From Saprospiraceae bacterium (GTDB taxonomy: Bacteria > Bacteroidota > Bacteroidia > Chitinophagales > Saprospiraceae), in the NCBI GenBank assembly GCA_019187225.1, contig JABAQQ010000036.1:1-64000 (forward strand): 64,000 nucleotides of DNA, given 5' to 3'. This document shows positions 1-64,000 of the stretch, in pieces. A model generated the notes under the pieces. That model was not told the origin of the DNA, ran no database searches, and saw only the letters and a list, made by a program, of their open reading frames with translations. The first letter of the stretch is position 1. Every line of letters begins with the position of its first letter. Both the position numbers and the translations under genes were made by a program.

Positions 1-91
1 GCTTCCCTTATCTACGGCACGGATCATTCATGAAATCTTGTTCGTTTTTATCCCCATTGAACAGGAAAAAATATAAATACCATCATAAATG

Positions 92-126
92 ACATGAGTC
101 ACCCCAAATTCCGGGATGACTCATGT
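92..126. terminator. Hairpin downstream of the NlpC/P60 gene
   Basis: A 10-bp perfect inverted repeat (92-101 with 117-126) encloses a C-rich/G-rich inner stem. It lies beyond the larger palindrome at 128-180 when read from the minus-strand NlpC/P60 gene, so it may be a backup terminator. It has no U-tract, so the function is uncertain. Confidence 0.4.
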
Positions 127-127
127 T

Positions 128-180
128 AAATAGAGAGGTGTGAAAAAAAATTTGAAATTTTTTTTCACACCTCTCTATTT
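128..180. terminator. 53-bp perfect palindrome, likely intrinsic terminator
   Basis: Arms 128-153 and 155-180 are exact reverse complements of 26 bases around a single central base. The effective stem is the GC-containing GAGAGGTGTG/CACACCTCTC, and the A8 and T8 runs can serve as U-tract in either direction. It starts 8 bases after the stop of the minus-strand NlpC/P60 gene and probably ends that transcript. The symmetry would also let it work on the other strand. Confidence 0.75.
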
Positions 181-187
181 AAACAAT

Positions 188-721
188 TCATTTCCGCGAC
201 ACCACATCTCTCACAGAATCAATATATTGCTTCCAATAAGTGCTGTTGAGCACATCTTCCTCGATGACGCCGCGCGAGGTAGTGCTGTGGATAACGACGA
301 TGCTTTTGCCATTGTTGGATTTCACCAGGGAGACGTGAAAGATCGGCTCGCGCGCGCTGCGTCGGAAAAAGATCAGGTCGCCGGGCTGGGCATTTTTGAC
401 GTCCTTGCTTTTGCCTTGTTTGACCTGCTCGCGGGCGGCGGGCGAAAGCGAGATGTCGAAGTGATCGAAGACATAACTCGTGAAACCGGAACAGTCGAAA
501 CCCGTATCGGGCTTTTTTCCCGCCGGTGTGTACCTCGAACCTTTGTATTTGGCCGCATACGCCACGATGTCTTTGCGGAAAGCCATTTCGCGGCTGTCGG
601 GTTTGGAGGGAGGAGTAGAGCTGGTTTTGCGGGATGTTTTGCAGTTGCTGACCGAGACGGCGAGATAAAGGATTAACAACCAATGGGTTGTGGTACCGAT
701 TTTCCAATGGGAAATGTTCAT
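188..721 (-). CDS. NlpC/P60 family lipoprotein, cell-wall peptidase
   Basis: A 177-residue protein. A hydrophobic N-terminal segment ends in SVSNC, a plausible lipoprotein signal with acylated Cys27. The rest is an NlpC/P60 domain with the catalytic cysteine in DCSGF, a histidine in FHVSLV and a second conserved histidine in VVIHSTTSRG. Family members cleave peptide crosslinks of peptidoglycan between D-Glu and the diamino acid. The length fits a single catalytic domain without targeting repeats. It is a monocistronic minus-strand gene followed by a strong palindromic terminator at 128-180. The family call is secure; the substrate and the membrane it sits in are inferred. Confidence 0.88.
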   Translation of the reverse strand: MNISHWKIGTTTHWLLILYLAVSVSNCKTSRKTSSTPPSKPDSREMAFRKDIVAYAAKYKGSRYTPAGKKPDTGFDCSGFTSYVFDHFDISLSPAAREQVKQGKSKDVKNAQPGDLIFFRRSAREPIFHVSLVKSNNGKSIVVIHSTTSRGVIEEDVLNSTYWKQYIDSVRDVVSRK

Positions 722-799
722 GTAAAAGTTTTTTTTATCAAACGGTGGTCGAAAGGAAGTAGCTTATCCAACGGCCCACTTTAATGTTTTTTTCACATA

Positions 800-1726
800 T
801 CAGGAACGTCGGAATAAGTCCGGGAAAAAACGCGGCACTTTTCGCCGATAATCCCTGTATGCAGGGTATTTGCCCGCCGATATTTTTTCGCTGAAATCCG
901 AGCTGCCAAGGAACAGCAACATCAGGAGGATGGCACCGGCAAGCGACCAGTTGAGCCACCGCCCGGTCGCTGACACACTGAACAGGTAAAAAGTCAGCCA
1001 AATCGCCTGTTCGGCGGCATAATTGGGATGACGCACCCATCCCCACAATCCCGTCGTGCGAAAGCCCAACGCATAATCTCCTTCCAGCGGCTCGCCCATC
1101 CGAAGACGACGGTATTTTTCCTTTTGAAAATCAAACTGTTGTTGATCGGCAATCGCCTCGATCACGAGGAAAAACGCGAACAATCCGGAGACTGCCCAGT
1201 CCGCCACGCGCAACGGCTGTTCCGTCCCCTGCCAGGCGACCACAGATGGCAAGGTGAACAACAAAATCAGGGCATTCTGATAAAACGAAATAAAGAACAG
1301 GTTGAACGCGGCCCATCGCAGCCGTCCTTGCAACAAGGGCATTTTTCGCAAAACGCTCCAGCGATAATCTTCCTCTCCTTTCCAGGGTATCCAATGATAG
1401 CCGCCCCGTCGCCAAAAATTGAAAGTGAGCCGGACGCCCCATAAAGTAACCAATCCGGCCATGAGGGTGAGGCGCTGATCAAAGCCACTGCCCGCGGCAA
1501 ACAACCAAACATAAATGACAGGCGCAATGCTCCAGAGCTTATCCACCTGGCTGCAATTGCGCGTGATTTCACTTACAACAAAACACGCAAGGGCGATAAC
1601 CGACATGATGACAAGCGCCTTTTGCAGAACATTCCATTGCTCCTCCCTGAGCGGTTCATCGAAATAAAAAAAAACAACGGGCAGGGCGACAAGTGCACTG
1701 AGAAGGAGAATAATGGTGCGAAGCAT
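800..1726 (-). CDS. DUF1295 membrane protein (steroid 5-alpha-reductase-like fold)
   Basis: A 308-residue polytopic membrane protein with about seven hydrophobic helices. The C-terminal half carries the family signature RHPNYAAEQ and a following YRDYRRKVPRFFP tail, typical of DUF1295 and of isoprenylcysteine methyltransferase/steroid reductase relatives. In those relatives this region binds NADPH or S-adenosylmethionine; for DUF1295 itself the reaction is not established. The neighbours (NlpC/P60 and enolase) are unrelated in function, and I see no operon partner. Confidence 0.8.
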   Translation of the reverse strand: MLRTIILLLSALVALPVVFFYFDEPLREEQWNVLQKALVIMSVIALACFVVSEITRNCSQVDKLWSIAPVIYVWLFAAGSGFDQRLTLMAGLVTLWGVRLTFNFWRRGGYHWIPWKGEEDYRWSVLRKMPLLQGRLRWAAFNLFFISFYQNALILLFTLPSVVAWQGTEQPLRVADWAVSGLFAFFLVIEAIADQQQFDFQKEKYRRLRMGEPLEGDYALGFRTTGLWGWVRHPNYAAEQAIWLTFYLFSVSATGRWLNWSLAGAILLMLLFLGSSDFSEKISAGKYPAYRDYRRKVPRFFPDLFRRS

Positions 1727-1858
1727 TTTTCAGATCAAAATTGTAACTTTGAAGCGTAAAATGCAAATATTGGTCAATGCCTCATTCAGGGTGTTGGTGC
1801 AACAAGCATTATTATTTGATTATGTACTTCGATATGCGCGGACAATATGGAGCAGTGG

Positions 1859-3148
<1,290 letters not shown>

Positions 3149-3203
3149 TTATTCTGTTGATTTGTTGAAATGGTGATCTGTTGATTCGGCGATTTGGAGG
3201 GGG

Positions 3204-3211
3204 CAAAAGTA
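3204..3211 (-). promoter_or_regulatory. Candidate -7 element of the enolase promoter
   Basis: On the minus strand this reads TACTTTTG, matching the Bacteroidota consensus TAnnTTTG, 59 bases before the enolase ATG. I see no clean TTTG at the -33 distance, so the call rests on half a promoter. Confidence 0.4.
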
Positions 3212-3261
3212 GGTAAATTCAACCGGCGACATTGCGGATATTTGTCCGATTGTCGTAAATT

Positions 3262-3738
3262 TTATGGATTTTGGATCACAATCCTTCCGAGGAGTTCGTC
3301 GTACATCCAGTACAAGTTCATATCCGAATCGTAGCGCGCATCCAGGATAAAGTGCTCTCCACGGTGAACATAGTCGTAAATGGCAAGGTCGGTGGGCGGG
3401 GTGGGTACGGCATCCAATTGATCGCCGGCGATCCAGACAAGCCGTCCTTCATCGCAGGGCGGCGGCTCCTGGAAAGGAATATCGGCTAAGTAAATGTAAC
3501 ACAGCCAGTTGTAGTCTACCGGCGAAGTTTCGGAGAGGATGCCGCACAACTTCGGCAAGGCAATGCTGATCCCGGTTTCTTCACGGGTCTCGCGCACCGC
3601 CGCTTCGACGGGGCTTTCATGCGCTTCCAGTTTTCCGCCCACCGGGACAAATTTTCCCGCATTGGGCGCTTTGACGCGCTCCAGCAGCAAGTAATGATTC
3701 CCGCAACGGAGGATGACCATGACAGCTATTTTTTTCAT
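3262..3738 (-). CDS. Nudix hydrolase
   Basis: About 158 residues from the ATG at 3738. Upstream in-frame codons would run into the neighbouring tcdA-like gene and are not needed. The Nudix box is complete: GGKLEAHESPVEAAVRETRE followed by ETGI, with the metal-binding glutamates in place. Nudix enzymes hydrolyse nucleoside diphosphates linked to another group; the C-terminal WMYDELLGRIVI resembles MutT/8-oxo-dGTPase-like members, but the substrate cannot be read from the sequence. It lies 60 bases after the tcdA-like gene on the same strand, so co-transcription is likely. Confidence 0.88.
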   Translation of the reverse strand: MKKIAVMVILRCGNHYLLLERVKAPNAGKFVPVGGKLEAHESPVEAAVRETREETGISIALPKLCGILSETSPVDYNWLCYIYLADIPFQEPPPCDEGRLVWIAGDQLDAVPTPPTDLAIYDYVHRGEHFILDARYDSDMNLYWMYDELLGRIVIQNP

Positions 3739-3797
3739 AAGAATGGGATGTTTTGGATTGTTGGACGTTGCCGATCCGTCCGGCACCCGCACATTGA

Positions 3798-4571
3798 TTA
3801 CCGGTCTGCCGCATCGCGCATCACGACACTCGCCATGTGCAGCCCGAACAAGGCCGGAATGTACGAACACGTGCCGTAAAACGATTTTTTAAAGCGGCTG
3901 CCGTCGGTGGTCATCATGTGTTCTTTGTGGACGCGTTCGGAAGAATAAACAACCGTGACGCCGCGGCGCACGCCTTTTTTTTTCAAACCCTTGCGCACCT
4001 GCTGGGCAAAGGGGCAATTGTGCGTTTCGGAAAGATCGGCTACCCGGACCTTCGAGGGGTCGAGTCGCCCGCCGGCTCCCATGCTGCTGACAATGCGAAC
4101 GTCCATTTGCCGGCAGGCCACGATAACGTATTGTTTGGGCTGGATCGAGTCAATGCAGTCGAACACATAATCGTATTCCCTGGTGATCAGGGTCTTAACG
4201 GTATGCGGGGTAAGAAATTCTTCCTTTACCACAAGGTCGAGCGCAGGGTTGATGTCAAGCAGGCGGGCAGCCATGACACTGGTTTTGGACTGACCGACGG
4301 TGCTGTGCAAGGCAGGCAACTGGCGGTTGATATTGGTCATATCCACCGTATCGCCGTCCACGATGGTCATGTGGCCCACGCCGGCACGGGCGAGAAATTC
4401 GGCGGCAAAACTGCCGACGCCGCCCAAACCTATCACCATCACATGCAGGTTGTTCAGTTTTTCCAGCACTTCGCTGCCAACAAGCAACTCAGTGCGCTGA
4501 AGCCAGGAGGGTGATGGCGGATAGGCGACGGTGGAGGGGTGATTGGGCGGTAAAGTGTCTTCCGGTTGCAC
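3798..4571 (-). CDS. tcdA: tRNA threonylcarbamoyladenosine dehydratase-like ThiF/E1 protein
   Basis: 257 residues with the E1-like ThiF fold. The nucleotide-binding VIGLGGVGSFAAEFLARAG opens the domain, followed by VDGDTVDMTNINRQ, which holds the conserved Arg/Gln of the adenylation site, and CIDSIQPKQYVIVACR. The C-terminal VRVADLSETHNCPFAQQVR is typical of TcdA/CsdL, which cyclises the t6A37 modification of tRNA to ct6A using ATP. The usual C-terminal CxxC zinc pairs of MoeB are absent, which supports TcdA rather than MoeB/ThiF. Followed on the same strand by the Nudix gene. Confidence 0.85.
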   Translation of the reverse strand: MQPEDTLPPNHPSTVAYPPSPSWLQRTELLVGSEVLEKLNNLHVMVIGLGGVGSFAAEFLARAGVGHMTIVDGDTVDMTNINRQLPALHSTVGQSKTSVMAARLLDINPALDLVVKEEFLTPHTVKTLITREYDYVFDCIDSIQPKQYVIVACRQMDVRIVSSMGAGGRLDPSKVRVADLSETHNCPFAQQVRKGLKKKGVRRGVTVVYSSERVHKEHMMTTDGSRFKKSFYGTCSYIPALFGLHMASVVMRDAADR

Positions 4572-4621
4572 GTATTGTGTATTTTTGAGGGGCGAAAATA
4601 GGATGGATTATCAAATACATC

Positions 4622-5272
4622 TTATCCGAACAAAGCCCTGAAATTGGCTTCGACCAATTGTTCCAGATCGGCCAAAGGGATATTGCGCACTTCCGCGGCC
4701 CGTTCATATACCTGACGGATTGAAAAATCCGATACATCTGTTTCCAGCAGAAAACGATCGGACGGCGTTTGCCGCAACGCCTCGGCGGCGTGGCTGTTAT
4801 CGTGAAAAAGGGTGGCGCCGAAAGAGAGCCGGCAACCGGCGTTCAGCAACGTTCCGGCAGTCTCCGCACTCTTGTCAAAACCGTGAAATATCCAGGGCTG
4901 GGCGGGTTTCCACTGTTTTTTAAAGGTCAAAATTTCGCCGAATGCGCGCACGCAGTGGATTACCAGCGGTTTCACGAACGCTTCAGCCATGTCAGAACAC
5001 ATTTGAAAAGCCCGCACCTGTAATTCCCACGGAGTGGCCGTGACTTTGTCCAGTCCCGCTTCGCCGATGGCGAGGACCTCGGGTAAAGAAGCCTGTTCGC
5101 GCAGCCATTGTTCCCCTGCGTTCCAATTGACCTCCTGCAAATACCAGGGATGCAGCCCGACCGAACGCCGCGGCGATACGGGTATTTTATCCTGTCCGAA
5201 GTAAACGCTCTCGATTTCGACCGTTCCGGGCGCAAGGGTGGGACGGTGCGTATGGAGATTGAAAAACATCAT
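4622..5272 (-). CDS. TatD-family metal-dependent hydrolase
   Basis: About 216 residues when started at one of the two adjacent ATGs (5272 or 5269). The first is 3 bases after the stop of the upstream RNR gene, which suggests translational coupling. The TatD metal site appears as NLHTHRP (HxH), GEAGLDK, IHCVRAFGEI (His), WIFHGFDKS and LLETDVSDF (Asp). It is shorter than typical TatD (about 260), with compact loops. TatD enzymes are 3'-5' exonucleases or deoxyribonucleases; the activity of this short Bacteroidota form is inferred from the family only. Confidence 0.82.
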   Translation of the reverse strand: MMFFNLHTHRPTLAPGTVEIESVYFGQDKIPVSPRRSVGLHPWYLQEVNWNAGEQWLREQASLPEVLAIGEAGLDKVTATPWELQVRAFQMCSDMAEAFVKPLVIHCVRAFGEILTFKKQWKPAQPWIFHGFDKSAETAGTLLNAGCRLSFGATLFHDNSHAAEALRQTPSDRFLLETDVSDFSIRQVYERAAEVRNIPLADLEQLVEANFRALFG

Positions 5273-5274
5273 TT

Positions 5275-7845
5275 TTAAGCGCACTCCGAATGCCCGCAAT
5301 TTTTACAATGCAGGCAACCTTCCTGGTATACGAGGCCGTCGGTATTGCAAATGGGGCAGGTGTTGTGCGAAGGGGTCGTGCCGTCCGGGATAAATTTGCG
5401 CAGGGCGCGCACCACGCCGTTTTTCCAGTTGTTGAGCGAGGCGCTTTCGAGGTGCAGGTTTTCCACCATGTCCACCACATAAGGCAAAGGCATGCCGTGC
5501 CGCAATACACCTGAAATAAGCCGGGCGTAGTTCCAGTATTCCTGGTTGAAGGTACGTGAAAGTCCCTCGATGGTCACCCGGTAGCCATCTTTGTCGGTGT
5601 ATTGAAAATCGTAACGATTTTTTCCATTCTCTTTGATCTTGAGCACTTTGCCTTCCGACACCTGGGTCAACACCGTGAAAGAGTCCACGGCGCGGCCCGT
5701 GAATATTTCGTACGGTTTGCCGGCGTACATCCCGATAACGGCCACCCAGCGCTCGTCGTTGTTCATAAAACTCACCACCACTGCGTCGAGTTCGCGGGGG
5801 CGTTTGGGGGCAACCGTTTCTGTGAATGATTCCGTTTTTTCATCCTTTTTATCGCTCACCAATACCCCGCTGCGCGAACCTTCGCGGTATACGGTCATGC
5901 CTTTGCAGCCGACTTCCCATCCGGTGAGGTAAATTTTTTCGATGAGTTCCTCCGGAGCGCTTTCGGGCACATTGACTGTCACGCTGATGCTGTGGTCCAC
6001 CCACTTTTGTACCCGCCCCTGCAAATGCACCTTATTGACCCAATCCACATCTTCGGCGGTAGCACGGTACCAGGGCGATTGGCGGATAATGGCCTGAAGT
6101 TCGTCTTCCGGCAAATTGCCTGCGATTGCCGGGTCGAGCCCTTTGATCTTCAGCCATTGTTTGAACGGAATGTGGAACACGTGATAATCCTCCCAGGCGT
6201 CGCCCACTTCGTCGGTAAAGGTGATGCGGGCGTTCCTGTCATTGGGATTCACCTTCCGCCGGCGTTTGTACGAAATGCGGAATACCGGCTCCAGCCCGGA
6301 AGTCGTCTGCGTCATCAGGCTGGTAGTGCCGGTAGGCGCAATGGTGAGCAGAGCGATGTTGCGGCGGCCATGCTGCACCATTTCGGTGTACAGGTCGGGG
6401 TCGGCCTCCCGCAGGCGCTGGATGAATGGATTGTTCGCTTCGCGTGCAGCGTCGTAAATGGGGAATGCGCCGCGTTCACGGGCAAGCGCTACTGAGCCCC
6501 GGTAAATTTCGAGCGCCAGGGTGCGGTGCAGGTTTTCGCAAAAATCGAGCGATTCCTCAGAGCCGTAGCGAATGCCGAGGGCAGCCAGCATATCGCCTTC
6601 GGCAGTAATGCCGATACCGGTGCGGCGTCCCTGGCGGCATTTTTCGCGGATCTTCAGCCAGAGATCGCGCTCGGTGGCTTTCACTACATCCGGTTCGGGG
6701 TCGTGACCGATTTTATCGAGAATGTGCTCGATCTTTTCCAATTCCAGGTCGAGTATATCGTCCATCAGGCGTTGGGCATGGCGGGCATGTGTTTTGAATT
6801 TTTCAAAATCGAAGCTTGCTGCGGGCGTGAATGGATCATTCACATAACTGAACAAATTGATGGCCAGCAGGCGGCAACTGTCATAAGGGCAAAGCGGTAT
6901 CTCTCCGCAGGGGTTGGTCGAAACGGTGCGAAAACCCAGGTCGGCATAGCAGTCGGGCACAGATTCGCGCAGCACCGTATCCCAGAACAGCACGCCGGGT
7001 TCGGCGCTTTGCCAGGCGTTGCGCACAATTTTTTTCCAGAGCCACAACGCGTCAATTTCTTTCTCAACCTTCGGATGTTTCGCATCCATCGGAAAACGAA
7101 GCCGGTACGGCTCGCCGCTGACGACGGCCCGCATGAACGCGTCGTCCAGGCGCACCGAGATATTGGCGCCGGTGACTTTTGTATTATCCAATTTGGAATC
7201 AACGAATTGCGCAATGTCGGGGTGCCCTACGGACAAGGTAAGCATCAGCGCGCCCCGCCTGCCGTCCTGCGCCACTTCCCGGGTAGAGTTGGAGTATCGT
7301 TCCATGAAAGGCAGGATACCGGTGCTGGTAAGCGCGCTGTTCATCACCGGCATGCCTTGTGGTCGCAGGTGGGAAAGGTCGTGCCCTACCCCACCCCGGC
7401 GTTTCATCAGTTGCACCTGTTCTTCGTCCATTTTCAGGATGGCACCGTAGGAATCAGCATTGCCCTCCACGCCGATGACGAAGCAATTGGACAGCGAAAC
7501 GACCTGGAAGGGATTGCCGATGCCAGCCATCGGGCTGCCTTGCGGCACGAGGTAACGGAAGTCGCACAGCAATTCGTAGATTTCGTCTTCATCGAGCGGA
7601 TTGAGGTAGTACCGTTCGATGCGCGCCAGTTCGCGGGCAATGCGGTGGTGCATCTCATCGGGGCTGCGTTCGTAAATTTTTCCGAACGAGTCCTTAAGAG
7701 CGTATTTGTTCAGCCAAACGCTGGCGGCAAGTGCATCACCGTGAAAATATTCGGTCGCCGCAGCAAGGGCTTCTTCGTGTGAAAAAATGGGGTATTCACC
7801 CACATCAGTCGCGCGGTCGGCGACGGGTGCTTCCAGCATTTCCAT
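5275..7845 (-). CDS. nrdJ: Adenosylcobalamin-dependent (class II) ribonucleoside-diphosphate reductase
   Basis: 856 residues from the ATG at 7845; the open frame extends upstream, but MEMLEAPVADRATDVGEYPIF is a better N-terminus. It reduces ribonucleotides to deoxyribonucleotides through a B12-generated thiyl radical, so it works with or without oxygen. Seen: SLSNCFVIG with one cysteine of the redox pair, the substrate loop STNPCGEIPLCPYDSC with the thiyl cysteine, IAPTGTTSLM, and a C-terminal zinc-ribbon-like tail CPICNTDG...CLHCKNCGHSEC. No cobalamin riboswitch fits in the 139-base upstream gap. An oxygen-indifferent RNR suits a facultative denitrifier. Confidence 0.95.
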   Translation of the reverse strand: MEMLEAPVADRATDVGEYPIFSHEEALAAATEYFHGDALAASVWLNKYALKDSFGKIYERSPDEMHHRIARELARIERYYLNPLDEDEIYELLCDFRYLVPQGSPMAGIGNPFQVVSLSNCFVIGVEGNADSYGAILKMDEEQVQLMKRRGGVGHDLSHLRPQGMPVMNSALTSTGILPFMERYSNSTREVAQDGRRGALMLTLSVGHPDIAQFVDSKLDNTKVTGANISVRLDDAFMRAVVSGEPYRLRFPMDAKHPKVEKEIDALWLWKKIVRNAWQSAEPGVLFWDTVLRESVPDCYADLGFRTVSTNPCGEIPLCPYDSCRLLAINLFSYVNDPFTPAASFDFEKFKTHARHAQRLMDDILDLELEKIEHILDKIGHDPEPDVVKATERDLWLKIREKCRQGRRTGIGITAEGDMLAALGIRYGSEESLDFCENLHRTLALEIYRGSVALARERGAFPIYDAAREANNPFIQRLREADPDLYTEMVQHGRRNIALLTIAPTGTTSLMTQTTSGLEPVFRISYKRRRKVNPNDRNARITFTDEVGDAWEDYHVFHIPFKQWLKIKGLDPAIAGNLPEDELQAIIRQSPWYRATAEDVDWVNKVHLQGRVQKWVDHSISVTVNVPESAPEELIEKIYLTGWEVGCKGMTVYREGSRSGVLVSDKKDEKTESFTETVAPKRPRELDAVVVSFMNNDERWVAVIGMYAGKPYEIFTGRAVDSFTVLTQVSEGKVLKIKENGKNRYDFQYTDKDGYRVTIEGLSRTFNQEYWNYARLISGVLRHGMPLPYVVDMVENLHLESASLNNWKNGVVRALRKFIPDGTTPSHNTCPICNTDGLVYQEGCLHCKNCGHSECA

Positions 7846-7917
7846 GAAAATGAATAGGTTTTGGTAATAGTGTTTTAACAAAAAAACTTCGGCGGGAAGG
7901 AGTAATGGGGCGATGCA

Positions 7918-7950
7918 CAAACATACGCCTTCGGGCAGGAACGTCGCAAA
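7918..7950 (-). promoter_or_regulatory. Promoter of the class II RNR gene
   Basis: On the minus strand TTTG (7947-7950) is followed after 21 bases by TATGTTTG (7918-7925), matching the Bacteroidota -33/-7 consensus TTTG-N19-21-TAnnTTTG. It lies about 75 bases upstream of the nrdJ ATG. Confidence 0.55.
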
Positions 7951-7984
7951 GGTTGAGGATTTTTTTTTTGGGAATTAAACAGCG

Positions 7985-9919
7985 CTATTGCCCGCCTGCC
8001 TTCGAGTGTTGCAGCACGAACTTACCGTCCTGGAACGTAAGCAAAGTCGCATCGGCTGTTGTGAGGGTGATATCGCGCATTTCTATTTTTTTACCCGGCA
8101 CATCCGTTTCATTCAGGGAGAAATGCACTTGTTCCGTCGCGGCGTTGATTTCGGCAAAAACGTAGATGGCGATGTCGTGTCGCAGGCCGCGGGGCGACCA
8201 GGTTTTTTGAAAAATCACTTTTCCGCCGGGTTCTGTCACGATGACCTCGACCGGGCTGCGGCGGGTCACGATTGGCGTGGCCGATTGCATATGCCTGCCG
8301 CTCGTTTGAGGCGTTTCCACATCTGTCGGCGATGAAATATATTTGAAACTCAGCAGTAAGGTTTTATTTTTTCCGTCGAAAAAGCTTACCTGCGTAGCGC
8401 TGAACAGCGGCATCAGCAAAAAAAACAACAACATGACGCCGAATGCCAGCGCCGGTGAAAATTTTTTCCAGTCGAGGACGAACGGCGTCATATCCGCATC
8501 TTTCGTCCCAGCCGCTTTCACCTTTTTGGCGAAAGACCGTATTTCCTCGGTTACTTGTTTGTAATGACTGAAAGTCAGCAAGGCAACTGAACCCGCCGGC
8601 AATTTTTTGGAAAAAGCGGGCGGGCGGACGCGCATCAGCCTGTCCTGCGCCCAGGTTTTTCCTTTGCGGTAAAAACAGTCTTCGCAAGAAAGCATCACAA
8701 CGCCGTGCGCCTGATTTTGAAGTATTTTTTCGATGTCTTTAGCATAAACGCTGCCTATACAAGGCACTTCGTAATGCTTCACGTCGAGTTCGGGGGGGAG
8801 AAGCACGGGGGCGAATTGCGAACACGAAAATACTGCCAAATCGCATTTCACCGGCAGAGCGCTTCTCTCTATTGCCGGGTAGCCGGGCAAAGTGATGGCG
8901 TATTCCTTACACGAGCCAATACAAATGCCGCAGCCAACGCATTTTGCCGGGTCAAGAATGGCTTTGCGCTCGCCCTCCCGGATGAGCATATCGATCGCGT
9001 CATAAGGACAATCATAAGAGCAGAGGTTACAAGCGTCGCATTTGGCGAGGTCAATAGTGGCGATGGGAGACTTTTTGCGGTCTTTTTTGCGAAGATAAGG
9101 TATAAGTGCCAGCGCCAACCCAGAGCCTAGCATAATGACCCAGTTGGCCTGCGTGGAAAACAGTTTGAGCAGGTAATAACCAAAAAAATAATACCAGTCG
9201 AACGTTGTCTGTTGGGGTAAAAATGAATCTTGGGCGGGCGGGTCGCTTTCGACGGGAAAAATTATGCAAACGATCGTCAAAGCCCCCATTGCAAGGTAAA
9301 CCAACTGGCGCGGCATGAATAATTTCGGCCCCGAAATACGCGCCACATGCAGCCACAAGATGATCACCACTGCCAGCGAAAAGAAAACATGGCCAAACAG
9401 ACTGACCTTGAAAAACCCACTCAAATAGTCGAGGTTATTGATCAGAAAAGCCCCCGCAATAGAGGGGTCGAACACGGGCACAGCGCTGAAAAACTTTGCC
9501 GTCAGAAATCCTAAAAGCTTTGCCTTTTGATCCCACACAAGGATAAAACCCGTCACGCCGATGAATACGACTACCAAAAATGAAATAACCCCCGTCTGCC
9601 ACGAAAGCACCCGCCGGTATTTTCCGGTGAATACCGTATGCCCCAAGTGCAAGAGGATGAAAATCACCAGCAAGTCGGAAGAATACCGGTGGATTGTCCG
9701 CATCCAGCCGTTAAATGGGTTCGCCGATATCTGTTGCACCGAAGCGTAGGCTTGCGAGGGATCAACATTGTAAAACAGAAAAAGATAAACCCCCGACACA
9801 CATGCCACGATGAACATGAAGATCGCCATGCCGCCCAAGTGGTACAGGGGATTGAGCTTGCTGGAATAAATCCGGCTGAAAATTTTCGCCCAACGCTGGT
9901 AATACTGGTGTCCGTTCAT
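7985..9919 (-). CDS. Cytochrome b / 2[4Fe-4S] ferredoxin / FlpD-like fusion, membrane electron conduit
   Basis: 644 residues in distinct parts. Residues 1-275 are a membrane cytochrome b with two heme pairs, His77/His91 and His177/His191, each 14 apart as in bc1-type cytochrome b. Residues 290-340 hold two [4Fe-4S] motifs (Cys294/297/300/304 and Cys327/330/333/337). Residues about 355-470 resemble the MvhD/FlpD iron-sulfur transfer domain (CDLAVFSC, VPCIGSVYAKDI, LSCEDCFYRKGKTW). A further transmembrane helix near 500 precedes a soluble tail. It overlaps the upstream SCO gene by 4 bases and ends the B-type oxidase/NOR operon. I infer that it passes electrons between the quinone pool or a ferredoxin-like donor and that enzyme. 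The domain order is unusual. Confidence 0.8.
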   Translation of the reverse strand: MNGHQYYQRWAKIFSRIYSSKLNPLYHLGGMAIFMFIVACVSGVYLFLFYNVDPSQAYASVQQISANPFNGWMRTIHRYSSDLLVIFILLHLGHTVFTGKYRRVLSWQTGVISFLVVVFIGVTGFILVWDQKAKLLGFLTAKFFSAVPVFDPSIAGAFLINNLDYLSGFFKVSLFGHVFFSLAVVIILWLHVARISGPKLFMPRQLVYLAMGALTIVCIIFPVESDPPAQDSFLPQQTTFDWYYFFGYYLLKLFSTQANWVIMLGSGLALALIPYLRKKDRKKSPIATIDLAKCDACNLCSYDCPYDAIDMLIREGERKAILDPAKCVGCGICIGSCKEYAITLPGYPAIERSALPVKCDLAVFSCSQFAPVLLPPELDVKHYEVPCIGSVYAKDIEKILQNQAHGVVMLSCEDCFYRKGKTWAQDRLMRVRPPAFSKKLPAGSVALLTFSHYKQVTEEIRSFAKKVKAAGTKDADMTPFVLDWKKFSPALAFGVMLLFFLLMPLFSATQVSFFDGKNKTLLLSFKYISSPTDVETPQTSGRHMQSATPIVTRRSPVEVIVTEPGGKVIFQKTWSPRGLRHDIAIYVFAEINAATEQVHFSLNETDVPGKKIEMRDITLTTADATLLTFQDGKFVLQHSKAGGQ

Positions 9920-10698
9920 ACTTTTTCAGGTGTGGGCGCGCTGTCTTCGAAGAAAAAATATTTAAATAAAAAGTACCCCATCAGCGTCAGTATCAGTAAT
10001 CCTGCCGACGTGGAAATGATAAACCGCCATTCCAGTTGATATTGCTTGGTGGCAGGATCGAAATAAAAACACTTCAGATAAAAACCCTGGACAAACCCCA
10101 CGCCCGATTGCTCTTTGGCAGCTTCCATCACGGCTAGCCGAAGGTCTTTGGCGCGGGGCTCCAGGCCATACAAATAACGGGAAATCCGCCCGCTGGGCGT
10201 CAGAACGATTACAATGTTAGGATGCAAATACTCAGTGGTGACCGAATCGTATTCGTAGTGATAATCTATGGAAGACAACAATCCGGCAATGTCGGCTCCC
10301 GTCGCGGTGGTAGTGCGCCATGTTTCGCCATCCATATCCCATCGGTCTTCAAAACCCTCCAAATCTTTCTGAACGTCGGTGGAATCGAACGAAAATGTGA
10401 CAATGGTAAAATCCTGTCCCAGCGTGCCGAGCGCATCCACCGCCTTGCGCAGGCCTCCGCTGATAAGCGAGCAAGCCATCGGACAACGGGTGTAAACGGG
10501 GCTGAGCACCACGGGACGACCCGCTTCGAGCAGCGAATAAAGTGTATAATGCCTTCCTTTCGCATCGCGCAATTCGATGTCAGCCACTTTCCGACCTAAA
10601 AAACGCTTTTCTTCTGGCATCTCGAAAGCGGAAATACTGCACAACCCGAATAAGAGCGGGAGCCAGGGCAATAATTTTTCCAAAATAGTCTTGCGCAT
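9916..10698 (-). CDS. SCO1/SenC-family copper chaperone
   Basis: 260 residues with a signal peptide or anchor at the N-terminus, a thioredoxin-like SCO domain with the copper-binding CPMAC (Cys72, Cys76) and the third ligand His159 in EYLHPN, and a C-terminal transmembrane helix (about 232-252). SCO proteins load the CuA site of subunit II. That fits here, because subunit II at 12515-13462 keeps an intact CuA motif. It lies downstream of subunit I, separated by a 145-base gap with a long hairpin, and overlaps the next gene by 4 bases. Confidence 0.88.
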   Translation of the reverse strand: MRKTILEKLLPWLPLLFGLCSISAFEMPEEKRFLGRKVADIELRDAKGRHYTLYSLLEAGRPVVLSPVYTRCPMACSLISGGLRKAVDALGTLGQDFTIVTFSFDSTDVQKDLEGFEDRWDMDGETWRTTTATGADIAGLLSSIDYHYEYDSVTTEYLHPNIVIVLTPSGRISRYLYGLEPRAKDLRLAVMEAAKEQSGVGFVQGFYLKCFYFDPATKQYQLEWRFIISTSAGLLILTLMGYFLFKYFFFEDSAPTPEKV

Positions 10699-10740
10699 AA
10701 ATCAACCGATTTTTTTGATGACTGGATGAGTGCCGTTTTT

Positions 10741-10805
10741 TTGCCATTGGATATTGGACTAAATGATTGGTCATCGCAATCAAGTAGTCCAATATCCTCC
10801 GGCAA
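10741..10805. repeat. Long nested inverted repeat between subunit I and SCO genes
   Basis: The outer arms TTGCC/GGCAA (10741-10745, 10801-10805) flank perfect 13-base arms (10749-10761, 10785-10797) and an inner GATTG/CAATC pair. Read on the minus strand the hairpin is followed by A-rich, not U-rich, sequence, so it is more likely an mRNA processing or stability element than a terminator. It would separate expression of subunits I/II from the chaperone and cytochrome b fusion. Confidence 0.55.
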
Positions 10806-10843
10806 CTGTTTGCCCTTCCCGCTCCTCCCTGAAATCCAAACTA

Positions 10844-12511
10844 TCAATACACGCCCCACGTTGCCGCAAGCCATTTCCAGTTCAGGAAAAACAAGATCAG
10901 GAAGGTAGCCAGGAATGCCAGTGTGAGAATGAGCGTGCCCGGCGCTTCGTATTTGCCCTGGCGCTTGCCTTCCGGCGCCAAAGCAGAAATCGGCAGCTGC
11001 ATATCTTCCGGACCATTCACCTTCGGACCGAAAAATACGGAGATCACGACGATGAGAATCCAGATCAGCGTGGCAAGGAAAGCCAGTGTGCCGCCCAACA
11101 TCATCAGCGTCCAGAAAAAGTCAGTAGCCGGATTGAAGTTGTACGTGAAAGGGCCGCCGGAGAAAGTGCTGTCCCAGTGGCGACGCGGTACGCCAAGCTG
11201 TCCCAGCACAATCATGGACACCGACAGCAGGGCGATGCCAAAGAAAAACATCCAGGGTTGCCAGCGCGCCCATCCCAACCCTACTATTTTACGCCTGAAA
11301 ATCAGTGGAATAAGATAATAGGTGACCCCCATGAAAGTCAATGTCGTGCCAATGACCACCGTTCCTTTGAAGTGGCCGGGAATGGCAATCGTATTGTGCA
11401 CTATAATGTTGGTTTGCTCCATGCCGAAAATCACGCCCGTCGTACCGCCGATAAACCCAAAACCGATGCAGGCCAGCACGATGGAACTGAATGCCGGGTT
11501 GCTCCACGGGGCTTTGACGAGCCACTCGAACAATCCTTTATTATAGCCCCAGCGTCGCTGTGCCGACTCTATGGACGACGGTACGGCAAAAGCGTGAATC
11601 ATAGAAGCCAATACCGCCAGGTACATGGCATAACTTGTATTCCATACCTTCCATGCGCTGCTCAAACCCGGGTCTGTCAGCAAGTGGTGCGCACTGGCGA
11701 GACAGATGAACATGATATACAACACAAAAGCCAAGCGGGAAATCCGCTCGTTGATGGAAGTGCCTCCCACTGCCAGGAACGATCCCAAATACCAAATAGA
11801 AACCATCGCAGCCACGTTGATTTGCTGCGAGGAGTGCCCCAGCCCCCACCATATAAGTTTGTACATGCCCGCATCTACGTTTTCAATTAATCCGAGCGAC
11901 CACAAAAAGGTCGGGATGTAAATAATCGCGCCTGTCACTAGCGTGATAAACGCGATAATGGCTGCGGTCATCATACCGTAAGTGAACAACGGCATCGTAT
12001 CGCCGAAAGCTTTTTCCTGCCTCGCGATCATCAGGTTGCCGAAAAACAACACCACGCCCAACAACGCGCCCACCGCAAATAGAATAATACCGAGGTAATA
12101 GAGCGGGTCGGCCTTCAAAGGAGTGTAAGAAGTCATCATCACATCGGCTTTCCCGGCTAATATCATGATGTCGGTCAAAATAAACCCGGCTACCATCAGA
12201 ATTAGCGAAAGCCATCCCAGCCGGGGAGCGCAAAAACGAATGTTCAATACCACGGTCGAGCCGAAATACAGGCCCGCAATTTCAAAAAACACTATCCAGA
12301 AAATAAGAGCATTGACGCCGTGGTAAGTCACCAACCGGTAATACCATTCGGATGAAAGCAAATGGACAGGTTGGTAGCGCGTGAATACCAGCAATAATGC
12401 CGCAATAACGGCGCCTAAAAGAGATATCACGGCGAAAACTGCGTTCAGCCGGATCAGTTGCTGGGCTTTGAGGTCAACTTTAAAGCCGGTTATATCGCAA
12501 GTTCGAAACAT
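10844..12511 (-). CDS. B-type heme-copper subunit I with altered active site, probable NO reductase (eNOR-like)
   Basis: 555 residues, about 14 transmembrane helices. Seen ligands: His64 (low-spin heme, helix II), His226 and His275/His276 (CuB), His380 (high-spin heme). The position four after the helix VI histidine, Tyr in oxygen reductases (HPxVY), is Gln230 here (HSSQQ). The second heme residue of helix X is Lys382 (GHFKG) instead of His. Loss of the crosslinked Tyr argues against O2 reduction and is a feature of NO-reducing families described in this superfamily; I lean to eNOR but cannot prove the subfamily. It lies 3 bases after subunit II. The substrate is inferred. Confidence 0.8.
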   Translation of the reverse strand: MFRTCDITGFKVDLKAQQLIRLNAVFAVISLLGAVIAALLLVFTRYQPVHLLSSEWYYRLVTYHGVNALIFWIVFFEIAGLYFGSTVVLNIRFCAPRLGWLSLILMVAGFILTDIMILAGKADVMMTSYTPLKADPLYYLGIILFAVGALLGVVLFFGNLMIARQEKAFGDTMPLFTYGMMTAAIIAFITLVTGAIIYIPTFLWSLGLIENVDAGMYKLIWWGLGHSSQQINVAAMVSIWYLGSFLAVGGTSINERISRLAFVLYIMFICLASAHHLLTDPGLSSAWKVWNTSYAMYLAVLASMIHAFAVPSSIESAQRRWGYNKGLFEWLVKAPWSNPAFSSIVLACIGFGFIGGTTGVIFGMEQTNIIVHNTIAIPGHFKGTVVIGTTLTFMGVTYYLIPLIFRRKIVGLGWARWQPWMFFFGIALLSVSMIVLGQLGVPRRHWDSTFSGGPFTYNFNPATDFFWTLMMLGGTLAFLATLIWILIVVISVFFGPKVNGPEDMQLPISALAPEGKRQGKYEAPGTLILTLAFLATFLILFFLNWKWLAATWGVY

Positions 12512-12514
12512 GAC

Positions 12515-13462
12515 TTATTTGTTTTGAAGAGATTTGACAAAAGCGGTTACCTGGCGAATTTCCTCGTCGTTCAGGGCAAAGACCGGCATGACCGTTTGTT
12601 CGTAACCCACGGTCACCTTTTGTTGCGGCGTTACGATGGATTCCCGGATATAGGCTTCGTCCACCGTCACCTCTATTTCTTTGCCGTTCTCTTTTACTTT
12701 TTCCTTTTTGCCGAAAAGGCCGTTCCAAGCCGGAGCCAGTTGGGCAGTGCCGTCCGTCTTATGACAGGCGACGCAGCCTTTAAGCGTGTACACCAACTCG
12801 CCCGCTTTTATGTCCGCTTCAGCACTGGCAGGAGCAACTTCAGTGGCCGTTGCTGGAGCAGTATCCGTGCCGGGAGCCGGAACGGCGGATTTTTCAGGAA
12901 AATCATAACCATATTTTTTCAAATCCTCGTCGTTTTCGATGACGACAATTTTGCCGATCATGGTATGATGACCAATACCGCAGAATTCATTGCACAGCAC
13001 CTTGTATTCGCCCGCTTCAGTGGGTTTAAAGTGCAATACGTAGTCGTAACCGGGATAAACCTGAAAATTCATGTTGACGGGTTGTAGCGAAAACCCGTGC
13101 ATCAAGTCTTTCGACGAAATATGCAGGTTGTACCATTCACCCTTTTGCAGGATGAGCGCAGGCGACCAGCGCCACATTTCACCCATAAAGAATACATCGC
13201 TTTTAGGCTCGGGTTTGACCACCGGAACGCCGTTGTCTATCCCGATCATGTTTTTTTTGATGTACGCTTCGTGTAACCGGGAAAATTCCACAGGCGTCGT
13301 ACGGTAAGTCACGTTCGAAGGGTTTTGCTCGCCGTAAACATGCCACAAGAGCATCCAGACGAACAACATAAGGCATAATACGAAGGAGATAAGCATCCAC
13401 ATTTTCTCGTCGCGGGCTACTTTTTTGGCATACCATCCTTCGACAGGAGCAAGCAGACTCAT
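12515..13462 (-). CDS. Heme-copper subunit II: CuA domain fused to cytochrome c
   Basis: 315 residues. One transmembrane helix (about 20-42) anchors a periplasmic cupredoxin with a complete CuA site: His122 (LMHGFSL), Cys157, Glu159, Cys161, His165 and Met168. A Pro/Ala-rich linker (about 195-215) leads to a cytochrome c domain with CVACH (Cys230, Cys233, His234) and a distal Met in QTVMPVF. It should accept electrons from soluble or membrane cytochromes and pass them to subunit I. The fused cytochrome resembles caa3-type subunit II, although subunit I is B-type. It follows a 59-residue membrane protein by 12 bases. Confidence 0.92.
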   Translation of the reverse strand: MSLLAPVEGWYAKKVARDEKMWMLISFVLCLMLFVWMLLWHVYGEQNPSNVTYRTTPVEFSRLHEAYIKKNMIGIDNGVPVVKPEPKSDVFFMGEMWRWSPALILQKGEWYNLHISSKDLMHGFSLQPVNMNFQVYPGYDYVLHFKPTEAGEYKVLCNEFCGIGHHTMIGKIVVIENDEDLKKYGYDFPEKSAVPAPGTDTAPATATEVAPASAEADIKAGELVYTLKGCVACHKTDGTAQLAPAWNGLFGKKEKVKENGKEIEVTVDEAYIRESIVTPQQKVTVGYEQTVMPVFALNDEEIRQVTAFVKSLQNK

Positions 13463-13474
13463 AAGATTGGACTT

Positions 13475-13654
13475 TTATTTGGTGAGTGGCTGTTTAACGT
13501 CTTCCGGGATGGCAGGCAGGTTGGAGAGTTCCATTACTCCCCATAGCAGGTAGAAAATGGTGTAAATGGCTACCCCTAAAAATAAGAGTAGCATAAAATC
13601 GTCCATAATCCACTTGAAAAAAGGCGTTGAAGATTGATTTTCGTTGTTTTTCAT
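13475..13654 (-). CDS. Small single-helix membrane subunit of the first oxidase/NOR operon
   Basis: A 59-residue protein starting MKNNENQSSTPFFKWIMDDF, with one hydrophobic helix (about 20-41) and a short polar tail ending QPLTK. It is the first gene of the operon: the stop lies 12 bases before subunit II, and an operator-like repeat lies 11 bases upstream of its ATG. The position and size recall the one-helix accessory subunits of B-type oxidases (subunit IIa) or CcoQ/CcoH-like peptides, but I recognise no sequence family. It is below common ORF-length cut-offs and easily missed. Confidence 0.72.
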   Translation of the reverse strand: MKNNENQSSTPFFKWIMDDFMLLLFLGVAIYTIFYLLWGVMELSNLPAIPEDVKQPLTK

Positions 13655-13665
13655 ATAAAATTGTT

Positions 13666-13686
13666 TTAAGACAAAAGACTCTTTAA
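13666..13686. promoter_or_regulatory. Rrf2-type operator copy upstream of the first oxidase operon
   Basis: TTAAGACAAAAGACTCTTTAA matches the shared motif TTAAGACAAAATACTCTTAA with one substitution and one inserted T. It lies 11 bases upstream of the small subunit ATG, where a repressor would block transcription. Confidence 0.6.
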
Positions 13687-13700
13687 TCTTTTTTATGAAT

Positions 13701-13738
13701 GATGATGCAAATCATCCACCGGGATGATTTTTATCATC
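13701..13738. promoter_or_regulatory. Two tandem FNR/CRP-like half-site palindromes
   Basis: GATGATgcaaATCATC (13701-13716) and GATGATttttATCATC (13723-13738) each contain TGAT-N4-ATCA, the core of FNR/DNR-type boxes. Their centres are 22 bp apart, two helical turns. They lie 47-84 bases upstream of the oxidase operon start, in activator position. Assignment to a Crp/Fnr regulator is inference. Confidence 0.5.
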
Positions 13739-13749
13739 TGACAACTAAT

Positions 13750-13770
13750 CGCAATATGCCGAATATTGCG
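13750..13770. repeat. Perfect 8-bp inverted repeat in the divergent intergenic region
   Basis: CGCAATAT and ATATTGCG flank a 5-base spacer. It sits between the divergently transcribed lipoprotein gene (13842) and the oxidase operon (13654). The form suits an operator for a dimeric regulator that I cannot name. Confidence 0.4.
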
Positions 13771-13841
13771 CCCCTTTTATGATTTCATTTCAAATCAAAA
13801 AATAGCACTCCGGCCTGTTGGGTGTTCTCATTATCAATTTC

Positions 13842-14255
13842 ATGAAAAACGCCATCCTGATTTTTTCTTTCATCCTCCCTTTGCTGAACGCTTGCGGCGA
13901 CAACCATCACCACGGAGAATCGGCTGTCGTCCAACTCGATAATGGCAAACGCTGGAAAGCCAATCCGGAAACGACTGCCGGCGTTGCGGAGATGCAGAAC
14001 ATTCTTGCCGGTTATGAAGGTCGCACAGGCGAGGCAGACGCCAGAAAGGCCCTGCGAAAAGAACTCGAAGCCGCTTTTCAGAACATTTTCAAACAATGCA
14101 CGATGACGGGCGCTGCGCACGACCAACTGCACAATTACCTGTTGCCTATGAAGGGCCTGTTTGAAAAATTAGAAAGCGATACGGCCGGAGAAAGCGAGCA
14201 GGCATTCCAGGATTTGAAAAAACATCTCGCTGATTATCAGACCTACTTTGAATAA
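13842..14255 (+). CDS. Small periplasmic lipoprotein, unknown function
   Basis: 137 residues from the ATG at 13842 (a start at 13818 would spoil the signal peptide). A type II signal peptide ends LLNACGDNHHHGE, so Cys17 is probably lipidated and is followed by a three-His stretch that could bind metal. The rest is mostly helical, with a conserved-looking CTMTGAAHDQLHNYLLPM segment. I recognise no family with certainty. It is divergent from the CuA-containing oxidase operon across a 187-base region rich in regulatory palindromes. A periplasmic copper or sensor role is only a suggestion. Confidence 0.7.
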   Translation: MKNAILIFSFILPLLNACGDNHHHGESAVVQLDNGKRWKANPETTAGVAEMQNILAGYEGRTGEADARKALRKELEAAFQNIFKQCTMTGAAHDQLHNYLLPMKGLFEKLESDTAGESEQAFQDLKKHLADYQTYFE

Positions 14256-14263
14256 CCGAACTG

Positions 14264-14620
14264 CTATATTCCTTCGTATATGGTTCCGGAGGTCGGCGTT
14301 TCATGCAACTCGACGCGTGTCAGGGCGGGTACCTGTGGTTTGATTTTGTTCCACAGCCATATGGCGATCATCTCACAGGTTGGGTTTTCCAGTCCTGCTA
14401 TGTTATTGAGCAATTGATGATCAATGCTTTTGACGATGGGATCAACCACCCTTTTCAGATCGGCAAAGTCCATCACCCAACCCACGTTTTTGTCTAATTC
14501 GCCCTCGATGTATACGACCAGCCGGTAAGTATGGCCGTGTATTTCCCGGCATTTATGTCCGGGTGGCACGTTGGGCAGGTAATGCGCCGAATCGAAAGTG
14601 AATTGTTTGAATATTTTCAT
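14264..14620 (-). CDS. queD: 6-carboxy-tetrahydropterin synthase / 6-pyruvoyl-tetrahydropterin synthase family
   Basis: 118 residues, full length for the family. The zinc ligands His13, His28 and His30 (SAHYL, IHGHTY) and the nucleophile Cys24 (HKCREIHGH) are present, with SIDHQLLNN and the C-terminal LHETPTSGTIYEG. QueD converts dihydroneopterin triphosphate to 6-carboxytetrahydropterin for queuosine in tRNA. It overlaps nothing and sits 5 bases after the tyrosine phenol-lyase gene, so the two may be co-transcribed although unrelated in function. It converges with the lipoprotein gene only 8 bases away. Confidence 0.92.
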   Translation of the reverse strand: MKIFKQFTFDSAHYLPNVPPGHKCREIHGHTYRLVVYIEGELDKNVGWVMDFADLKRVVDPIVKSIDHQLLNNIAGLENPTCEMIAIWLWNKIKPQVPALTRVELHETPTSGTIYEGI

Positions 14621-14625
14621 GCTCT

Positions 14626-16005
14626 TTACCTGAGTTTTTCAAATCGCGCCTGAAAGAAGCGAAGGTACCGGGGTTCGTACACCATTTTCAGGCCTTTTAT
14701 TTTTTTTCTTTTTTCAAAAACGGCCGCAGCCGATTCCGCGATTACGTCCATGTGTGCCTGGGTATAAACCCGGCGCGGAATGGTAAAACGCACCAACTCC
14801 AGTTTCGGATAATAATTGCGGCCTTGCGCGTCTCTGCCTGCCGACACGATTCCGCGCTCCATGGTGCGCACGCCGGAGTCAATGTAAATCTCGGCTGCCA
14901 GTGTCTGCGCCGGAAATTCATCCTGGCTGAGATGGGGCAAAAAAGCTTTTGCGTCTACAAAAATACCATGTCCGCCGATGGGTTTTACGATGGGGATACC
15001 AAAAGATTCCATTTGTTGACCGAGGTATTCCACCTGGCCCACGCGGGCATGCTGGTGGTTGTCGTCGAGGCTTTCGGCAATACCGATTGCCATGGCTTCC
15101 ATATCGCGGCCCGCCAGCCCGCCGTAGGTGTGAAGTCCTTCAAATACCACCACGAGGTTGCGCGCTTCTTCGAAGACTTCCCATTCGTTGGTAGCCATAA
15201 AGCCGCCGATGTTCACCAGCGCATCCTTTTTGGCGCTCATAGTAGCGCCGTCGGTGTAGGAGCAGATTTCTTTTACGATCTCGCGGATGCTTTTCTTTTG
15301 AAAACCCTCTTCCCGCTGTTGGATAAAATAAGCATTTTCGGCCACCCGTGTCATATCGTGAATGATGCGGATGCCATGTTTTTGGGTGTATGCGCGCAAT
15401 TCGCGCAGGTTTTGCATGCTGATGGGTTGACCGCCCGCCATATTGACATTGGTGGCAATGCTCACGTAGGGTATTTTACCGGCGCCGTGCTTTTTGACGA
15501 GATTATCCAATTTGTTAAGGTCCACATTGCCTTTGAACGGATGTTCGTTTAAAGGATCATGCGCCTCGTCAATAATGACGTCGGCAAACATGCCGCCGGC
15601 CAATTCCTGGTGCAGGCGCGTAGTGGTGAAGTACATGTTGCCGGGGATGACATCGCCGGGTTTGATCAGGATTTTGGACAGGATGTTCTCTGCGCCCCGC
15701 CCCTGGTGGGTTGGAATGAGATATTTGTATCCGTAAAATTCCCGCACGGCGGCTTCGAGATGATAGTAATTCCGGCTTCCCGCATACGCTTCGTCGCCCG
15801 TCATCATGCCAGCCCATTGCCGGTCGCTCATGGCGCTGGTACCACTGTCGGTCAGCAGGTCAATATACACGTCTTCCGACCGAAGCAGGAAAGTGTTGTA
15901 TCCTGCCTTGCGGATGGCTTTGACGCGCTGCGTTTTGGTGGACATTTTCAGCAACTCCACCATTTTCATTTTGTAGGGCTCTGCCCAGGAACGTTTGAAC
16001 TCCAT
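14626..16005 (-). CDS. tpl: Tyrosine phenol-lyase (beta-tyrosinase)
   Basis: 459 residues. A PLP enzyme splitting L-tyrosine to phenol, pyruvate and ammonia. The whole chain follows tyrosine phenol-lyase rather than tryptophanase: Thr127 (YFTTTR), PLP lysine Lys260 (MSAKKD), Arg384 in SGVRTMERGIVSAGRD and Phe451 in LRFFQARF. These correspond, with a constant offset of three, to Thr124, Lys257, Arg381 and Phe448 of the Citrobacter enzyme, and Arg381/Phe448 distinguish the two families. Co-oriented with queD. The phenol formed could in principle feed the aromatic pathway encoded at 27333-47981, but no phenol carboxylation genes are visible here. Confidence 0.93.
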   Translation of the reverse strand: MEFKRSWAEPYKMKMVELLKMSTKTQRVKAIRKAGYNTFLLRSEDVYIDLLTDSGTSAMSDRQWAGMMTGDEAYAGSRNYYHLEAAVREFYGYKYLIPTHQGRGAENILSKILIKPGDVIPGNMYFTTTRLHQELAGGMFADVIIDEAHDPLNEHPFKGNVDLNKLDNLVKKHGAGKIPYVSIATNVNMAGGQPISMQNLRELRAYTQKHGIRIIHDMTRVAENAYFIQQREEGFQKKSIREIVKEICSYTDGATMSAKKDALVNIGGFMATNEWEVFEEARNLVVVFEGLHTYGGLAGRDMEAMAIGIAESLDDNHQHARVGQVEYLGQQMESFGIPIVKPIGGHGIFVDAKAFLPHLSQDEFPAQTLAAEIYIDSGVRTMERGIVSAGRDAQGRNYYPKLELVRFTIPRRVYTQAHMDVIAESAAAVFEKRKKIKGLKMVYEPRYLRFFQARFEKLR

Positions 16006-16036
16006 CGTTTTGTTTGTTAAAGTTTAATTCCCACTC

Positions 16037-16945
16037 TTAAAAACCGGGGGACAATTCTTCACGCAGTGCGGACGAGGCGTTGTTGTTGTGTCTCCAGTAC
16101 GCGTCCATCATCGTTTTTTTCAATGTCCCCTTACTGGCCAGTTTGCCTTCAATGGTCTCTTCCCAACCCAGAATCCGATGGGGGAATGGCGTTTCATAGC
16201 GAATGTGCAACTGTCTTGGGATGGCCGAATAGACCAAATGAAGCACACTTTCCCGCTCTCCCGCTTCTAAGGAAATGTCGGCTACCGCAGACTCCAGCGG
16301 CTTGTGCCGAAATCGCGCGTACGACGCCGAAGGCAACACGATCGCCTGTCGCCGGGTGAGGCTTTCGGGGCGCAGGCGAATCAATGTCCAGATTTCGTCT
16401 TCGAGCAAGTCGGCTTTCACTTGTGTTTCGGCGTCGCCTTCCACCTCGAAGTAGGAAAAAGATTGGATCTTGTAAGCGTCCGCTACGGCGTTGCACTGCA
16501 CGAACACCTGGCCGCACCAGTCCTGAATAGTCGCAGTGACTTTCAAGGTGCGCATTTTTTGCGTTTCCATAGGCGTGAACACCGACTGCATCAGCGAATA
16601 ATCGTAGATGCCGGTGCGAAAACGACGGATGGCGTTGAGTTTTAATATCGGGACACGCTCGTCGCCGGGCGACAGTTCGCTTTCGAGTTTCACTTGTTTA
16701 TTGGCGGAAAAATCTTCGGTAACAAAAATTTTGACCTCACTGGCCTCCCGCAGTTCGCCATAACGCTCCTGCACTACATCGTACGAGTTGAGTTCGGCCT
16801 TCCCCTGATACCAATAGTCGGCTCCGGCGGGCTGAAGCGAGGATACGATTTGTGCAGGCGCCACTTGCTCTTGTGGCTTTTGCTGCGAACAAGCCACGAG
16901 CAAAACCATTGCGCCCATTGAAAAACACAAAGGAACAAACGTCAT
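16037..16945 (-). CDS. Conserved Bacteroidota lipoprotein, unknown function
   Basis: 302 residues with a lipoprotein signal ending LLVACSQQ (Cys19). It contains WYQGKAELNSYDVVQERYGELREA near the start and CGQVFVQCN in the middle, possibly a disulfide. To my recollection, homologues in this phylum are sometimes labelled 'septum formation inhibitor Maf', but the Maf nucleotide pyrophosphatase fold is not evident and the signal peptide argues against it. The predicted product is a beta-rich periplasmic protein. It lies between tpl and the oxidase-like gene on the same strand, 28 bases after the latter. Confidence 0.75.
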   Translation of the reverse strand: MTFVPLCFSMGAMVLLVACSQQKPQEQVAPAQIVSSLQPAGADYWYQGKAELNSYDVVQERYGELREASEVKIFVTEDFSANKQVKLESELSPGDERVPILKLNAIRRFRTGIYDYSLMQSVFTPMETQKMRTLKVTATIQDWCGQVFVQCNAVADAYKIQSFSYFEVEGDAETQVKADLLEDEIWTLIRLRPESLTRRQAIVLPSASYARFRHKPLESAVADISLEAGERESVLHLVYSAIPRQLHIRYETPFPHRILGWEETIEGKLASKGTLKKTMMDAYWRHNNNASSALREELSPGF

Positions 16946-16973
16946 AATCTTTCTTTTTAGAAAAAATAAAATT

Positions 16974-18359
16974 TCAACCGGTGGGGATTTTCTCCTCTTC
17001 TTCTGCCGGCCATTCGCTCCCGGTCTGCCCAGTCACTTCCTGCGCGTCGGTTGCGAAAAGCGCGCGCAGCAGCAAAAAACCCAATACGGAAAGCGCCACG
17101 GCCAGCACTGTCCCCGCCCCGGCAAATATGCCGAACCACACGCGAAGTGCATCCATCATTTCGCGAAAAGGTACGGCCTGCCCGTTCATTTGCCAAAGGC
17201 CCTTTTGCACGCCCGCTGCATTGAGCGACAGCCAAAAAACGAGCAATGCCGTCTGGGCTGTCCAAAAAACGGCGTTCAGCCACCGCCCCGGCGCGTGCAT
17301 TTTCCGGCCATAAAACTCGAAGCAGGCGGCAAACAAAATCATGCTGTTGATGCCGATGGTAGTGCCCATTGCGTGCGCCACGGTGACGTGGGTACCGTGC
17401 GTATACAAGTTGAGCGCGGGAATAGACATCAAAATCGCCTGCCCCAGATTCAAAAATACCCAAAAGTCGGCGGCCATGAGAAAGCGGTAGGGGAAGTGAT
17501 GGTAATACCGCTGCGCGTCGCTCACATTATTTTTCCAGTTGTAAATGATCTTGGCAAAAAACACCCATTCCGTCATGCTCACTATGTAGCCGGTGTAGCG
17601 CACATAGCCCGCGGTAGGGAGCGTATAAATATGGTGTCCCCAATTGAACATGAGGTTGAACAGTCCCAGAAAATACATCGCAAACGCCAGCCTGCTATGG
17701 CCGACCCGGGCGTTTTTGCTGATGCGTTCCATGAGAAAAAAAGCTGTGCCGTAGAGCAACTGGTTCCACGCGCCTACGAGGGAGCCATTTACCTTCCATT
17801 GAATGGTCATGTCCGTCACGAAGTGCGAGCGGAAATAGGGAAAAAGCCACAGGTAATTTTCGGCAAAAGCGAAAAGGAAAAACGCGATACCGGTCATCCA
17901 CATCCACACGTACACCGGCCAACGAGCGATTTTTCGAGCGGTTTTTATAAAATTCAGGAGAAAGAGCAGCCAAGCCAGCGTCAAAGGCAGCGCCCAAACG
18001 GGGTTGAATTCCCAATATTCCCGCCCGCCGAAATCGCCTGCCAGGTAAGAGTAAAAAACGCCGCCGATGGCAACGAGCCAAAGCAACCACTGCACCCGCG
18101 CGAGGACGTCGGAGGCTTTGGCTTCCGACAAAATCGCCATACCCGAATACACGCACCCCGTGGCGCCGAGTAAAATCCAAAACAGCACTGCCGACACGTG
18201 CATGGGCCTCAGCATTCCGAACCCCACTCCTCCTTCAAACCCGAATGTCGGAAAGAGATAACAGGCACTTGCCGACACTCCGAAGACCAGCCCAGCGCAC
18301 AGCATTGCCAGCGCGAAGACCAGAAAACGTTTGCCGATATAAAAAGGTAAATTGTTCAT
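16974..18359 (-). CDS. cbb3/NOR-like heme-copper fold protein with a dismantled CuB site
   Basis: 461 residues, about 12 transmembrane helices, related to CcoN/NorB. Helix II His54 and helix VII His242/His243 are kept. In helix VI the CcoN pattern QWWYGHNAVG reads QWKVNGSLVG here, so the CuB histidine is Gly192 (ungapped from there to the HH pair). In helix X, GHVHSG reads AHAMGT: His329 remains but the low-spin heme ligand position is Met331. The protein cannot have an ordinary three-His CuB. It overlaps by 4 bases with a NorC-like cytochrome c gene, as in norCB. It may be a divergent NOR, an electron-transfer module, or a novel redox enzyme; the reaction is unknown. Confidence 0.8.
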   Translation of the reverse strand: MNNLPFYIGKRFLVFALAMLCAGLVFGVSASACYLFPTFGFEGGVGFGMLRPMHVSAVLFWILLGATGCVYSGMAILSEAKASDVLARVQWLLWLVAIGGVFYSYLAGDFGGREYWEFNPVWALPLTLAWLLFLLNFIKTARKIARWPVYVWMWMTGIAFFLFAFAENYLWLFPYFRSHFVTDMTIQWKVNGSLVGAWNQLLYGTAFFLMERISKNARVGHSRLAFAMYFLGLFNLMFNWGHHIYTLPTAGYVRYTGYIVSMTEWVFFAKIIYNWKNNVSDAQRYYHHFPYRFLMAADFWVFLNLGQAILMSIPALNLYTHGTHVTVAHAMGTTIGINSMILFAACFEFYGRKMHAPGRWLNAVFWTAQTALLVFWLSLNAAGVQKGLWQMNGQAVPFREMMDALRVWFGIFAGAGTVLAVALSVLGFLLLRALFATDAQEVTGQTGSEWPAEEEEKIPTG

Positions 18360-18766
18360 TTTCGCTGAATCATTCCGGTTGGCAGGGCAACGAAATCTTT
18401 CGGGTCGGCACGGCCGCTCGCGTCGGTTGCTTTCAAAAATGCCAGCAAGGCCGCAATTTCCTCTTCCGGCATTGTAAAAGACGGCATGGGCGCGCTACCA
18501 ACCTTCAACATTGCCCGAATCCACGTCTCGCCCTTGCCAGGCGCCGAATAAATGTTCGTCAAATCGGGGCCCAAATAGCCTCCCAACCCATATAATTGAT
18601 GACAGCTCTGGCAGTTATACCGCTGCCATACCAACCTGCCTTCCGACGCCATTTGCTTTTCCGGATTTGTAGAAGGTGCGGCATCGAGAGCCGGTTCCAG
18701 GTAAATACTGAAAGAAAAAGCGAGAAAAGCCAGGCTTAAAACGGTGAATGTATGTGCCGGTTTCAT
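18356..18766 (-). CDS. NorC-like membrane-anchored monoheme cytochrome c
   Basis: 136 residues from the ATG at 18766; starts further upstream would overlap the preceding gene. One N-terminal helix (TFTVLSLAFLAFSFSIYL) anchors a cytochrome c domain with CQSCH and a distal Met in APMPSFTMPEEE. GRLVWQRYNCQSCHQLYGLGGYLGPDLTNIY follows the NorC pattern. It overlaps the oxidase-like gene by 4 bases and begins 14 bases after the stop of the 600-residue unknown gene. It presumably feeds electrons to the protein at 16974-18359. Confidence 0.88.
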   Translation of the reverse strand: MKPAHTFTVLSLAFLAFSFSIYLEPALDAAPSTNPEKQMASEGRLVWQRYNCQSCHQLYGLGGYLGPDLTNIYSAPGKGETWIRAMLKVGSAPMPSFTMPEEEIAALLAFLKATDASGRADPKDFVALPTGMIQRK

Positions 18767-18779
18767 TGTCCTGGATAAA

Positions 18780-20582
18780 TCAGTCGAGTGAATATTCAAG
18801 TTTTAAGGCCGCCAGCTCTTCTTCTGCGTTCTGTAATGCTTGCCCGAAATCGGCCTGATCGGCAAAGAATAATTGCTGAAGGTTTTTATAATACTGGATC
18901 GAATCGGATAAATTCCGGTGAAACATCCGGTAATGGGCTGTTTTTTTCACGTCTTTCATGATACCATCCTCGTTCATCAGCTGTTCTTTCAAATATTTGA
19001 CATAAAGTTTCATTTCGGCAATGAACATGTGGGGGCGCTGCGCATTGGTGACGAGGTTGGTTCTTCCGTAAATGTGGTCGGTCATTGTTTGCAGAGAGAC
19101 CACTTTTGAATAGTTCACAATATTAGGGCCGGGACAAACGGTTACGGCCTTAAGGTTTTTTAAAAAAGGTTCCTCATAACACAACGACGCGGCATTGCTC
19201 AATCCTATGCACAAACACTCTTTCGCCAAAACCTCCGCCTTTTGTTTTTCATACTCCTTTTCTGGCAATTGAAGGGTTTTTAAGTGCTCCAATTTTAATT
19301 TTTGATATTGGCGCGACGCAGTGCATATCGGCTCTTCCGTAAATTCCGTGTTCAAGGCCAAATGTTTTTCGGTGCACGGGCTGCCGGGTTTGCCAGTTTT
19401 AATGCGCCGATGCTTTTCTACATCTGCGGTGGTGCCGTTCAAGTGATAAAAGCGCACTCCAAGCGGGGAATAGCCGCTCAGCACAACATTGTCTTCATTT
19501 GCCGCGCAAAGTTGGGATAATGTATGCGCATCCACCGTAGTTGCTTCCGGAACCAATAAAAATGGAGTCCCCCACCCTGTGCTTGAAACCTGATAATGCC
19601 GGCGCAGGAAACAGTCTTCCTTATAAGTCCCTATTCCGCCCTGCACGGAAATATTAATTGCAGGATAGCGGGTGAAGTTGAAACCAAGTTTGCTGCGGAT
19701 CACTGTATTATATATCTCAAAAATAGTTTCGCTTAACTCCTGTCGTTTGTGGTTGAATTCTTCAAGAATTGGTCCGAGTAAATGACCGTCGGTGGCAAAA
19801 GCATGGCCGCCGCAATTCAATCCCGATTCAATTCTAAACTCGCTTACCCAAATTCCTTTTTTGGCCAGATACTTACCCTGAATAAATGCCGACCTGAAGT
19901 CGCTCACTTTTACAATCACCCTTTTGTCAAATTTGAAATTCCCGTCCGGATCAAACACATTGGAGTTTTCAAGATAATTGAATAATCTTGGATTCATTCC
20001 GGCTGAAAAAACGACAGAAGAATTGGAAAGGTCGCTTTTCATATAGCCGCGCAAGGCAGCCACCGCTTCTGACCCATCCTGAATGATGTTCCGGTTTTCA
20101 TCACGGTTGTCCCGGTCAACCTTGGTCATAATATTTACATCAATACTTCCGGCAACAAGTTGTGTTCTCAGGTAGGTCTGCCTTTTTATCCTTTCTCCTG
20201 TATCCGTGCAATGCAACATTTCATGGTACAATTTTTTTAACCGGCTTTCTTTTGGCAACATCTCGAAATATTTCACAATTTCAGCCCCCTTTTCAAATGC
20301 TTCCGATTTTAGTTTTTGCATTTGTTGCTGAACAATAGCGTTCACGAGGTTCAGATAATCAGTTATTCTTTTTGCCCGGTAGTCTGGCTCACGGCTTGTG
20401 ATGGGTTCATAAGGCTTGTTAATACTTGGATAATAGTGTCTTCGCATCATTTCAATCAACCGGTCCTCTATGATTGAAATGACAGACGATATCCCGAATC
20501 GGGCCACTTTAATCGGTGAATCAATGGTAAAAGCGGTACCCATCACAGGAATGTGAAAGGTGTGTTCAGATTTATAATCCAT
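18780..20582 (-). CDS. 600-residue conserved protein of unknown function in the nitrogen-oxide island
   Basis: A soluble protein with no signal peptide or membrane helix. It opens MDYKSEHTFHIPVMGTAFTIDSPIKVARFGISSV. In the middle are SEFRIESGLNCGGHAFATDGHLLGPI and INISVQGGIGTYKED...SSTGWGTPFLLVPEATTVD, whose glycine-rich runs recall FMN-binding TIM barrels of the glutamate-synthase or nitronate-monooxygenase kind. Cysteines cluster near ECLCIGLSNAASLC and TVCPGPNIVN. I do not recognise a characterised family; an FMN or Fe-S enzyme is a guess. It directly precedes the NorC-like gene, and an Rrf2-type operator lies in its leader, which implies a role in NO or denitrification metabolism. Confidence 0.8.
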   Translation of the reverse strand: MDYKSEHTFHIPVMGTAFTIDSPIKVARFGISSVISIIEDRLIEMMRRHYYPSINKPYEPITSREPDYRAKRITDYLNLVNAIVQQQMQKLKSEAFEKGAEIVKYFEMLPKESRLKKLYHEMLHCTDTGERIKRQTYLRTQLVAGSIDVNIMTKVDRDNRDENRNIIQDGSEAVAALRGYMKSDLSNSSVVFSAGMNPRLFNYLENSNVFDPDGNFKFDKRVIVKVSDFRSAFIQGKYLAKKGIWVSEFRIESGLNCGGHAFATDGHLLGPILEEFNHKRQELSETIFEIYNTVIRSKLGFNFTRYPAINISVQGGIGTYKEDCFLRRHYQVSSTGWGTPFLLVPEATTVDAHTLSQLCAANEDNVVLSGYSPLGVRFYHLNGTTADVEKHRRIKTGKPGSPCTEKHLALNTEFTEEPICTASRQYQKLKLEHLKTLQLPEKEYEKQKAEVLAKECLCIGLSNAASLCYEEPFLKNLKAVTVCPGPNIVNYSKVVSLQTMTDHIYGRTNLVTNAQRPHMFIAEMKLYVKYLKEQLMNEDGIMKDVKKTAHYRMFHRNLSDSIQYYKNLQQLFFADQADFGQALQNAEEELAALKLEYSLD

Positions 20583-20860
20583 ATTATGCCAAATTTATCT
20601 TTACAAACCCGTGTCCGGGTTTTTACATTTTGCGTTATTGAACAGAAAATGTTGTTGCTGCAATCCTTACTCAATTCAAGGCTGTCTCGCAAGTGAGAGG
20701 TATTTATTTCAACAATATGCCGGGTATCCTTTGCGGACACCCGGCAAGCATCAAAAAAGAGTGTGCGGAATACGATAGAATGAGATTAAAAAAATCCGGT
20801 TATCAGCTGTTTATTAGGGGGGAGTATATTGTAAACACCTCTGACCTGCCAGATCCCTAA
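20583..20860 (-). promoter_or_regulatory. Structured leader region upstream of the 600-residue gene
   Basis: No gene is evident. Two hairpins are seen: 20719-20745 (GCCGGGTATCC with GGACACCCGGC) and 20605-20622 (AAACCCG with CGGGTTT). Their strands share the complementary heptamers GTGTCCG and CGGACAC, so the two hairpins could exchange pairing. A minus-strand TAAATTTG (20590-20597) resembles a -7 element just before the ATG. A GGCTGTCTCGCAAG near 20680 resembles the termini of the element at 49948-50075. Regulatory attenuation is conjecture. Confidence 0.35.
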
Positions 20861-20880
20861 TTAAGAGTATTTTATCTTAA
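20861..20880. promoter_or_regulatory. Rrf2-type operator copy, best palindrome
   Basis: TTAAGAGTATTTTATCTTAA; on the minus strand it matches the motif TTAAGACAAAATACTCTTAA at 19 of 20 positions. The palindromic arms extend to 9 bases (20858-20866 with 20875-20883). It lies between the Rrf2 gene and the 600-residue gene, on the leader side of the latter. Confidence 0.7.
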
Positions 20881-20904
20881 TTAAAATCAAAAAAACCTTT
20901 TTTC

Positions 20905-21345
20905 CTAAGGCATCAGCCGGAGCCTGCTGTCCAAAGTGATTTGTCCCATTTGAGCCAACGTAGTGGTTTCAAATTCGTGCTTGAGTGCAGCCTTTATCTC
21001 CTTCCAAAACTGGTGCATCGGACAGGGCTTCTTTTCTCCACATCCCGGCAAGCCGAGCAGGCAGGTGTCAAAAAAATCTTCCCCTTCCAGCACCCGCACC
21101 ACGTCGCTGAGCATAATTTTTTCGGGAGGGATATTGAAAGCGACGCCGCCACTCGGGCCCCTGTAAGAGGCCAGTATGTTGGATTGGGTCAGACTCTGCA
21201 GGATTTTAGTCAAAAAATGAAACGAAATATCGAGTTGTTCCGACATCTCGCGGATACTGACGTATTCCTGTTCCCCTCCCCTTTTACCGACCATATACAA
21301 CAGCGCCCTTAAGCCGTATTCGCTGGATTTAGAAAGTACTTTCAA
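20905..21345 (-). CDS. Rrf2-family transcription regulator with three cysteines (NsrR/IscR-like)
   Basis: 146 residues if started at the TTG at 21345, giving an N-terminus (M)KVLSKSSEYGLRALLYM as in other Rrf2 proteins; the longer ATG-started frame crosses the operator and promoter and is unlikely. A winged helix (about 10-70) with YRGPSGGVAF wing is followed by Cys95, Cys102 and Cys108, close to the cluster-binding triad of NsrR and IscR. It probably binds an Fe-S cluster sensing NO or redox state. An operator copy (21360-21379) and a TACATTTG -7 element (21378-21385) lie just upstream, so autoregulation is likely. It sits amid the genes it seems to control. Confidence 0.9.
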   Translation of the reverse strand: MKVLSKSSEYGLRALLYMVGKRGGEQEYVSIREMSEQLDISFHFLTKILQSLTQSNILASYRGPSGGVAFNIPPEKIMLSDVVRVLEGEDFFDTCLLGLPGCGEKKPCPMHQFWKEIKAALKHEFETTTLAQMGQITLDSRLRLMP

Positions 21346-21359
21346 AATCAATAAGTGGT

Positions 21360-21379
21360 TTAAGAGTATTTTGTCGGCA
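21360..21379. promoter_or_regulatory. Rrf2-type operator copy upstream of the regulator gene
   Basis: On the minus strand TGCCGACAAAATACTCTTAA matches 17 of 20 positions of the shared motif. It begins 15 bases before the TTG start and touches the -7 element, a classic autorepression position. Confidence 0.65.
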
Positions 21380-21385
21380 AATGTA
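21378..21385 (-). promoter_or_regulatory. -7 promoter element of the Rrf2 gene
   Basis: TACATTTG on the minus strand fits TAnnTTTG and overlaps the end of the operator copy by two bases. No clear TTTG is seen at -33. Confidence 0.5.
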
Positions 21386-21478
21386 AGGCCAATTTTTTTG
21401 CAGGCAACACTCCGGGGCAAAATATTTGTGGATGCACCGTTCTGCGCGGTCCGGCTGGGGGAGCGTTCAATGAGGAAT

Positions 21479-22228
21479 TCAAAACCGGGGTTTTCGGTCG
21501 TGGCGTCTGCTCAGGACAAAAACGACAACAAGGGACAATAAAGCAGGCAACAATAGCAGGAGCAGGCCGGTTCCGGGTTGGTTCTTGCCTGTTTCGGGGT
21601 TATAAGAGAAACAGGAAAAGACCATGTTCTCGTTCGGCAAGGGATATGAAAGAATGAACTCATTGCGAATACTCCTGAGCAGGGATGTGAAGGCGTTAAA
21701 GTCTCTCAACCCTGTCAGTTTCCTGGTGATAAATCCTTCGTCGTTGATCCCAACCAGCAGCGCTTCGTGGTCGAATTGCGCCCTTACGCTGTCCCACACC
21801 GGGTTGAACCCGACAGAATTAATCAGTTCGCTGATTTGCGGCGTGGTAGCGAAAATCCATCCGCCGTCGTTATCCAACCCATACCGAATAGCCAGTCGCC
21901 TCATCTCCCCGGATCCGTCGCGCGGATCAAAGCTCACAACGAGCACTCTGGAGCGTTCGTCCGAATCCGCAACCAGCATATTTTCCTTAACCTGTAGCAA
22001 AAAAGGATTGCAGACACCTGAGCACCGGGTATAAATCAACGCAATGACGACCGGCCCCTGGCTATATAGCCCGGAAAGGCTGCGAACTTCCCCATCATAA
22101 GCAATATTTACGTCGGCTACTTTCTGATATATCTTGTCTTCCTCCGAAAACACGTATCCCGGTCCCTGCGCGCGCGCAACGGCACCGAGACAAAAAATAC
22201 TCAGGCCGCAGAAAATACTTTTAAACAT
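21479..22228 (-). CDS. SCO1/SenC-family copper chaperone, second copy
   Basis: 249 residues with a cleavable signal peptide (ends ARAQG), an SCO domain with copper ligands Cys69 and Cys73 (YTRCSGVCNPF) and His154 (QFDHEAL), and a C-terminal transmembrane helix followed by a basic tail. It starts 28 bases inside the end of the preceding subunit I gene, so it is translationally coupled. It presumably metallates the CuA site of the subunit II at 23648-24208. Like the other SCO gene (9916-10698) it has a C-terminal anchor, but the sequences are clearly different. Confidence 0.87.
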   Translation of the reverse strand: MFKSIFCGLSIFCLGAVARAQGPGYVFSEEDKIYQKVADVNIAYDGEVRSLSGLYSQGPVVIALIYTRCSGVCNPFLLQVKENMLVADSDERSRVLVVSFDPRDGSGEMRRLAIRYGLDNDGGWIFATTPQISELINSVGFNPVWDSVRAQFDHEALLVGINDEGFITRKLTGLRDFNAFTSLLRSIRNEFILSYPLPNENMVFSCFSYNPETGKNQPGTGLLLLLLPALLSLVVVFVLSRRHDRKPRF

Positions 22229-23640
22229 TTATTGACTGTATTGACCAAAAACCACACTATGACCGCCAGATAAAGACAGGCAAACAAAGCCCCTGCGGAC
22301 GCCAATATACTTAGCGATGAAAATTCCTGTGGGTAAACATTGAATCTTCTCGGCACGGAGTAAGCGCCGCCGATGTAGAACATTATTACAAATCCGGACC
22401 CGCCAATGATCAACAGGGTCATTTTCAGCCGGGTAAACTTGTCTGTATGTCCCTTGCCTCCAAATTCATTGGCTGCCCAGTTGAAAAAAGCCAGACTGAA
22501 AAGGACGTTGCCAATGGCGTTGTAGGTATGAAAATGCGCCGGAACCCATAGCGTATTGTGCAAAACAAAGTTGTTGCTGATCGTGGCATCAATTACTGCG
22601 CCGACCCCTCCGATCAGCCAGCCTGTTACCCCAACAAAGAACAAGGTGTTGGTCAGCGACCAGCGAATGGGATTCTTGATGACCACAGCCAATACGCTGA
22701 AAGCGGTAACGGCAGCCGCCGGCACACTGGCAAAATAAGACGCCATCTGCCCGATCACCTGAAAAGCGAATGGCTGAACGAAGTCCATGTACATGTGGTG
22801 GAAAAATGCAGTGAGGATAAAAACCATGGTGCAGTTCCACGCCAGCGCCACATACCAGGTCATCTTGAATTTAGGACGCCCGCTTACTTCCGGGAACAAT
22901 TCATACAAACTTGCCAGCCCCAGGTAAAGCATCTCATTTGCCAACGTATGCCCGAAAAAGAACGTCAGGTTCTTCATTAAAAGCGCGTCGTTTACGAAAG
23001 ACCCTGATGAAAAATATTCGGCAAAATAGAGGACAAGCAACAGTACAGCCGCCACTAAGCAGGTTATGATACCTATCAGCGTAACAGTAGAGATCAAAAT
23101 GAACGGCGGCGTTTCAATCTCTGGACTTCCCTTCCGCAGGTGCTGCCATGCGAATGCCTGCGCTGGCCTGTATTTCCTGAATATTTGAAACAACATACCC
23201 GCCGACCACACAAACCAACCAATGCCTAATACGCCCAAAGCGAGCAGAAATAAGGGCGTCGCCCATTCCTTCCACGCACCCCGGAACGGCAGGGGGTATA
23301 AAAACGTCCAGCCAGTGTGAAATTCGCCGACAAAAGTGACAAGCCACAACATCACCACTCCGATAACAGTCAGCACCAATGCGAAGACATTAATGCCTGC
23401 TGAAACCTTGATGTATCGCTGCAACAGGAAGTTGACGGCAGCCATGCCTGCCACAAACCAAATTCCTATCATTGTCAACCCATGGATCGTCATCATGGAA
23501 TAAAACCCCACGGGCGAAAGATGAATGGCGTTGCCCTGGTTGAAACGCATCAGGATACCGAATACGATTGCAAGGACAAACAACACCAAAATCGTTATTA
23601 TCCAAACGGACGTGAGCTTTTTCAATTGTAATGTTGCCAT
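22201..23640 (-). CDS. B-type heme-copper subunit I with Asn in place of the active-site Tyr, probable NO reductase
   Basis: 479 residues, about 12 helices. The metal ligands are complete: His53, His369 and His371 for the hemes, and His231, His281 and His282 for CuB. Four residues after the helix VI histidine, where oxygen reductases of the B type have Tyr (HPIVY), this protein has Asn235 (HTLANE), followed by Glu236. The missing crosslinked Tyr argues for NO reduction, as in the sNOR/bNOR-type families described in the literature; the exact family needs a tree. It follows subunit II by 7 bases and overlaps the SCO gene. Confidence 0.85.
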   Translation of the reverse strand: MATLQLKKLTSVWIITILVLFVLAIVFGILMRFNQGNAIHLSPVGFYSMMTIHGLTMIGIWFVAGMAAVNFLLQRYIKVSAGINVFALVLTVIGVVMLWLVTFVGEFHTGWTFLYPLPFRGAWKEWATPLFLLALGVLGIGWFVWSAGMLFQIFRKYRPAQAFAWQHLRKGSPEIETPPFILISTVTLIGIITCLVAAVLLLVLYFAEYFSSGSFVNDALLMKNLTFFFGHTLANEMLYLGLASLYELFPEVSGRPKFKMTWYVALAWNCTMVFILTAFFHHMYMDFVQPFAFQVIGQMASYFASVPAAAVTAFSVLAVVIKNPIRWSLTNTLFFVGVTGWLIGGVGAVIDATISNNFVLHNTLWVPAHFHTYNAIGNVLFSLAFFNWAANEFGGKGHTDKFTRLKMTLLIIGGSGFVIMFYIGGAYSVPRRFNVYPQEFSSLSILASAGALFACLYLAVIVWFLVNTVNKCLKVFSAA

Positions 23641-23647
23641 GACCGTC

Positions 23648-24208
23648 TTATTTTACGTTGAATGATGTCCGCATAAAGGCATGAGCCATGCCGCAATATT
23701 CGAGACAGAGGATATTGTATTCGCCGGGGGAATCGAAAACCCATCGCAGGCGGTTAATATAACCCGGCATCGCCTGTGTCTGAGCGATCAAATTTCCCGA
23801 CATATCATAAATAGCGAATCCATGGTTCACATCAAAACTGGTGACCCGAAACTCCACCGGTTTGCCCCGCGGCAATTCGATCGCCTTAGCCGGCGCCTGA
23901 GTGTCGGGGGCTATCGTCTGGTACGACATCGCAAAACTGAATTGTCGCGCAGCAACAAACACAACTTTGGACGGAGTCGAATTGGCGAAAAAAAAGTACG
24001 GTGAGCGCGGGAGGGTTAACGTGAACAAGATGATCACTGCCTCCATCAGGATGAAGAATAACAAAAACCGCTTCTTCTTCGGATTTGTCAGGCCACCTTT
24101 CGCAGATGAAGATGGGAGGGAAGACAAGTAGGCATACAAAAATACTGCTACGATGCCGACTGTCAACAGAAAGAACAGGACAAGGGTAAAGGTGTGTTTG
24201 TCGTCCAT
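23648..24208 (-). CDS. Heme-copper subunit II with intact CuA site
   Basis: 186 residues. Two hydrophobic helices (about 8-28 and 48-66) precede a periplasmic cupredoxin. The CuA ligands are His129 (VNHGFAI), Cys168, Glu170, Cys172, His176 and Met179 (CLEYCGMAHAFM). Unlike the first operon's subunit II there is no fused cytochrome c and the N-terminus carries an extra helix. First gene of the operon subunit II - subunit I - SCO. CuA implies a cytochrome c or cupredoxin electron donor. Confidence 0.9.
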   Translation of the reverse strand: MDDKHTFTLVLFFLLTVGIVAVFLYAYLSSLPSSSAKGGLTNPKKKRFLLFFILMEAVIILFTLTLPRSPYFFFANSTPSKVVFVAARQFSFAMSYQTIAPDTQAPAKAIELPRGKPVEFRVTSFDVNHGFAIYDMSGNLIAQTQAMPGYINRLRWVFDSPGEYNILCLEYCGMAHAFMRTSFNVK

Positions 24209-24574
24209 GTCAATATGATTTGCACTATATAAGTTTTTATTACTTACAAACGGACATCGGATTTCGACATTAAAATTATGGAGCGCGGTTGATTGCCGGG
24301 ATTATCAGTCCAACCACGTCCGATTATTCCGTACAAACAGGTACCACATCCAATTGCGGGAATAAAAGACCAATAAATCGGACAAAGATGTCTCAATTAA
24401 TTTTTGCCAGCCAAATATTCTTTTAACTTTTTTTCCATCCAGCGTAGAAAAATCCTTTTTCATTGTATAAAGGCAAAGCGCATGACTGATGATTGAAGAA
24501 TCATCGGAGTCATGCGCTTCAGGCCTGGGCACGAGCACCTGGCCCGCAGGCACAGGTTCATTCTGTACCAGGAT
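24209..24574. other. Intergenic region between the NO dismutase candidate and the second oxidase operon
   Basis: A short minus-strand frame (24305-24463 from an ATG, 52 codons, MKKDFSTLDGKKVKRIFGWQ...) is possible but shows no family features, and I do not call it. A strong hairpin lies at 24476-24519. I see no operator copy or convincing promoter for the subunit II gene. Confidence 0.5.
24476..24519 (-). terminator. Hairpin after the NO dismutase candidate
   Basis: AAGCGCATGACT (24476-24487) pairs with AGTCATGCGCTT (24508-24519), and GATGATT pairs with AATCATC inside, with a two-base bulge. It begins 56 bases after the stop of the minus-strand gene at 24575. The U-tract is weak (TTTGCCTTT). 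Confidence 0.55.
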
Positions 24575-27055
24575 TTAGTTCATAGTGTCCGAAGTGTTAA
24601 CCCACGAATTTTCTTTTAAGGCAGGCTTGGCCTCTGGCTTTTTTTCCTCTTGATCTTCGGCGTCTTCATCGAGTTCGTCTACTCGCTTTCCGCTGCGGGC
24701 TTTTTTAAGCGAACGCAAACGGGTGACCATGAACCACGCCAGTGGAATCACCCCGCCAAAGAAAAATATGGTGGCGCCTATACCCCGCAACCAGGTAAGC
24801 GTCTCGAAAGTGCCGCCGTGGATAAATTCGGCGGAACGCCCGTACCACAGACCTTTGTCAACCACTGCCCTGAACTGGATCGCGCCTGCCGGAAACAGGT
24901 CCAGAATGACCATCAGCATCAGACCGGCGTTGATCGCCCAAAAAACTGTCCGTATCATTTTAGTATCCCAACGCTCGGTGCGCAATACCATTTTGGAGGC
25001 GAACAACATAGCCGCCAGGGAAATATTGCCATATACACCCATCAATGCTGCGTGCGCATGGTTGATGGTCAGGTAAGTTCCGTGTTCGAAGTAGTTCATG
25101 ATCGGCAGGTTGACGATGATGCCCATTACACCTGCGCCGAAAAAGTTCCAGAAGTTGACCGCTACTAAAAACAGAAATACTTCCGGAAAAGCGAAATTGC
25201 TCCCCAGATCCTTTTGCTCCACATCGCCGACCGCAATCTTCGGCATGTTTTTAAAACGCCAGGCCTCGACAGTGAGCAGGATCAGGGGGATAAACTGGAG
25301 GGTGGAAAACACGCTGCCCAATGCCATGGTGGCTACTGGTTTGGCATTCCAGTAGAAATTATGGGAAATACCCAACAAACCGGTGCCGAGGAACAACAAG
25401 GTGGCGAAATACACCACCCGGATAGCGGCTTGCCGGCTCACCAAACCCATCAATACCAACAGGTAGCTGACGATCACCGTAATAAATACCTCGAAGAACG
25501 CTTCCACCCACATGTGGATAACCATCCAGCGCCAGAAATCGGCAATGACGAAGTTCGTTTCCGGCGTTGCCACAAAACCGCTGATGAAGAGCAGGGGAAT
25601 GCCTATTACCGAATACATGATCCATTTGGGCAGGCTCCAGGTTTCTTTTTTTACGAAGGCGGGACGCAACCCGCGGTACACCGTTATGCCCCAGAGTACA
25701 AATACCACCATGAGCAAAACCTGGTAAATCCGGCCAAAATCCACGTATTCCCAGCCCTGATGCCCCAACATGTACCACCAATCGCCCAAAAGACCGAGCG
25801 GGCCCAGAACCATGCCCGTCAGAGAGCCTGCCACCAGGACGACCAACAGGATAAATAATGTATTGACCAGAGTCAACTGACCCGGTACTTCCTGCTTAGA
25901 CAAAATGGGCAATATAAAAATGGACGACGCCACCCAACACGTTGAAATCCAGTACAAACTCAACATGATATGCCAGCTTCTCGCCAGCGTCACAGGCACA
26001 TCTTCGGTAATATGTATGCCAACGACCCCGAGAAAATTGATAAAATCGTTGATGGTAATGATGCCGCTTAATACCTGCACAAAAAACAACAGCGCTGCAA
26101 CCGCAAAGAATTTGTAGGTAGCACGTTGGGTCGGAGTCGGTTTAAACGACCGCACTTTATCAATCGTAAGCAGGTCTTTTTTTGGTGGGGTGAAAAACTT
26201 GTTCGGCAATTGGTTGTATTGACCTATAAAGTAAAGCACAATACCGCAACCCAGCACAAACCCCAGCATCCCCAACACACTCCACAAGATGACGGGAGTG
26301 GTGGGCGTATTGCCCGCCTGCGGATCGTAAGGCCAGTTGTGGGTATAACTGAAATCGGATCCGGGGCGCTCCACAGCGCATACCCAGGCGCCCCAAAAAA
26401 AGAAACCCGCCAGATCTTCCACTTCCTGCCGGCTGGTGATATAGTTGGGCGGCGGAAAAGATTTGTCCGTATTGTGATCAATAAACAGACCAGCGTAATA
26501 TTTTTTCACATTTTCCAGTGCATACACCTGTCCTTCCGTCAGGTATATCTTTTGATCCTCTTTATTAAACCGGTTGATTTTCAGGTCTTTTTTCACACCT
26601 TCCTCGATGACGCTAACTTCATCCGGCAAAGGTTCCCTCCCATTTTTCAACCCAAAAGCCCGGATGGAGTATTCGGTCATGTAACGCGCTGTGAGGTTGA
26701 GCGCTTCGGCAGTGAAGTCCGGCCCGCGCTGTGCGCCGTCGCCAAAATAACTCCCGTACTCCATCAGGGCATACTTGTGAAAAACCTCCTGGCCCCGCGT
26801 GATAACCGCCTTTTCCATGACTACCTCCCCGGAAGGAGCCGCAAACGCCGCTTCCGGCGGCGCATCGAAGTAGGTTTGATAGCCTATCATACCCACGCCA
26901 ACCAGGCTGATGACGAGGATAAAGGTCAATGGGCCCCACCAATTGCGGGTGTTCATGAAATAGTCAATACCCTTTTTGGTTTGGCCATTTCCATTGCCAT
27001 TTCCCGGGGTGTTGTCAGACTGTTGCATTGCAAAAAATGGTTTAAATGCTTTCAA
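24575..27055 (-). CDS. nod: Putative nitric oxide dismutase (qNOR-like, catalytic-site variant)
   Basis: 826 residues: an N-terminal helix and periplasmic cytochrome-like domain without heme motif (as in qNOR), then 12-13 helices. Retained: His362, His514, Glu518 (HMWVE), His565, His666, His668. Changed: the third FeB ligand is Asn566 (SHNFYW, qNOR GHHxxW) and the conserved Glu 21 residues later is Gln587 (STLQFIP, qNOR SALEPLP). The quinol-site His and Glu of qNOR align with Asn336 and Asn340. This combination is the one reported for NO dismutases (2 NO to N2 + O2), with a constant +6 offset from the qNOR numbering I remember for the catalytic residues. An Rrf2-type operator lies at its promoter. 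Function is inferred from the substitutions. Confidence 0.85.
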   Translation of the reverse strand: MKAFKPFFAMQQSDNTPGNGNGNGQTKKGIDYFMNTRNWWGPLTFILVISLVGVGMIGYQTYFDAPPEAAFAAPSGEVVMEKAVITRGQEVFHKYALMEYGSYFGDGAQRGPDFTAEALNLTARYMTEYSIRAFGLKNGREPLPDEVSVIEEGVKKDLKINRFNKEDQKIYLTEGQVYALENVKKYYAGLFIDHNTDKSFPPPNYITSRQEVEDLAGFFFWGAWVCAVERPGSDFSYTHNWPYDPQAGNTPTTPVILWSVLGMLGFVLGCGIVLYFIGQYNQLPNKFFTPPKKDLLTIDKVRSFKPTPTQRATYKFFAVAALLFFVQVLSGIITINDFINFLGVVGIHITEDVPVTLARSWHIMLSLYWISTCWVASSIFILPILSKQEVPGQLTLVNTLFILLVVLVAGSLTGMVLGPLGLLGDWWYMLGHQGWEYVDFGRIYQVLLMVVFVLWGITVYRGLRPAFVKKETWSLPKWIMYSVIGIPLLFISGFVATPETNFVIADFWRWMVIHMWVEAFFEVFITVIVSYLLVLMGLVSRQAAIRVVYFATLLFLGTGLLGISHNFYWNAKPVATMALGSVFSTLQFIPLILLTVEAWRFKNMPKIAVGDVEQKDLGSNFAFPEVFLFLVAVNFWNFFGAGVMGIIVNLPIMNYFEHGTYLTINHAHAALMGVYGNISLAAMLFASKMVLRTERWDTKMIRTVFWAINAGLMLMVILDLFPAGAIQFRAVVDKGLWYGRSAEFIHGGTFETLTWLRGIGATIFFFGGVIPLAWFMVTRLRSLKKARSGKRVDELDEDAEDQEEKKPEAKPALKENSWVNTSDTMN

Positions 27056-27075
27056 TTAAGATAAAATACTCTTAT
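27056..27075. promoter_or_regulatory. Rrf2-type operator copy at the dismutase promoter
   Basis: TTAAGATAAAATACTCTTAT matches 18 of 20 positions of the shared motif. It begins one base upstream of the nod ATG and lies downstream of the minus-strand -7 element TATCTTTG (27084-27091), so a bound regulator would block initiation. Confidence 0.65.
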
Positions 27076-27083
27076 ATCCGCAA

Positions 27084-27117
27084 CAAAGATAGTACCACAA
27101 TCAATGTTGTTTACAAA
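27084..27117 (-). promoter_or_regulatory. Candidate promoter of the NO dismutase gene
   Basis: On the minus strand TTTG (27114-27117) and TATCTTTG (27084-27091) are separated by 22 bases, slightly long for the Bacteroidota consensus. They direct transcription through the operator at 27056-27075 into nod. Confidence 0.5.
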
Positions 27118-27230
27118 ATTTTGCCTTTTTTCAATTTTCCCCTATTTTAGGGTAAAGTGTGGCCCGGGCAGGATTTTGACCCAGACTGGCGTGCGCTCTG
27201 GGACCTGTGTGATAAATACGTCAAAATTAT

Positions 27231-27250
27231 TTAAGACAGTTTTGTCCTAA
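27231..27250. promoter_or_regulatory. Rrf2-type operator variant upstream of the bcr operon
   Basis: TTAAGACAGTTTTGTCCTAA is itself nearly palindromic (TTAAGACA/TGTCcTAA) and its reverse complement matches the shared motif at 16 of 20 positions. It covers the -33 TTTG (27241-27244) of the plus-strand promoter. Confidence 0.55.
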
Positions 27251-27272
27251 TTAAGGATTTTTCCTACATTTG
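27241..27272 (+). promoter_or_regulatory. Promoter of the benzoyl-CoA reductase operon
   Basis: TTTG (27241-27244), 20 bases, then TACATTTG (27265-27272): a close match to TTTG-N19-21-TAnnTTTG. It lies 61 bases before the bcrC-like ATG (27333) and its -33 box is inside an operator copy. Confidence 0.6.
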
Positions 27273-27332
27273 TCCCGCAGTCACCCCTTAAAACCAGCCT
27301 TAGAGGCAACACAATCAAAAAGATGTGTAAAG

Positions 27333-28523
27333 ATGGAGGTATTAAAAGCAATCATCCAGCGGTGCAAACATTTGGCTTTCGATCTAAACTTTTCCCGCGC
27401 CAAAGACTGGAAAGCCGAAGCAAAAGGACGCGTGGTGGTGGGTTACATGCCCATTTATTTCCCCCGCGAGATCGTTCATGCCGCGGGAGGTATGGCGGTT
27501 GGCATTTTTGGCGGCGGCGACCGCAAGCAGGTAGTCAAAGGCGACGCTTACTACCAGTCTTATATCTGCCATATTCCGAGAAGTATTCTGGAGTTAGCAC
27601 TCGACAAGCAGATGGATCATTTCGACGGATTCGTCTTCCCTTCCATCTGCGATGTCATTCGCAACTTGTCGGGTATTTTCAAGCAGAAAAAAATCGGAAA
27701 ATTTGTCAAGTACATGGACTTTCCGCAGAACTTCCTGCCTGAGATCGGCGGCGCCTTTTACCAGGAGGAGATGCGGCACGTCCTGCATTTGATACGAGAA
27801 ATAAACGGCAGGGAAGCCACCGCAGCCAGCCTGAACCACGCCATCCGGCTTTACAACCACAACCGCCGCCTCATCGAGACCATCTACGACATCCGGCAGG
27901 AATACCCCTGGCGTCTGAGTATGGAGGAGTTCTATTACATCCTCCGGGCAGGTACGGTCATTCCCGTAGAGGAACACAACGCCATTCTCGAACAAGTTTG
28001 CGAGCGCATCCGGAAAGACATCGGCACACCCCAGGATAAAGTGAAAGTAGTAGTGTCGGGCGCCTTTTGCGAGCAACCCGCCATCGGGCTTATTCGCGCC
28101 ATCGAGGAGGCCGGATGTTATGTGGTGGACGACGATTACATGCTCGGTTCCCGCATGATAACCGGCGACATTGCCGACGATACCGACAAGCCCCTCGAAG
28201 CCATCGCCCATGCCTATCTGACTCAAAGCCGGTATTCCTCGTCCATTTACGACGTGAACGACCCCAAAGAATACCGGCTGGCTAAAATCGTACGGGACCG
28301 CGGCGCTGATGGGGTCATTTTCGCTTCAGCCAGCTTTTGCGATCCCAGTCTGCTCGACGCGCCGATCTTCCAAAACGCCTTTAACAGGATGGGTATCCGC
28401 TATATAGCCTTTCAATACAGCGAAAATATCAATCAGTTCAAAGTCATCAAAGAGCAAGTCGGCGCTTTTTCCGATTCCATCAAACTCTGGGAAGACGAAC
28501 CAGCGGAAGCCATCTATGCCTGA
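27333..28523 (+). CDS. bcrC: Class I benzoyl-CoA reductase subunit C (HgdA/B fold)
   Basis: 396 residues from the ATG at 27333; the frame is open upstream but the extension has no family similarity. It belongs to the 2-hydroxyglutaryl-CoA dehydratase D-component/BcrB-BcrC family, which carries Fe-S clusters and binds the substrate. Cysteines that probably ligate clusters lie in YICHIPRS, FPSICDVIRN and SGAFCEQPA. First gene of bcrC-B-A-D, the same order as in Thauera. The complex reduces benzoyl-CoA to cyclohexa-1,5-diene-1-carbonyl-CoA with two ATP-driven electrons from ferredoxin. It is cytoplasmic and extremely oxygen-sensitive in known cases. The C/B labels follow gene order and length. 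Confidence 0.85.
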   Translation: MEVLKAIIQRCKHLAFDLNFSRAKDWKAEAKGRVVVGYMPIYFPREIVHAAGGMAVGIFGGGDRKQVVKGDAYYQSYICHIPRSILELALDKQMDHFDGFVFPSICDVIRNLSGIFKQKKIGKFVKYMDFPQNFLPEIGGAFYQEEMRHVLHLIREINGREATAASLNHAIRLYNHNRRLIETIYDIRQEYPWRLSMEEFYYILRAGTVIPVEEHNAILEQVCERIRKDIGTPQDKVKVVVSGAFCEQPAIGLIRAIEEAGCYVVDDDYMLGSRMITGDIADDTDKPLEAIAHAYLTQSRYSSSIYDVNDPKEYRLAKIVRDRGADGVIFASASFCDPSLLDAPIFQNAFNRMGIRYIAFQYSENINQFKVIKEQVGAFSDSIKLWEDEPAEAIYA

Positions 28524-28548
28524 TTGTCAAATTTTTATCTAAAAAATT

Positions 28549-29838
28549 ATGTCGAAAGAAGCGCAAAAAGAACAAAGCATGATCCTCCAGAAGGAGATGG
28601 TCGAAGGGTTGTTTAATGAACTGGCCGCTGCCAGGGAGACGGGCAAAAAAGTGTGTTACACCTTCGTGCCCGGCAACCTCTCCGAACTCATCCGCACATT
28701 CGACATGCTTCCTGTGTATCCCGAAATCAATGCCCTGCAAAACGCCATGCGGAAAAAGTCGGCCGCCTATATCAAAGAAGCCGAGCGGAACGCCCACAGC
28801 GAAGACGTATGCACTTATGTTAAATGCGATGTCGGCATGATGCTCAAAGGCAACATCGGCCCCACTGGCCAGCCGCTGCCGCCGCCCGACATCCTGTTGC
28901 TGAGTTATACCGGCTGTTTCACCTTTATGAAATGGTTCGAGACCCTTAAGCGGGAATACCCTAATGCCAGGGTCGTCATGATCCACACGCCCTACCAGGA
29001 AAACGGCGAAATAACCCCTGCCATGGTCGAATACATGGTCAGGCAATTAAAAACGGAGGTCATCCCTCAGATGGAAGCGGTCAGCGGGATTCGGTACGAC
29101 GAGGAAAAACTTAAGGGCATCCTTTCCCTTTCCAAAGAGGCCGAAGACTGGATCACCCGGATCTTCAACACCACCAAACACCGGCCCTCGCCCATAGACG
29201 CCTATTTCGCCGGCGTGTATTACATCGGCCCCATCAACATTGGCTTTCGCGGCACACGGGAAGCGGTAGACTACTATAAGGCCCTCTACGGGGAAATCCA
29301 GGAGCGCATTCGGCTCGGCCTCGGCCCCATTACCCCCGAAGGCGAAATGCAGGAAGAAAAATTCCGCCTCGTGGTCGAAGGTCCGCCCAATTGGACCAAT
29401 TTCCGCGAATTTTGGAAAATCTTCTACGACATGGGCGCCGTTATCGTCGCTTCCTCCTACACCAAAGTTGGCGGCGTGTACGACCTCGGTTGGCGCCACG
29501 ACCCCTCGCGCCCGCTCGAATCCCTGGCAGAATACTGCATGAATTGCTACACCAACCTCAATATCCCCCAACGCATAGACCTGCTGTCCAAGTTCATCCG
29601 CGACTACGAAGCCGACGGTTATATCACCAATTCCATCAAGAGCTGTAACTCTTTTTCCGCAGGCCAACTGAGTATGATGCGAGAGATCGAAGACCGCCTC
29701 GAAGTGCCGGTCGGTTTTATCGAATCCGACCTCGTGGACCCGCGCTATTTTTCTTATTCCAACATTAAAAACCGCCTGGAATCCTATTTCCAAATGCTGG
29801 CTCAGCGAAAAATCATTCACGCCACCGCAACTGTATAG
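28549..29838 (+). CDS. bcrB: Class I benzoyl-CoA reductase subunit B
   Basis: 429 residues of the same HgdA/B fold, with cysteines in KKVCYTFVPGN, DVCTYVKCDVG, YTGCFTFMKW, YCMNCYTNL and KSCNSFSAGQ. The order and length (about 49 kDa) match BcrB of the Thauera/Azoarcus enzyme. With subunit C it forms the reductase module. It starts 26 bases after bcrC and ends 3 bases before bcrA, a tight operon. I cannot exclude that the whole four-gene enzyme acts on a substituted benzoyl-CoA (for example 3-methyl or 3-hydroxy), since class I reductases differ in range. Confidence 0.87.
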   Translation: MSKEAQKEQSMILQKEMVEGLFNELAAARETGKKVCYTFVPGNLSELIRTFDMLPVYPEINALQNAMRKKSAAYIKEAERNAHSEDVCTYVKCDVGMMLKGNIGPTGQPLPPPDILLLSYTGCFTFMKWFETLKREYPNARVVMIHTPYQENGEITPAMVEYMVRQLKTEVIPQMEAVSGIRYDEEKLKGILSLSKEAEDWITRIFNTTKHRPSPIDAYFAGVYYIGPINIGFRGTREAVDYYKALYGEIQERIRLGLGPITPEGEMQEEKFRLVVEGPPNWTNFREFWKIFYDMGAVIVASSYTKVGGVYDLGWRHDPSRPLESLAEYCMNCYTNLNIPQRIDLLSKFIRDYEADGYITNSIKSCNSFSAGQLSMMREIEDRLEVPVGFIESDLVDPRYFSYSNIKNRLESYFQMLAQRKIIHATATV

Positions 29839-29841
29839 GCC

Positions 29842-31272
29842 ATGAATAAATACTATTTAGGTATAGACCTCGGCTCCACCACATCTAAAGCCGTCATCAT
29901 CAACGAAAAGGACGAAATCATCGGCCGCGGCATCACCAATACCCGCGCCAATTACAAAGTGGCAGCCGACATCGCCCGCGAAGAGGCCATTTACGACGCA
30001 CGTTTCAACCTGCTGGCCAACCGCATCCGGGAGGAGATGGAGTTGAAGCCCGAATTCAAAAAGTACATGGCCGACATACGCGCCGTCTTCCAGTACCGGC
30101 AGTTCAAACGCCGCATGGACCGCCTCGAAGTTTTGTTGCGCAAAACAGTGTCCGAGTTTACCAGTAAAAACAAATCCGACATCGCTGAAAAACTCGACGA
30201 GATACTCGAAACCATCCGCCCCCGCATCCGCCATGGATTCATCAACGAAGACCTCGGCGCTAAAAATCAGTTTTTCCGCGATATCGTCAGCGAACAGTAC
30301 AACGCGGAAGTGGCGAAAAAAGGCGCCGGATTTTACGAGCCGCTTATGCTCGCTTTCGATAAAAGCATTACCCCCGTCGAAAATGAGATGGTGCAGTACA
30401 ATTTCCGCGAACTGGTGTTCGAATCCATGGACGTGCTCGATGAAAAATACCGCGGACTGGCCGACCAACCGCAGGATGACAACCGGGAAGATTGGTATTA
30501 CGCGGAGCTGAACGCCGTCAAAAACAACTATAAAAGCGTGGAGCATTCGCTGCGCGAGCACATCGAGGACATCGTCAACGAAGACATTCACATTGCCAAA
30601 ATGGTTGGAACAGGCTACGGCAGGGCATTGCTGCCCTTCCCGGAAGACTGTATCAAATCGGAAATCCTCTGCCACGCTTTCGGCGCCCACGCCGTATTCC
30701 CCAACACCCGCACTGTGCTCGATATCGGCGGGCAGGATACCAAAGCCATCCAGGTAGACAGTCATGGCCTGGTCACCAGTTTCCACATGAATGACCGTTG
30801 CGCCGCCGGCTGCGGCCGCTACCTCGGTTATATCGCTGACGAGTTCGGCTTGTCGCTCAACGAGTTAGGCCCTGAAGCCATGAACGCCACCAAAGAAACG
30901 ACTATTTGTTCCACCTGCACCGTATTCGCAGGAGCCGAAGTGAAAGAATTGCTGCACAATGGCGAAGAACGTCCCAACATCCTCGCCGGGCTGCACAAGG
31001 CCATCGTGCAGCGCGCTATGTCGCTCATCGCCCGCTCCGGCGGCGTAAAAAACGAATTCACTTTCACCGGCGGCGTTGCCCGCAATCAAGCGGTACTGCG
31101 GTACGTGAAGCAGATGGTCACCGACGCCTACGGCGAAGTGACCATGAACATCCACCCTGACTCCATTTTCATGGGAGCTCTCGGCGGCGCCATGTTCGCC
31201 CGCCGCAACATCAGCGCCGACCTGCCCAAAACTGCTAAAATGACTGAAAACGAAGAACCTGCAACCGTTTAA
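29842..31272 (+). CDS. bcrA: Class I benzoyl-CoA reductase subunit A (ASKHA ATPase/electron activator)
   Basis: 476 residues. The ASKHA ATP-binding fold is visible in LGIDLGSTTSKAVII, VLDIGGQDTKAIQ and FTFTGGVARNQAV. The [4Fe-4S] bridging cysteines are in NDRCAAGCGRYLGYIADEF and 39 residues later in CSTCTVFAG, the same 39-residue spacing as in HgdC. A helical insertion (about 50-230) separates the first ATPase motif from the rest, as in BcrA. With BcrD it forms the ATP-hydrolysing activator, which accepts electrons from ferredoxin and passes them at low potential to BcrBC. Confidence 0.93.
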   Translation: MNKYYLGIDLGSTTSKAVIINEKDEIIGRGITNTRANYKVAADIAREEAIYDARFNLLANRIREEMELKPEFKKYMADIRAVFQYRQFKRRMDRLEVLLRKTVSEFTSKNKSDIAEKLDEILETIRPRIRHGFINEDLGAKNQFFRDIVSEQYNAEVAKKGAGFYEPLMLAFDKSITPVENEMVQYNFRELVFESMDVLDEKYRGLADQPQDDNREDWYYAELNAVKNNYKSVEHSLREHIEDIVNEDIHIAKMVGTGYGRALLPFPEDCIKSEILCHAFGAHAVFPNTRTVLDIGGQDTKAIQVDSHGLVTSFHMNDRCAAGCGRYLGYIADEFGLSLNELGPEAMNATKETTICSTCTVFAGAEVKELLHNGEERPNILAGLHKAIVQRAMSLIARSGGVKNEFTFTGGVARNQAVLRYVKQMVTDAYGEVTMNIHPDSIFMGALGGAMFARRNISADLPKTAKMTENEEPATV

Positions 31273-31283
31273 AAAATACCGCT

Positions 31284-32150
31284 ATGCAAGAGAATATTTA
31301 CACAATGGGAGTGGATGTTGGCGGCAGTTATGTCAAAGCCGTCCTGATGGCCTACGACTATGAGGGCGACAACCACCGCCTGTTGGACAAACAAACCGAA
31401 AAGATCCGCAAACGAAACCCCAGAGAGGTGGTGGACGAAACTGTGGAGATGGTTTTGAACCGCAACCACCTGAATTACGAGCGCGACATTTCCTATCTGG
31501 CTTCCACCGGTGAAGGCGAAATGGTCGTACGCAAAACCGGCCACTTTTACAGCATGACCTCCCACGCACGCGGCGGCATTTTTTTTGCCACGGAGGCCAA
31601 AACAGTGGTGGATATGGGCGGCCTCTACGTGCGCGCCATTAAGGTGGACCCGCGCGGCAAAGTGCTGGACTACAAAATGACCGGCCAATGCGCTTCCGGT
31701 TCCGGTCAGTTCATCGAAAACATTTCCCGCTATCTCGGCCTCGCTGTCGAGGAAGTGGGCGAAATTTCCCTGAAGGCCGACAACCCCGAAGTACCTTCCG
31801 GCATCTGCGCCGTATTGGCGGAAACCGATGTTATCAACCTGGTTTCCAAAGGCTTGTCCACGCCCAACATCGTCAAAGGCATCAACATCTCCATCGCACA
31901 GCGGGTCATCAAATTGCTTGGTTCGCTGCGGGCCGAGCCGCCCGTCGTATTGGTGGGTGGCATGGGCATGAACGTGGGCATGATTCAGGCTATACGCGAG
32001 CTGGCCGCCGAAAACAAAAAAAACAACCTGGAATTCGCCACACACCCCGACGCCATTTATTCCGGCGCCATCGGAGCGGCGCTGTGGGGAGGGTTTCGCT
32101 ATTTTAAATTAAAAGAAAAAAACGCTGCCGCAGTGCTGCAACCAGCATAG
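31284..32150 (+). CDS. bcrD: Class I benzoyl-CoA reductase subunit D (ASKHA ATPase)
   Basis: 288 residues, the compact partner of BcrA. ATP-binding motifs MGVDVGGSYVKAVLM, VVDMGGLYVRAI and VLVGGMGMNVGM are present. The cluster cysteines occur in TGQCASGSGQF and, 39 residues later, GICAVLAETDV. With BcrA it coordinates one [4Fe-4S] cluster at the heterodimer interface. It starts 11 bases after bcrA and is followed 26 bases later by the acyl-CoA ligase gene, so all are likely co-transcribed. Confidence 0.93.
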   Translation: MQENIYTMGVDVGGSYVKAVLMAYDYEGDNHRLLDKQTEKIRKRNPREVVDETVEMVLNRNHLNYERDISYLASTGEGEMVVRKTGHFYSMTSHARGGIFFATEAKTVVDMGGLYVRAIKVDPRGKVLDYKMTGQCASGSGQFIENISRYLGLAVEEVGEISLKADNPEVPSGICAVLAETDVINLVSKGLSTPNIVKGINISIAQRVIKLLGSLRAEPPVVLVGGMGMNVGMIQAIRELAAENKKNNLEFATHPDAIYSGAIGAALWGGFRYFKLKEKNAAAVLQPA

Positions 32151-32176
32151 GAACAGCGGCAAAGGGAGGAATTATT

Positions 32177-33925
32177 ATGAACGTCTTACATTCCGAAATC
32201 CCGTTGGGCGAAGTCCTGCCGAATATAGCCGTATTGCTCAATCGAAATGCCGGCCGTTTCGCTGATAATACCGTATTCCGGCAAAAAAACGCCCAGGGTC
32301 AATACGAAAGCATCTGCTGGCAGGATTTTGCAGAAAACATCCGCCGCATTGTCCGTAACCTCCGGCAGCAAGGTTTTACCCACGGCGATAAAATGGTGAT
32401 TTTTTCCCGCAACTGCCTTCCGATGCTGGAATTGGAACTTGCTGTAATGGCTTCCGGCGGCATCGCAGTGCCCATTTTTGCCCATTTCAAAAAACAAACT
32501 GCCGAACTGCTCATCAACCACTCGGATGCCGCCTGGCTGGCAGTGGAGGGCATCAACCAGTTGTCCAACGCCGGCGAAACACCCAAAATCCGGCATATTT
32601 TTGTGCTCGACGACAGCCCACTCCACCACCCTGAAGCGGGCATCGAGCCCTTCCGCCATTTGCTGGAAAAAACGAACGATGGCGATACCGCTCTGGACGA
32701 AAACATCCATCCCGATACTATTTGCCTGAATATGTATACGTCGGGAACTATGGGGACGCCCAAATGCGTGCAACTGACCCACAGAAATATCCTTTCCCAA
32801 CAGGCTGCTATCGAACCCGTACTGCGTATATCAGAACACGATCGTTTCCTCTCTTACCTGCCCTGGCATCACAGTTTCGGCGGCATCTTCGAACTTTTTT
32901 CCGCCTTATACAACGGCGCCTCCTATTCGCTCGAAAGCAGTTACGGCAAAGACCCGCGCAGTATTTTCGACAACTGGCGGCAGGTCCGGCCCACCGTTTT
33001 TTTCAGCGTGCCGAAAGTCTACCAGGCGCTCTTCGACCTGACCCGTGAGAGCCGGGAGGCGGAGGATGTTTTTTTTAATTCCGGCCTGAAATTCATCTTC
33101 ACCGCTGCTGCGGCCTTGCCCGAACGCTTGTCGAAAGAGTTTGAAAAACGCGGTATTCCTGTTGTAGAAGGCTGGGGACTTACGGAAACCTCCCCTTGCT
33201 GTACGCTTACCGATCCCGCCGTGAAACGCACGCCCGGCGTCGTTGGCAAACCGATTCCCGGAGTCAGCCTGCGCATCGCTCCCGACGGCGAAATTCTGGT
33301 GAAAGGCCCCAACGTCATGGCGGGGTATTTTCGCAACGACGAGGCCAATGAAAGCGCATTCACCGCCGATGGATGGTACCGCACCGGCGATGTGGGTCAA
33401 TTTACCGAACACGGCCTGCAACTCATCGCCCGCAAAGACCGGATTTTCAAACTGTCGAACGGCGAAAAGGTCATTCCCACCGACCTGGAGCGCGCCATCG
33501 AACTCAAGTGTCATTACGTGCAGTACGCCATAGTGGCCGGCAATGGCGAAGAACACCCCGTCGCACTCATATTCCCCAACAAAAAACTGCTCGAACAACC
33601 CGACTACGAACTCAGCCCGGATGAAGGCTGCTTCTGCCCCAGAACCCTCAACGAACTTGGCCGGTGCCTCACCGGCTGCCTCGAGATGGCCAACAACAGC
33701 ATCGGCCAGAAATTCGCCAACGTCAAGTCCGCCGCCGTTATCCTCGACGAACTCTCTTTAGACCACAACACCCTGACGCCTTCGATGAAAATGGCGCCCA
33801 AAAACGTACTTGAAAAATATCGCTCTCACTTGCTGAACCTCTACGGCGAATCGGTGCCGGTGGAGGAAGAGGTGTACGTCATCGAACTGGAAAAAAACAA
33901 ACCGACCGCGACATGTACAAAATAA
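32177..33925 (+). CDS. AMP-forming acyl-CoA ligase, aromatic or alicyclic substrate likely
   Basis: 582 residues of the ANL superfamily. The phosphate loop YTSGTMGTPK (187-196), YLPWHHSFGG, the adenine motif EGWGLTETSP, the hinge YRTGDVG and a C-terminal lysine in LTPSMKMAPKN are present. The general architecture is of the long-chain FadD15 type rather than short benzoate-CoA ligase (about 520 residues). The place inside the bcr operon argues for activation of benzoate, 4-hydroxybenzoate, cyclohexane carboxylate or an aromatic side-chain acid, but the sequence alone does not decide. Its 3' end overlaps the next gene by 13 bases. Confidence 0.85.
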   Translation: MNVLHSEIPLGEVLPNIAVLLNRNAGRFADNTVFRQKNAQGQYESICWQDFAENIRRIVRNLRQQGFTHGDKMVIFSRNCLPMLELELAVMASGGIAVPIFAHFKKQTAELLINHSDAAWLAVEGINQLSNAGETPKIRHIFVLDDSPLHHPEAGIEPFRHLLEKTNDGDTALDENIHPDTICLNMYTSGTMGTPKCVQLTHRNILSQQAAIEPVLRISEHDRFLSYLPWHHSFGGIFELFSALYNGASYSLESSYGKDPRSIFDNWRQVRPTVFFSVPKVYQALFDLTRESREAEDVFFNSGLKFIFTAAAALPERLSKEFEKRGIPVVEGWGLTETSPCCTLTDPAVKRTPGVVGKPIPGVSLRIAPDGEILVKGPNVMAGYFRNDEANESAFTADGWYRTGDVGQFTEHGLQLIARKDRIFKLSNGEKVIPTDLERAIELKCHYVQYAIVAGNGEEHPVALIFPNKKLLEQPDYELSPDEGCFCPRTLNELGRCLTGCLEMANNSIGQKFANVKSAAVILDELSLDHNTLTPSMKMAPKNVLEKYRSHLLNLYGESVPVEEEVYVIELEKNKPTATCTK

Positions 33926-35130
33926 AAGCCACCGAGCGCATGAAAGAGATCATGGGCGCTTATTTCCGCTCCCTGGAGTCGGGCGAAAAAAAGGTTGCGT
34001 GGTGTACCAGCGTCGGCCCGGCGGAGCTCCTGCGTTCTTTCGGTTTCGAAGTGTATTTCCCCGAAAATCACGGCGCTTTGCTTGGCGCTACGCGCGCGGC
34101 AATGGACTGCATCCCCGAAGCGGTCAAATGCGGCTATTCAGGCCACGTTTGTTCTTATACGACGGCTGATATCGGCGCTTTCTTGAAAAAAAATTCTCCG
34201 CTCCAAACCCACTACGGAATGGCCGGAGCGCCCAAACCCGATCTTATCGCCTACAACACCAACCAATGCCGGGAAGTAGAGGACTGGTTTCACTTCTATG
34301 CCGATCATTTCGGCTGCCCGATCGTAGGTATCCACCCGCCCCGCCACCTCGACGAAGTGAGCGACGACGAGGTGGCCCTTGTCGTCAGACAATTCCAAAA
34401 AATGGTCCCCGTATGCGAGCAGGTCAGCGGTCATAAATTCGATCCTGGCCGCTTCCGGGAGGTTGTCCGGTTGAGCAAAGAGGCCACTTTGCTGTGGCAA
34501 AAAGTGTTGAAAACCTCCACTGCCGCTGCCCCGCCGCTGAGCTTTTTCGACGGAACGATTCACATGGGCCCTATCGTCGTATTGCGCGGCACCCAGGTCG
34601 CCAAAGATTACTACGCCTTGCTGCTGCATGAATTGGAAGAAAATGCGCGCAACGGCATCGGCTTTTTGCCTCAGCCACGCACGCGTATTTTTTGGGAAGG
34701 AATGCCGATATGGGGCAAATTGCGTATGATGAGCGACTTATTTGCCGCCAATGGGGCTGCGGTGGTAGCCTCCACCTATTGCAGCAGTTGGGTATTCGAT
34801 CAATTCGACGAAGACGACCCCTGGTATTCGACTGCCCGGGCGTACACCGAAATTTTTATCAACCGCAGCGAAAAAGCCAAAATGGCCATGCTGACCGACT
34901 GGTTCGGAGAATATCATATAGACGGTATTGTGTATCACGACAGCAAAACCTGCTTCAACAACTCCAATGCACGGTTTGGCATGCCCCAACGCCTGCGCGA
35001 ACGCACGGGTGTGCCCGCTTTGGTAATCGAAGGCGATTTGTGCGACCTGCGCTTTTTTTCCGAAGGCCAAAGCATCACCAAAATCGAAACCTTTCTCGAA
35101 CAATTGGAAGCCAATAAAATCTATGTCTGA
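33913..35130 (+). CDS. Orphan HgdB/BcrB-like 2-hydroxyacyl-CoA dehydratase/reductase family protein
   Basis: 405 residues of the HgdA/B-BcrB/C fold with many cysteines (AWCTSVGPAEL, AMDCIPEAVKCGYSGHVCSYT, NTNQCREVEDW, STYCSSWVF, DSKTCFNNSN, GDLCDLRFFS). It is separate from bcrB and bcrC and clearly not a duplicate of either. It is coupled to the neighbours: 13-base overlap with the ligase and a 1-base overlap (TGATG) with the fusion gene behind it. HgdB proteins need a partner subunit and an ASKHA activator; the activator is probably the next gene, but no second alpha subunit is seen. It may be a homodimeric reductase, dehydratase or electron relay. Function unknown. Confidence 0.82.
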   Translation: MYKIKATERMKEIMGAYFRSLESGEKKVAWCTSVGPAELLRSFGFEVYFPENHGALLGATRAAMDCIPEAVKCGYSGHVCSYTTADIGAFLKKNSPLQTHYGMAGAPKPDLIAYNTNQCREVEDWFHFYADHFGCPIVGIHPPRHLDEVSDDEVALVVRQFQKMVPVCEQVSGHKFDPGRFREVVRLSKEATLLWQKVLKTSTAAAPPLSFFDGTIHMGPIVVLRGTQVAKDYYALLLHELEENARNGIGFLPQPRTRIFWEGMPIWGKLRMMSDLFAANGAAVVASTYCSSWVFDQFDEDDPWYSTARAYTEIFINRSEKAKMAMLTDWFGEYHIDGIVYHDSKTCFNNSNARFGMPQRLRERTGVPALVIEGDLCDLRFFSEGQSITKIETFLEQLEANKIYV

Positions 35131-36989
35131 TGGCAAGCAGTGAAAAAACCAAAATCGGCATTGTCGGCCTGGGGCCGGTCGGCGCTATCCTGGCCGTCAA
35201 ACTCCGGGAAGCGGGTTGCTACGTGGCTCTTTGCGAACGCAACGAGGTTCGCTGTGAAAAGATAAAAAAATCCGGCATATCCCTCGAAAACGTCATCTGC
35301 GCCGATGCCCACTTCGACAAAGTATATACCTCCGCAGCTGAAATGGCCGGTCTTGACCTCGATTTTCTCATCATTGCCGTCAAAACGTACCATGTTCCGG
35401 CAGTTTTGGAAGCCGCCGCCACCCTCCACTCTGAAAAATTACATGTTGTGGCGGCCCTGAACGGCATAGATGCGGAAGAACGCATCGCCGATGTTTTCGG
35501 CGAATCCAAAACCCTGCGCATGGTGCTCAACTTCGCCGGAACGCTCGTCTCTCCCACTTCGGTTAAGGTCTCTTTTTTCCAGCCGCCCAACTACATCGGC
35601 TCTATCAACGACGCATGCCCCGACAAGGCGCGTCAGCTGGCCGACCTGCTCAACAGTGTGAACCTGGACACCAAAGCCGTTGATGCCTTCGAAATTCAAA
35701 AAAGAAGCTGGGAAAAAACCATTCTCAATGCTTCGTTGAGCGCCCTGTGCGGTGTTGGCCGCCTCACAATGGCCGAAGCCATGGCCGACCCCGACACGGT
35801 GGAACTCATCGAGCAAATCATCAACGAAGCCGTGCAAGTGGCTGAATACGAGAAAATCAGGTTCCCCGACGACTTTGTCCGCCGGTGCCTGCGATACCTT
35901 AAAAAAGGCGGCGACCATTTTCCTTCCCTTGCCCTCGACCTTATCAATGAGCGCCCCACCGAAATTGACTTCTTCAACGGCAAAATCGTCGCCTACGGCC
36001 GCAAGCATTATGTCCGCACGTCGCTGAACCTCTCCTTTACCAACATGGTGAAGGCTATGACCAACAAAAACATCGCCACCCGGATACCCGGCGCCGGCGC
36101 CCAGATCAACAAACGAATCCTCGACAAAGGTCTCGTCAACAAAAACCTGGTCCCTGCTTCCTTCCGAAACAGCGATTGTTTTCTGGGTGTAGATCTCGGC
36201 TCGGCCTACACCAAATTCACCGTGATAGATGTGCAAGGCAAACCCCTGTTCCGCTACGCTCTCCGCTCGTTCGGCAACGACAAGGCAGGCCAGCAAAACG
36301 TCATGCAAACCATCGCCGCCAACTTCAACATCCGTTTCAGTTGCGCTACCGGCTACGGCCGAAAGCATTTTTATGAAACCGATCTGGTCAAAACGGAAAT
36401 CAATTGCGCCGCCGCCGCTGTCTCCCAGTTTTTTCCCGGCGAAAAAAACATCCTCGACATTGGCGGCGAAGACATCAAGATCATCCGCTGCGACCGCCAC
36501 GACAACGTCGAAAATTTTTACATGAACGACAAATGCGCTGCCGGCACCGGGGCCTTCCTTTCCGAAATCGCCGAGCGCGCCCAAATCGCCGTGGACGAAA
36601 TGAGCAGTCTTGCCGCCCAGTCCGCCCACGACAAACCCCTGAACAGTTTTTGCACCGTGTTCGCCAAAACTGAAATCATGAACTGGATATTCGAAGGCCT
36701 GCGCGCCGAGGACATCGCACGGGGTATCTACTTGTCCATCGCCGGCAAAATCGCCAAAATGCGCCTCGACCCCGGTATCCCCACCGTCATGATCGGCGGC
36801 GTAGCGGCCTACCACCCTTACCTGAAATCCTTGCTCGACGAACTTTTTCACAAAGACATTCAAGTGCTCGATGCGCCCCAGTATGCCGTCTCCTACGGGG
36901 CAGCTATTCTGGCCCGTAATGCCTTCGAACGCTCGATCACAAACGGCCAGCCCCAATTGCCGAGGGAAATGGAAACCATCTCCATATAA
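35130..36989 (+). CDS. Fusion of ketopantoate-reductase-like domain with BadF/HgdC-type ASKHA activator ATPase
   Basis: 619 residues. Residues 1 to about 315 are PanE/ApbA-like: NAD(P) loop IGIVGLGPVGA, IIAVKTYHVP, the catalytic-lysine motif W194-K196-N200 and ERPTEIDFFNG. Residues 350-600 are a full ASKHA activator: FLGVDLGSAYTKFTVID, ILDIGGEDIKII, Cys469 in NDKCAAGTGAF and Cys508 in NSFCTVFAKTE (39 apart, as in HgdC, BcrA and BcrD), and MIGGVAAYHPYL. I know of no such fusion. It is coupled to the orphan HgdB-like gene, so it may bring hydride-donor chemistry and ATP-driven electron injection to one partner. No frameshift or long linker suggests an artefact. Confidence 0.85.
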   Translation: MASSEKTKIGIVGLGPVGAILAVKLREAGCYVALCERNEVRCEKIKKSGISLENVICADAHFDKVYTSAAEMAGLDLDFLIIAVKTYHVPAVLEAAATLHSEKLHVVAALNGIDAEERIADVFGESKTLRMVLNFAGTLVSPTSVKVSFFQPPNYIGSINDACPDKARQLADLLNSVNLDTKAVDAFEIQKRSWEKTILNASLSALCGVGRLTMAEAMADPDTVELIEQIINEAVQVAEYEKIRFPDDFVRRCLRYLKKGGDHFPSLALDLINERPTEIDFFNGKIVAYGRKHYVRTSLNLSFTNMVKAMTNKNIATRIPGAGAQINKRILDKGLVNKNLVPASFRNSDCFLGVDLGSAYTKFTVIDVQGKPLFRYALRSFGNDKAGQQNVMQTIAANFNIRFSCATGYGRKHFYETDLVKTEINCAAAAVSQFFPGEKNILDIGGEDIKIIRCDRHDNVENFYMNDKCAAGTGAFLSEIAERAQIAVDEMSSLAAQSAHDKPLNSFCTVFAKTEIMNWIFEGLRAEDIARGIYLSIAGKIAKMRLDPGIPTVMIGGVAAYHPYLKSLLDELFHKDIQVLDAPQYAVSYGAAILARNAFERSITNGQPQLPREMETISI

Positions 36990-36999
36990 AAAATTTCGT

Positions 37000-39021
37000 A
37001 TGCCTTACTGTTTCAAAAATTGGCACATAGATAAAATCGCCGTCATCGGCGCCGGGCAAATTGGCCCCGACATCGCCCTGCACTTTGCCAAATCGCTCGC
37101 TCCCCACAGCGTTCAGATTGCAGTCATAGACATTTCCGCTGAGGCGCTTACCGCCGCCCAAAACAAGGTCGAGGCCAAAATCCAAAAAGGCCTCGACAGC
37201 GGTGCATTCAAGCCCAACCAGGCCGAAGCCATTCGCAGCGCGCTCCACTTTTCACTGAATTATGACGACATTCGGGAAGCGCAAATCGCCGTGGAAGCCG
37301 CCACGGAAGATACCCGCGTCAAAGACGCTATTTTCCGCCGCGTGGAGTCGCTGACCGGCGAAACCTGCATCTTTTTATCCAACTCCTCGCACCTCCAGCC
37401 GGAAGTGATTTTTCAAAACGTCCGGCAAAAAAGCCGTTGTCTCGTGGCGCACTACTTTTTTCCTGCTGAGATCAATCCGGTGGTTGAAATCGTGCCCGGC
37501 GCCCAAACCGATCCCGCACTGGCCGAACGCTTACAGGCTTTTTACGAATCCATCGGTAAAATCCCCATTCGCGTCAACAGCGCTTACGGTTATGCCATTG
37601 ACCCCATTTTCGAAGGGCTTTGCCAAACGGCCATCCAATGTTTGGAAAAAGGCTGGGGCAACGAAAAGGAAATTGACGCGGCTGCCGTCCGGGCACTGGG
37701 CCTCGGTGTGGGGCCTTTTACCGCGCTGAACCTCACCGGCGGAAACCCCATCACGGCGCATGGCCTCGACGAATTGGGGCGGCAAGTGATGCCCTGGTTC
37801 AAGACTCCTGCTCTCCTGCGGGAAAAAACCGAGCGGAGAGAGCCCTGGAACACCGCCCGGCGCGGTGAAACAGTCGAACTCGACGCGAAAAAGGAAGCCC
37901 GGTTAGTAGCCACTTTTCAGGGCGCTTATTTTGCATTGGCAGGTTTTATGCTCGATTCGGGCATTGTGGAGGCCGGCGACCTGAATATGGCATGCGAACT
38001 GGCGCTCGTTATCAAACCACCGCTCGCATACATGAATACCATCGGCATGGAAAAGGCGTATGCGCTCGTAAACGCTTTTTGCGCTGAAAATCCCGATTTC
38101 CTTGTACCAAAATCCCTCGAAAAAGCCCGCAAGTCCGGCGCTTGGGCACTGCGCGACATTGTGGTGAACCGGCACAGAGCGGTCTGCGTCATCACCATAC
38201 GCCGACCTAAGGTGATGAACGCCCTCAACCTCGGTGTGTTGGCCCAAATCCGCGAGGTGCTCGAAGGGGTCAGGTCAGATAGCGCCATTCAGGCCGTCGT
38301 CGTCACCGGCTTTGGCGTCAAGGCATTCGTTTCAGGCGCCGATCTGAATATGATAACCGCGCTGAAAACCCCCGAAGAAGGAGTGCAGAACTCGCGCGAT
38401 TTTCAGGCCGCGCTCGATTACATCGCAGACTACCCTAAACCGGTCGTGTGCGCGCTCAACGGATTCGCCTTCGGCGGCGGCAGCGAAATGGCCATGGCAT
38501 GCACAGCCCGAATTGCCCGCAAAGGGCTGTCCGTCGTTTTTTCCCAGCCCGAAGTCAACCTCGGATTTATTCCCGGCGCCGGCGCAACACAGCGTCTGCC
38601 GCGCCTCGTAGGTGTGGAAAAAGCAGCGGAGATCCTGCGCACGGGGCGACAGGTTTTTTTGAAAGAAGCCCTCGAAATGGGCTACCTCGATGCCGCTTCT
38701 GATGACGATAAACTGCTCGAAGAAGCCGCCGCGCTGGCGCTCGAACTCGCCGAAGGCAACCGGCAACAGAAAATTTTACCTCGCAACCCTTTGCCGCTGA
38801 ACGGTCAACCCAGAAAACTCGAATTGGGGCATTTGAGCCGAAAAATTGATGAAATTATGGTGGCCAGCATTTACCACGGCGCCTCCCTGACGCTGAAAGA
38901 AGGTTTGGCCCTGGAATCGAAAATGTTTGGCGAATGCCTGCGCACCGACGATATGAAAATCGGCTTGGAGCACTTCCGGACGCACGGACCTAAAACCCCC
39001 GCTTCTTTCGTTCATCATTGA
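37000..39021 (+). CDS. 3-hydroxyacyl-CoA dehydrogenase / enoyl-CoA hydratase fusion
   Basis: 673 residues from the ATG at 37000. Residues 10-380 are a 3-hydroxyacyl-CoA dehydrogenase ([21 protein letters not shown] loop, [28 protein letters not shown] with the catalytic His). Residues 385-640 are a crotonase ([26 protein letters not shown] oxyanion region, [39 protein letters not shown] with the second catalytic Glu). The domain order is the reverse of FadB/FadJ. In this cluster it should process the ring-cleavage product 3-hydroxypimelyl-CoA to 3-oxopimelyl-CoA, and hydrate enoyl-CoAs in side-chain or dicarboxylate beta-oxidation. Confidence 0.9.
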
Positions 39022-40298
39022 TTTTCAGAACTGTGAAAGCATACCACGACAAGAAAAAAGGATTTGCCATCACTTACGACGACATCTGGTTGCTCAACGG
39101 GGCGCGTACGCCTTTCGGCAGACTCTGTGGAACGCTGGGGATGGTGTCGCCCACCGACCTGGGCATTTACGCCTCGCGGGCGGCCTTAGAAAGATCGGGC
39201 GTAAATGGCGGAGACATTGACCAGGTTTTTTGTGCCAACATCGGCCAAAGTTCGGCAGACGCCTATTTTTTGGCGCGGCACATCGCACTGTATTCCGGTG
39301 TGTCGGAAACCGTTCCTGCCGCCATGATCCAGCGCATTTGCGGTTCGGGTTTCGAAGTCATCATTGCCGGAGCGGAGCAAATTGCACTGGGTAAAGCGCA
39401 AACAGCCCTTTGCTGCGGCGCCGAAAACATGAGCCTCTCGCCAACGGCAGCTTTTGGCAACCGAATGGGCTATACGCTGGGGAAAACCGGTTTTGTGGAT
39501 ATGCTTTGGGAAGCCCTCAACGACACCGCTGCCGTTCCGATGGGCTGCACCGCCGAAAACGTCGCCCGGCAATTCGGTATCACCCGCGAAGAGGCCGACG
39601 CCTACGCCTGCCTTTCAGTCGGGCGTTACCTGGCGGCCAGAGAACGCGGTTTCTTTGAAGGGGAAATCCTGAAAATGAACAGCGCCGTTTTTGAAGCGCC
39701 CGGACTGAAACCGAGAAAAGTCGCGCTGCCCAAAAACACACGCGATTTCGATGCCGACGAAAATGTGCGCCCCGCCGAACCCGCAGCCCTGGCAAAACTG
39801 CCGCCCGTTTTCGCCGCCGACGGGGTACAAACTGCCGGCAACTCCAGCGGTATCGTGGACGGCGCTGCTTCGGTCGCGGTGGCCCATGGCGATTTCGTTC
39901 GGAACCGCGGCCTGCAGGTACTGACCCGGATTGCCGCTTCTGCCACCAGCGCCCTCGACCCGAAAGTGATGGGGCTTGGTCCCGTGCCCGCCATCCGGCT
40001 GCTGCTGGAATTGACAGGTTTGACATCAGACGACATCGGTTTGATTGAAATCAACGAGGCTTTCGCGGCTCAATTCATAGGCTGCGAACGCGAGATCGGC
40101 CTTGATCGCACGCACTGCAACGTCAACGGCGGCGCCATTGCTTTGGGTCACCCCCTTGCTGCCACCGGCACACGGCTGTCGCTTACACTTTCTCGCGAGA
40201 TGAACGCCCGCAGGCTCCGTTATGGTATCGCCGCCGCCTGTATCGGCGGCGGACAGGGCACGGCAATATTATTCGAAAATACAAACACAACGGCATGA
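39018..40298 (+). CDS. Acetyl-CoA acyltransferase (thiolase)
   Basis: 426 residues if the TTG at 39018 is used, where TTGA overlaps the preceding stop; a GTG at 39033 is an alternative and no ATG fits. Thiolase motifs: nucleophile Cys108 in QRICGSGFE, NEAFAAQF, the catalytic His in NGGAIALGHPLAATGTR and the second Cys in AACIGGGQG. In the benzoyl-CoA route it would cleave 3-oxopimelyl-CoA to glutaryl-CoA and acetyl-CoA. It overlaps the following dehydrogenase by 4 bases (ATGA). Confidence 0.92.
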   Translation: MIFRTVKAYHDKKKGFAITYDDIWLLNGARTPFGRLCGTLGMVSPTDLGIYASRAALERSGVNGGDIDQVFCANIGQSSADAYFLARHIALYSGVSETVPAAMIQRICGSGFEVIIAGAEQIALGKAQTALCCGAENMSLSPTAAFGNRMGYTLGKTGFVDMLWEALNDTAAVPMGCTAENVARQFGITREEADAYACLSVGRYLAARERGFFEGEILKMNSAVFEAPGLKPRKVALPKNTRDFDADENVRPAEPAALAKLPPVFAADGVQTAGNSSGIVDGAASVAVAHGDFVRNRGLQVLTRIAASATSALDPKVMGLGPVPAIRLLLELTGLTSDDIGLIEINEAFAAQFIGCEREIGLDRTHCNVNGGAIALGHPLAATGTRLSLTLSREMNARRLRYGIAAACIGGGQGTAILFENTNTTA

Positions 40299-41353
40299 CA
40301 ACGATAAAACAATGGCAAATGACCGCCCTGGGGGCCAACTTTGAATTGGCGGAAACAGTTGCACCGCCAATTGGAGCGCACGAGGCATTGGTCAAAATCG
40401 CCGGCTGCGGCGTCTGCCACACCGACCTGAGTTATTGGCACGATGGAGTGCGTACTAAAAAAGATATGCCGCTTACCCTCGGACACGAAATCAGCGGCAC
40501 GGTGGTAGAAGGTCCGCCATCGTTGATAGGTAAAAACGTCGTCATCCCCGCCGTGTTGCCCTGCGGAACGTGCGAACTATGCCGTAAAGGCCGCAGCAAC
40601 ATCTGTCAAAACCAATTGATGCCCGGAAACGACTTCCATGGCGGCTTCGCGTCGCATGTCGTAGTGCCGCACCGGTATCTCTGCCCCATACCCGATACTT
40701 TGCTGCAAAATTATGCTTTGGCCGAACTGGCAGTCATCGCCGACGCCATTTCAACACCCTACCAGGTCGTGCAAAAGTCGGAACTGGAACCAGGCGACTT
40801 AGCCATCGTCATCGGAATTGGCGGGGTGGGTATGTATGGCGCGCTCATCGCGAAGATCAAAGGCGCCAAAGTGCTGGCCATAGATATCAACGACCAAAAA
40901 CTGGCCAACGCTCAGAAACACGGCGTGGATGCTACGCTCAATTCTAAAGATATGGACCTAAAAACGCTGAAAAACAGCGTGAAAGAAATCGCCCGTGAGA
41001 TGGGCGTTTCCCCATACGGCTGGAAAATTTTCGAAATATCCGGCACGGCTTCCGGCCAGGAACTGGCATTCAGCCTGCTCACTTATGCCTCCACCCTGAG
41101 CGTGGTGGGCTTTACCATGAACAAACTCGAAGTGCGCCTGAGCAACCTCATGGCTTTCGACGCCAAACTCATCGGCACCTGGGGCTGCAAACCCGAACTC
41201 TACCCCGAAGTGGTGGATTTAATCGCCTCCGGCCGGCTCGACATTCGTGACTTCGTGCAAACATTTCCCCTGTCGCGCATCAACGAGGTGTTTCAAAACA
41301 CGCTCGCACACCGGTACGATCGCCGCTCTGTGCTCGTGCCAGACTTCGACTAA
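40295..41353 (+). CDS. had: 6-hydroxycyclohex-1-ene-1-carbonyl-CoA dehydrogenase
   Basis: 352 residues, a zinc medium-chain dehydrogenase. The catalytic zinc region has Cys38/Cys41 (GCGVCHTD) and His64/Glu65 (GHEISG); the structural zinc has Cys90/93/96/104. The NAD loop is VIGIGGVGMYG. KLIGTWGCKPELYPEVVDLI near the C-terminus matches Had of Thauera rather than generic alcohol dehydrogenases. It oxidises 6-hydroxycyclohex-1-ene-1-carbonyl-CoA to the 6-oxo compound after Dch. The presence of Oah and Dch just downstream confirms the call. Confidence 0.9.
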   Translation: MTTIKQWQMTALGANFELAETVAPPIGAHEALVKIAGCGVCHTDLSYWHDGVRTKKDMPLTLGHEISGTVVEGPPSLIGKNVVIPAVLPCGTCELCRKGRSNICQNQLMPGNDFHGGFASHVVVPHRYLCPIPDTLLQNYALAELAVIADAISTPYQVVQKSELEPGDLAIVIGIGGVGMYGALIAKIKGAKVLAIDINDQKLANAQKHGVDATLNSKDMDLKTLKNSVKEIAREMGVSPYGWKIFEISGTASGQELAFSLLTYASTLSVVGFTMNKLEVRLSNLMAFDAKLIGTWGCKPELYPEVVDLIASGRLDIRDFVQTFPLSRINEVFQNTLAHRYDRRSVLVPDFD

Positions 41354-41372
41354 CCGCTTTTTCAAAAAGATT

Positions 41373-41464
41373 CGAATCAAGGGTAGCAGACGTTTACGAA
41401 AACTTTGAAAGCTTCGTAAACATAAGTCGCTCAAAATGAAGCCAATTATCCAACCCTTGATTCG
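41373..41464. repeat. Nested inverted repeats between had and oah
   Basis: The outer perfect arms CGAATCAAGGGT/ACCCTTGATTCG (41373-41384, 41453-41464) enclose a second perfect hairpin GTTTACGAA/TTCGTAAAC (41392-41400, 41413-41421). No U-tract follows, so a cloverleaf-like RNA processing or stabilising structure within the operon is more likely than a terminator. Confidence 0.5.
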
Positions 41465-41487
41465 CATAAAAAGAATATTGAAAAAAC

Positions 41488-42588
41488 ATGACACCGCTTA
41501 AAAATCACAACCTGACCTACGGCGAATACAAGGAAATAATTTTTGAAAAACGCCCTTGCCCCGACCTCGACGGCACTCCCGTCGCCGGCCTTTTCAACGC
41601 ATGGATTATGCTGAATAATCCACAGCAATTTAACTCATATACAACGCAAGCTGTCAAGGAAATCATTCTTGCTTTCGGCGAAGCTTCCAACGACCGCAGC
41701 GTGGTGGCCGTCGTGTTTTCCGCCGTCGGCGACAAAGCTTTTTGCACCGGCGGCAATACGAAAGAGTACGCCGAATATTATGCCGGCAATCCCCAGGAAT
41801 ATTCCCAGTACATGCGCCTGTTCAACGACATGGTCAGCGCCATTCTCAAGTGCGAAAAACCGGTTATCTGCCGCGTCAACGGCATGCGCATCGGGGGTGG
41901 GCAGGAAATCGGCATGGCTGCCGACTTTACCATTGCCTCCGACCTCGCCCGTTTCGGGCAAGCCGGCCCCAAACACGGCAGCGCAGCCGTCGGCGGAGCC
42001 ACCGATTTCCTGCACCTGTTCGTCGGTATCGAACGCGCTATGACCTCCCTCACCTTGTGCGAACCCTGGACGGCCCACCAGGCTTACCGCCTCGGTCTTA
42101 TTTCCGACGTCGCACCCGTGCTGAAAGTGGACGGAAAATTTATCGCCAATCCCCTTGTCGTGCTCGACCGCTACGCCGACGAATACGGACGCATCGTGTT
42201 CGGCGCTATGAAAACCGGAGAAGCGCTGCAACAAGGCAAGGATTTGGTCGCCCGCGGTGCCATTGACTTCAGCCTGCTCGACGAGGTCGTGAACCGGCTC
42301 AGCGCCAGACTGCTCCACACCTTCCCCAACTGCCTCGCCAAAACGCTGACAGAAGTGCGCAAGAAAAAATTGGAACATTGGGATAAAAACAAGGAAAGCA
42401 ACCGCGAATGGCTGGCGCTCAATATGATGACCGAGGCCAAAGCAGGATTCAAAGCCTTCAACGAAGGCCCCAAACACGACCGCGAAGTGGATTTCATCCG
42501 CTTGCGCCAACTGCTCGCCGAAGGCGCCGAATGGAACGAAGAACTCCACCACGCCATATCACCGCAATATAAAACCGAAGTTGTTTGA
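41488..42588 (+). CDS. oah: 6-oxocyclohex-1-ene-1-carbonyl-CoA hydrolase (ring-opening)
   Basis: 366 residues, an unusually long crotonase-family protein. It contains VAVVFSAVGDKAFCTGGNTKEYAEYYAG, CRVNGMRIGGGQEIGMAADFTIASD, RFGQAGPKHGSAAVGGATDFL and a long C-terminal extension with KKKLEHWDKNKESNREWLALNMMTEA, all characteristic of Oah (BamA-type in strict anaerobes). It adds water twice and hydrolyses the ring to 3-hydroxypimelyl-CoA. The enzyme is a hallmark of anaerobic benzoyl-CoA degradation. It ends 5 bases before the Dch start. Confidence 0.95.
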   Translation: MTPLKNHNLTYGEYKEIIFEKRPCPDLDGTPVAGLFNAWIMLNNPQQFNSYTTQAVKEIILAFGEASNDRSVVAVVFSAVGDKAFCTGGNTKEYAEYYAGNPQEYSQYMRLFNDMVSAILKCEKPVICRVNGMRIGGGQEIGMAADFTIASDLARFGQAGPKHGSAAVGGATDFLHLFVGIERAMTSLTLCEPWTAHQAYRLGLISDVAPVLKVDGKFIANPLVVLDRYADEYGRIVFGAMKTGEALQQGKDLVARGAIDFSLLDEVVNRLSARLLHTFPNCLAKTLTEVRKKKLEHWDKNKESNREWLALNMMTEAKAGFKAFNEGPKHDREVDFIRLRQLLAEGAEWNEELHHAISPQYKTEVV

Positions 42589-42593
42589 TCGAA

Positions 42594-43370
42594 ATGATGG
42601 AAAAAATTAACGTTGAATTCTCTCGCAACGACAGCGTCGCCCGCATCATCCTGAACGACGGCAAAGGCAATGTGCTGGACTACCTGATGATGGAGCAAAT
42701 CCAGGCGCAGCTGGATCGGTTCGCCCAAATGCCGCAGCTCAAACTCATCACCTGGGAAGGCGCAGGCAAACATTTTTCTTTCGGCGCCAGCGTCGAAGAA
42801 CACCAAAAAGAATACGCCGCCGCTATGTTGCGCGGGTTTCACAAGATGTTTTTCAGCCTGCGCGAACTGTGCATCCCCGCCTTGGCCAAAGTCAGCGGCC
42901 AATGCCTCGGCGGCGGCCTGGAACTGGCCTTGATGTGCAACCAGATTTTTGCCGACAAAACGGCCCGCCTCGGTCAGCCCGAAGTCGCGCTCGGCGTTTT
43001 TCCGCCGCCAGCGTCCATTATTTTGCCGGAAAAAATCGGCCTGTCGCGCGCCGAAGACCTCCTGCTCACCGGCCGTTCTATTGCCGCCGAAGAAGGCTTC
43101 GGTTTCGGATTGATCAACCGCGTTTATGAAACCCGCGCCGACCTCGATGCCGGCACAGAAACCTGGATCGAAGAGCATATTCTGCCTAAAAGCGCCTCCT
43201 CGCTGCGTTTCGCCGTGCGCGCAGCGCGTATCAAGTTCAATCATGTATTGGGCAATTTTTTACCCCAACTGGAAACGTTGTACGTCTCGCAACTGATGAA
43301 TACCGCCGATGCCAATGAAGGCATTGCCGCCTTTTTGGAAAAAAGAAAACCGGTTTGGAATGATGCCTGA
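42594..43370 (+). CDS. dch: Cyclohexa-1,5-diene-1-carbonyl-CoA hydratase
   Basis: 258 residues from the ATG at 42594 (a second ATG follows directly at 42597). A crotonase with the Dch signature GKHFSFGASVEEHQKE, VSGQCLGGGLELALMCN and GQPEVALGVFPPPASIILPEKIG. It hydrates the product of class I benzoyl-CoA reductase to 6-hydroxycyclohex-1-ene-1-carbonyl-CoA. The presence of a 1,5-diene hydratase rather than a monoene hydratase fits the Thauera rather than the Rhodopseudomonas variant of the pathway. Confidence 0.92.
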   Translation: MMEKINVEFSRNDSVARIILNDGKGNVLDYLMMEQIQAQLDRFAQMPQLKLITWEGAGKHFSFGASVEEHQKEYAAAMLRGFHKMFFSLRELCIPALAKVSGQCLGGGLELALMCNQIFADKTARLGQPEVALGVFPPPASIILPEKIGLSRAEDLLLTGRSIAAEEGFGFGLINRVYETRADLDAGTETWIEEHILPKSASSLRFAVRAARIKFNHVLGNFLPQLETLYVSQLMNTADANEGIAAFLEKRKPVWNDA

Positions 43371-43420
43371 AAAGGGTCAGAAGTATTGCAAAAAATGAAT
43401 GAAACACAGTAAAACATAGC

Positions 43421-44161
43421 ATGACAGAAAAAAGAATCGCATTGGTGACGGGCGCCGCCCGGGGTATCGGAAAAGCCATCGCGGCGCAGCTGGCGAGCGA
43501 AGCTTGCTTCGTCGTCGCCGCTGACTCAGACGCCGGGGCGGGCGCCGCGCTTTTAAGCGAGTTCGGACGCGATTCTTTATCGTTTGAAAAAACCGACGTC
43601 AGCGACGAAGCACAAGTAGAGGCGCTTTTTTCGCGCATAGACCAAAATTTTGGAAAAATAGATGTGCTGGTGAACAACGCCGGCATCATCCGCGACAACC
43701 TGATCTGGAACATGCCGACCGAAGATTTCGACCATGTGTTGAACCTCAACCTGCGGGGCGTTTGGCTCATTTGTCGTGCCGCCGCCGAACGCATGAAAAG
43801 GCAAAACAACGGGCGCATCGTCAATATCGCCTCGCGGGCGTGGCTGGGCAATCGCGGCCAAACCAATTATTCGGCCTCCAAAGCGGGGGTGATCGGCCTT
43901 ACGCGCGCCCTTGCGCTCGAACTCGGACGGTACAACGTCAGCGTCAACGCCGTGGCTCCCGGCTTGATAGATACCCCCATGACACGGCAACTGGCGCCGG
44001 AAGTACTCGAAAAACTCATAGAGGCGCAACCTACCCGCACCATGGGAACACCGGACGACGTAGCCCACGCAGTCGCTTTTCTGGCCTCCCCCGAAACCCG
44101 GTTCATTACCGGCCAAACCGTTTACGTGGACGGCGGTAAAAGTATCGGCGCCGGGTGGTAA
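43421..44161 (+). CDS. Short-chain dehydrogenase/reductase (FabG-like)
   Basis: 246 residues, a classical SDR: NAD(P) loop TGAARGIG, NNAG, and the catalytic Ser138, Tyr150, Lys154 (NIASRAW...YSASK). A C-terminal GQTVYVDGGKSIG is typical. An Asp at the end of beta-2 (AADSDAG) suggests NAD preference. It is the last gene before two small hairpins and follows dch by 50 bases. In this setting it may be a 3-hydroxyacyl-CoA or alicyclic alcohol dehydrogenase; the exact substrate is unknown. Confidence 0.85.
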   Translation: MTEKRIALVTGAARGIGKAIAAQLASEACFVVAADSDAGAGAALLSEFGRDSLSFEKTDVSDEAQVEALFSRIDQNFGKIDVLVNNAGIIRDNLIWNMPTEDFDHVLNLNLRGVWLICRAAAERMKRQNNGRIVNIASRAWLGNRGQTNYSASKAGVIGLTRALALELGRYNVSVNAVAPGLIDTPMTRQLAPEVLEKLIEAQPTRTMGTPDDVAHAVAFLASPETRFITGQTVYVDGGKSIGAGW

Positions 44162-44166
44162 GAGTA

Positions 44167-44240
44167 GGACGGAAATCTCTTCCGTCCGGATGATTCAGAC
44201 TGATAAAAAGCAATAGTAGAACGGATATCTTTTCCGTCCC
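44167..44240. repeat. Two similar GGACGGAA/TTCCGTCC hairpins
   Basis: GGACGGAA-N5-TTCCGTCC (44167-44187) is followed about 35 bases later by ACGGA-N7-TCCGT (44221-44237) within a related sequence (ACGGATATCTTTTCCGTCCC). They end the stretch from bcrC to the SDR and precede the 4-hydroxybenzoyl-CoA reductase genes. They could be a terminator/attenuator pair or a short intergenic repeat. Confidence 0.5.
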
Positions 44241-44271
44241 ACCAACTTAAAACCTGCCAATCACGAGTAAA

Positions 44272-47055
44272 ATGGAACGACTCACACTAAAGGTCAACGG
44301 TCAAACACATAATATCCTGGTGGATGGACACGAAACGCTCGCCGCAGTGCTTCGCGAAAAAATCGGCCTCTCCGGGGTCAAAATCGGCTGCGAACAAGGC
44401 AGTTGCGGCGCCTGTACCGTATTGGCCGGCAACAAACCCGTGCTCGGCTGTATCACACCCGCCCTGCGCTTCCACAACGCTTCGATCACTACGATCGAAG
44501 GCCTGGCCGTAAACGGCGAATTGCATGCCCTGCAAGCCAAATTCATCGAAAAAGGCGCCATCCAATGCGGATTTTGCACCCCAGGCATGGTACTGACGGC
44601 GCTCGATTTTGTGAACCGGAACGCCCATCCCACTGTAACAGAAATTAAAGAGGCACTATCCGGCAATCTTTGCCGCTGTACGGGTTATAAAAAAATCGTG
44701 GAAGCCGTGGCCGAATATGCAGCCGGCGTACCTGCCCGAACAGTTCCTGTTGCCGGCGCAGTAGGTATTTCACGGCCTTATATCGAAGCCGGAAAAAAAG
44801 CATGCGGCGTCGCCGAATATGCCGACGATATACGGGTGAAAAACGCCCTGTATTGCAAATTCCTGCGCAGCATACATCCTCATGCCTATATCGAAGACAT
44901 AGATGTGTCAGAAGCGCTCAGGCTCCCTGGAGTACGGGCTGTGGCAACCGGCGCCGAGTTGCCCGTTAAATTCGGCGTTTTGCCCATTTCGCAGGATGAA
45001 ACGGCGATGGCCATTGAAAAAACGCGCTACGTGGGCGAAATAGTGGCCGCCGTGGCTGCCGATACCGAAGCCATTGCCGCCGAGGCATGCCGCCTCATCC
45101 GCGTGACATACCGGCCGATTCGGGCTTTTTTGGAAATAGAAGACTCGCTGAACGACGCGGGCGACAGCGAGAAAATTCATGCGCACGTCCGTTTCAACAA
45201 CAACGTCCATAAAAAAGCCGAACTGCGCTTTGGCGATCAGCAAGAGGGCTTGCGCAATGCCGATGAAACCGTGCGCATGGACTTCGAATTTGCGGGCGTG
45301 AATCACGGCTTCACCGAACCCCATGCCGCTATCGCCTTGTGGGACGAAAACGGCCTGACCATCCACACCGCTACCCAGGTTCCGCACTATCTGCATCGCG
45401 CGTTGGCCAAAGTGCTCGAAGTGCCGTTGGGGCGGGTGCGCGTCGTCAAACCTTATGTCGGCGGCGGATTCGGCGGCAAAAGCGACCCCTTTCCACACGA
45501 GGTCATCATCGCTCACCTGGCCAGAAAGACCGGGCGACCAGTGCGCGTACGCCTGACGCGCGAAGAAGTGTTCCTCACCAATCACGGTCGCCACCCTACC
45601 AAAATGACCATGTCCATGGGCGTGTCGCACGACGGCATTCTGCAAGTCCTCGACGCCGACATCGCCATCGACGGCGGCGCTTACGGCAGTTTCGGCGTTG
45701 TTACGTCTTATTACAACGGCGTACTGCTACAAGCGCCTTACAAATTGGACAATTTCGGTTTCCGTACCTTTCGCGTTTACACCAACAAACCCCAGTCAGG
45801 CGCCATGCGCGGGCATGGCGCCGTCAACTCCCGCTTTGCCGTCGAATCACTGATAGATGAACTGGCCCGCCGCATCGCCATGGACCCCTGCGAATTGCGG
45901 CTGAAAAACTTCCTCGGAGCCAATACGCTCACCGTGGGCCAGTATCGCATCACCTCCAACGGAAGCCGAGAAGCGCTTCGCCGGGTAATGGATCAGTCGG
46001 GTTGGAAAGAACGCCGCGGAACGCTGCCGACCGGGAGAGGCCTCGGTGTAGCCTGCGGATTTTTTATCAGCGGCAGCGCCTTGCCCATCATCTGGAACGA
46101 GCAACCGCAATCCGTCGTACACCTCAAACTCGACTTCGACGGACGGGTGCTGATCACGTCCGGCGCCAGCGATATTGGCCAGGGCAGCGACACCATGCTC
46201 GCCATCGTCGTAGCCGAAACCCTCGGCATAGATGTCGAAAAAGTGTTTGTTCTGGCCGCTGACACCTTGCTTACACCAGTTGATCTCGGCAGCTATTCCA
46301 GCCGCGTCACTTTTATGGCCGGCAACGCCGCCCGCGACGCTGCCGAAAACCTCCGCCTGGAAATTCTATCTGCCGTCGCCCGGCGCACCGGCGTGCCTGA
46401 AACGGAACTGTATATCGAGGCCAACCGCGTTTGCTCCAACGATAGAACCGTGGCGCTCGAATGGCAGGAAGCCGCTGAAATACTCACGACCGGACGCGGC
46501 GCCGTGAGCGTGAGCGGCAAATACATTTCGCCCAAACTTGGCGGCGACTTCAAGGGCGCCGGAGCAGGTCTGAGCCCTTCCTATAGCTTCGGAGCCTGCG
46601 TGGCCGAAGTCCAGGTAGACCCGGAAACCGGGCAAGTAGACGTGCTGCGCGTTTGGGGTGCGCACGACTGCGGCAAAGCGATCAACCCGCTTGCGGTGGA
46701 AGGCCAGTTGGAAGGTTCCTGGCACATGGGCATCGGCCAGGCCATGAGCGAACAAATGCGCTACTACAACGGCTTGTTGCTCGATAACAATTTTCTCGAC
46801 TATAAAATACCCACCACCCTGGACACACCCGATATGCAAACCAATATCATCGAGTCGGGCGACCCCGAGGGCCCCTTTGGCGCCAAAGAGTGCGGAGAAG
46901 GCGCCCTGCACCCCGTTATTCCGGCCATTGCCAACGCTGTGTATGACGCCGTAGGCGTGCGAATCACCCGGCTACCCATCAGCGCCGAAGAAGTGCTGAT
47001 GCAAATGAAAATGAAAAATACCCTCACGGAACTGCAAACAGCCGACACCCTATGA
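44272..47055 (+). CDS. hcrCA: 4-hydroxybenzoyl-CoA reductase, fused gamma (2Fe-2S) and alpha (molybdenum) subunits
   Basis: 927 residues. Residues 1-155 are the xanthine-oxidase-family ferredoxin domain, with Cys40/45/48/60 and Cys99/102/134/136 for two [2Fe-2S] clusters. Residues 165-915 are the molybdopterin domain (YVGGGFGGKSDPFPHE, GAMRGHGAVNSRFAVE, SDIGQGSDTM and the catalytic Glu in GAKECGEGALHP). In Thauera these are separate proteins HcrC and HcrA; here they are one chain. The enzyme dehydroxylates 4-hydroxybenzoyl-CoA to benzoyl-CoA with reduced ferredoxin. The beta subunit follows with a 4-base overlap and keeps the diagnostic extra cluster. Another aromatic hydroxylase/reductase of the family is possible but less likely. 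Confidence 0.87.
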   Translation: MERLTLKVNGQTHNILVDGHETLAAVLREKIGLSGVKIGCEQGSCGACTVLAGNKPVLGCITPALRFHNASITTIEGLAVNGELHALQAKFIEKGAIQCGFCTPGMVLTALDFVNRNAHPTVTEIKEALSGNLCRCTGYKKIVEAVAEYAAGVPARTVPVAGAVGISRPYIEAGKKACGVAEYADDIRVKNALYCKFLRSIHPHAYIEDIDVSEALRLPGVRAVATGAELPVKFGVLPISQDETAMAIEKTRYVGEIVAAVAADTEAIAAEACRLIRVTYRPIRAFLEIEDSLNDAGDSEKIHAHVRFNNNVHKKAELRFGDQQEGLRNADETVRMDFEFAGVNHGFTEPHAAIALWDENGLTIHTATQVPHYLHRALAKVLEVPLGRVRVVKPYVGGGFGGKSDPFPHEVIIAHLARKTGRPVRVRLTREEVFLTNHGRHPTKMTMSMGVSHDGILQVLDADIAIDGGAYGSFGVVTSYYNGVLLQAPYKLDNFGFRTFRVYTNKPQSGAMRGHGAVNSRFAVESLIDELARRIAMDPCELRLKNFLGANTLTVGQYRITSNGSREALRRVMDQSGWKERRGTLPTGRGLGVACGFFISGSALPIIWNEQPQSVVHLKLDFDGRVLITSGASDIGQGSDTMLAIVVAETLGIDVEKVFVLAADTLLTPVDLGSYSSRVTFMAGNAARDAAENLRLEILSAVARRTGVPETELYIEANRVCSNDRTVALEWQEAAEILTTGRGAVSVSGKYISPKLGGDFKGAGAGLSPSYSFGACVAEVQVDPETGQVDVLRVWGAHDCGKAINPLAVEGQLEGSWHMGIGQAMSEQMRYYNGLLLDNNFLDYKIPTTLDTPDMQTNIIESGDPEGPFGAKECGEGALHPVIPAIANAVYDAVGVRITRLPISAEEVLMQMKMKNTLTELQTADTL

Positions 47056-47981
47056 ACAACGCGCACACTTACTTCCGCCCCGATTCGGTTGGCCAAGCCA
47101 TCCGGCTGGCCGGCGAACGGGCGCCTGATTTCCGGTTTATTGCCGGCGGCACCGATGCCATGGTCAACAGATTCCAGGGCACCGACGCCAGTTCCTGCCT
47201 CATTGATCTGACCGGCATCGCAGAAATGAAACAAATACGGCTTTCCGCCGACCGCATGCTGATCGGCGCCCTGATCACCTTAGACGAGTTGGAAAGGGCA
47301 ACCGAGGTCCGAGCGGAAGCCCCCCTGCTCGCGGAAGCGGCACGGGCCGTCGCCACGCCCGTCATCCGCCGCACAGCCACGCTCGCCGGCAACCTGCTGT
47401 GCGAAAACCGCTGCATTTTCTACAACCAAAGCGAATGGTGGCGCGAAGCCGTGGGGTATTGCCTCAAATGCAACGGCGATATCTGCATTGCCACCGGCGG
47501 CAAAGGCGGCTGCTTCTCTAAGTTCGCCTCCGACATGGCGGTGGCCCTCATCAGCCTCGGCGCTTCGGTACGCTTGGCCGATAAAAACGGCGAACAAACC
47601 GTCCCGCTGGAAGACCTGTACACCGGCGATGGCGTACAACCGCGTCGGCTCGACCCGACCGCCGTACTCCATACCATCGAAGTGCCACTCGGCCGTGGTT
47701 TCCGTTCGGTACTCAGAAAATTACGCCGTCGCCAATCCCTGGAGTTCAGCTCCCTCACCAGCGCCGTCACAACCGACCGGCACGGCAGCGTCCGGATCGC
47801 GCTCGGCGGCGTCGACCCGCGCCCCATCCTCGTTACAGGAACCACCGCTGATGACCCGCACACGCTCATCGCTAAAACGGTCAAAAAAGCCCGTATCATA
47901 GACAACGACACCTATCCACGCCTGTACCGCAAAGAAATGATCGGAGTCTTTCTACAGCAAAGCTTTGAAGAACTGGGCTGA
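47052..47981 (+). CDS. hcrB: 4-hydroxybenzoyl-CoA reductase beta subunit (FAD and extra [4Fe-4S])
   Basis: 309 residues of the FAD-binding CoxM/HcrB fold (FIAGGTDAMVN; ATPVIRRTATLAGNL). A 40-residue insertion carries Cys121, Cys137, Cys145 and Cys154 (CIFYNQSEWWREAVGYCLKCNGDICIATGGKGGC has these plus Cys140); the 16-8-9 spacing equals that of the unique [4Fe-4S] loop of Thauera HcrB as I remember it (Cys122, 138, 146, 155). This loop separates 4-hydroxybenzoyl-CoA reductases from xanthine dehydrogenases, which makes the call for the whole enzyme fairly firm. ATGA overlap with the fused subunit. Confidence 0.9.
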   Translation: MNNAHTYFRPDSVGQAIRLAGERAPDFRFIAGGTDAMVNRFQGTDASSCLIDLTGIAEMKQIRLSADRMLIGALITLDELERATEVRAEAPLLAEAARAVATPVIRRTATLAGNLLCENRCIFYNQSEWWREAVGYCLKCNGDICIATGGKGGCFSKFASDMAVALISLGASVRLADKNGEQTVPLEDLYTGDGVQPRRLDPTAVLHTIEVPLGRGFRSVLRKLRRRQSLEFSSLTSAVTTDRHGSVRIALGGVDPRPILVTGTTADDPHTLIAKTVKKARIIDNDTYPRLYRKEMIGVFLQQSFEELG

Positions 47982-48084
47982 AACTTCACGGCAGCAGCCA
48001 ACGCACCGACCGGCAGTCACTCCATACTCTCATTCATTAATCACCGATAAAACCAAACTCATTATTCAACCGACCACATCGAAC

Positions 48085-48609
48085 ATGAACAACAACGATC
48101 CGATTCAAATACTGATGCACGAACACCGGGTCATCAGTGCCTTGCAAGACAAGATCATCCCGCTCCGCGGAATGTGGGAAACCGACGCCGCGGGCTACGA
48201 CAAATTGGTTCGCAGTCTTCTCGGCTTCTTTCGCGAATACAGCGACCAATACCACCACCACAAGGAAGAGGCTGTCCTTTTCCGCGAATTGCGCGCTCAT
48301 CCCGATTTCCGGCTCGACGATATCCTTTACGAACTTGAAAACCACCACCAGATGTTTCGCGAAACCGTTGCTGAAATAGAGGCGAGTATCGCAAACGGTG
48401 AGTGGCCTCTTTCCCAAGACCTCCTGGAAGTTTATATGAATGACTTGCTCGATCACATCGCTGTTGAAGACGACGAACTGTTTGTCACGGCTGCTTCGCT
48501 GTTCAGCGCCGGTGACCTGGAGCGCATGTATTTTTTATTCGAAGACGTAGACCGCGAATTGGGAAAAGAACGAAAAGAAAAGCTGGCCGAAAGTGTGGGA
48601 AAAATTTGA
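48085..48609 (+). CDS. Hemerythrin-domain protein
   Basis: 174 residues from the ATG at 48085; the frame upstream has no family match. A four-helix hemerythrin-like domain with candidate diiron ligands in HEHRVIS, YHHHKEEAVLF, ENHHQMF and LLDHIAVEDDELF. Such proteins bind O2 or NO or store iron; in denitrifiers they often accompany NO detoxification. It lies 103 bases after hcrB and may be part of the same transcript. No operator copy is visible upstream. Confidence 0.87.
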   Translation: MNNNDPIQILMHEHRVISALQDKIIPLRGMWETDAAGYDKLVRSLLGFFREYSDQYHHHKEEAVLFRELRAHPDFRLDDILYELENHHQMFRETVAEIEASIANGEWPLSQDLLEVYMNDLLDHIAVEDDELFVTAASLFSAGDLERMYFLFEDVDRELGKERKEKLAESVGKI

Positions 48610-48758
48610 GAACAGCGGCATAAAATACGCAAATCTGCGTAGCGCTTTTACGTGTTTTTGCGGAAGCCTCATGGCTGGGCGGCAGCGCAACTTTGTAGCG
48701 TCAATCAACCCACGGCACACAGCCTACATGTATTCACCCGTTAACGACATCTCTGATT

Positions 48759-49664
48759 ATGAAAAAAGCGCTTAAATGGGGCGGCATCGCCCTGCTCGCC
48801 TTGTTCCTTGTCGCTGCAGTAACCGCACTTTCTCTCGCCGGAACGGCTAAAAAACGCCTGGCTAAGAAATACGACGTGACGCCGCCCGCCGCCCTTGCCA
48901 TCCCATCGGACTCCACTTCCATTGCCGAAGGCAAAAAATGGGCCGATGCGCTTTGCTCCGGCTGCCATGGGGCGGATATGGCGGGAACCCGCTTTTTCGA
49001 CGTGCCCGATCTGGGCCTGATCTGCGCGCCCAACCTGACGCCCGGCGGCCCAACCAAAACCTATACCGACCTCGATTGGGACCGGGCCATCCGCCACGGC
49101 GTGAACAAAGACGGCAGGGGGCTGCTTATCATGCCCGCCAAAGATTTTCAATACATGAGCGACGAACACACGGCGCAAATTATCGCCTACCTGAAAACGC
49201 TTCCCGCCGCTGAACAAAACTGGCCGGCCGTCAAAACGACCTTCCTGTGCGATATCCTTTTCCAAACCGGCGCGTTCGGCGACGCCCTGAACGTCGAAAC
49301 CATCGACCACGCCCGGCCGGCTCCTCCCGCGCCCCAACGGGCGGTCAGCCCCGAATACGGCGCTTACCTGGTAACATTGTCGGGCTGCCGCAGCTGTCAC
49401 GGCGCGCAACTCAACGGCGGAAAAGACCCCAACCCCGAGGCGCCCATGGGCCCCAACCTCACTCCCGGCGGCAGCCTCCCGGCCTGGACCGCCGACGGCT
49501 TCCTGAAAACCATGCGTACCGGCGTAACGCCTTATGGCAAGGAACTGAACCCAAAATTTATGCCCTGGAAAAATGTCGGCTACCTGGCCGACGACCAGAT
49601 ACAAGCCATTTATGCATACCTCATGGCGCAACCCAAACTGGAGACGGCGGTCATCAAAAAGTAG
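48759..49664 (+). CDS. Diheme cytochrome c, membrane-anchored
   Basis: 301 residues. An N-terminal helix (7-27) without clear cleavage site anchors two cytochrome c domains with CSGCH (Cys66, Cys69, His70) and CRSCH (Cys210, Cys213, His214). Each domain is followed by the same PNLTPGG motif (at about 91 and 225), showing an internal duplication, and by Met-containing loops (IMPAKDF, KFMPWKN). It resembles electron-transfer diheme cytochromes of alcohol or sugar dehydrogenases and of respiratory chains. A small membrane protein gene follows immediately. It could donate to the CuA enzymes of the window, which is conjecture. Confidence 0.88.
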   Translation: MKKALKWGGIALLALFLVAAVTALSLAGTAKKRLAKKYDVTPPAALAIPSDSTSIAEGKKWADALCSGCHGADMAGTRFFDVPDLGLICAPNLTPGGPTKTYTDLDWDRAIRHGVNKDGRGLLIMPAKDFQYMSDEHTAQIIAYLKTLPAAEQNWPAVKTTFLCDILFQTGAFGDALNVETIDHARPAPPAPQRAVSPEYGAYLVTLSGCRSCHGAQLNGGKDPNPEAPMGPNLTPGGSLPAWTADGFLKTMRTGVTPYGKELNPKFMPWKNVGYLADDQIQAIYAYLMAQPKLETAVIKK

Positions 49665-49668
49665 GTAT

Positions 49669-49929
49669 TTGCCAGTGCTGAGCGGTATCTGGAACCTGCT
49701 CACCATGTCGCTGGCCGCCGTCTGGTTTTTCGGCACGGGCTGGCTGCTGCGCCCCACGCATCGCGGTCCCTCCTGGCTCACGACGGTGCTGGGGCTGGCC
49801 TCCCTGGTAGATGTGCTGGGGTACGCATTCCAGTCCCAGGCGCTGGCCGGGCTTGGTCTGAACTTTTATCTCTTCATCGCCCCGCTTTGGGCCATGTGGA
49901 TCGGGTGGATCTTGTGGAAAGAGCGGTAA
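49669..49929 (+). CDS. Small membrane protein, unknown
   Basis: About 86 residues from the TTG at 49669 (GTG at 49675 is an alternative; the upstream ATG would overlap the cytochrome gene in another frame). Three hydrophobic helices: LSGIWNLLTMSLAAVWFFG, WLTTVLGLASLVDVLGYAF and LNFYLFIAPLWAMWIGWIL. It begins 4 bases after the diheme cytochrome stop, so the pair is probably coupled. No family is recognised. Confidence 0.55.
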   Translation: MPVLSGIWNLLTMSLAAVWFFGTGWLLRPTHRGPSWLTTVLGLASLVDVLGYAFQSQALAGLGLNFYLFIAPLWAMWIGWILWKER

Positions 49930-49947
49930 AGCGCGTTGTGCTTTCAA

Positions 49948-50075
49948 GGCTGTATCATAAGCCTGTTTATTCGTTTATTTGTGGATTTGGCCTATTGCGT
50001 TGCACCCTCATAACCAAGGTATTTTCAAATAAACAATTCACCAGTACAAACAAATCACCAACTTATGAGACAGCC
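49948..50075. mobile_element. 128-bp MITE-like element with 14-bp terminal inverted repeats
   Basis: GGCTGTATCATAAG (49948-49961) and CTTATGAGACAGCC (50062-50075) are inverted copies with one mismatch. There is no coding content between them. Termini of the GGCTGTCTCA type occur in several transposase families. No clear target duplication is seen. A similar end (GGCTGTCTCGCAAG) occurs near 20680. It occupies most of the 257-base gap between two small membrane protein genes. Confidence 0.45.
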
Positions 50076-50186
50076 CCAAAATCTGGCGGCGTGAGGTATA
50101 TATGGCGGCGCCCTCCAGGCGAAAAGACAGGTGCAACTTTTACCGCTTTATCAAAGTCTAACGTCGTAAACTAAAATTAATTTACG

Positions 50187-50606
50187 ATGAAAGATGTCAT
50201 GTTAATTACCCACTTTTTAGGCCTCGGCATGGGGCTGGGCACCAGTTTTGCCAATATGTTTTTCGGTATAGCCGGTGCTCAAATGGAACCGAACGAAGCA
50301 AGCAAACTCAGGTTGGCATCGCTTGTCCTGAGCAAAATGGGGCAGCTCGGCCTGCTTTTATTGGTCGTTTCCGGAATATTCCTGATGACTCCCTACTGGC
50401 AAATACTGCCCTCCTCTCCCTTGTTGATCGCCAAATTATTGCTGGTGGCTGCATTGATAACCCTGGTCGTCCTGATCCACCGGGCAGGCGCCAGGGCCAA
50501 AACGGGAGATGCGGAGACCCAGTTTAAAAAAATCCAGCGGATGGGCAAAATGGCGCTGCTGACCAGTTTGATGATTGTATTGCTGGCAGTCTTATACTTC
50601 CACTGA
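50187..50606 (+). CDS. Four-helix membrane protein, unknown
   Basis: 139 residues with four hydrophobic helices: MLITHFLGLGMGLGTSFANMFFGI, GQLGLLLLVVSGIFLM, LLIAKLLLVAALITLVVL and MALLTSLMIVLLAVLY. It resembles small DUF-type integral proteins of Bacteroidota with conserved glycine-rich first helix; no enzymatic motif is visible. Monocistronic as far as can be seen. Confidence 0.7.
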   Translation: MKDVMLITHFLGLGMGLGTSFANMFFGIAGAQMEPNEASKLRLASLVLSKMGQLGLLLLVVSGIFLMTPYWQILPSSPLLIAKLLLVAALITLVVLIHRAGARAKTGDAETQFKKIQRMGKMALLTSLMIVLLAVLYFH

Positions 50607-50749
50607 GCGCGGATGCTGTGCATGGATCAGAACCGTAAAAACGTTTATTTTTTACTGCTTGCCGGCGATGCTCGTGGCGATGCCGACCCTCGCGCTTTCC
50701 GGCAAACGCCTGGCGGGCCCAATCGAAAAGCCCCATCGTCGCAGCCAAA

Positions 50750-50956
50750 ATGAAGCGAATAAAAATGGTCGCCGTCAACGGCTTGTTGCGCATCGGACTG
50801 GCTGTTTTCCTCTATTACCAGGCGAATTACGGTACTATCTACGGCGTGTTTCTCGCCGTTCAAAGGGCCGAATTGGCGCTGGGATTGGCAAACCTCGTCC
50901 TGAACAGCCGGAATTTCCGGGATGGTTTGCGGTTGTCGGGCAGAATGCAGGGATAG
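50750..50956 (+). CDS. Small membrane protein candidate
   Basis: 68 residues, beginning MKRIKMVAVNGLLRIGLAVFLYYQ, with two hydrophobic stretches and a basic C-terminal tail. Charge distribution and composition look protein-like, and the frame does not shadow a stronger gene, but there is no family match and the neighbour converges 17 bases away. The call is tentative. Confidence 0.4.
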   Translation: MKRIKMVAVNGLLRIGLAVFLYYQANYGTIYGVFLAVQRAELALGLANLVLNSRNFRDGLRLSGRMQG

Positions 50957-50973
50957 CGAATCACCGGGTCCGC

Positions 50974-52098
50974 TTATTCTGCCCGGCCGGTCCAATGGGT
51001 TTCCCACTTCACTCCGCGCGCTTCCAGGTAGGCCAGCACGAACGCCAACGCGCCTTCCGCCGCGCCGACGTATTCCGGCGGGCAAATACCCTTGCGGGCG
51101 AAGCGGCCTTCGAGCAACAAATTGGCCACCGCTGTGCAGGTGTAGCCCGTGGTGCGGGCCATGGAGATGGTATCGGAATCGGGGTCATACCGGTCGAGCA
51201 GGTCGAGGGCGACGACGCCACCTTCGCCCTCGATGCGGACGCGCATGACGGTGAGGTCGCCTTCGCCGGGTTGCAGTTTCCATTGGGGGAAAAGGAGGCG
51301 GGCTGTCAGGTCAACCGGACGGATGCGCAGTCCCCTCATTTCCACTTCTTCGCTGCTGAAAAAACCGCCGGCGCGCAGTACGCGCAGGTATTCGGCGCTG
51401 CCGGGATAACGCAGTGTTTTTTCGATCATATCGGGAATATCGGGCATGGTGCGCAACAGTGAGCGCAGGCCGTCGGTATTGAAGGCTTCTAAAGTGCCTA
51501 TGCCAGGAAAATCAATCAGTTCCGGGTCGGAGAGCGCCTCGCGGGTCACGATCCGGCCGCCTTCCACGTAGCGCGCCGGCCGGATGTATTCTTCGATGAC
51601 GTCTATGGGCGAAAATACCGCCCGGTATTCCCAGGGCCATTGCCGCACCTGGGGCAGACCGCCCACGAGGCATTGAAAGCGCCGTATTTTCATCTGCCGT
51701 TGGTAGTGGCCCAGGAGGATATTACTCATACCGGGCGCCACGCCGCAGTCCACTACTGCCGTAACCTCGTGGTACCGTGCCAATTCGTCGAGCGCGAAAG
51801 CGTCCTCCGGGAAAAAACTGATGTCCACCACGTTTTTTCCCGCTTCAATGCAGGTGCGCAGAGCTTCAAAACCGAGAAATCCGGGCAGGGCGCCGACGAC
51901 CAGGTCACTGTCCCGGACAAGCTCCCGCAATCGTCGGCTATCCGACAGGTCGGCCTTCGCGGTAGCAACGCCCCGGGTCTGCAGGCGTTGTAGCGCATCG
52001 GCGTCGGTGTCGGCGGCGACGACACGGTGTTGTTGGTGTAAATCGAGGGCAATGGCGTTGCCAACGAGGACGGCACCGAGGACGGTTATTTTTTTCAT
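50974..52098 (-). CDS. Saccharopine-dehydrogenase-like oxidoreductase
   Basis: 374 residues. An N-terminal Rossmann domain opens MKKITVLGAVLVGNAIALDL; the usual GxGxxG has Val in place of the second Gly, which is tolerated in some members. DCGVAPGMSNILLGHY and VGGLPQVRQWPWEYRAVFSPIDVIEEY identify the saccharopine dehydrogenase/lysine 6-dehydrogenase family. The C-terminus carries the paired-domain substrate region. Possible reactions include lysine catabolism or carboxynorspermidine-type condensation; the substrate cannot be assigned. Stand-alone gene, divergent from the beta-helix gene. Confidence 0.85.
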   Translation of the reverse strand: MKKITVLGAVLVGNAIALDLHQQHRVVAADTDADALQRLQTRGVATAKADLSDSRRLRELVRDSDLVVGALPGFLGFEALRTCIEAGKNVVDISFFPEDAFALDELARYHEVTAVVDCGVAPGMSNILLGHYQRQMKIRRFQCLVGGLPQVRQWPWEYRAVFSPIDVIEEYIRPARYVEGGRIVTREALSDPELIDFPGIGTLEAFNTDGLRSLLRTMPDIPDMIEKTLRYPGSAEYLRVLRAGGFFSSEEVEMRGLRIRPVDLTARLLFPQWKLQPGEGDLTVMRVRIEGEGGVVALDLLDRYDPDSDTISMARTTGYTCTAVANLLLEGRFARKGICPPEYVGAAEGALAFVLAYLEARGVKWETHWTGRAE

Positions 52099-52184
52099 AC
52101 GAATGACGAAGTTGTTGATTGGACGCGCAAAGTAAGGGAAATTTGAAGGGCGGCTGAAGTAGGGCGGCGTTGTGAACCCTAAAT

Positions 52185-52214
52185 TTTGAGTTACAGGCCT
52201 ATCCTTTACCTTTG
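52185..52214 (+). promoter_or_regulatory. Promoter of the beta-helix protein gene
   Basis: TTTG (52185-52188), 18 bases, TACCTTTG (52207-52214), followed only 6 bases later by the ATG at 52221. The match to the Bacteroidota consensus is good; the short distance implies a very short or absent 5' leader. Confidence 0.55.
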
Positions 52215-52220
52215 ATTCCT

Positions 52221-54323
52221 ATGAAAATTTGCTTCGCTTTCATGTTCATTGGGATCGCCGCGATGTGCGCCGCGCAAAACAATCCCGTCGTTTTTTTCGT
52301 GTCACCGGAAGGCAAGGCGGGCAATCCCGGCACAAAAGAAAGGCCTTTTGCCAGCGCACAGCAGGCGAGGGACGCCATTCGGAAAATAAAAAGCCGCGCG
52401 GTCGGGCAAAGCGCCATCGTATATTTCCGCGAAGGTGTTTATTTTTTCAAAGAGTCCCTCGAACTGACGGAAGCCGACAGTGGAACGCCTGGATATCCGG
52501 TGCGATTCGCCGCTTACGAGGGCGAGAAGGCGACGTTTCATGGCGGCGCCCTGCTCCGCCCCAGCGACTTCAAGGCCGTTTCCGACAAAAAAATTTTGTC
52601 GCGCCTGCTGCCGGAAGTGTGTGGCAAAGTATTGGAAATCAATTTGATAAAAGCGGGCATAAGCGATTTCGGAGCCATGCGGCATCACGGCTTCGGCTAC
52701 ATCGCCGAGCCGGCGCCGATGGAATTATTCATCGGCGGCCGGCGGCAAATGCTGGCGCGCTACCCGAACGAGGGCAAAGTCGGCATCGGGAAAATATACG
52801 ACTCCGGTTCCGTGCCGCGTCATGGCGACTCTTCCGGTTGCGGTGCTGAATTTGGCTACGAATATGAGCGGCCCACCCGATGGATGCTGGCCGACGACGT
52901 TTGGCTGAACGGCAAGTTCTCCTTTGGCTACAACGACGACAACCTGCGCGTAGAGCGTATAGACACCGTGCGAAAATCCCTGAAATTGGAGCGACCGCAT
53001 CTCTATGGTGTCCGGTCGGGCATTTATGTGGACACGAGCAAATGGATCGAGCGCGCCGGCGCCTCTTCGCGGGGTTATTACGCTTACAATCTTTTGGAAG
53101 AAATTGAACGGCCCGGCGAATGGTACCTCGACCGCGCTTCGGGAATACTTTACCTCTACCCAACGGAGGGCTTTGCCAATACCGAAGCGGCAGTTTCCAT
53201 TTTAGAAAAACCTTTTATCGGTATCGCCGATGCCGCCCACATCTCTATCGAAAACATCCGCTTCACCACGTCACGAGGCATGGGAATTTACCTCGAAAAT
53301 GCTCATCACATCGGTATAAAAGGCTGCTCGTTCGACAATCTGGGCACGGTCGCCGTCAGCACGGGGCAACCCTTGCAACATAATTCCCAACGCTACGCCC
53401 TCGACGGCTCTCCTGTGCTGGACGAGTGGCGATCGGAGCAATTTCATCATATTTCCATCGAGGGCTGCCGCATTTCGCGCACGGGCGCCGGGGGCATTAT
53501 TCTGACCGGCGGCGACCGCCGAACGCTCAAGCCGTCCAAAAATGAGATCGCTAACTGCGACATCTCTTTCGTGGACGAAATCAACAACACCTACTCGCCC
53601 GCCGTAAAAATCTTCGGCGCAGGCGCTGCGGTGCGCAACTGCCACATCCGCGACATGAAGCACATGGCCATCTGGTTTAGCGGCAACGACCACCTGATTG
53701 GCAACAACTTATTCGAACGCCTTTGCACCGACGCCGACGACATGGGCGCGCTTAGTATCGGGCGCGACCCCTCTTCGCGCGGGACGAAGATTGTGTACAA
53801 TCACTTCCGAGACATCGTTCCTTTCGACCGTTTTTCGCAGGTCGGCGCGGTGTTTCTCGACGACGGTACGGGTGGTATGGAAATCGCGCACAATTTTTTC
53901 GAGCGCGTGGGAAGTCAGGGCGACGAAGGCATTTTCGGCTGCATCGCCATCCATGCCGGCCACGACAATCACATCCACCACAACGTTTTTCTGGACTGTG
54001 AAACGGCCATCGGCAACCAATACTGGCTGCCCGAGCGATGGAAAACCTTTATCCAAAGCCCGCTCTTACAGGAGCGTTTGTTAAAAACGGTGGATATCGC
54101 CAGTCCGCTATACCTCCAGCGCTACCCTGAGATGAAAGACTATTTTACAAACTTCGACCGGCGTTACAACCGCATCGCGCAGAATATTCTCATTCGAAGT
54201 CAGTTGGTGTTGCACGGCTATGGCGAGTTTTTCCGCAATGAAATAGCCCTCCCCGCAGACCTCGAAAAGGCTTTGAAAAAAATTGGTTTCGATGAAACGA
54301 AGGTAGGTTTGGGCGGCAATTAA
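52221..54323 (+). CDS. Secreted right-handed parallel beta-helix protein (polysaccharide-active family)
   Basis: 700 residues from the ATG at 52221. A signal peptide (about 1-18, ends MCAAQN) is followed by VSPEGKAGNPGTKERPFASAQQARDAIR, typical of the N-terminal cap of secreted glycoside hydrolases/lyases with parallel beta-helix. From about 340 to 620 it has repeated turns (HISIENIRFTTSRGMGIYLENAHHIGIKGCSF, NCHIRDMKHMAIWFSGNDHLIGNNLF, HNFFERVG, HNVFLDCETAIGN). No sorting tail is visible. The substrate is unknown; relatives include alpha-galactosidase- and pectate-lyase-like enzymes. It converges with the ferredoxin gene after 16 bases. Confidence 0.85.
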   Translation: MKICFAFMFIGIAAMCAAQNNPVVFFVSPEGKAGNPGTKERPFASAQQARDAIRKIKSRAVGQSAIVYFREGVYFFKESLELTEADSGTPGYPVRFAAYEGEKATFHGGALLRPSDFKAVSDKKILSRLLPEVCGKVLEINLIKAGISDFGAMRHHGFGYIAEPAPMELFIGGRRQMLARYPNEGKVGIGKIYDSGSVPRHGDSSGCGAEFGYEYERPTRWMLADDVWLNGKFSFGYNDDNLRVERIDTVRKSLKLERPHLYGVRSGIYVDTSKWIERAGASSRGYYAYNLLEEIERPGEWYLDRASGILYLYPTEGFANTEAAVSILEKPFIGIADAAHISIENIRFTTSRGMGIYLENAHHIGIKGCSFDNLGTVAVSTGQPLQHNSQRYALDGSPVLDEWRSEQFHHISIEGCRISRTGAGGIILTGGDRRTLKPSKNEIANCDISFVDEINNTYSPAVKIFGAGAAVRNCHIRDMKHMAIWFSGNDHLIGNNLFERLCTDADDMGALSIGRDPSSRGTKIVYNHFRDIVPFDRFSQVGAVFLDDGTGGMEIAHNFFERVGSQGDEGIFGCIAIHAGHDNHIHHNVFLDCETAIGNQYWLPERWKTFIQSPLLQERLLKTVDIASPLYLQRYPEMKDYFTNFDRRYNRIAQNILIRSQLVLHGYGEFFRNEIALPADLEKALKKIGFDETKVGLGGN

Positions 54324-54339
54324 CATACAAGCTTTGCCG

Positions 54340-54567
54340 TCAGAATGTCTGTACGCGGATGATGCGCGCCGGGCAGTACCGCGCTGCCCGCAGGTTCTCC
54401 TCGCACTCCGGTGCGGAAATATGTTTGACATAATATTCGCCTTTTTTCACGCTTTTGCGCAAATAGCTTTTACCGTCTTTTTGCGACATCACCCAATGCG
54501 CGGGCGCCTGTTCCACGCAGGCATTGCAGCCGATGCACTTGCGGCGCTGGAATACGATCCGGATCAT
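54340..54567 (-). CDS. Small [4Fe-4S] ferredoxin
   Basis: 75 residues, ferredoxin-like with Cys11, Cys14, Cys17 (CIGCNAC) and Cys65 followed by Pro (YCPARII), enough for one [4Fe-4S] cluster; Cys55 is an extra. The second cluster of bacterial 2[4Fe-4S] ferredoxins is lost. It overlaps the upstream U32 gene by 4 bases, so the two are co-translated, and it may be a dedicated electron donor or cluster source for that protein. Confidence 0.85.
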   Translation of the reverse strand: MIRIVFQRRKCIGCNACVEQAPAHWVMSQKDGKSYLRKSVKKGEYYVKHISAPECEENLRAARYCPARIIRVQTF

Positions 54568-55805
54568 ACGGGTTCGATTTTGAATAGTTTGTCGGAGGAA
54601 CGAATTTTGACCGGCGAGGGCATGGAAAAACAGGCGCCCCGGCGTTCCACCGCTTCCACGGGCGAATCGTCGAGGCGCAGTTCCGTCACGCGCATGCGCG
54701 CGACGCCGGTGGTCGGGCCGGCAACCATGACCTCGTCGCCTACTTTCAGGCTGCCAGCCTGGAGTTTAAATTCTCCCACTTTGATTTTACCCAGGTAGTT
54801 CAGGCCCAGCCCGATAAACGTCTTCCGCTCGGTAGCCTTGGAGCCGGGTGCGTCGGTCCATTCTCCCAGTTCGCAACCGAGATAATAGCCGTCCCAGAAA
54901 CCGCGGTTATACACTTTTTCCAGGCGTTGCATCCAGGCTCCAACCTTTTCGGGGCCGTAGCTGCCGTCATGGATACTTTCCGCGGCCTCCCGGTAGCAGG
55001 CTGCGGTTTCGTAGACGTAGTCCGGCCCTTTGCTGCGCCCTTCGATCTTGAGCACGCTGACGCCTGTTGCCAGTACCCGGTCGAGAAAACCGATGGTGCA
55101 CAAGTCTTTAGGCGACATGATGAACTCGTTGTCTATTTTGAGTTCGTTACCTTCGTCGTCGCGCACGGTATAGGCGCGCCGGCAGTTTTGCTTGCAGGCG
55201 CCGCGATTGGCCGAGGCGTTATGGGTGTGCAGGCTGAGGTAGCATTTGCCAGAGACGGCCATGCACAGCGCCCCGTGCGCGAACACTTCGATGCGCACCA
55301 AGTCACCGGAAGGCCCCCGTACGTCCTGCTCCGCCACCTGGCGGCAAATTTCTGCCACCTGCGAGAGCGTCAGCTCCCTTGACAGAACGATCAGGTCAGC
55401 GAAGCGCGCGTAAAATTTGACCGCCTCGATGTTGGTTACATTCGCCTGTGTGGACAGATGCACCGGCAGCCCGACTTCAGCGGCGTACCCGATCACCGCG
55501 TGGTCCATGGCGATCACGGCGTTTATGCCGCACTCTTTTGCTGTGCGGACAATGGATTTCATCAGCGCCAAGTCGTGGTTGTACACGATGGTGTTCAGCG
55601 TGAGATAGGTTTTCAGGCTGTTTTTCCGTCCGATAACTGCGATCTTTTTCAGGTCGGCCACAGTGAAGTTGTTCGAGGAGCGCGCCCGCATGTTCAGTTG
55701 CTCCACACCGAAATACACGGCGTCAGCGCCGGCTTGCACGGCTGCCCGCAGGGACTCGAAGGAGCCTGCCGGAGCGAGTATCTCTACACGGTTTGGTAGT
55801 TGCAT
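54564..55805 (-). CDS. Peptidase U32 family protein (TrhP/YegQ-like, tRNA hydroxylation)
   Basis: 413 residues from the ATG at 55805, which yields MQLPNRVEILAPAGSFESLRAAVQAGADAVYFG, the canonical U32 start; the open frame upstream is not conserved. A cysteine-rich middle (ALCMAVSGKCYLSLHTH, RGACKQNCRRAY) and a C-terminal beta-barrel (GKIKVGEFKLQAGSLKVGDEVMVAGPTTG) are seen. Relatives TrhP install 5-hydroxyuridine in tRNA anticodons with prephenate and an Fe-S cluster; others act on ubiquinone or peptides. The overlapping ferredoxin gene fits Fe-S-dependent hydroxylation. Confidence 0.88.
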   Translation of the reverse strand: MQLPNRVEILAPAGSFESLRAAVQAGADAVYFGVEQLNMRARSSNNFTVADLKKIAVIGRKNSLKTYLTLNTIVYNHDLALMKSIVRTAKECGINAVIAMDHAVIGYAAEVGLPVHLSTQANVTNIEAVKFYARFADLIVLSRELTLSQVAEICRQVAEQDVRGPSGDLVRIEVFAHGALCMAVSGKCYLSLHTHNASANRGACKQNCRRAYTVRDDEGNELKIDNEFIMSPKDLCTIGFLDRVLATGVSVLKIEGRSKGPDYVYETAACYREAAESIHDGSYGPEKVGAWMQRLEKVYNRGFWDGYYLGCELGEWTDAPGSKATERKTFIGLGLNYLGKIKVGEFKLQAGSLKVGDEVMVAGPTTGVARMRVTELRLDDSPVEAVERRGACFSMPSPVKIRSSDKLFKIEPV

Positions 55806-56065
55806 GTGTCCGGTTGCGCCGTTCAACGCGCGGTTTGTCGGAGGGCAAAGTTGCGGATTTTTTTCCGCCTCCGCAACAAGGCATTGCTCCCCTTCAGTCT
55901 TTTCGCGATCTCTGCCCAAAGCGGCGCAGGTCAGCTTCGGGACCCGAACTCGGTAGTGGAATAGGGAAAAACTCAGTCAAATAGCCAGCCACACAGAATT
56001 GGCGGCAGCAGGCGCAAAATCCCCGGGGGGAAGCAATAGGATACAACATGAAGAAGCACGTCTCG

Positions 56066-58660
56066 CTAAATTTTAATAAACGCACCGCTCCAGCGCAGCC
56101 TTCCTGCCCGTACTATCCGGGTGAGATAGACGCCCGGCGGCAATATGGCCGTTTCGATATGGGTCAGAGTACCGGAAGGCGTTACCGGCGGCAAAGCCGG
56201 TCTGCCTGTGGCATCCGTCACCCAAATCCGGTGTTCACCGGCATCGGTCATATCCATAGCGCTCAGGATCAGGTAGTTGTTGCACGGATTGGGAAATAAG
56301 AGTGTCTGCAGGTCGAAATGCGGAGAAGAAGTACCCACCGTGACCATATTTTCAAACACTGTCATACAGTCCAGCGCATCGGTAATCGTCAGGGTATATG
56401 CGCCTGCCGCGAGCGAATCCGCCGTCGGCGTAGTGTCGCCGTTGCTCCAGGCGTAATCATATGGTGGCTGACCGCCTGCCGGCGTCACTGTAATGGAGCC
56501 GGTGGCAGCGCCGCTATCCGGTACAACGACGACATTAACCAGGACAATCGGGTTGAAGGAAACGGTTGCCACCACCGCAGAATCGCAGCCGAACTGGTCA
56601 GTCAATATGTTCACCACGGTACCCGTATCAGCCGGATTGCAACTGGAAAAATTCAAGTAGGTAACTATTTGCGCGGGCGCCGCTACTGCCGCCTGGACTA
56701 CTGCTGTACAGGCGTTAGCATTTGCACTCGATGAACTCATTGTCTCCCATCTTGCAGCCTGCCGCCTGGACTACGGCTGTACAGGCGTTAGCATCAGTGA
56801 CGGTCGCGATATATATACCTGCCGGCAAGCCGTTGATGTCCTGGCTGACGGCCCCGTTTGACCACAGGTAAGCGTATTGCGGAGTGCCGCCTGAAATGCT
56901 CAGGTTTATGGCGCCGTCGGTGCCGCCGAAACACTCGACATGCGTAATGACAGTGGACAATGCCAAAACCGGCGGCGATTCCACTGACCGCTGATGTTGT
57001 CGGCATAATCGAAGAGTTGGGCGGTTTCTTTGTGCCAGGCGTAGAGCGTATCGTTGTCATATTTCAATCCGAAATTGCGTACAAAGGGCGTACGGTAATG
57101 CCGGTAAGCATGGTCAACAGTATCCTGGAGATCGAAAATCGGCAGTCCCGCCACGGCGTTCGACTGGCCCTGAATAAGATAAGCGTCGCCGGCGACTATA
57201 TCGCAGGCTTCGGCTTCCAAGACAGCAGCCTGGCCTTTTATTCCGGATAAGCGAAAATGGTATTCCGCCAGCTCAGCAGTGATTTGAGGAGCAAAATCGA
57301 ACGATTGCGGCGCGTTGTCGTATAAGGTCTGTTGCAACGCATCGTTGCGCCATACATCCAGTCGCAATTCATCATATGCGAGCGGATCGGCCATGGCGCC
57401 TTTAAACGTTACCGTGCCTTTGTTGGTAGCCAGGTCGCGGGGTACGAGTTGATAATTCGAAGGCGCTGCCGCGACCGTCGCCCGGTAGCCTTTTTCGGTG
57501 CGTTTAAAAAGCAACAGGTTATGCGCGGCAAAAAAATTCGTCCGCGAGTAGTAGGCAAATATCCGGCCGTCGCCCGACAAGGGCAGGGCATTGACCAGGT
57601 TGTGCGCAAACAAATAACCGTCGCGGAAATATTGCTCTTCCAAATTGAATTGGTCGTCCAGCCGGAATACCCAGTCGCGGCGATTCCAATTGGCTTGGCT
57701 GGGTTCCCCGTAAATGCCGCCGACCAAATACCTGTTCCCTACTGCATGGATGGATTCACCGAAATCGTCGGCAGCACTGCCGTATGTTTTCTCCGCCAGC
57801 AATGCGCCGGAAGCGGCGTCGAAAACCGCCAGGTATATTTCCCGGTAAAGCGCAGTAGTATCGAATACCCGGTCGCCCAAAGCCACGATCTGCCCGTTGG
57901 CAGTTTGCGCGACGTCGTTAAAGTGGCTGTTCGAATGCGGCGAGGTGTATTTCCAAAGCAAGTTGCCCGCAGCGTCGGTGCGGAACACCTGCGCCTTACC
58001 CGGAGCGTACAATACAGGGCTTGACCAGCCTGTAAGCACGAATCCGCCGTCTGCCGTTTGGGTCAGGGCCTGGCTATTGTCGTAGTAGAAATGATCGTGT
58101 TCTTTCCAGTTTTCCAGATGGAGCATATCATCAAAAATGGCTAGGACAGCATGGTTAGGACTCAAAGAAGCGAACCATGCAGCCTGGCCGGTTGCGGCGA
58201 TTTTACCGCTTGAAGTTATCTGGACATCCGTCGCCTGGGCATTTAAATTCAGATGGCCCAACGCAGTGTCGGCCAGCAGGAGCCCGGCTGGATCGGTTTT
58301 GATGATCAGGGCTTTGACGGTAGTATCGCCCGGGGCACAGTTGAGGCAGGAACCCACAGCGACGACTTCTCCCGATGGCAATTCCGCCAGGCTGTTCAGG
58401 TCGGTTTCTTCGCCGAACAGGTACCGGCGCGTCCAAAGCGTTTTGCCGCAGGCACTGATTCTGGAAATATAGCCTTGTTGCTGGTATGCGCCGGCAATGA
58501 GAAAGCTGCCGTCACGGGCAAGTACCATGCGCCGGGGTACAATGTCGCCGTCCGTGCTGTCTTTTTCTGAAATTAAGACCTCGTTTGGAGAAGTGGCCTG
58601 TGCGGCGTACCAGATGGCAAGCGCCAAAATAAATACAGTCAGGGCTTAGCATTTTTTCAT
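56066..58660 (-). pseudogene. Frame-broken secreted protein with SprB/PKD-like repeats and T9SS sorting tail
   Basis: Three frames form one ancestral gene. An ATG at 58660 starts MKKC, then an in-frame TAA (58646-58648) interrupts a signal peptide that continues ALTVFILALAIWYAAQA. The main frame (to 56906) encodes a beta-propeller-like secreted region (SLAELPSGEVVAVGS, DYADNISGQWN). Around 56980 a one-base shift moves to a second frame (56715-56984) with a SprB-type repeat (GGTDGAINLSISGGTPQYAYLWSNG). A 36-base direct repeat (56686-56721 and 56759-56794, 73 apart) shifts to the third frame (56066-56740), with another repeat and a type A sorting domain (LFPNPCNN...LPPGVYLTRI). Three lesions suggest decay, although sequencing error at any one is possible. 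Confidence 0.75.
56686..56794. repeat. 36-bp direct repeat, 73-bp period, breaking the frame of the secreted protein
   Basis: Copies 56686-56721 and 56759-56794 differ at one base and encode the same peptide NACTAVVQAA. The 73-base period is not a multiple of three, so the duplication changes frame. Collapsing one copy and the 37-base spacer would join the second and third frames. Confidence 0.7.
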
Positions 58661-59090
58661 GGCAACAGGATTTTGGCCCAGCAATGACTTCAACAAAGGT
58701 ATTCTATGCGAAAGCGCCCGGCAACCCCGAAACCGGTGATTTTACACCCGGAAATCGGCTACTGGAAACAGGGGAAAAAACATCTGAGATAGAGCAAGCG
58801 CATGAGCAGTAGCGGGCAAGAATAGAGCGGGGTCTTACAGGTCCACAGACGATTACAAAGCCAGGGCGATTTTCATCAGGCACAAGCATGATCTTTATCA
58901 TTGGCAGCGATATCGAAGGCTGTCTAACTTGCCGCGTTTTTTAGAGTTCCTCCCCATCGGAGTAAACAGAGCCATCGGGCGGTAATGCTGATTAATTATC
59001 TTCGTTGGATGTTCAACCTGGACAATCAGTCATGTGGTCAAATGCTAAATATAAGAATCCAAAAGAGTACAGCAAATAAACAGGCAAACC
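58661..59090. other. Intergenic region without recognisable gene
   Basis: 430 bases between the broken secreted-protein gene and the ferredoxin-KorAB operon. Short frames exist but show no family features. I find no copy of the Rrf2-type operator and no full -33/-7 promoter. Confidence 0.6.
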
Positions 59091-59438
59091 ATGGCCATTC
59101 GAATTACTGACGACTGCATCAATTGCGCAGCTTGCGAACCGGAATGCCCCAACGGGGCTATTTATAAAAACGCTGATGAATGGCGTTTTTCAGACAAAAC
59201 ATCCATTGCCGGCGTTTTCACTTCCAAAAGCGGCATCACGTGCAATGCCGACGATGCCCATCCGCCGCTTTCCACCGATTATTTCTATATCGTGCCGGAT
59301 AAATGTACTGAGTGTATCGGCTTTCACGACGAGCCGCAATGCGCTTCCGTTTGCCCGGTTGATTGCTGTTTGCCCGACCCCGATCATGTAGAGACGGAAG
59401 AAGAATTGATGGAAAAAATGCACGCTTTACACGGATAA
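59091..59438 (+). CDS. 2[4Fe-4S] ferredoxin (Alvin/YfhL type)
   Basis: 115 residues. First cluster motif Cys9, Cys12, Cys15, Cys19 (CINCAACEPECP); second motif Cys72, Cys75, Cys84, Cys88 with the eight-residue loop (CTECIGFHDEPQCASVCP) typical of Allochromatium-type low-potential ferredoxins, and a C-terminal helix. An unusual 35-residue insertion lies between the two motifs (residues 30-65). Ferredoxins of this type donate to benzoyl-CoA reductase in Thauera. It lies 9 bases before korA, so KorAB probably reduces it. Confidence 0.92.
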   Translation: MAIRITDDCINCAACEPECPNGAIYKNADEWRFSDKTSIAGVFTSKSGITCNADDAHPPLSTDYFYIVPDKCTECIGFHDEPQCASVCPVDCCLPDPDHVETEEELMEKMHALHG

Positions 59439-59447
59439 ACAACTGCC

Positions 59448-61322
59448 ATGAGCGCACATCTCGATACCAGCCACCCCACTCCCGTCATCGAAGCCGAAAG
59501 CGTTGTCGTTCGCTTTTCAGGCGATTCCGGCGATGGGATGCAACTCACCGGCATACAGTTTTCCGACACAACGGCACTGCTGGGCAACGATTTAAGCACC
59601 TTCCCCGATTACCCTTCCGAAATACGCGCTCCCGGAGGTACCATAGCGGGTGTTTCCGGTTTTCAGGTCAATTTCGGTAGCCGTGAAGTGTTCACACCCG
59701 GCGACGCCTACGATGTGCTGGTAGCCATGAACGCCGCCGCCCTCAAGGTGGAATTACCGCGGCTCAAACCGGGCGGCATCCTTATTGCCAATACGGCCGG
59801 TTTCGACCGCCGCAGTCTCGAACTGGCTCAATATCCCGATGGGGTCAATCCATTGGAAGACGGAAGCCTCGATGGCTTCACCTTACATAAAATAGACATA
59901 TCGAAACTTACCAAAGAGGCATTAACCGATAGCGGCCTGAGCGCCAAAGAAGTCGAACGTTCTAAAAATATGTTTGTGCTCGGCCTGTTGTTTTGGCTGT
60001 TCGACAAGTCCACAGAGCCCAGTATCCAGTTTTTACGGGAGAAATTCGCCAAACATCCCGAACTGGCGGAAGCGAATGTCAGGGTCATACAATCCGGCTG
60101 GAATTACGGCGAGAATGCCGAAATTTTCCCCTCCCGATACCGGGTGCGCCCCGCCACATTACCGGCGGGTACCTATCGCAGTATCACCGGCAACCAGGCG
60201 ATTGCCATTGGCTTGATCACCGCTGCCGAAAGATCGGGGTTGCCACTGTTTCTCGGCTCCTATCCTATTACGCCCGCTACAGATATTTTACAGGAACTTT
60301 CCCGCTACAAAGCCAACGGCGTCAAAACTTTTCAGGCGGAAGACGAGATCGCGGGTATCTGTGCCGCCATCGGCGCCGCTTATGCGGGCAGTCTGGCCGC
60401 TACCACTACCTCCGGCCCCGGCATGGCGCTCAAGACCGAAGCTGCAGGACTGGCCACGATGCTCGAGCTACCGCTCGTCATTGTGAACGTGCAGCGCGGC
60501 GGGCCATCCACTGGATTGCCTACCAAGACAGAGCAGGCCGACTTGCTGATGGCTATGTACGGACGGCACGGCGAAGCGCCGCTGCCCGTTTTAGCCGCCG
60601 CCTCGCCTTCCGATTGTTTCAGCATGGCCTACGAAGCCTGCCGCCTCGCCGTTGAACACATGACGCCTGTCGTGCTGCTCAGCGATGGCTACATTGCCAA
60701 TGGCGCCGAGCCCTGGCGCATTCCTTCGGAAGAATCTCTGCAACCCATTCGATTTGAGTTTTTGCATCAGCCCAATGGACCCGACGGCGAATTGCGGCCC
60801 TACCACCGCGATGAGAGAGGAGTGCGCCCCTGGATCAAACCCGGTACCAAAGGATTGGAACACCGCATCGGAGGTTTGGAAAAACAAAGCGAAACCGGCA
60901 ACGTTTCCTACGAAGCGCTCAACCACGAGATCATGGTGCGCCAGCGCGCCGAAAAAGTAGAACGCATCGCGCAAAATATCCCCCCGGCAACGCTTGACAG
61001 CGGGGCCGATAAAGCACACGTGCTCGTACTGGGTTGGGGTTCCACATACGGCTCGATAAAAACCGCTGTGCGCGAACTGCTCTCCGAAGGGTGCGACGTG
61101 GCTCATGTTCACCTGCGCTACCTGAATCCCTTCCCCGCAAACCTCGGCGCCTTGCTCGCCGGATATGAACAAATACTTGTGCCCGAAATGAACACGGGAC
61201 AGCTCCTGCAACTCATTCGTGCCAAATACCTGGTTCCTGCGGTCGGATTTTCTAAAATTCAGGGTCAACCGTTCACCACCGGCGAACTGAAGAACCGCAT
61301 ACTTGAAATGCTAAATTCATAA
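59448..61322 (+). CDS. korA: 2-oxoacid (2-oxoglutarate):ferredoxin oxidoreductase, alpha subunit
   Basis: 624 residues, the gamma and alpha domains fused in one chain as in Bacteroidota and Thauera KorA. The gamma part has VVRFSGDSGDGMQLTG and the alpha part SITGNQAIAIGLITAAERSG, PITPATDILQEL, QAEDEIAGICAAIGAAYAG and TSGPGMALKTEA. With KorB it oxidises 2-oxoglutarate to succinyl-CoA and CO2 and reduces ferredoxin. In denitrifying benzoate degraders this is the known source of electrons for benzoyl-CoA reductase, which fits this window. Pyruvate cannot be excluded as substrate. Confidence 0.92.
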   Translation: MSAHLDTSHPTPVIEAESVVVRFSGDSGDGMQLTGIQFSDTTALLGNDLSTFPDYPSEIRAPGGTIAGVSGFQVNFGSREVFTPGDAYDVLVAMNAAALKVELPRLKPGGILIANTAGFDRRSLELAQYPDGVNPLEDGSLDGFTLHKIDISKLTKEALTDSGLSAKEVERSKNMFVLGLLFWLFDKSTEPSIQFLREKFAKHPELAEANVRVIQSGWNYGENAEIFPSRYRVRPATLPAGTYRSITGNQAIAIGLITAAERSGLPLFLGSYPITPATDILQELSRYKANGVKTFQAEDEIAGICAAIGAAYAGSLAATTTSGPGMALKTEAAGLATMLELPLVIVNVQRGGPSTGLPTKTEQADLLMAMYGRHGEAPLPVLAAASPSDCFSMAYEACRLAVEHMTPVVLLSDGYIANGAEPWRIPSEESLQPIRFEFLHQPNGPDGELRPYHRDERGVRPWIKPGTKGLEHRIGGLEKQSETGNVSYEALNHEIMVRQRAEKVERIAQNIPPATLDSGADKAHVLVLGWGSTYGSIKTAVRELLSEGCDVAHVHLRYLNPFPANLGALLAGYEQILVPEMNTGQLLQLIRAKYLVPAVGFSKIQGQPFTTGELKNRILEMLNS

Positions 61323-61326
61323 CGCC

Positions 61327-62364
61327 ATGCAAGTCGCTTTAGATGAACGGGAAGTAAAACTCAGCCCCAAAGATTTCGTCTCCGGTCAGGAGGTGAAATG
61401 GTGCCCCGGATGCGGTGATTATTCTATCCTGAAACAGGTGCAGACTATATTTCCTGACCTTGGCATACCCAAGGAAAATTTCGTTTTTATCTCCGGCATC
61501 GGCTGTTCCTCGCGTTTCACCTATTACATGGATACGTATGGTATGCACAGTATCCACGGACGCGCCGTTGCCATAGCATCAGGTGTAAAAATGGCCAATC
61601 CAGAACTCAGCGTGTGGGTCATTTCAGGCGACGGCGACTCCCTTTCCATCGGCGGCAATCATTTTATACATGCGCTGCGCAAAAATTTCGACCTCAACTA
61701 CCTGATGTTCAATAACCGGATTTACAGCCTCACCAAAGGCCAGTATTCGCCCACCTCTGAACGGGGGAAAGTGACGAAAACAACCCCCTTCGGCTCTATC
61801 GAAGAACCGTTTAACCCACTCTCACTGGCATTGGGCGCCAATGCCGCCTTTGTCGCCCGAACGCTCGACCGGGATCCGAAACACATGCAGGGCGTCTTGC
61901 GCCGGGCACACGAATTCAAAGGCGCCGCTTTTGTGGAAGTGCTCCAGAATTGCCCCATCTTCAATGATGGTGCTTTTTTCGCCTTCTCAGATAAAAATAC
62001 GAAAAACGAAGAAGCCATTTTTTTACAGCACGGTCAACCCCTCGTTTTCGGAAACAACGCCGAAAAAGGTATCCTGCTCGACGGTCTCACGCCCCGGGTA
62101 GTGCGCCTGGGCGAAGACGGGATATCCGCCTCCAACCTTTGGATACACGACGAACAGGACAAAACCAAAGCTTTCCTGCTGGCCCATCTCGACGAAATAG
62201 CGGCAGAAGGCGAACATATGCCCGAACCCTTCGGCATTATTTATGCCCGTGAACGCCTCCCCTACGAAGAACTGATGGAACAACAAATGCGCGCCATCGA
62301 AGCGCGAAGCGGACGTATTCCGCTGGCAAAAATTCTGGCGGGGAACCGGACGTGGACGATTTAG
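61327..62364 (+). CDS. korB: 2-oxoacid:ferredoxin oxidoreductase, beta subunit
   Basis: 345 residues. It binds thiamine diphosphate (ISGDGDSLSIGGNHFIHALRKN, with the GDG...N motif) and one [4Fe-4S] cluster through Cys26, Cys29 (WCPGCGDY), Cys60 (GIGCSSRF) and a later Cys in QNCPIFNDG. Partner of KorA, 4 bases upstream. The operon order ferredoxin-korA-korB supports low-potential electron supply. The neighbouring RIC gene has its own operator, so this operon ends here. Confidence 0.93.
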   Translation: MQVALDEREVKLSPKDFVSGQEVKWCPGCGDYSILKQVQTIFPDLGIPKENFVFISGIGCSSRFTYYMDTYGMHSIHGRAVAIASGVKMANPELSVWVISGDGDSLSIGGNHFIHALRKNFDLNYLMFNNRIYSLTKGQYSPTSERGKVTKTTPFGSIEEPFNPLSLALGANAAFVARTLDRDPKHMQGVLRRAHEFKGAAFVEVLQNCPIFNDGAFFAFSDKNTKNEEAIFLQHGQPLVFGNNAEKGILLDGLTPRVVRLGEDGISASNLWIHDEQDKTKAFLLAHLDEIAAEGEHMPEPFGIIYARERLPYEELMEQQMRAIEARSGRIPLAKILAGNRTWTI

Positions 62365-62483
62365 CCGTTTGGAGGATATCGTTCCCAAGTAAAGAGGTCT
62401 CTTCAAACACTGGCGCTAAACCTGAAAGGGCCGGACAAATTGGAAACCCGTAGTGTCAAAAAAATGTAAAGTTCTTATTTAAA

Positions 62484-62503
62484 TTAAGACAAAATACTCT
62501 CAA
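62484..62503. promoter_or_regulatory. Rrf2-type operator copy upstream of the RIC gene
   Basis: TTAAGACAAAATACTCTCAA matches 19 of 20 positions of the shared motif. It lies 16 bases upstream of the -7 element TACTTTTG (62519-62526), covering the -33 region of the promoter. Confidence 0.7.
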
Positions 62504-62518
62504 ATATAAAAAACCGCG

Positions 62519-62526
62519 TACTTTTG
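62519..62526 (+). promoter_or_regulatory. -7 element of the RIC promoter
   Basis: TACTTTTG fits TAnnTTTG, 66 bases before the RIC ATG. No TTTG is present at -33, where the operator lies, suggesting activator dependence or an unusual promoter. Confidence 0.5.
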
Positions 62527-62592
62527 CCTCTGAGTAAACTACAGCCCCCCAACCCAACAACAAACTCTCCATTCATTAAATAATAAAAACTT

Positions 62593-63354
62593 ATGTCTTT
62601 TCAGGAAGAAAATATCATCAATCTGCACATCGCAGAAAAACCCCTTACCGTCGGTGAAATGGTCGTCGCGGATTACCGCAAAGCTGAAGTTTTTCGCAAA
62701 TACGGCATTGATTACTGCTGCGGCGGCAAAAAGCCGCTGGAAGAAACCTGCCGTAAAAAAGGCATCGACCCGCAGGTCGTTCAGAAAGAATTAGACGCGC
62801 TCGACATGTTGCCCGCCGAAGAACAACAACATTTTGACGAGTGGGCGCTGGATATGCTCGCCGATTATATCGTTGAAAGGCACCACAGATACGTTGTGGA
62901 GTCGCTTCCCATGCTCTACGAACTGACCGCCAAAGTAGCCCGGGTACACGGAGACCGGCATCCGGAGTTGGTTGAAATCGCCCGGCTTTTCGATGACGTA
63001 GCGGTAGAGCTTCAGATGCACATGCACAAAGAAGAACGGATGTTGTTTCCTTATATCAGCACATTGGCCGCCAACCTGCGCGAAGGGAAACCCGCCCCTG
63101 TTCCCGTTTTCGGATCGGTCGAAAACCCCATCCGCATGATGGAAGCCGAACACGAATCCGCCGGGGGCAATATGGAAGAAATTCGCCGCCTGAGCAGCGA
63201 TTACACGCCACCGGCCGATGCCTGCACCTCGTATCGCGTGCTGTTTGCCAAACTTGATGAATTCGAGCAAGACCTGCACCAGCACGTACACTTAGAGAAC
63301 AACATCCTGTTTCCGAAAGCCATTCAAATGGAAAAGGGTAGTTTTGCGGCATGA
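62593..63354 (+). CDS. ric: Iron-sulfur cluster repair di-iron protein (RIC/ScdA/YtfE)
   Basis: 253 residues. The N-terminal ScdA_N domain has YCCGGKKPLEETC; a hemerythrin-like diiron domain follows (ERHHRYVVESLPML, VHGDRHPELVE, MHMHKEERMLFPYI, EAEHESAGG, HQHVHLENNILFPKA). RIC proteins restore Fe-S clusters damaged by nitric oxide or oxidants. The operator of the Rrf2 regulon directly upstream agrees with NO-induced expression, as NsrR controls ytfE in enterobacteria. The next gene overlaps by 4 bases. Confidence 0.94.
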   Translation: MSFQEENIINLHIAEKPLTVGEMVVADYRKAEVFRKYGIDYCCGGKKPLEETCRKKGIDPQVVQKELDALDMLPAEEQQHFDEWALDMLADYIVERHHRYVVESLPMLYELTAKVARVHGDRHPELVEIARLFDDVAVELQMHMHKEERMLFPYISTLAANLREGKPAPVPVFGSVENPIRMMEAEHESAGGNMEEIRRLSSDYTPPADACTSYRVLFAKLDEFEQDLHQHVHLENNILFPKAIQMEKGSFAA

Positions 63355-63833
63355 GTACCTGGTACCTGGTTTCAGTATTCCTGCACATCATTCTCGCCGC
63401 CTTCTGGATAGGAGGCATGCTATTTTTGCCATTGGTTATCCTGCCGGGAATCAGGCAACACCCTGACAGGATAGCCATTTTGTACAAAACAGGATTAAAA
63501 TTCCGGTATTACGGGTGGATTGCCACCACCGCCTTGTTCGCGACCGGCCTTCTGAACATCTACCTGCGCGGACTGCCTTTCACATGGAAGTTTTTCACGG
63601 AAAACCAATACGGTATCCTGGTCAGTTATAAAATATTCCTGTTCGCTGGGATTTTGGCGATAAGCGGGACGCACGACTTCTTTTTCGGCAGGAAAGCGTT
63701 GGAGGAAATGCAAACCACCGACAACAGCCGGCTCAAAACAGTCGCCCGGTGGTCGGGCCGTATCAATTTGCTCCTGTCGCTGGTTGCAGCATTTATCGGA
63801 GTCGTATTGTCAAGAGGGGGAACTTTACCATGA
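63351..63833 (+). CDS. CopD-like membrane protein
   Basis: 160 residues with four hydrophobic helices. The N-terminal WYLVSVFLHIILAAFWIGGMLFLPLVI and HDFFFGRKALEE segments resemble the CopD/copper resistance D domain and DUF-type relatives, with His residues in helices (LHIILA, GTHDFF) that might bind copper or heme. Coupled to RIC by an ATGA overlap and to the next gene by another, so it belongs to the RIC operon. Function unknown; a role in copper or heme handling under NO stress is conceivable. Confidence 0.72.
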   Translation: MSTWYLVSVFLHIILAAFWIGGMLFLPLVILPGIRQHPDRIAILYKTGLKFRYYGWIATTALFATGLLNIYLRGLPFTWKFFTENQYGILVSYKIFLFAGILAISGTHDFFFGRKALEEMQTTDNSRLKTVARWSGRINLLLSLVAAFIGVVLSRGGTLP

Positions 63834-64000
63834 GAAACAAACACAAACAATTACCGCTGGTATATTCCTGTTCCGGCTGTTCCAGCGCGGCGCAAATGGC
63901 CAATGACCTGGCCATCGCCCTTGACAGAAAAGAGATTGCCGAAATGTCGTGTATCGCCGGCGTCGGCGGGGATGTAAAGCCACTCGTCGTCACGGCGAAG
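63830..64000 (+). CDS. DGC-domain putative metal-binding protein, partial
   Basis: The first 57 residues are present; the gene runs off the window end. LPLVYSCSGCSSAAQMANDLAIALDRKEIAEMSCIAGVGGDV is the start of the DGC-type putative zinc-binding family, named for its conserved cysteines (CSGCS, MSC). The ATG overlaps the previous stop (ATGA). Family members often sit beside denitrification and NO-stress genes; the function is not established. Confidence 0.82.
   Translation, partial: MRNKHKQLPLVYSCSGCSSAAQMANDLAIALDRKEIAEMSCIAGVGGDVKPLVVTAK

Follow-up and report, generated by a model that had tools for sequence, protein, structure and literature searches.

The 64-kb window that we analyzed comes from a Saprospiraceae bacterium (GCA_019187225.1, contig JABAQQ010000036.1, positions 1-64,000 of the forward strand). 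At positions 24575-27055, on the reverse strand, lies an 826-aa ORF of the qNOR family, found just where the sequence-only reading had put it, which we call nod: residues, alignment and tree mark its product as a putative NO dismutase (Nod). There are two candidate starts, TTG at 27055 and ATG at 27028; the alignments of the three closest relatives begin at residue 10, and those of other relatives at residues 2-5. The protein is a qNOR-like single chain that has a cytochrome c-like domain without heme c, and re-reading its letters revealed no CxxCH motif.

The surrounding island of NO-related and aromatic-degradation genes had gone unmentioned in the sequence-only reading. The genes that follow nod, on the same strand, encode a NorS-like CuA subunit II (23648-24208; CLEYCGMAHAFM), a NorY-like heme-copper subunit I (22201-23640) with Asn at the oxidase Tyr position (GHTLAN), and a SCO1/SenC-like protein (21479-22228), assigned by its position after norY with a PF02630 score of 16.5 bits, below the cut-off of 22.8. 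Farther along this strand an eNOR-like operon encodes a CuA and cytochrome c subunit II (12515-13462) and a subunit I (10844-12511) that has Gln at the Tyr position (GHSSQQ) and whose best PDB matches are ba3 oxidases; genes for a SCO1/SenC protein (9916-10698) and a cytochrome b/4Fe-4S protein (7985-9919) come next. Our labels sNOR-like (22201-24208) and eNOR-like (10844-13462) reflect only subunit composition, the order of the genes and a single residue. The first pair combines the Asn with a CuA subunit and, like the sNOR of Nitrosomonas as described in the portion of PMC6967387 available, has its S, Y and SenC genes together. A table in the available part of PMC8756737 gives Asn at this position for sNOR and also for CuANOR; the second pair has the Gln and the cupredoxin subunit II that the same source ascribes to eNOR.

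Between these two sets of genes, also on the reverse strand, are an Rrf2-family regulator with three C-terminal Cys (20905-21420), a protein of unknown function of 600 aa (18780-20582), a monoheme cytochrome c (CQSCH; 18356-18799) that is NorC-like in its position, a divergent NorB-like protein (16974-18359) and a tyrosine phenol-lyase (14626-16005; above the TIGR02618 cut-off). The model of the 600-aa protein resembles FabX/FabK/PfaD flavoproteins; a PDB profile search with it yielded nothing useful, and a PHROGs search with four proteins gave no result. In the NorB-like protein Asn stands at the position of the first FeB His and Met at that of a heme b His, and the catalytic Glu is missing; the protein thus lacks the three FeB His, the catalytic Glu and the bis-His heme b of a cNOR NorB. 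Across nine aligned members of its family the first FeB His is replaced by Asn or Tyr, the Glu by Val or Ser, and the heme b His by Met. Its predicted structure had a mean pLDDT of 62 and was set aside. Four heme-copper subunit I genes fall within 16 kb. A hemerythrin is also encoded nearby, and a ScdA/RIC-type protein at 62593-63354 on the forward strand.

Divergent from nod, on the forward strand, are bcrC, bcrB, bcrA and bcrD (27270-32150), which encode a class I benzoyl-CoA reductase, an oxygen-sensitive enzyme according to the part of PMC5852087 available. BcrC and BcrB score above their NCBIfam cut-offs, BcrD reaches 312.7 of 312.85, and BcrA 419 of 578. Next on this strand (32177-43370) are genes for an acyl-CoA ligase, a second HgdB-type pair, beta-oxidation enzymes, Had, Oah (both above cut-off) and a Dch-like protein (232 of 292.5), then a 4-hydroxybenzoyl-CoA reductase-like alpha/gamma fusion with its FAD subunit (44272-47981; alpha 832.5 of 994.55) and a KorAB-like 2-oxoacid:ferredoxin oxidoreductase (59448-62364). 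No monooxygenase was found among the 42 window ORFs scanned.

Residues and family placement of the putative Nod protein

We aligned the Nod protein pairwise with the qNOR of Geobacillus stearothermophilus (3ayf), counting positions by hand. The two proteins are alike in domains and length, and at the catalytic positions they differ by the constant offset of six residues that the sequence-only reading had noted. His514, Glu518 and His565 are retained (508, 512 and 559 in 3ayf), Asn566 stands for the third FeB His (His560), and Gln587 replaces Glu581, all as that reading had it. It had likewise recognized Asn336 and Asn340 in place of the quinol-site His328 and Glu332, and it had named a corrected alignment restoring the quinol site as grounds for abandoning its proposal. 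The alignment instead shows all four quinol-site positions altered, with Val344 for Phe336 as well. The fourth change, Ala761 for Asp746, was missing from that reading. The protein therefore has neither the intact quinol site nor the three FeB His of a qNOR, and it probably can no longer take electrons from quinol.

The heme ligands had been read as kept; we take them to be His362, His666 and His668, which are invariant across 24 aligned sequences. Every one of the 82 Nod-type rows has Asn566 and Gln587, and none of the 17 canonical qNOR rows does, a count that is biased because HNFYWNAK was among the peptide patterns of the scan that supplied most Nod rows. A less biased sample is provided by the qNOR-family matches in same-genus relatives, all eight of which (seven full length, one partial) have Asn/Gln. 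Among 296 Bacteroidota genomes drawn, 28 have a match; four of these, with identities of 54-100%, are of the Nod type, and among the 24 with identities of 29-37% the 11 examined are all canonical.

In a tree of 100 rows, which included the 17 canonical qNORs and was built without the Nods of Methylomirabilis, HdN1 and M. ruestringensis, the window protein groups with the other Asn/Gln proteins, including those of Muricauda, apart from the 17 qNORs (SH-aLRT 100). A position inside the quinol-oxidising NORs, which had also been named as fatal to the proposal, was thus not recovered, and residues and tree agree in assigning the ORF by sequence to the NO dismutase family, its activity being putative. 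The protein falls in clade A (NodA), with sequences from Saprospirales, Muricauda, Robiginitalea and others, and shares 69-70% identity with three proteins from Muricauda sp. (L042, L044, L045). The Algoriphagus rows belong instead to group B, which in the tree lies on the Asn/Gln side as well, is not resolved there as a single clade, and is 53-56% identical to the window protein.

Nod is already known in Bacteroidota (PMC3413370, PMC10264387, PMC13386854). Putative Nods of Muricauda ruestringensis, Methylomirabilis oxyfera (DAMO_2434/2437) and HdN1, as described in the part of PMC3413370 available, share with the window protein the FeB His-to-Asn and Glu-to-Gln changes, the loss of the quinol site and the lack of heme c; nod genes with the Nod residues are also described from Algoriphagus and Sediminibacterium (PMC10264387) and from lake MAGs (PMC13386854). 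The window host differs from the first three in having no detectable nitrate or nitrite reductase and no window monooxygenase, but anaerobic aromatic genes. We found no account in print of a nod gene divergent from a class I benzoyl-CoA reductase and accompanied by sNOR-like and eNOR-like genes and an odd NorB-like one.

A mobile origin was considered and rejected. There was no phage match, and the five matches to the patterns in viral contigs include none that codes for a relative. Matches occurred in 318 plasmid records, all below 60% identity (36.5% for the best of the 30 listed), and the six examined (L083-L086, L126, L127) are canonical qNORs, alike in domains, length and heme ligand positions but different in the catalytic Glu, the third FeB His and each of the four residues of the quinol site.

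A common palindrome and the neighbourhood in other genomes

Five sites resembling the palindrome TTAAGA-N8-TCTTAA were observed in the window, as compared with 0.04 expected. One precedes nod (27056-27075; TTAAGATAAAATACTCTTAT), and another is 19 nt before the bcrC TTG (27231-27250; TTAAGACAGTTTTGTCCTAA) and could serve nod too. A perfect copy (20861-20880) lies 278 nt before the genes for the 600-aa protein, cytochrome c and NorB-like protein; the others are before the eNOR-like operon (13666-13685; 203 nt from subunit II and 11 nt from a 59-aa ORF) and 89 nt before the ScdA/RIC gene (62484-62503). A degenerate copy with three mismatches to the full consensus is near the Rrf2 gene start (21360-21379).

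Palindromes with at most one mismatch are present in 24 of 76 nod upstream regions, against 0.56 expected from shuffles. Where an Rrf2 gene is close, 20 of 27 loci have the palindrome, versus 3 of 48 where none is; the remaining 7 of the 27 have no good palindrome. By this association across related loci, the candidate sites are apparently linked to the neighbouring Rrf2 regulator, which may carry an Fe-S cluster and be NsrR-like. As in the NsrR regulon (PMC1274295, in the part available), an Rrf2 regulator, NO-related targets and palindromic sites occur together; the published site, gATGyAT-N5-ATrCATc, is different, and the candidate targets here include benzoyl-CoA reductase. In a contig of another genome (G354), the part examined, which has nod and no bcr gene, holds eight sites at up to one mismatch, some away from NO genes.

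The neighbourhood recurs in part. In a genome of the same genus (G025), about 40 kb contains nod together with NorB-like, tyrosine phenol-lyase, Kor, Hcr and Bcr genes. A perfect palindrome lies there 54 nt upstream of the start matched for bcrC, and the stretch examined lacks both NorSY-SenC and the eNOR-like operon. The order nod-norS-norY-senC is found again in L066. NorSY-SenC is beside nod in just 1 of 80 other scanned loci, and the eNOR-like operon likewise in just 1. We rejected Bcr-nod linkage as a general feature, as no bcr gene is near nod in those 80 loci, the bcr genes of G025 being further out. At one locus (L009) an Hcr-like gene, at 65%, is near nod.

Likewise, it would be too strong to call the NorB-like gene a Nod-specific partner: it occurs in 13 of 50 nod genomes versus 5 of the 296 drawn, our own included, and the four others of those five have no Nod match. 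The 50 were taken from the 80 loci and comprise 24 of group A, selected mainly for the length of their contigs, and all but one of the 27 of group B. That one (L076) has the gene, and in G354 the gene shares one contig with nod.

Source and fate of NO

We found no Nar/Nap, NirS, NirK or NrfA in this genome; its NO would therefore need another source, probably outside the cell. The single NirK match (61 bits; cut-off 296.3) lies by eye in a multicopper oxidase cut by the contig end, and the single PF00384 match reads by eye as a formate dehydrogenase. Three partial matches to NirS (PF02239; 20-27 bits, marked over Pfam's cut-off, at most 86 of 368 positions) were taken for other beta-propellers because the family also matches in two control genomes. 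NosZ is present; since other NOR-like enzymes are encoded as well, reduction via N2O is available to the cell.

We somewhat favor an explanation that joins Nod-family dismutation to an NO-responsive Rrf2 regulon, with NO from neighbouring denitrifiers, during anaerobic aromatic degradation. Nod would be a membrane protein derived from qNOR and containing hemes b and b3; it would bind two NO and, for want of an electron input, dismutate them to N2 and O2 in place of forming N2O. NO would relieve the Rrf2-type repressor and so turn on nod, the eNOR-like, sNOR-like and NorB-like genes, ScdA and the benzoyl-CoA reductase operon. A cell living beside denitrifiers and degrading aromatics without air would take up their NO and remove or respire it, which is the most likely role of this regulon, and oxidases would consume any O2 formed. 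O2 production is putative, and unproven as no Nod has been purified; the available part of PMC13386854 states that none has been isolated and that some results oppose the activity. An enzyme that evolves O2 would, moreover, be strangely paired with an O2-sensitive benzoyl-CoA reductase.

A serious contender, if short of an even chance, is that the system serves NO detoxification only, protecting Fe-S enzymes such as benzoyl-CoA reductase, with any O2 incidental and no role in energy. This concerns role, is compatible with dismutation chemistry, and overlaps in probability with the explanation that we favor. The Rrf2 regulator, ScdA and hemerythrin nearby fit it, as does the lack of a detected NO source, and the available text of PMC13386854 also reads NsrR beside nod as possible detoxification; yet the cluster of heme-copper genes and NosZ resemble respiration, and O2 itself would harm the reductase.

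Nod might instead be an NO reductase making N2O, with electrons from a non-quinol partner, for instance the cytochrome c or the cytochrome b/Fe-S protein of the island, and with NosZ continuing to N2. We consider this unlikely. NosZ, the three other NOR-like enzymes and cytochrome c, the retained heme ligand positions and the quinol His kept in 29 of 30 group B rows are in its favor, but the window protein is altered throughout its quinol site, the catalytic Glu is Gln in every Nod-type row, Nod itself has no CxxCH, and such an activity would be redundant with its neighbours. An ordinary quinol-dependent qNOR that changed by neutral drift is scarcely credible despite an identity of 27-37% with the 17 qNORs along most of its length, and we rejected it on the Asn/Gln residues and the separate clade.

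A bolder extension of the favored explanation, which we regard as improbable, is that in Bacteroidota an NO-sensing Rrf2 regulon brings a Nod of the dismutase type together with class I benzoyl-CoA reductase, two B-family-like NORs and a NorB-like variant that is new (Asn/Tyr FeB, His/Met heme b), and that the organism breathes the NO of neighbouring denitrifiers while degrading tyrosine-derived aromatics without air, the adjacent heme-copper enzymes draining Nod-made O2 at once and sparing the O2-sensitive reductase. Whether Nod makes O2, and why, is an open question in the part of PMC13386854 available, which describes no clear O2-consuming partner in the immediate proximity of its nod genes. 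The locus offers a concrete, testable setting: a Nod, in a host apparently without its own NO source, that lies beside, and seems to share its regulation with, other NO enzymes and an aromatic pathway sensitive to O2. The common palindrome could mark targets of the regulator in other nod-bearing Bacteroidota, and the NorB-like variant, if it is an enzyme, would provide a further altered FeB site for comparison with Nod.

Membership of the Nod family

The ORF at 24575-27055 on the minus strand encodes a protein of 826 amino acids with Pfam NorB cytochrome c-like and COX1 domains, and residues 43-790 align with the quinol-dependent NO reductase (qNOR) of G. stearothermophilus. The sequence-only reading had proposed a putative NO dismutase (Nod), and each residue that it named is borne out by this alignment: the six-residue offset at the catalytic site is constant, His514, Glu518 and His565 are retained, Asn566 stands for His560 and Gln587 for Glu581, and Asn336 and Asn340 take the place of the quinol-site residues His328 and Glu332. 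Two further quinol-site changes, Val344 for Phe336 and Ala761 for Asp746, appear in the same alignment (positions were counted by hand and the letters verified afterwards). Changes at these same sites are described as the marks dividing putative Nod from qNOR (PMC3413370, PMC10286720).

A scan of genome contigs gave 234 confirmed relatives, of which we retained the best 80. Residues were counted in a 100-row alignment with 52 rows of clade A (the window included) and 30 of group B, the two sets of Nod-type proteins, and 17 canonical qNORs. Clade A has Asn566, Gln587, His514, Glu518 and His565 in 52/52 rows, Asn336 in 51/52 and Asp761 in none; position 340 is Asn in 33 rows and Asp in 19, Asp340 being present also in some qNORs. 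Every group B row carries Asn566 and Gln587 (30/30), with His336 kept in 29/30, Gly340 in 28/30 and Asp761 in none. The canonical qNORs (11 from Bacteroidota and 6 from plasmids) all have His336, Glu or Asp340, Asp761, His-His and Glu587. Ten rows dropped beforehand as short or duplicate (L043, L052, L054, L055, L087-L091 and L094) also show Asn/Gln. Because the scan used peptide patterns including HNFYWNAK, an even draw of 296 Bacteroidota genomes, each at least 90% complete, is the fairer test. It gave a qNOR-family match in 28 genomes, Nod-type in four (the window and L121-L123, 54-100% identity); the other 24 matches have 29-37% identity, and the 11 of these that were examined are all canonical. 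Within the genus nod is patchy, with A-type in 5 and B-type in 3 of 36 relatives.

In a maximum-likelihood tree, a check named beforehand, Nod-type rows split from qNOR rows with SH-aLRT 100; this was a quick tree (LG+G4, short search, no bootstrap, rooting assumed, long-branch warning) that lacks the Nods of Methylomirabilis and HdN1. Clade A forms a single group (support 100), group B does not come out as one clade, and the window protein is placed among Saprospirales rows, in a wider set of 50 (support 99) holding three rows from Muricauda, a genus named as Nod-bearing (PMC3413370). By its sequence, the window protein is a member of the Nod family. Nod in Bacteroidota is already known in print, from Muricauda ruestringensis (PMC3413370), from Sediminibacterium and Algoriphagus (PMC10264387), and from lake MAGs with a Bacteroidota Nod clade that was split in two in an earlier tree (PMC13386854).

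Locus L047 has two Nod-type genes in tandem (9941-14948); one product shares 68% identity with the window protein and the other 40%, the latter with Asn/Gln but Met at 336. The closest relative, L003 (86%), lies on a 7.7-kb contig in a Thermoanaerobaculia (Acidobacteriota) bin, through transfer or a binning error, and a clade A Nod 62% identical to ours (L053) comes from a Bacteriovoracaceae (Bdellovibrionota) assembly.

The genes around nod

On the minus strand, nod is followed 3' by NorS-, NorY- and SenC-like genes in turn, an order repeated in a group B locus (L066). At the Tyr position the NorY-like protein carries Asn, the residue given for sNOR and also CuANOR (PMC8756737). Beyond the SenC-like gene lie an Rrf2 regulator, a 600-aa protein (18780-20582), a monoheme cytochrome c and a NorB-like protein (16974-18359), then tyrosine phenol-lyase (TPL; 14626-16005) and an eNOR-like operon with Gln at the Tyr position, which occurs beside nod in L075 too. 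The 600-aa protein has no Pfam or NCBIfam match at E 0.001, and its modelled fold (pLDDT 87) resembles FabX, FabK and PfaD. The NorB-like protein, paired with the cytochrome c (16974-18799), is alignable with cNOR NorB. At the ligand and catalytic positions known from cNOR structures, the nine aligned members replace the first FeB His by Asn (in the window, L018 and L082) or Tyr (in the remaining six), the catalytic Glu by Val or Ser, and one heme b His by Met; the His-His pair is retained.

Divergent from nod, the plus strand carries bcrCBAD, for class I benzoyl-CoA reductase, and the remaining genes of the benzoyl-CoA/4-hydroxybenzoyl-CoA pathway, then Kor-like and ScdA genes. By 4-kb block, G+C is lower in the NO part (8001-28000, 0.47-0.51) than in the aromatic part (28001-60000, 0.53-0.58), and the two may have come together separately.

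An Rrf2-type gene flanks nod in 54/80 scanned loci, the 600-aa protein in 17/80, TPL at no less than 75% identity in 10/80, the NorB-like gene in 9/80, and NorSY-SenC and the eNOR-like operon in 1/80 each, all lower bounds because flanks are often short. The TPL-bearing loci are L010, L018, L019, L026, L038, L041, L050, L056, L075 and L082, and in some loci a second tryptophanase-like gene lies beside TPL. The NorB-like gene was found in 13/50 nod genomes vs 5/296 drawn genomes (one of the five is the window's own, and some matches are partial; Fisher p 4e-9 when that genome is excluded, the sets being unmatched for ancestry and assembly). In G025, a nod-bearing genome of the same genus, about 40 kb holds Rrf2, nod, the 600-aa protein, cytochrome c, NorB-like, TPL, hemerythrin, Kor, Hcr, Dch, Oah, Had and BcrDABC, 56-89% identical to their window counterparts. 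The nearest bcr gene lies 32 kb from nod there, so the set has been conserved despite rearrangement; the stretch showed no NorSY-SenC, eNOR-like operon or ScdA. BcrB scored above cut-off in 4 of 60 genomes searched (the window's, G025, G029 and G046), and a Nod search of G029 and G046 gave no match. Near nod, 16 clade A loci and one group B locus encode a lipoprotein of roughly 464 aa (e.g., L041, 8533-9924) that, judged by eye, resembles a vanadium haloperoxidase/PAP2 protein.

A palindrome shared by nod and bcrC

Among 76 nod upstream regions, the dyad TTAAGA-N8-TCTTAA occurs in 9, whereas across 20 shuffles no dyad occurred in more than 2, and TTAAGR-N8-YCTTAA with at most one mismatch occurs in 24 (0.56 expected). 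Across 1.37 Mb of nod loci there are 38 sites with no more than one mismatch to the palindrome, vs 7-13 in five shuffles; 24 of the 38 precede nod, as do 22 of the 31 nearest the full consensus. The palindrome is present in 20/27 loci with a close Rrf2 gene vs 3/48 without; since the loci are related, p-values exaggerate the significance.

In the window itself five sites come within one mismatch, where dinucleotide shuffles predict 0.04; they precede nod, bcrC, the 600-aa/cytochrome c/NorB-like genes, the eNOR-like operon and ScdA; the one nearest bcrC could serve nod as well. In G025, where nod is far off, the matched bcrC start has a perfect palindrome ending 54 nt upstream (0/2000 shuffles as good), vs 3 and 4 mismatches at best before bcrC in the nod-free G029 and G046, a comparison of two genomes with two. 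The 40 kb past the window had no site, nor did the stretches examined around the host's three other heme-copper genes and nosZ. In the part examined of a contig from another genome (G354), eight sites come within one mismatch; one is before nod and others lie beside different genes. The regulon could therefore be larger, or the site not so specific. A variant dyad, TAAGGA-N8-TCCTTA, lies upstream of nod in group B loci L058, L070, L075 and L076 and is perhaps read by a different Rrf2 paralogue.

Likely chemistry and the host genome

The likeliest work of the window Nod is NO conversion without quinol, and its chemistry is probably dismutation. This would take place within a regulon that responds to NO and also governs the anaerobic breakdown of aromatics; we infer the dismutation, along with the identity of the regulator and NO as the signal it senses. 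PMC13386854 states that Nod has not been isolated and characterised, that part of the results speak against NO dismutation, and that no clear O2-consuming system turned up in the immediate vicinity of nod. The chief difficulty is the expected co-expression of an O2-forming enzyme with the O2-sensitive benzoyl-CoA reductase; it would be resolved if O2 were drained at once, or if Nod produces little or none.

Nod and anaerobic benzoyl-CoA degradation have been described together in a benzene culture (PMC8099898, PMC5852087). PMC8099898 reports nod together with a Bacteroidota MAG in which anaerobic benzoyl-CoA enzymes were expressed, the sole good-quality nod MAG being gammaproteobacterial; in PMC5852087, Nod transcripts were undetected. 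Our literature search, which covered few subscription papers, found no account of nod adjoining or co-regulated with benzoyl-CoA reductase genes.

The window is part of contig 9 in a 7.18-Mb genome rated 100% complete. Family-model searches of this genome did not find NirS, NirK or NrfA, matches to PF02239 (the NirS family) were weak, and the one PF00384 enzyme is, by eye, a formate dehydrogenase. The host probably lacks NO-forming and nitrate-reducing enzymes of its own, with the proviso that family models can miss divergent enzymes. NosZ is present, with a score well above cut-off, and four of the seven heme-copper subunit I genes in the genome lie within the window.
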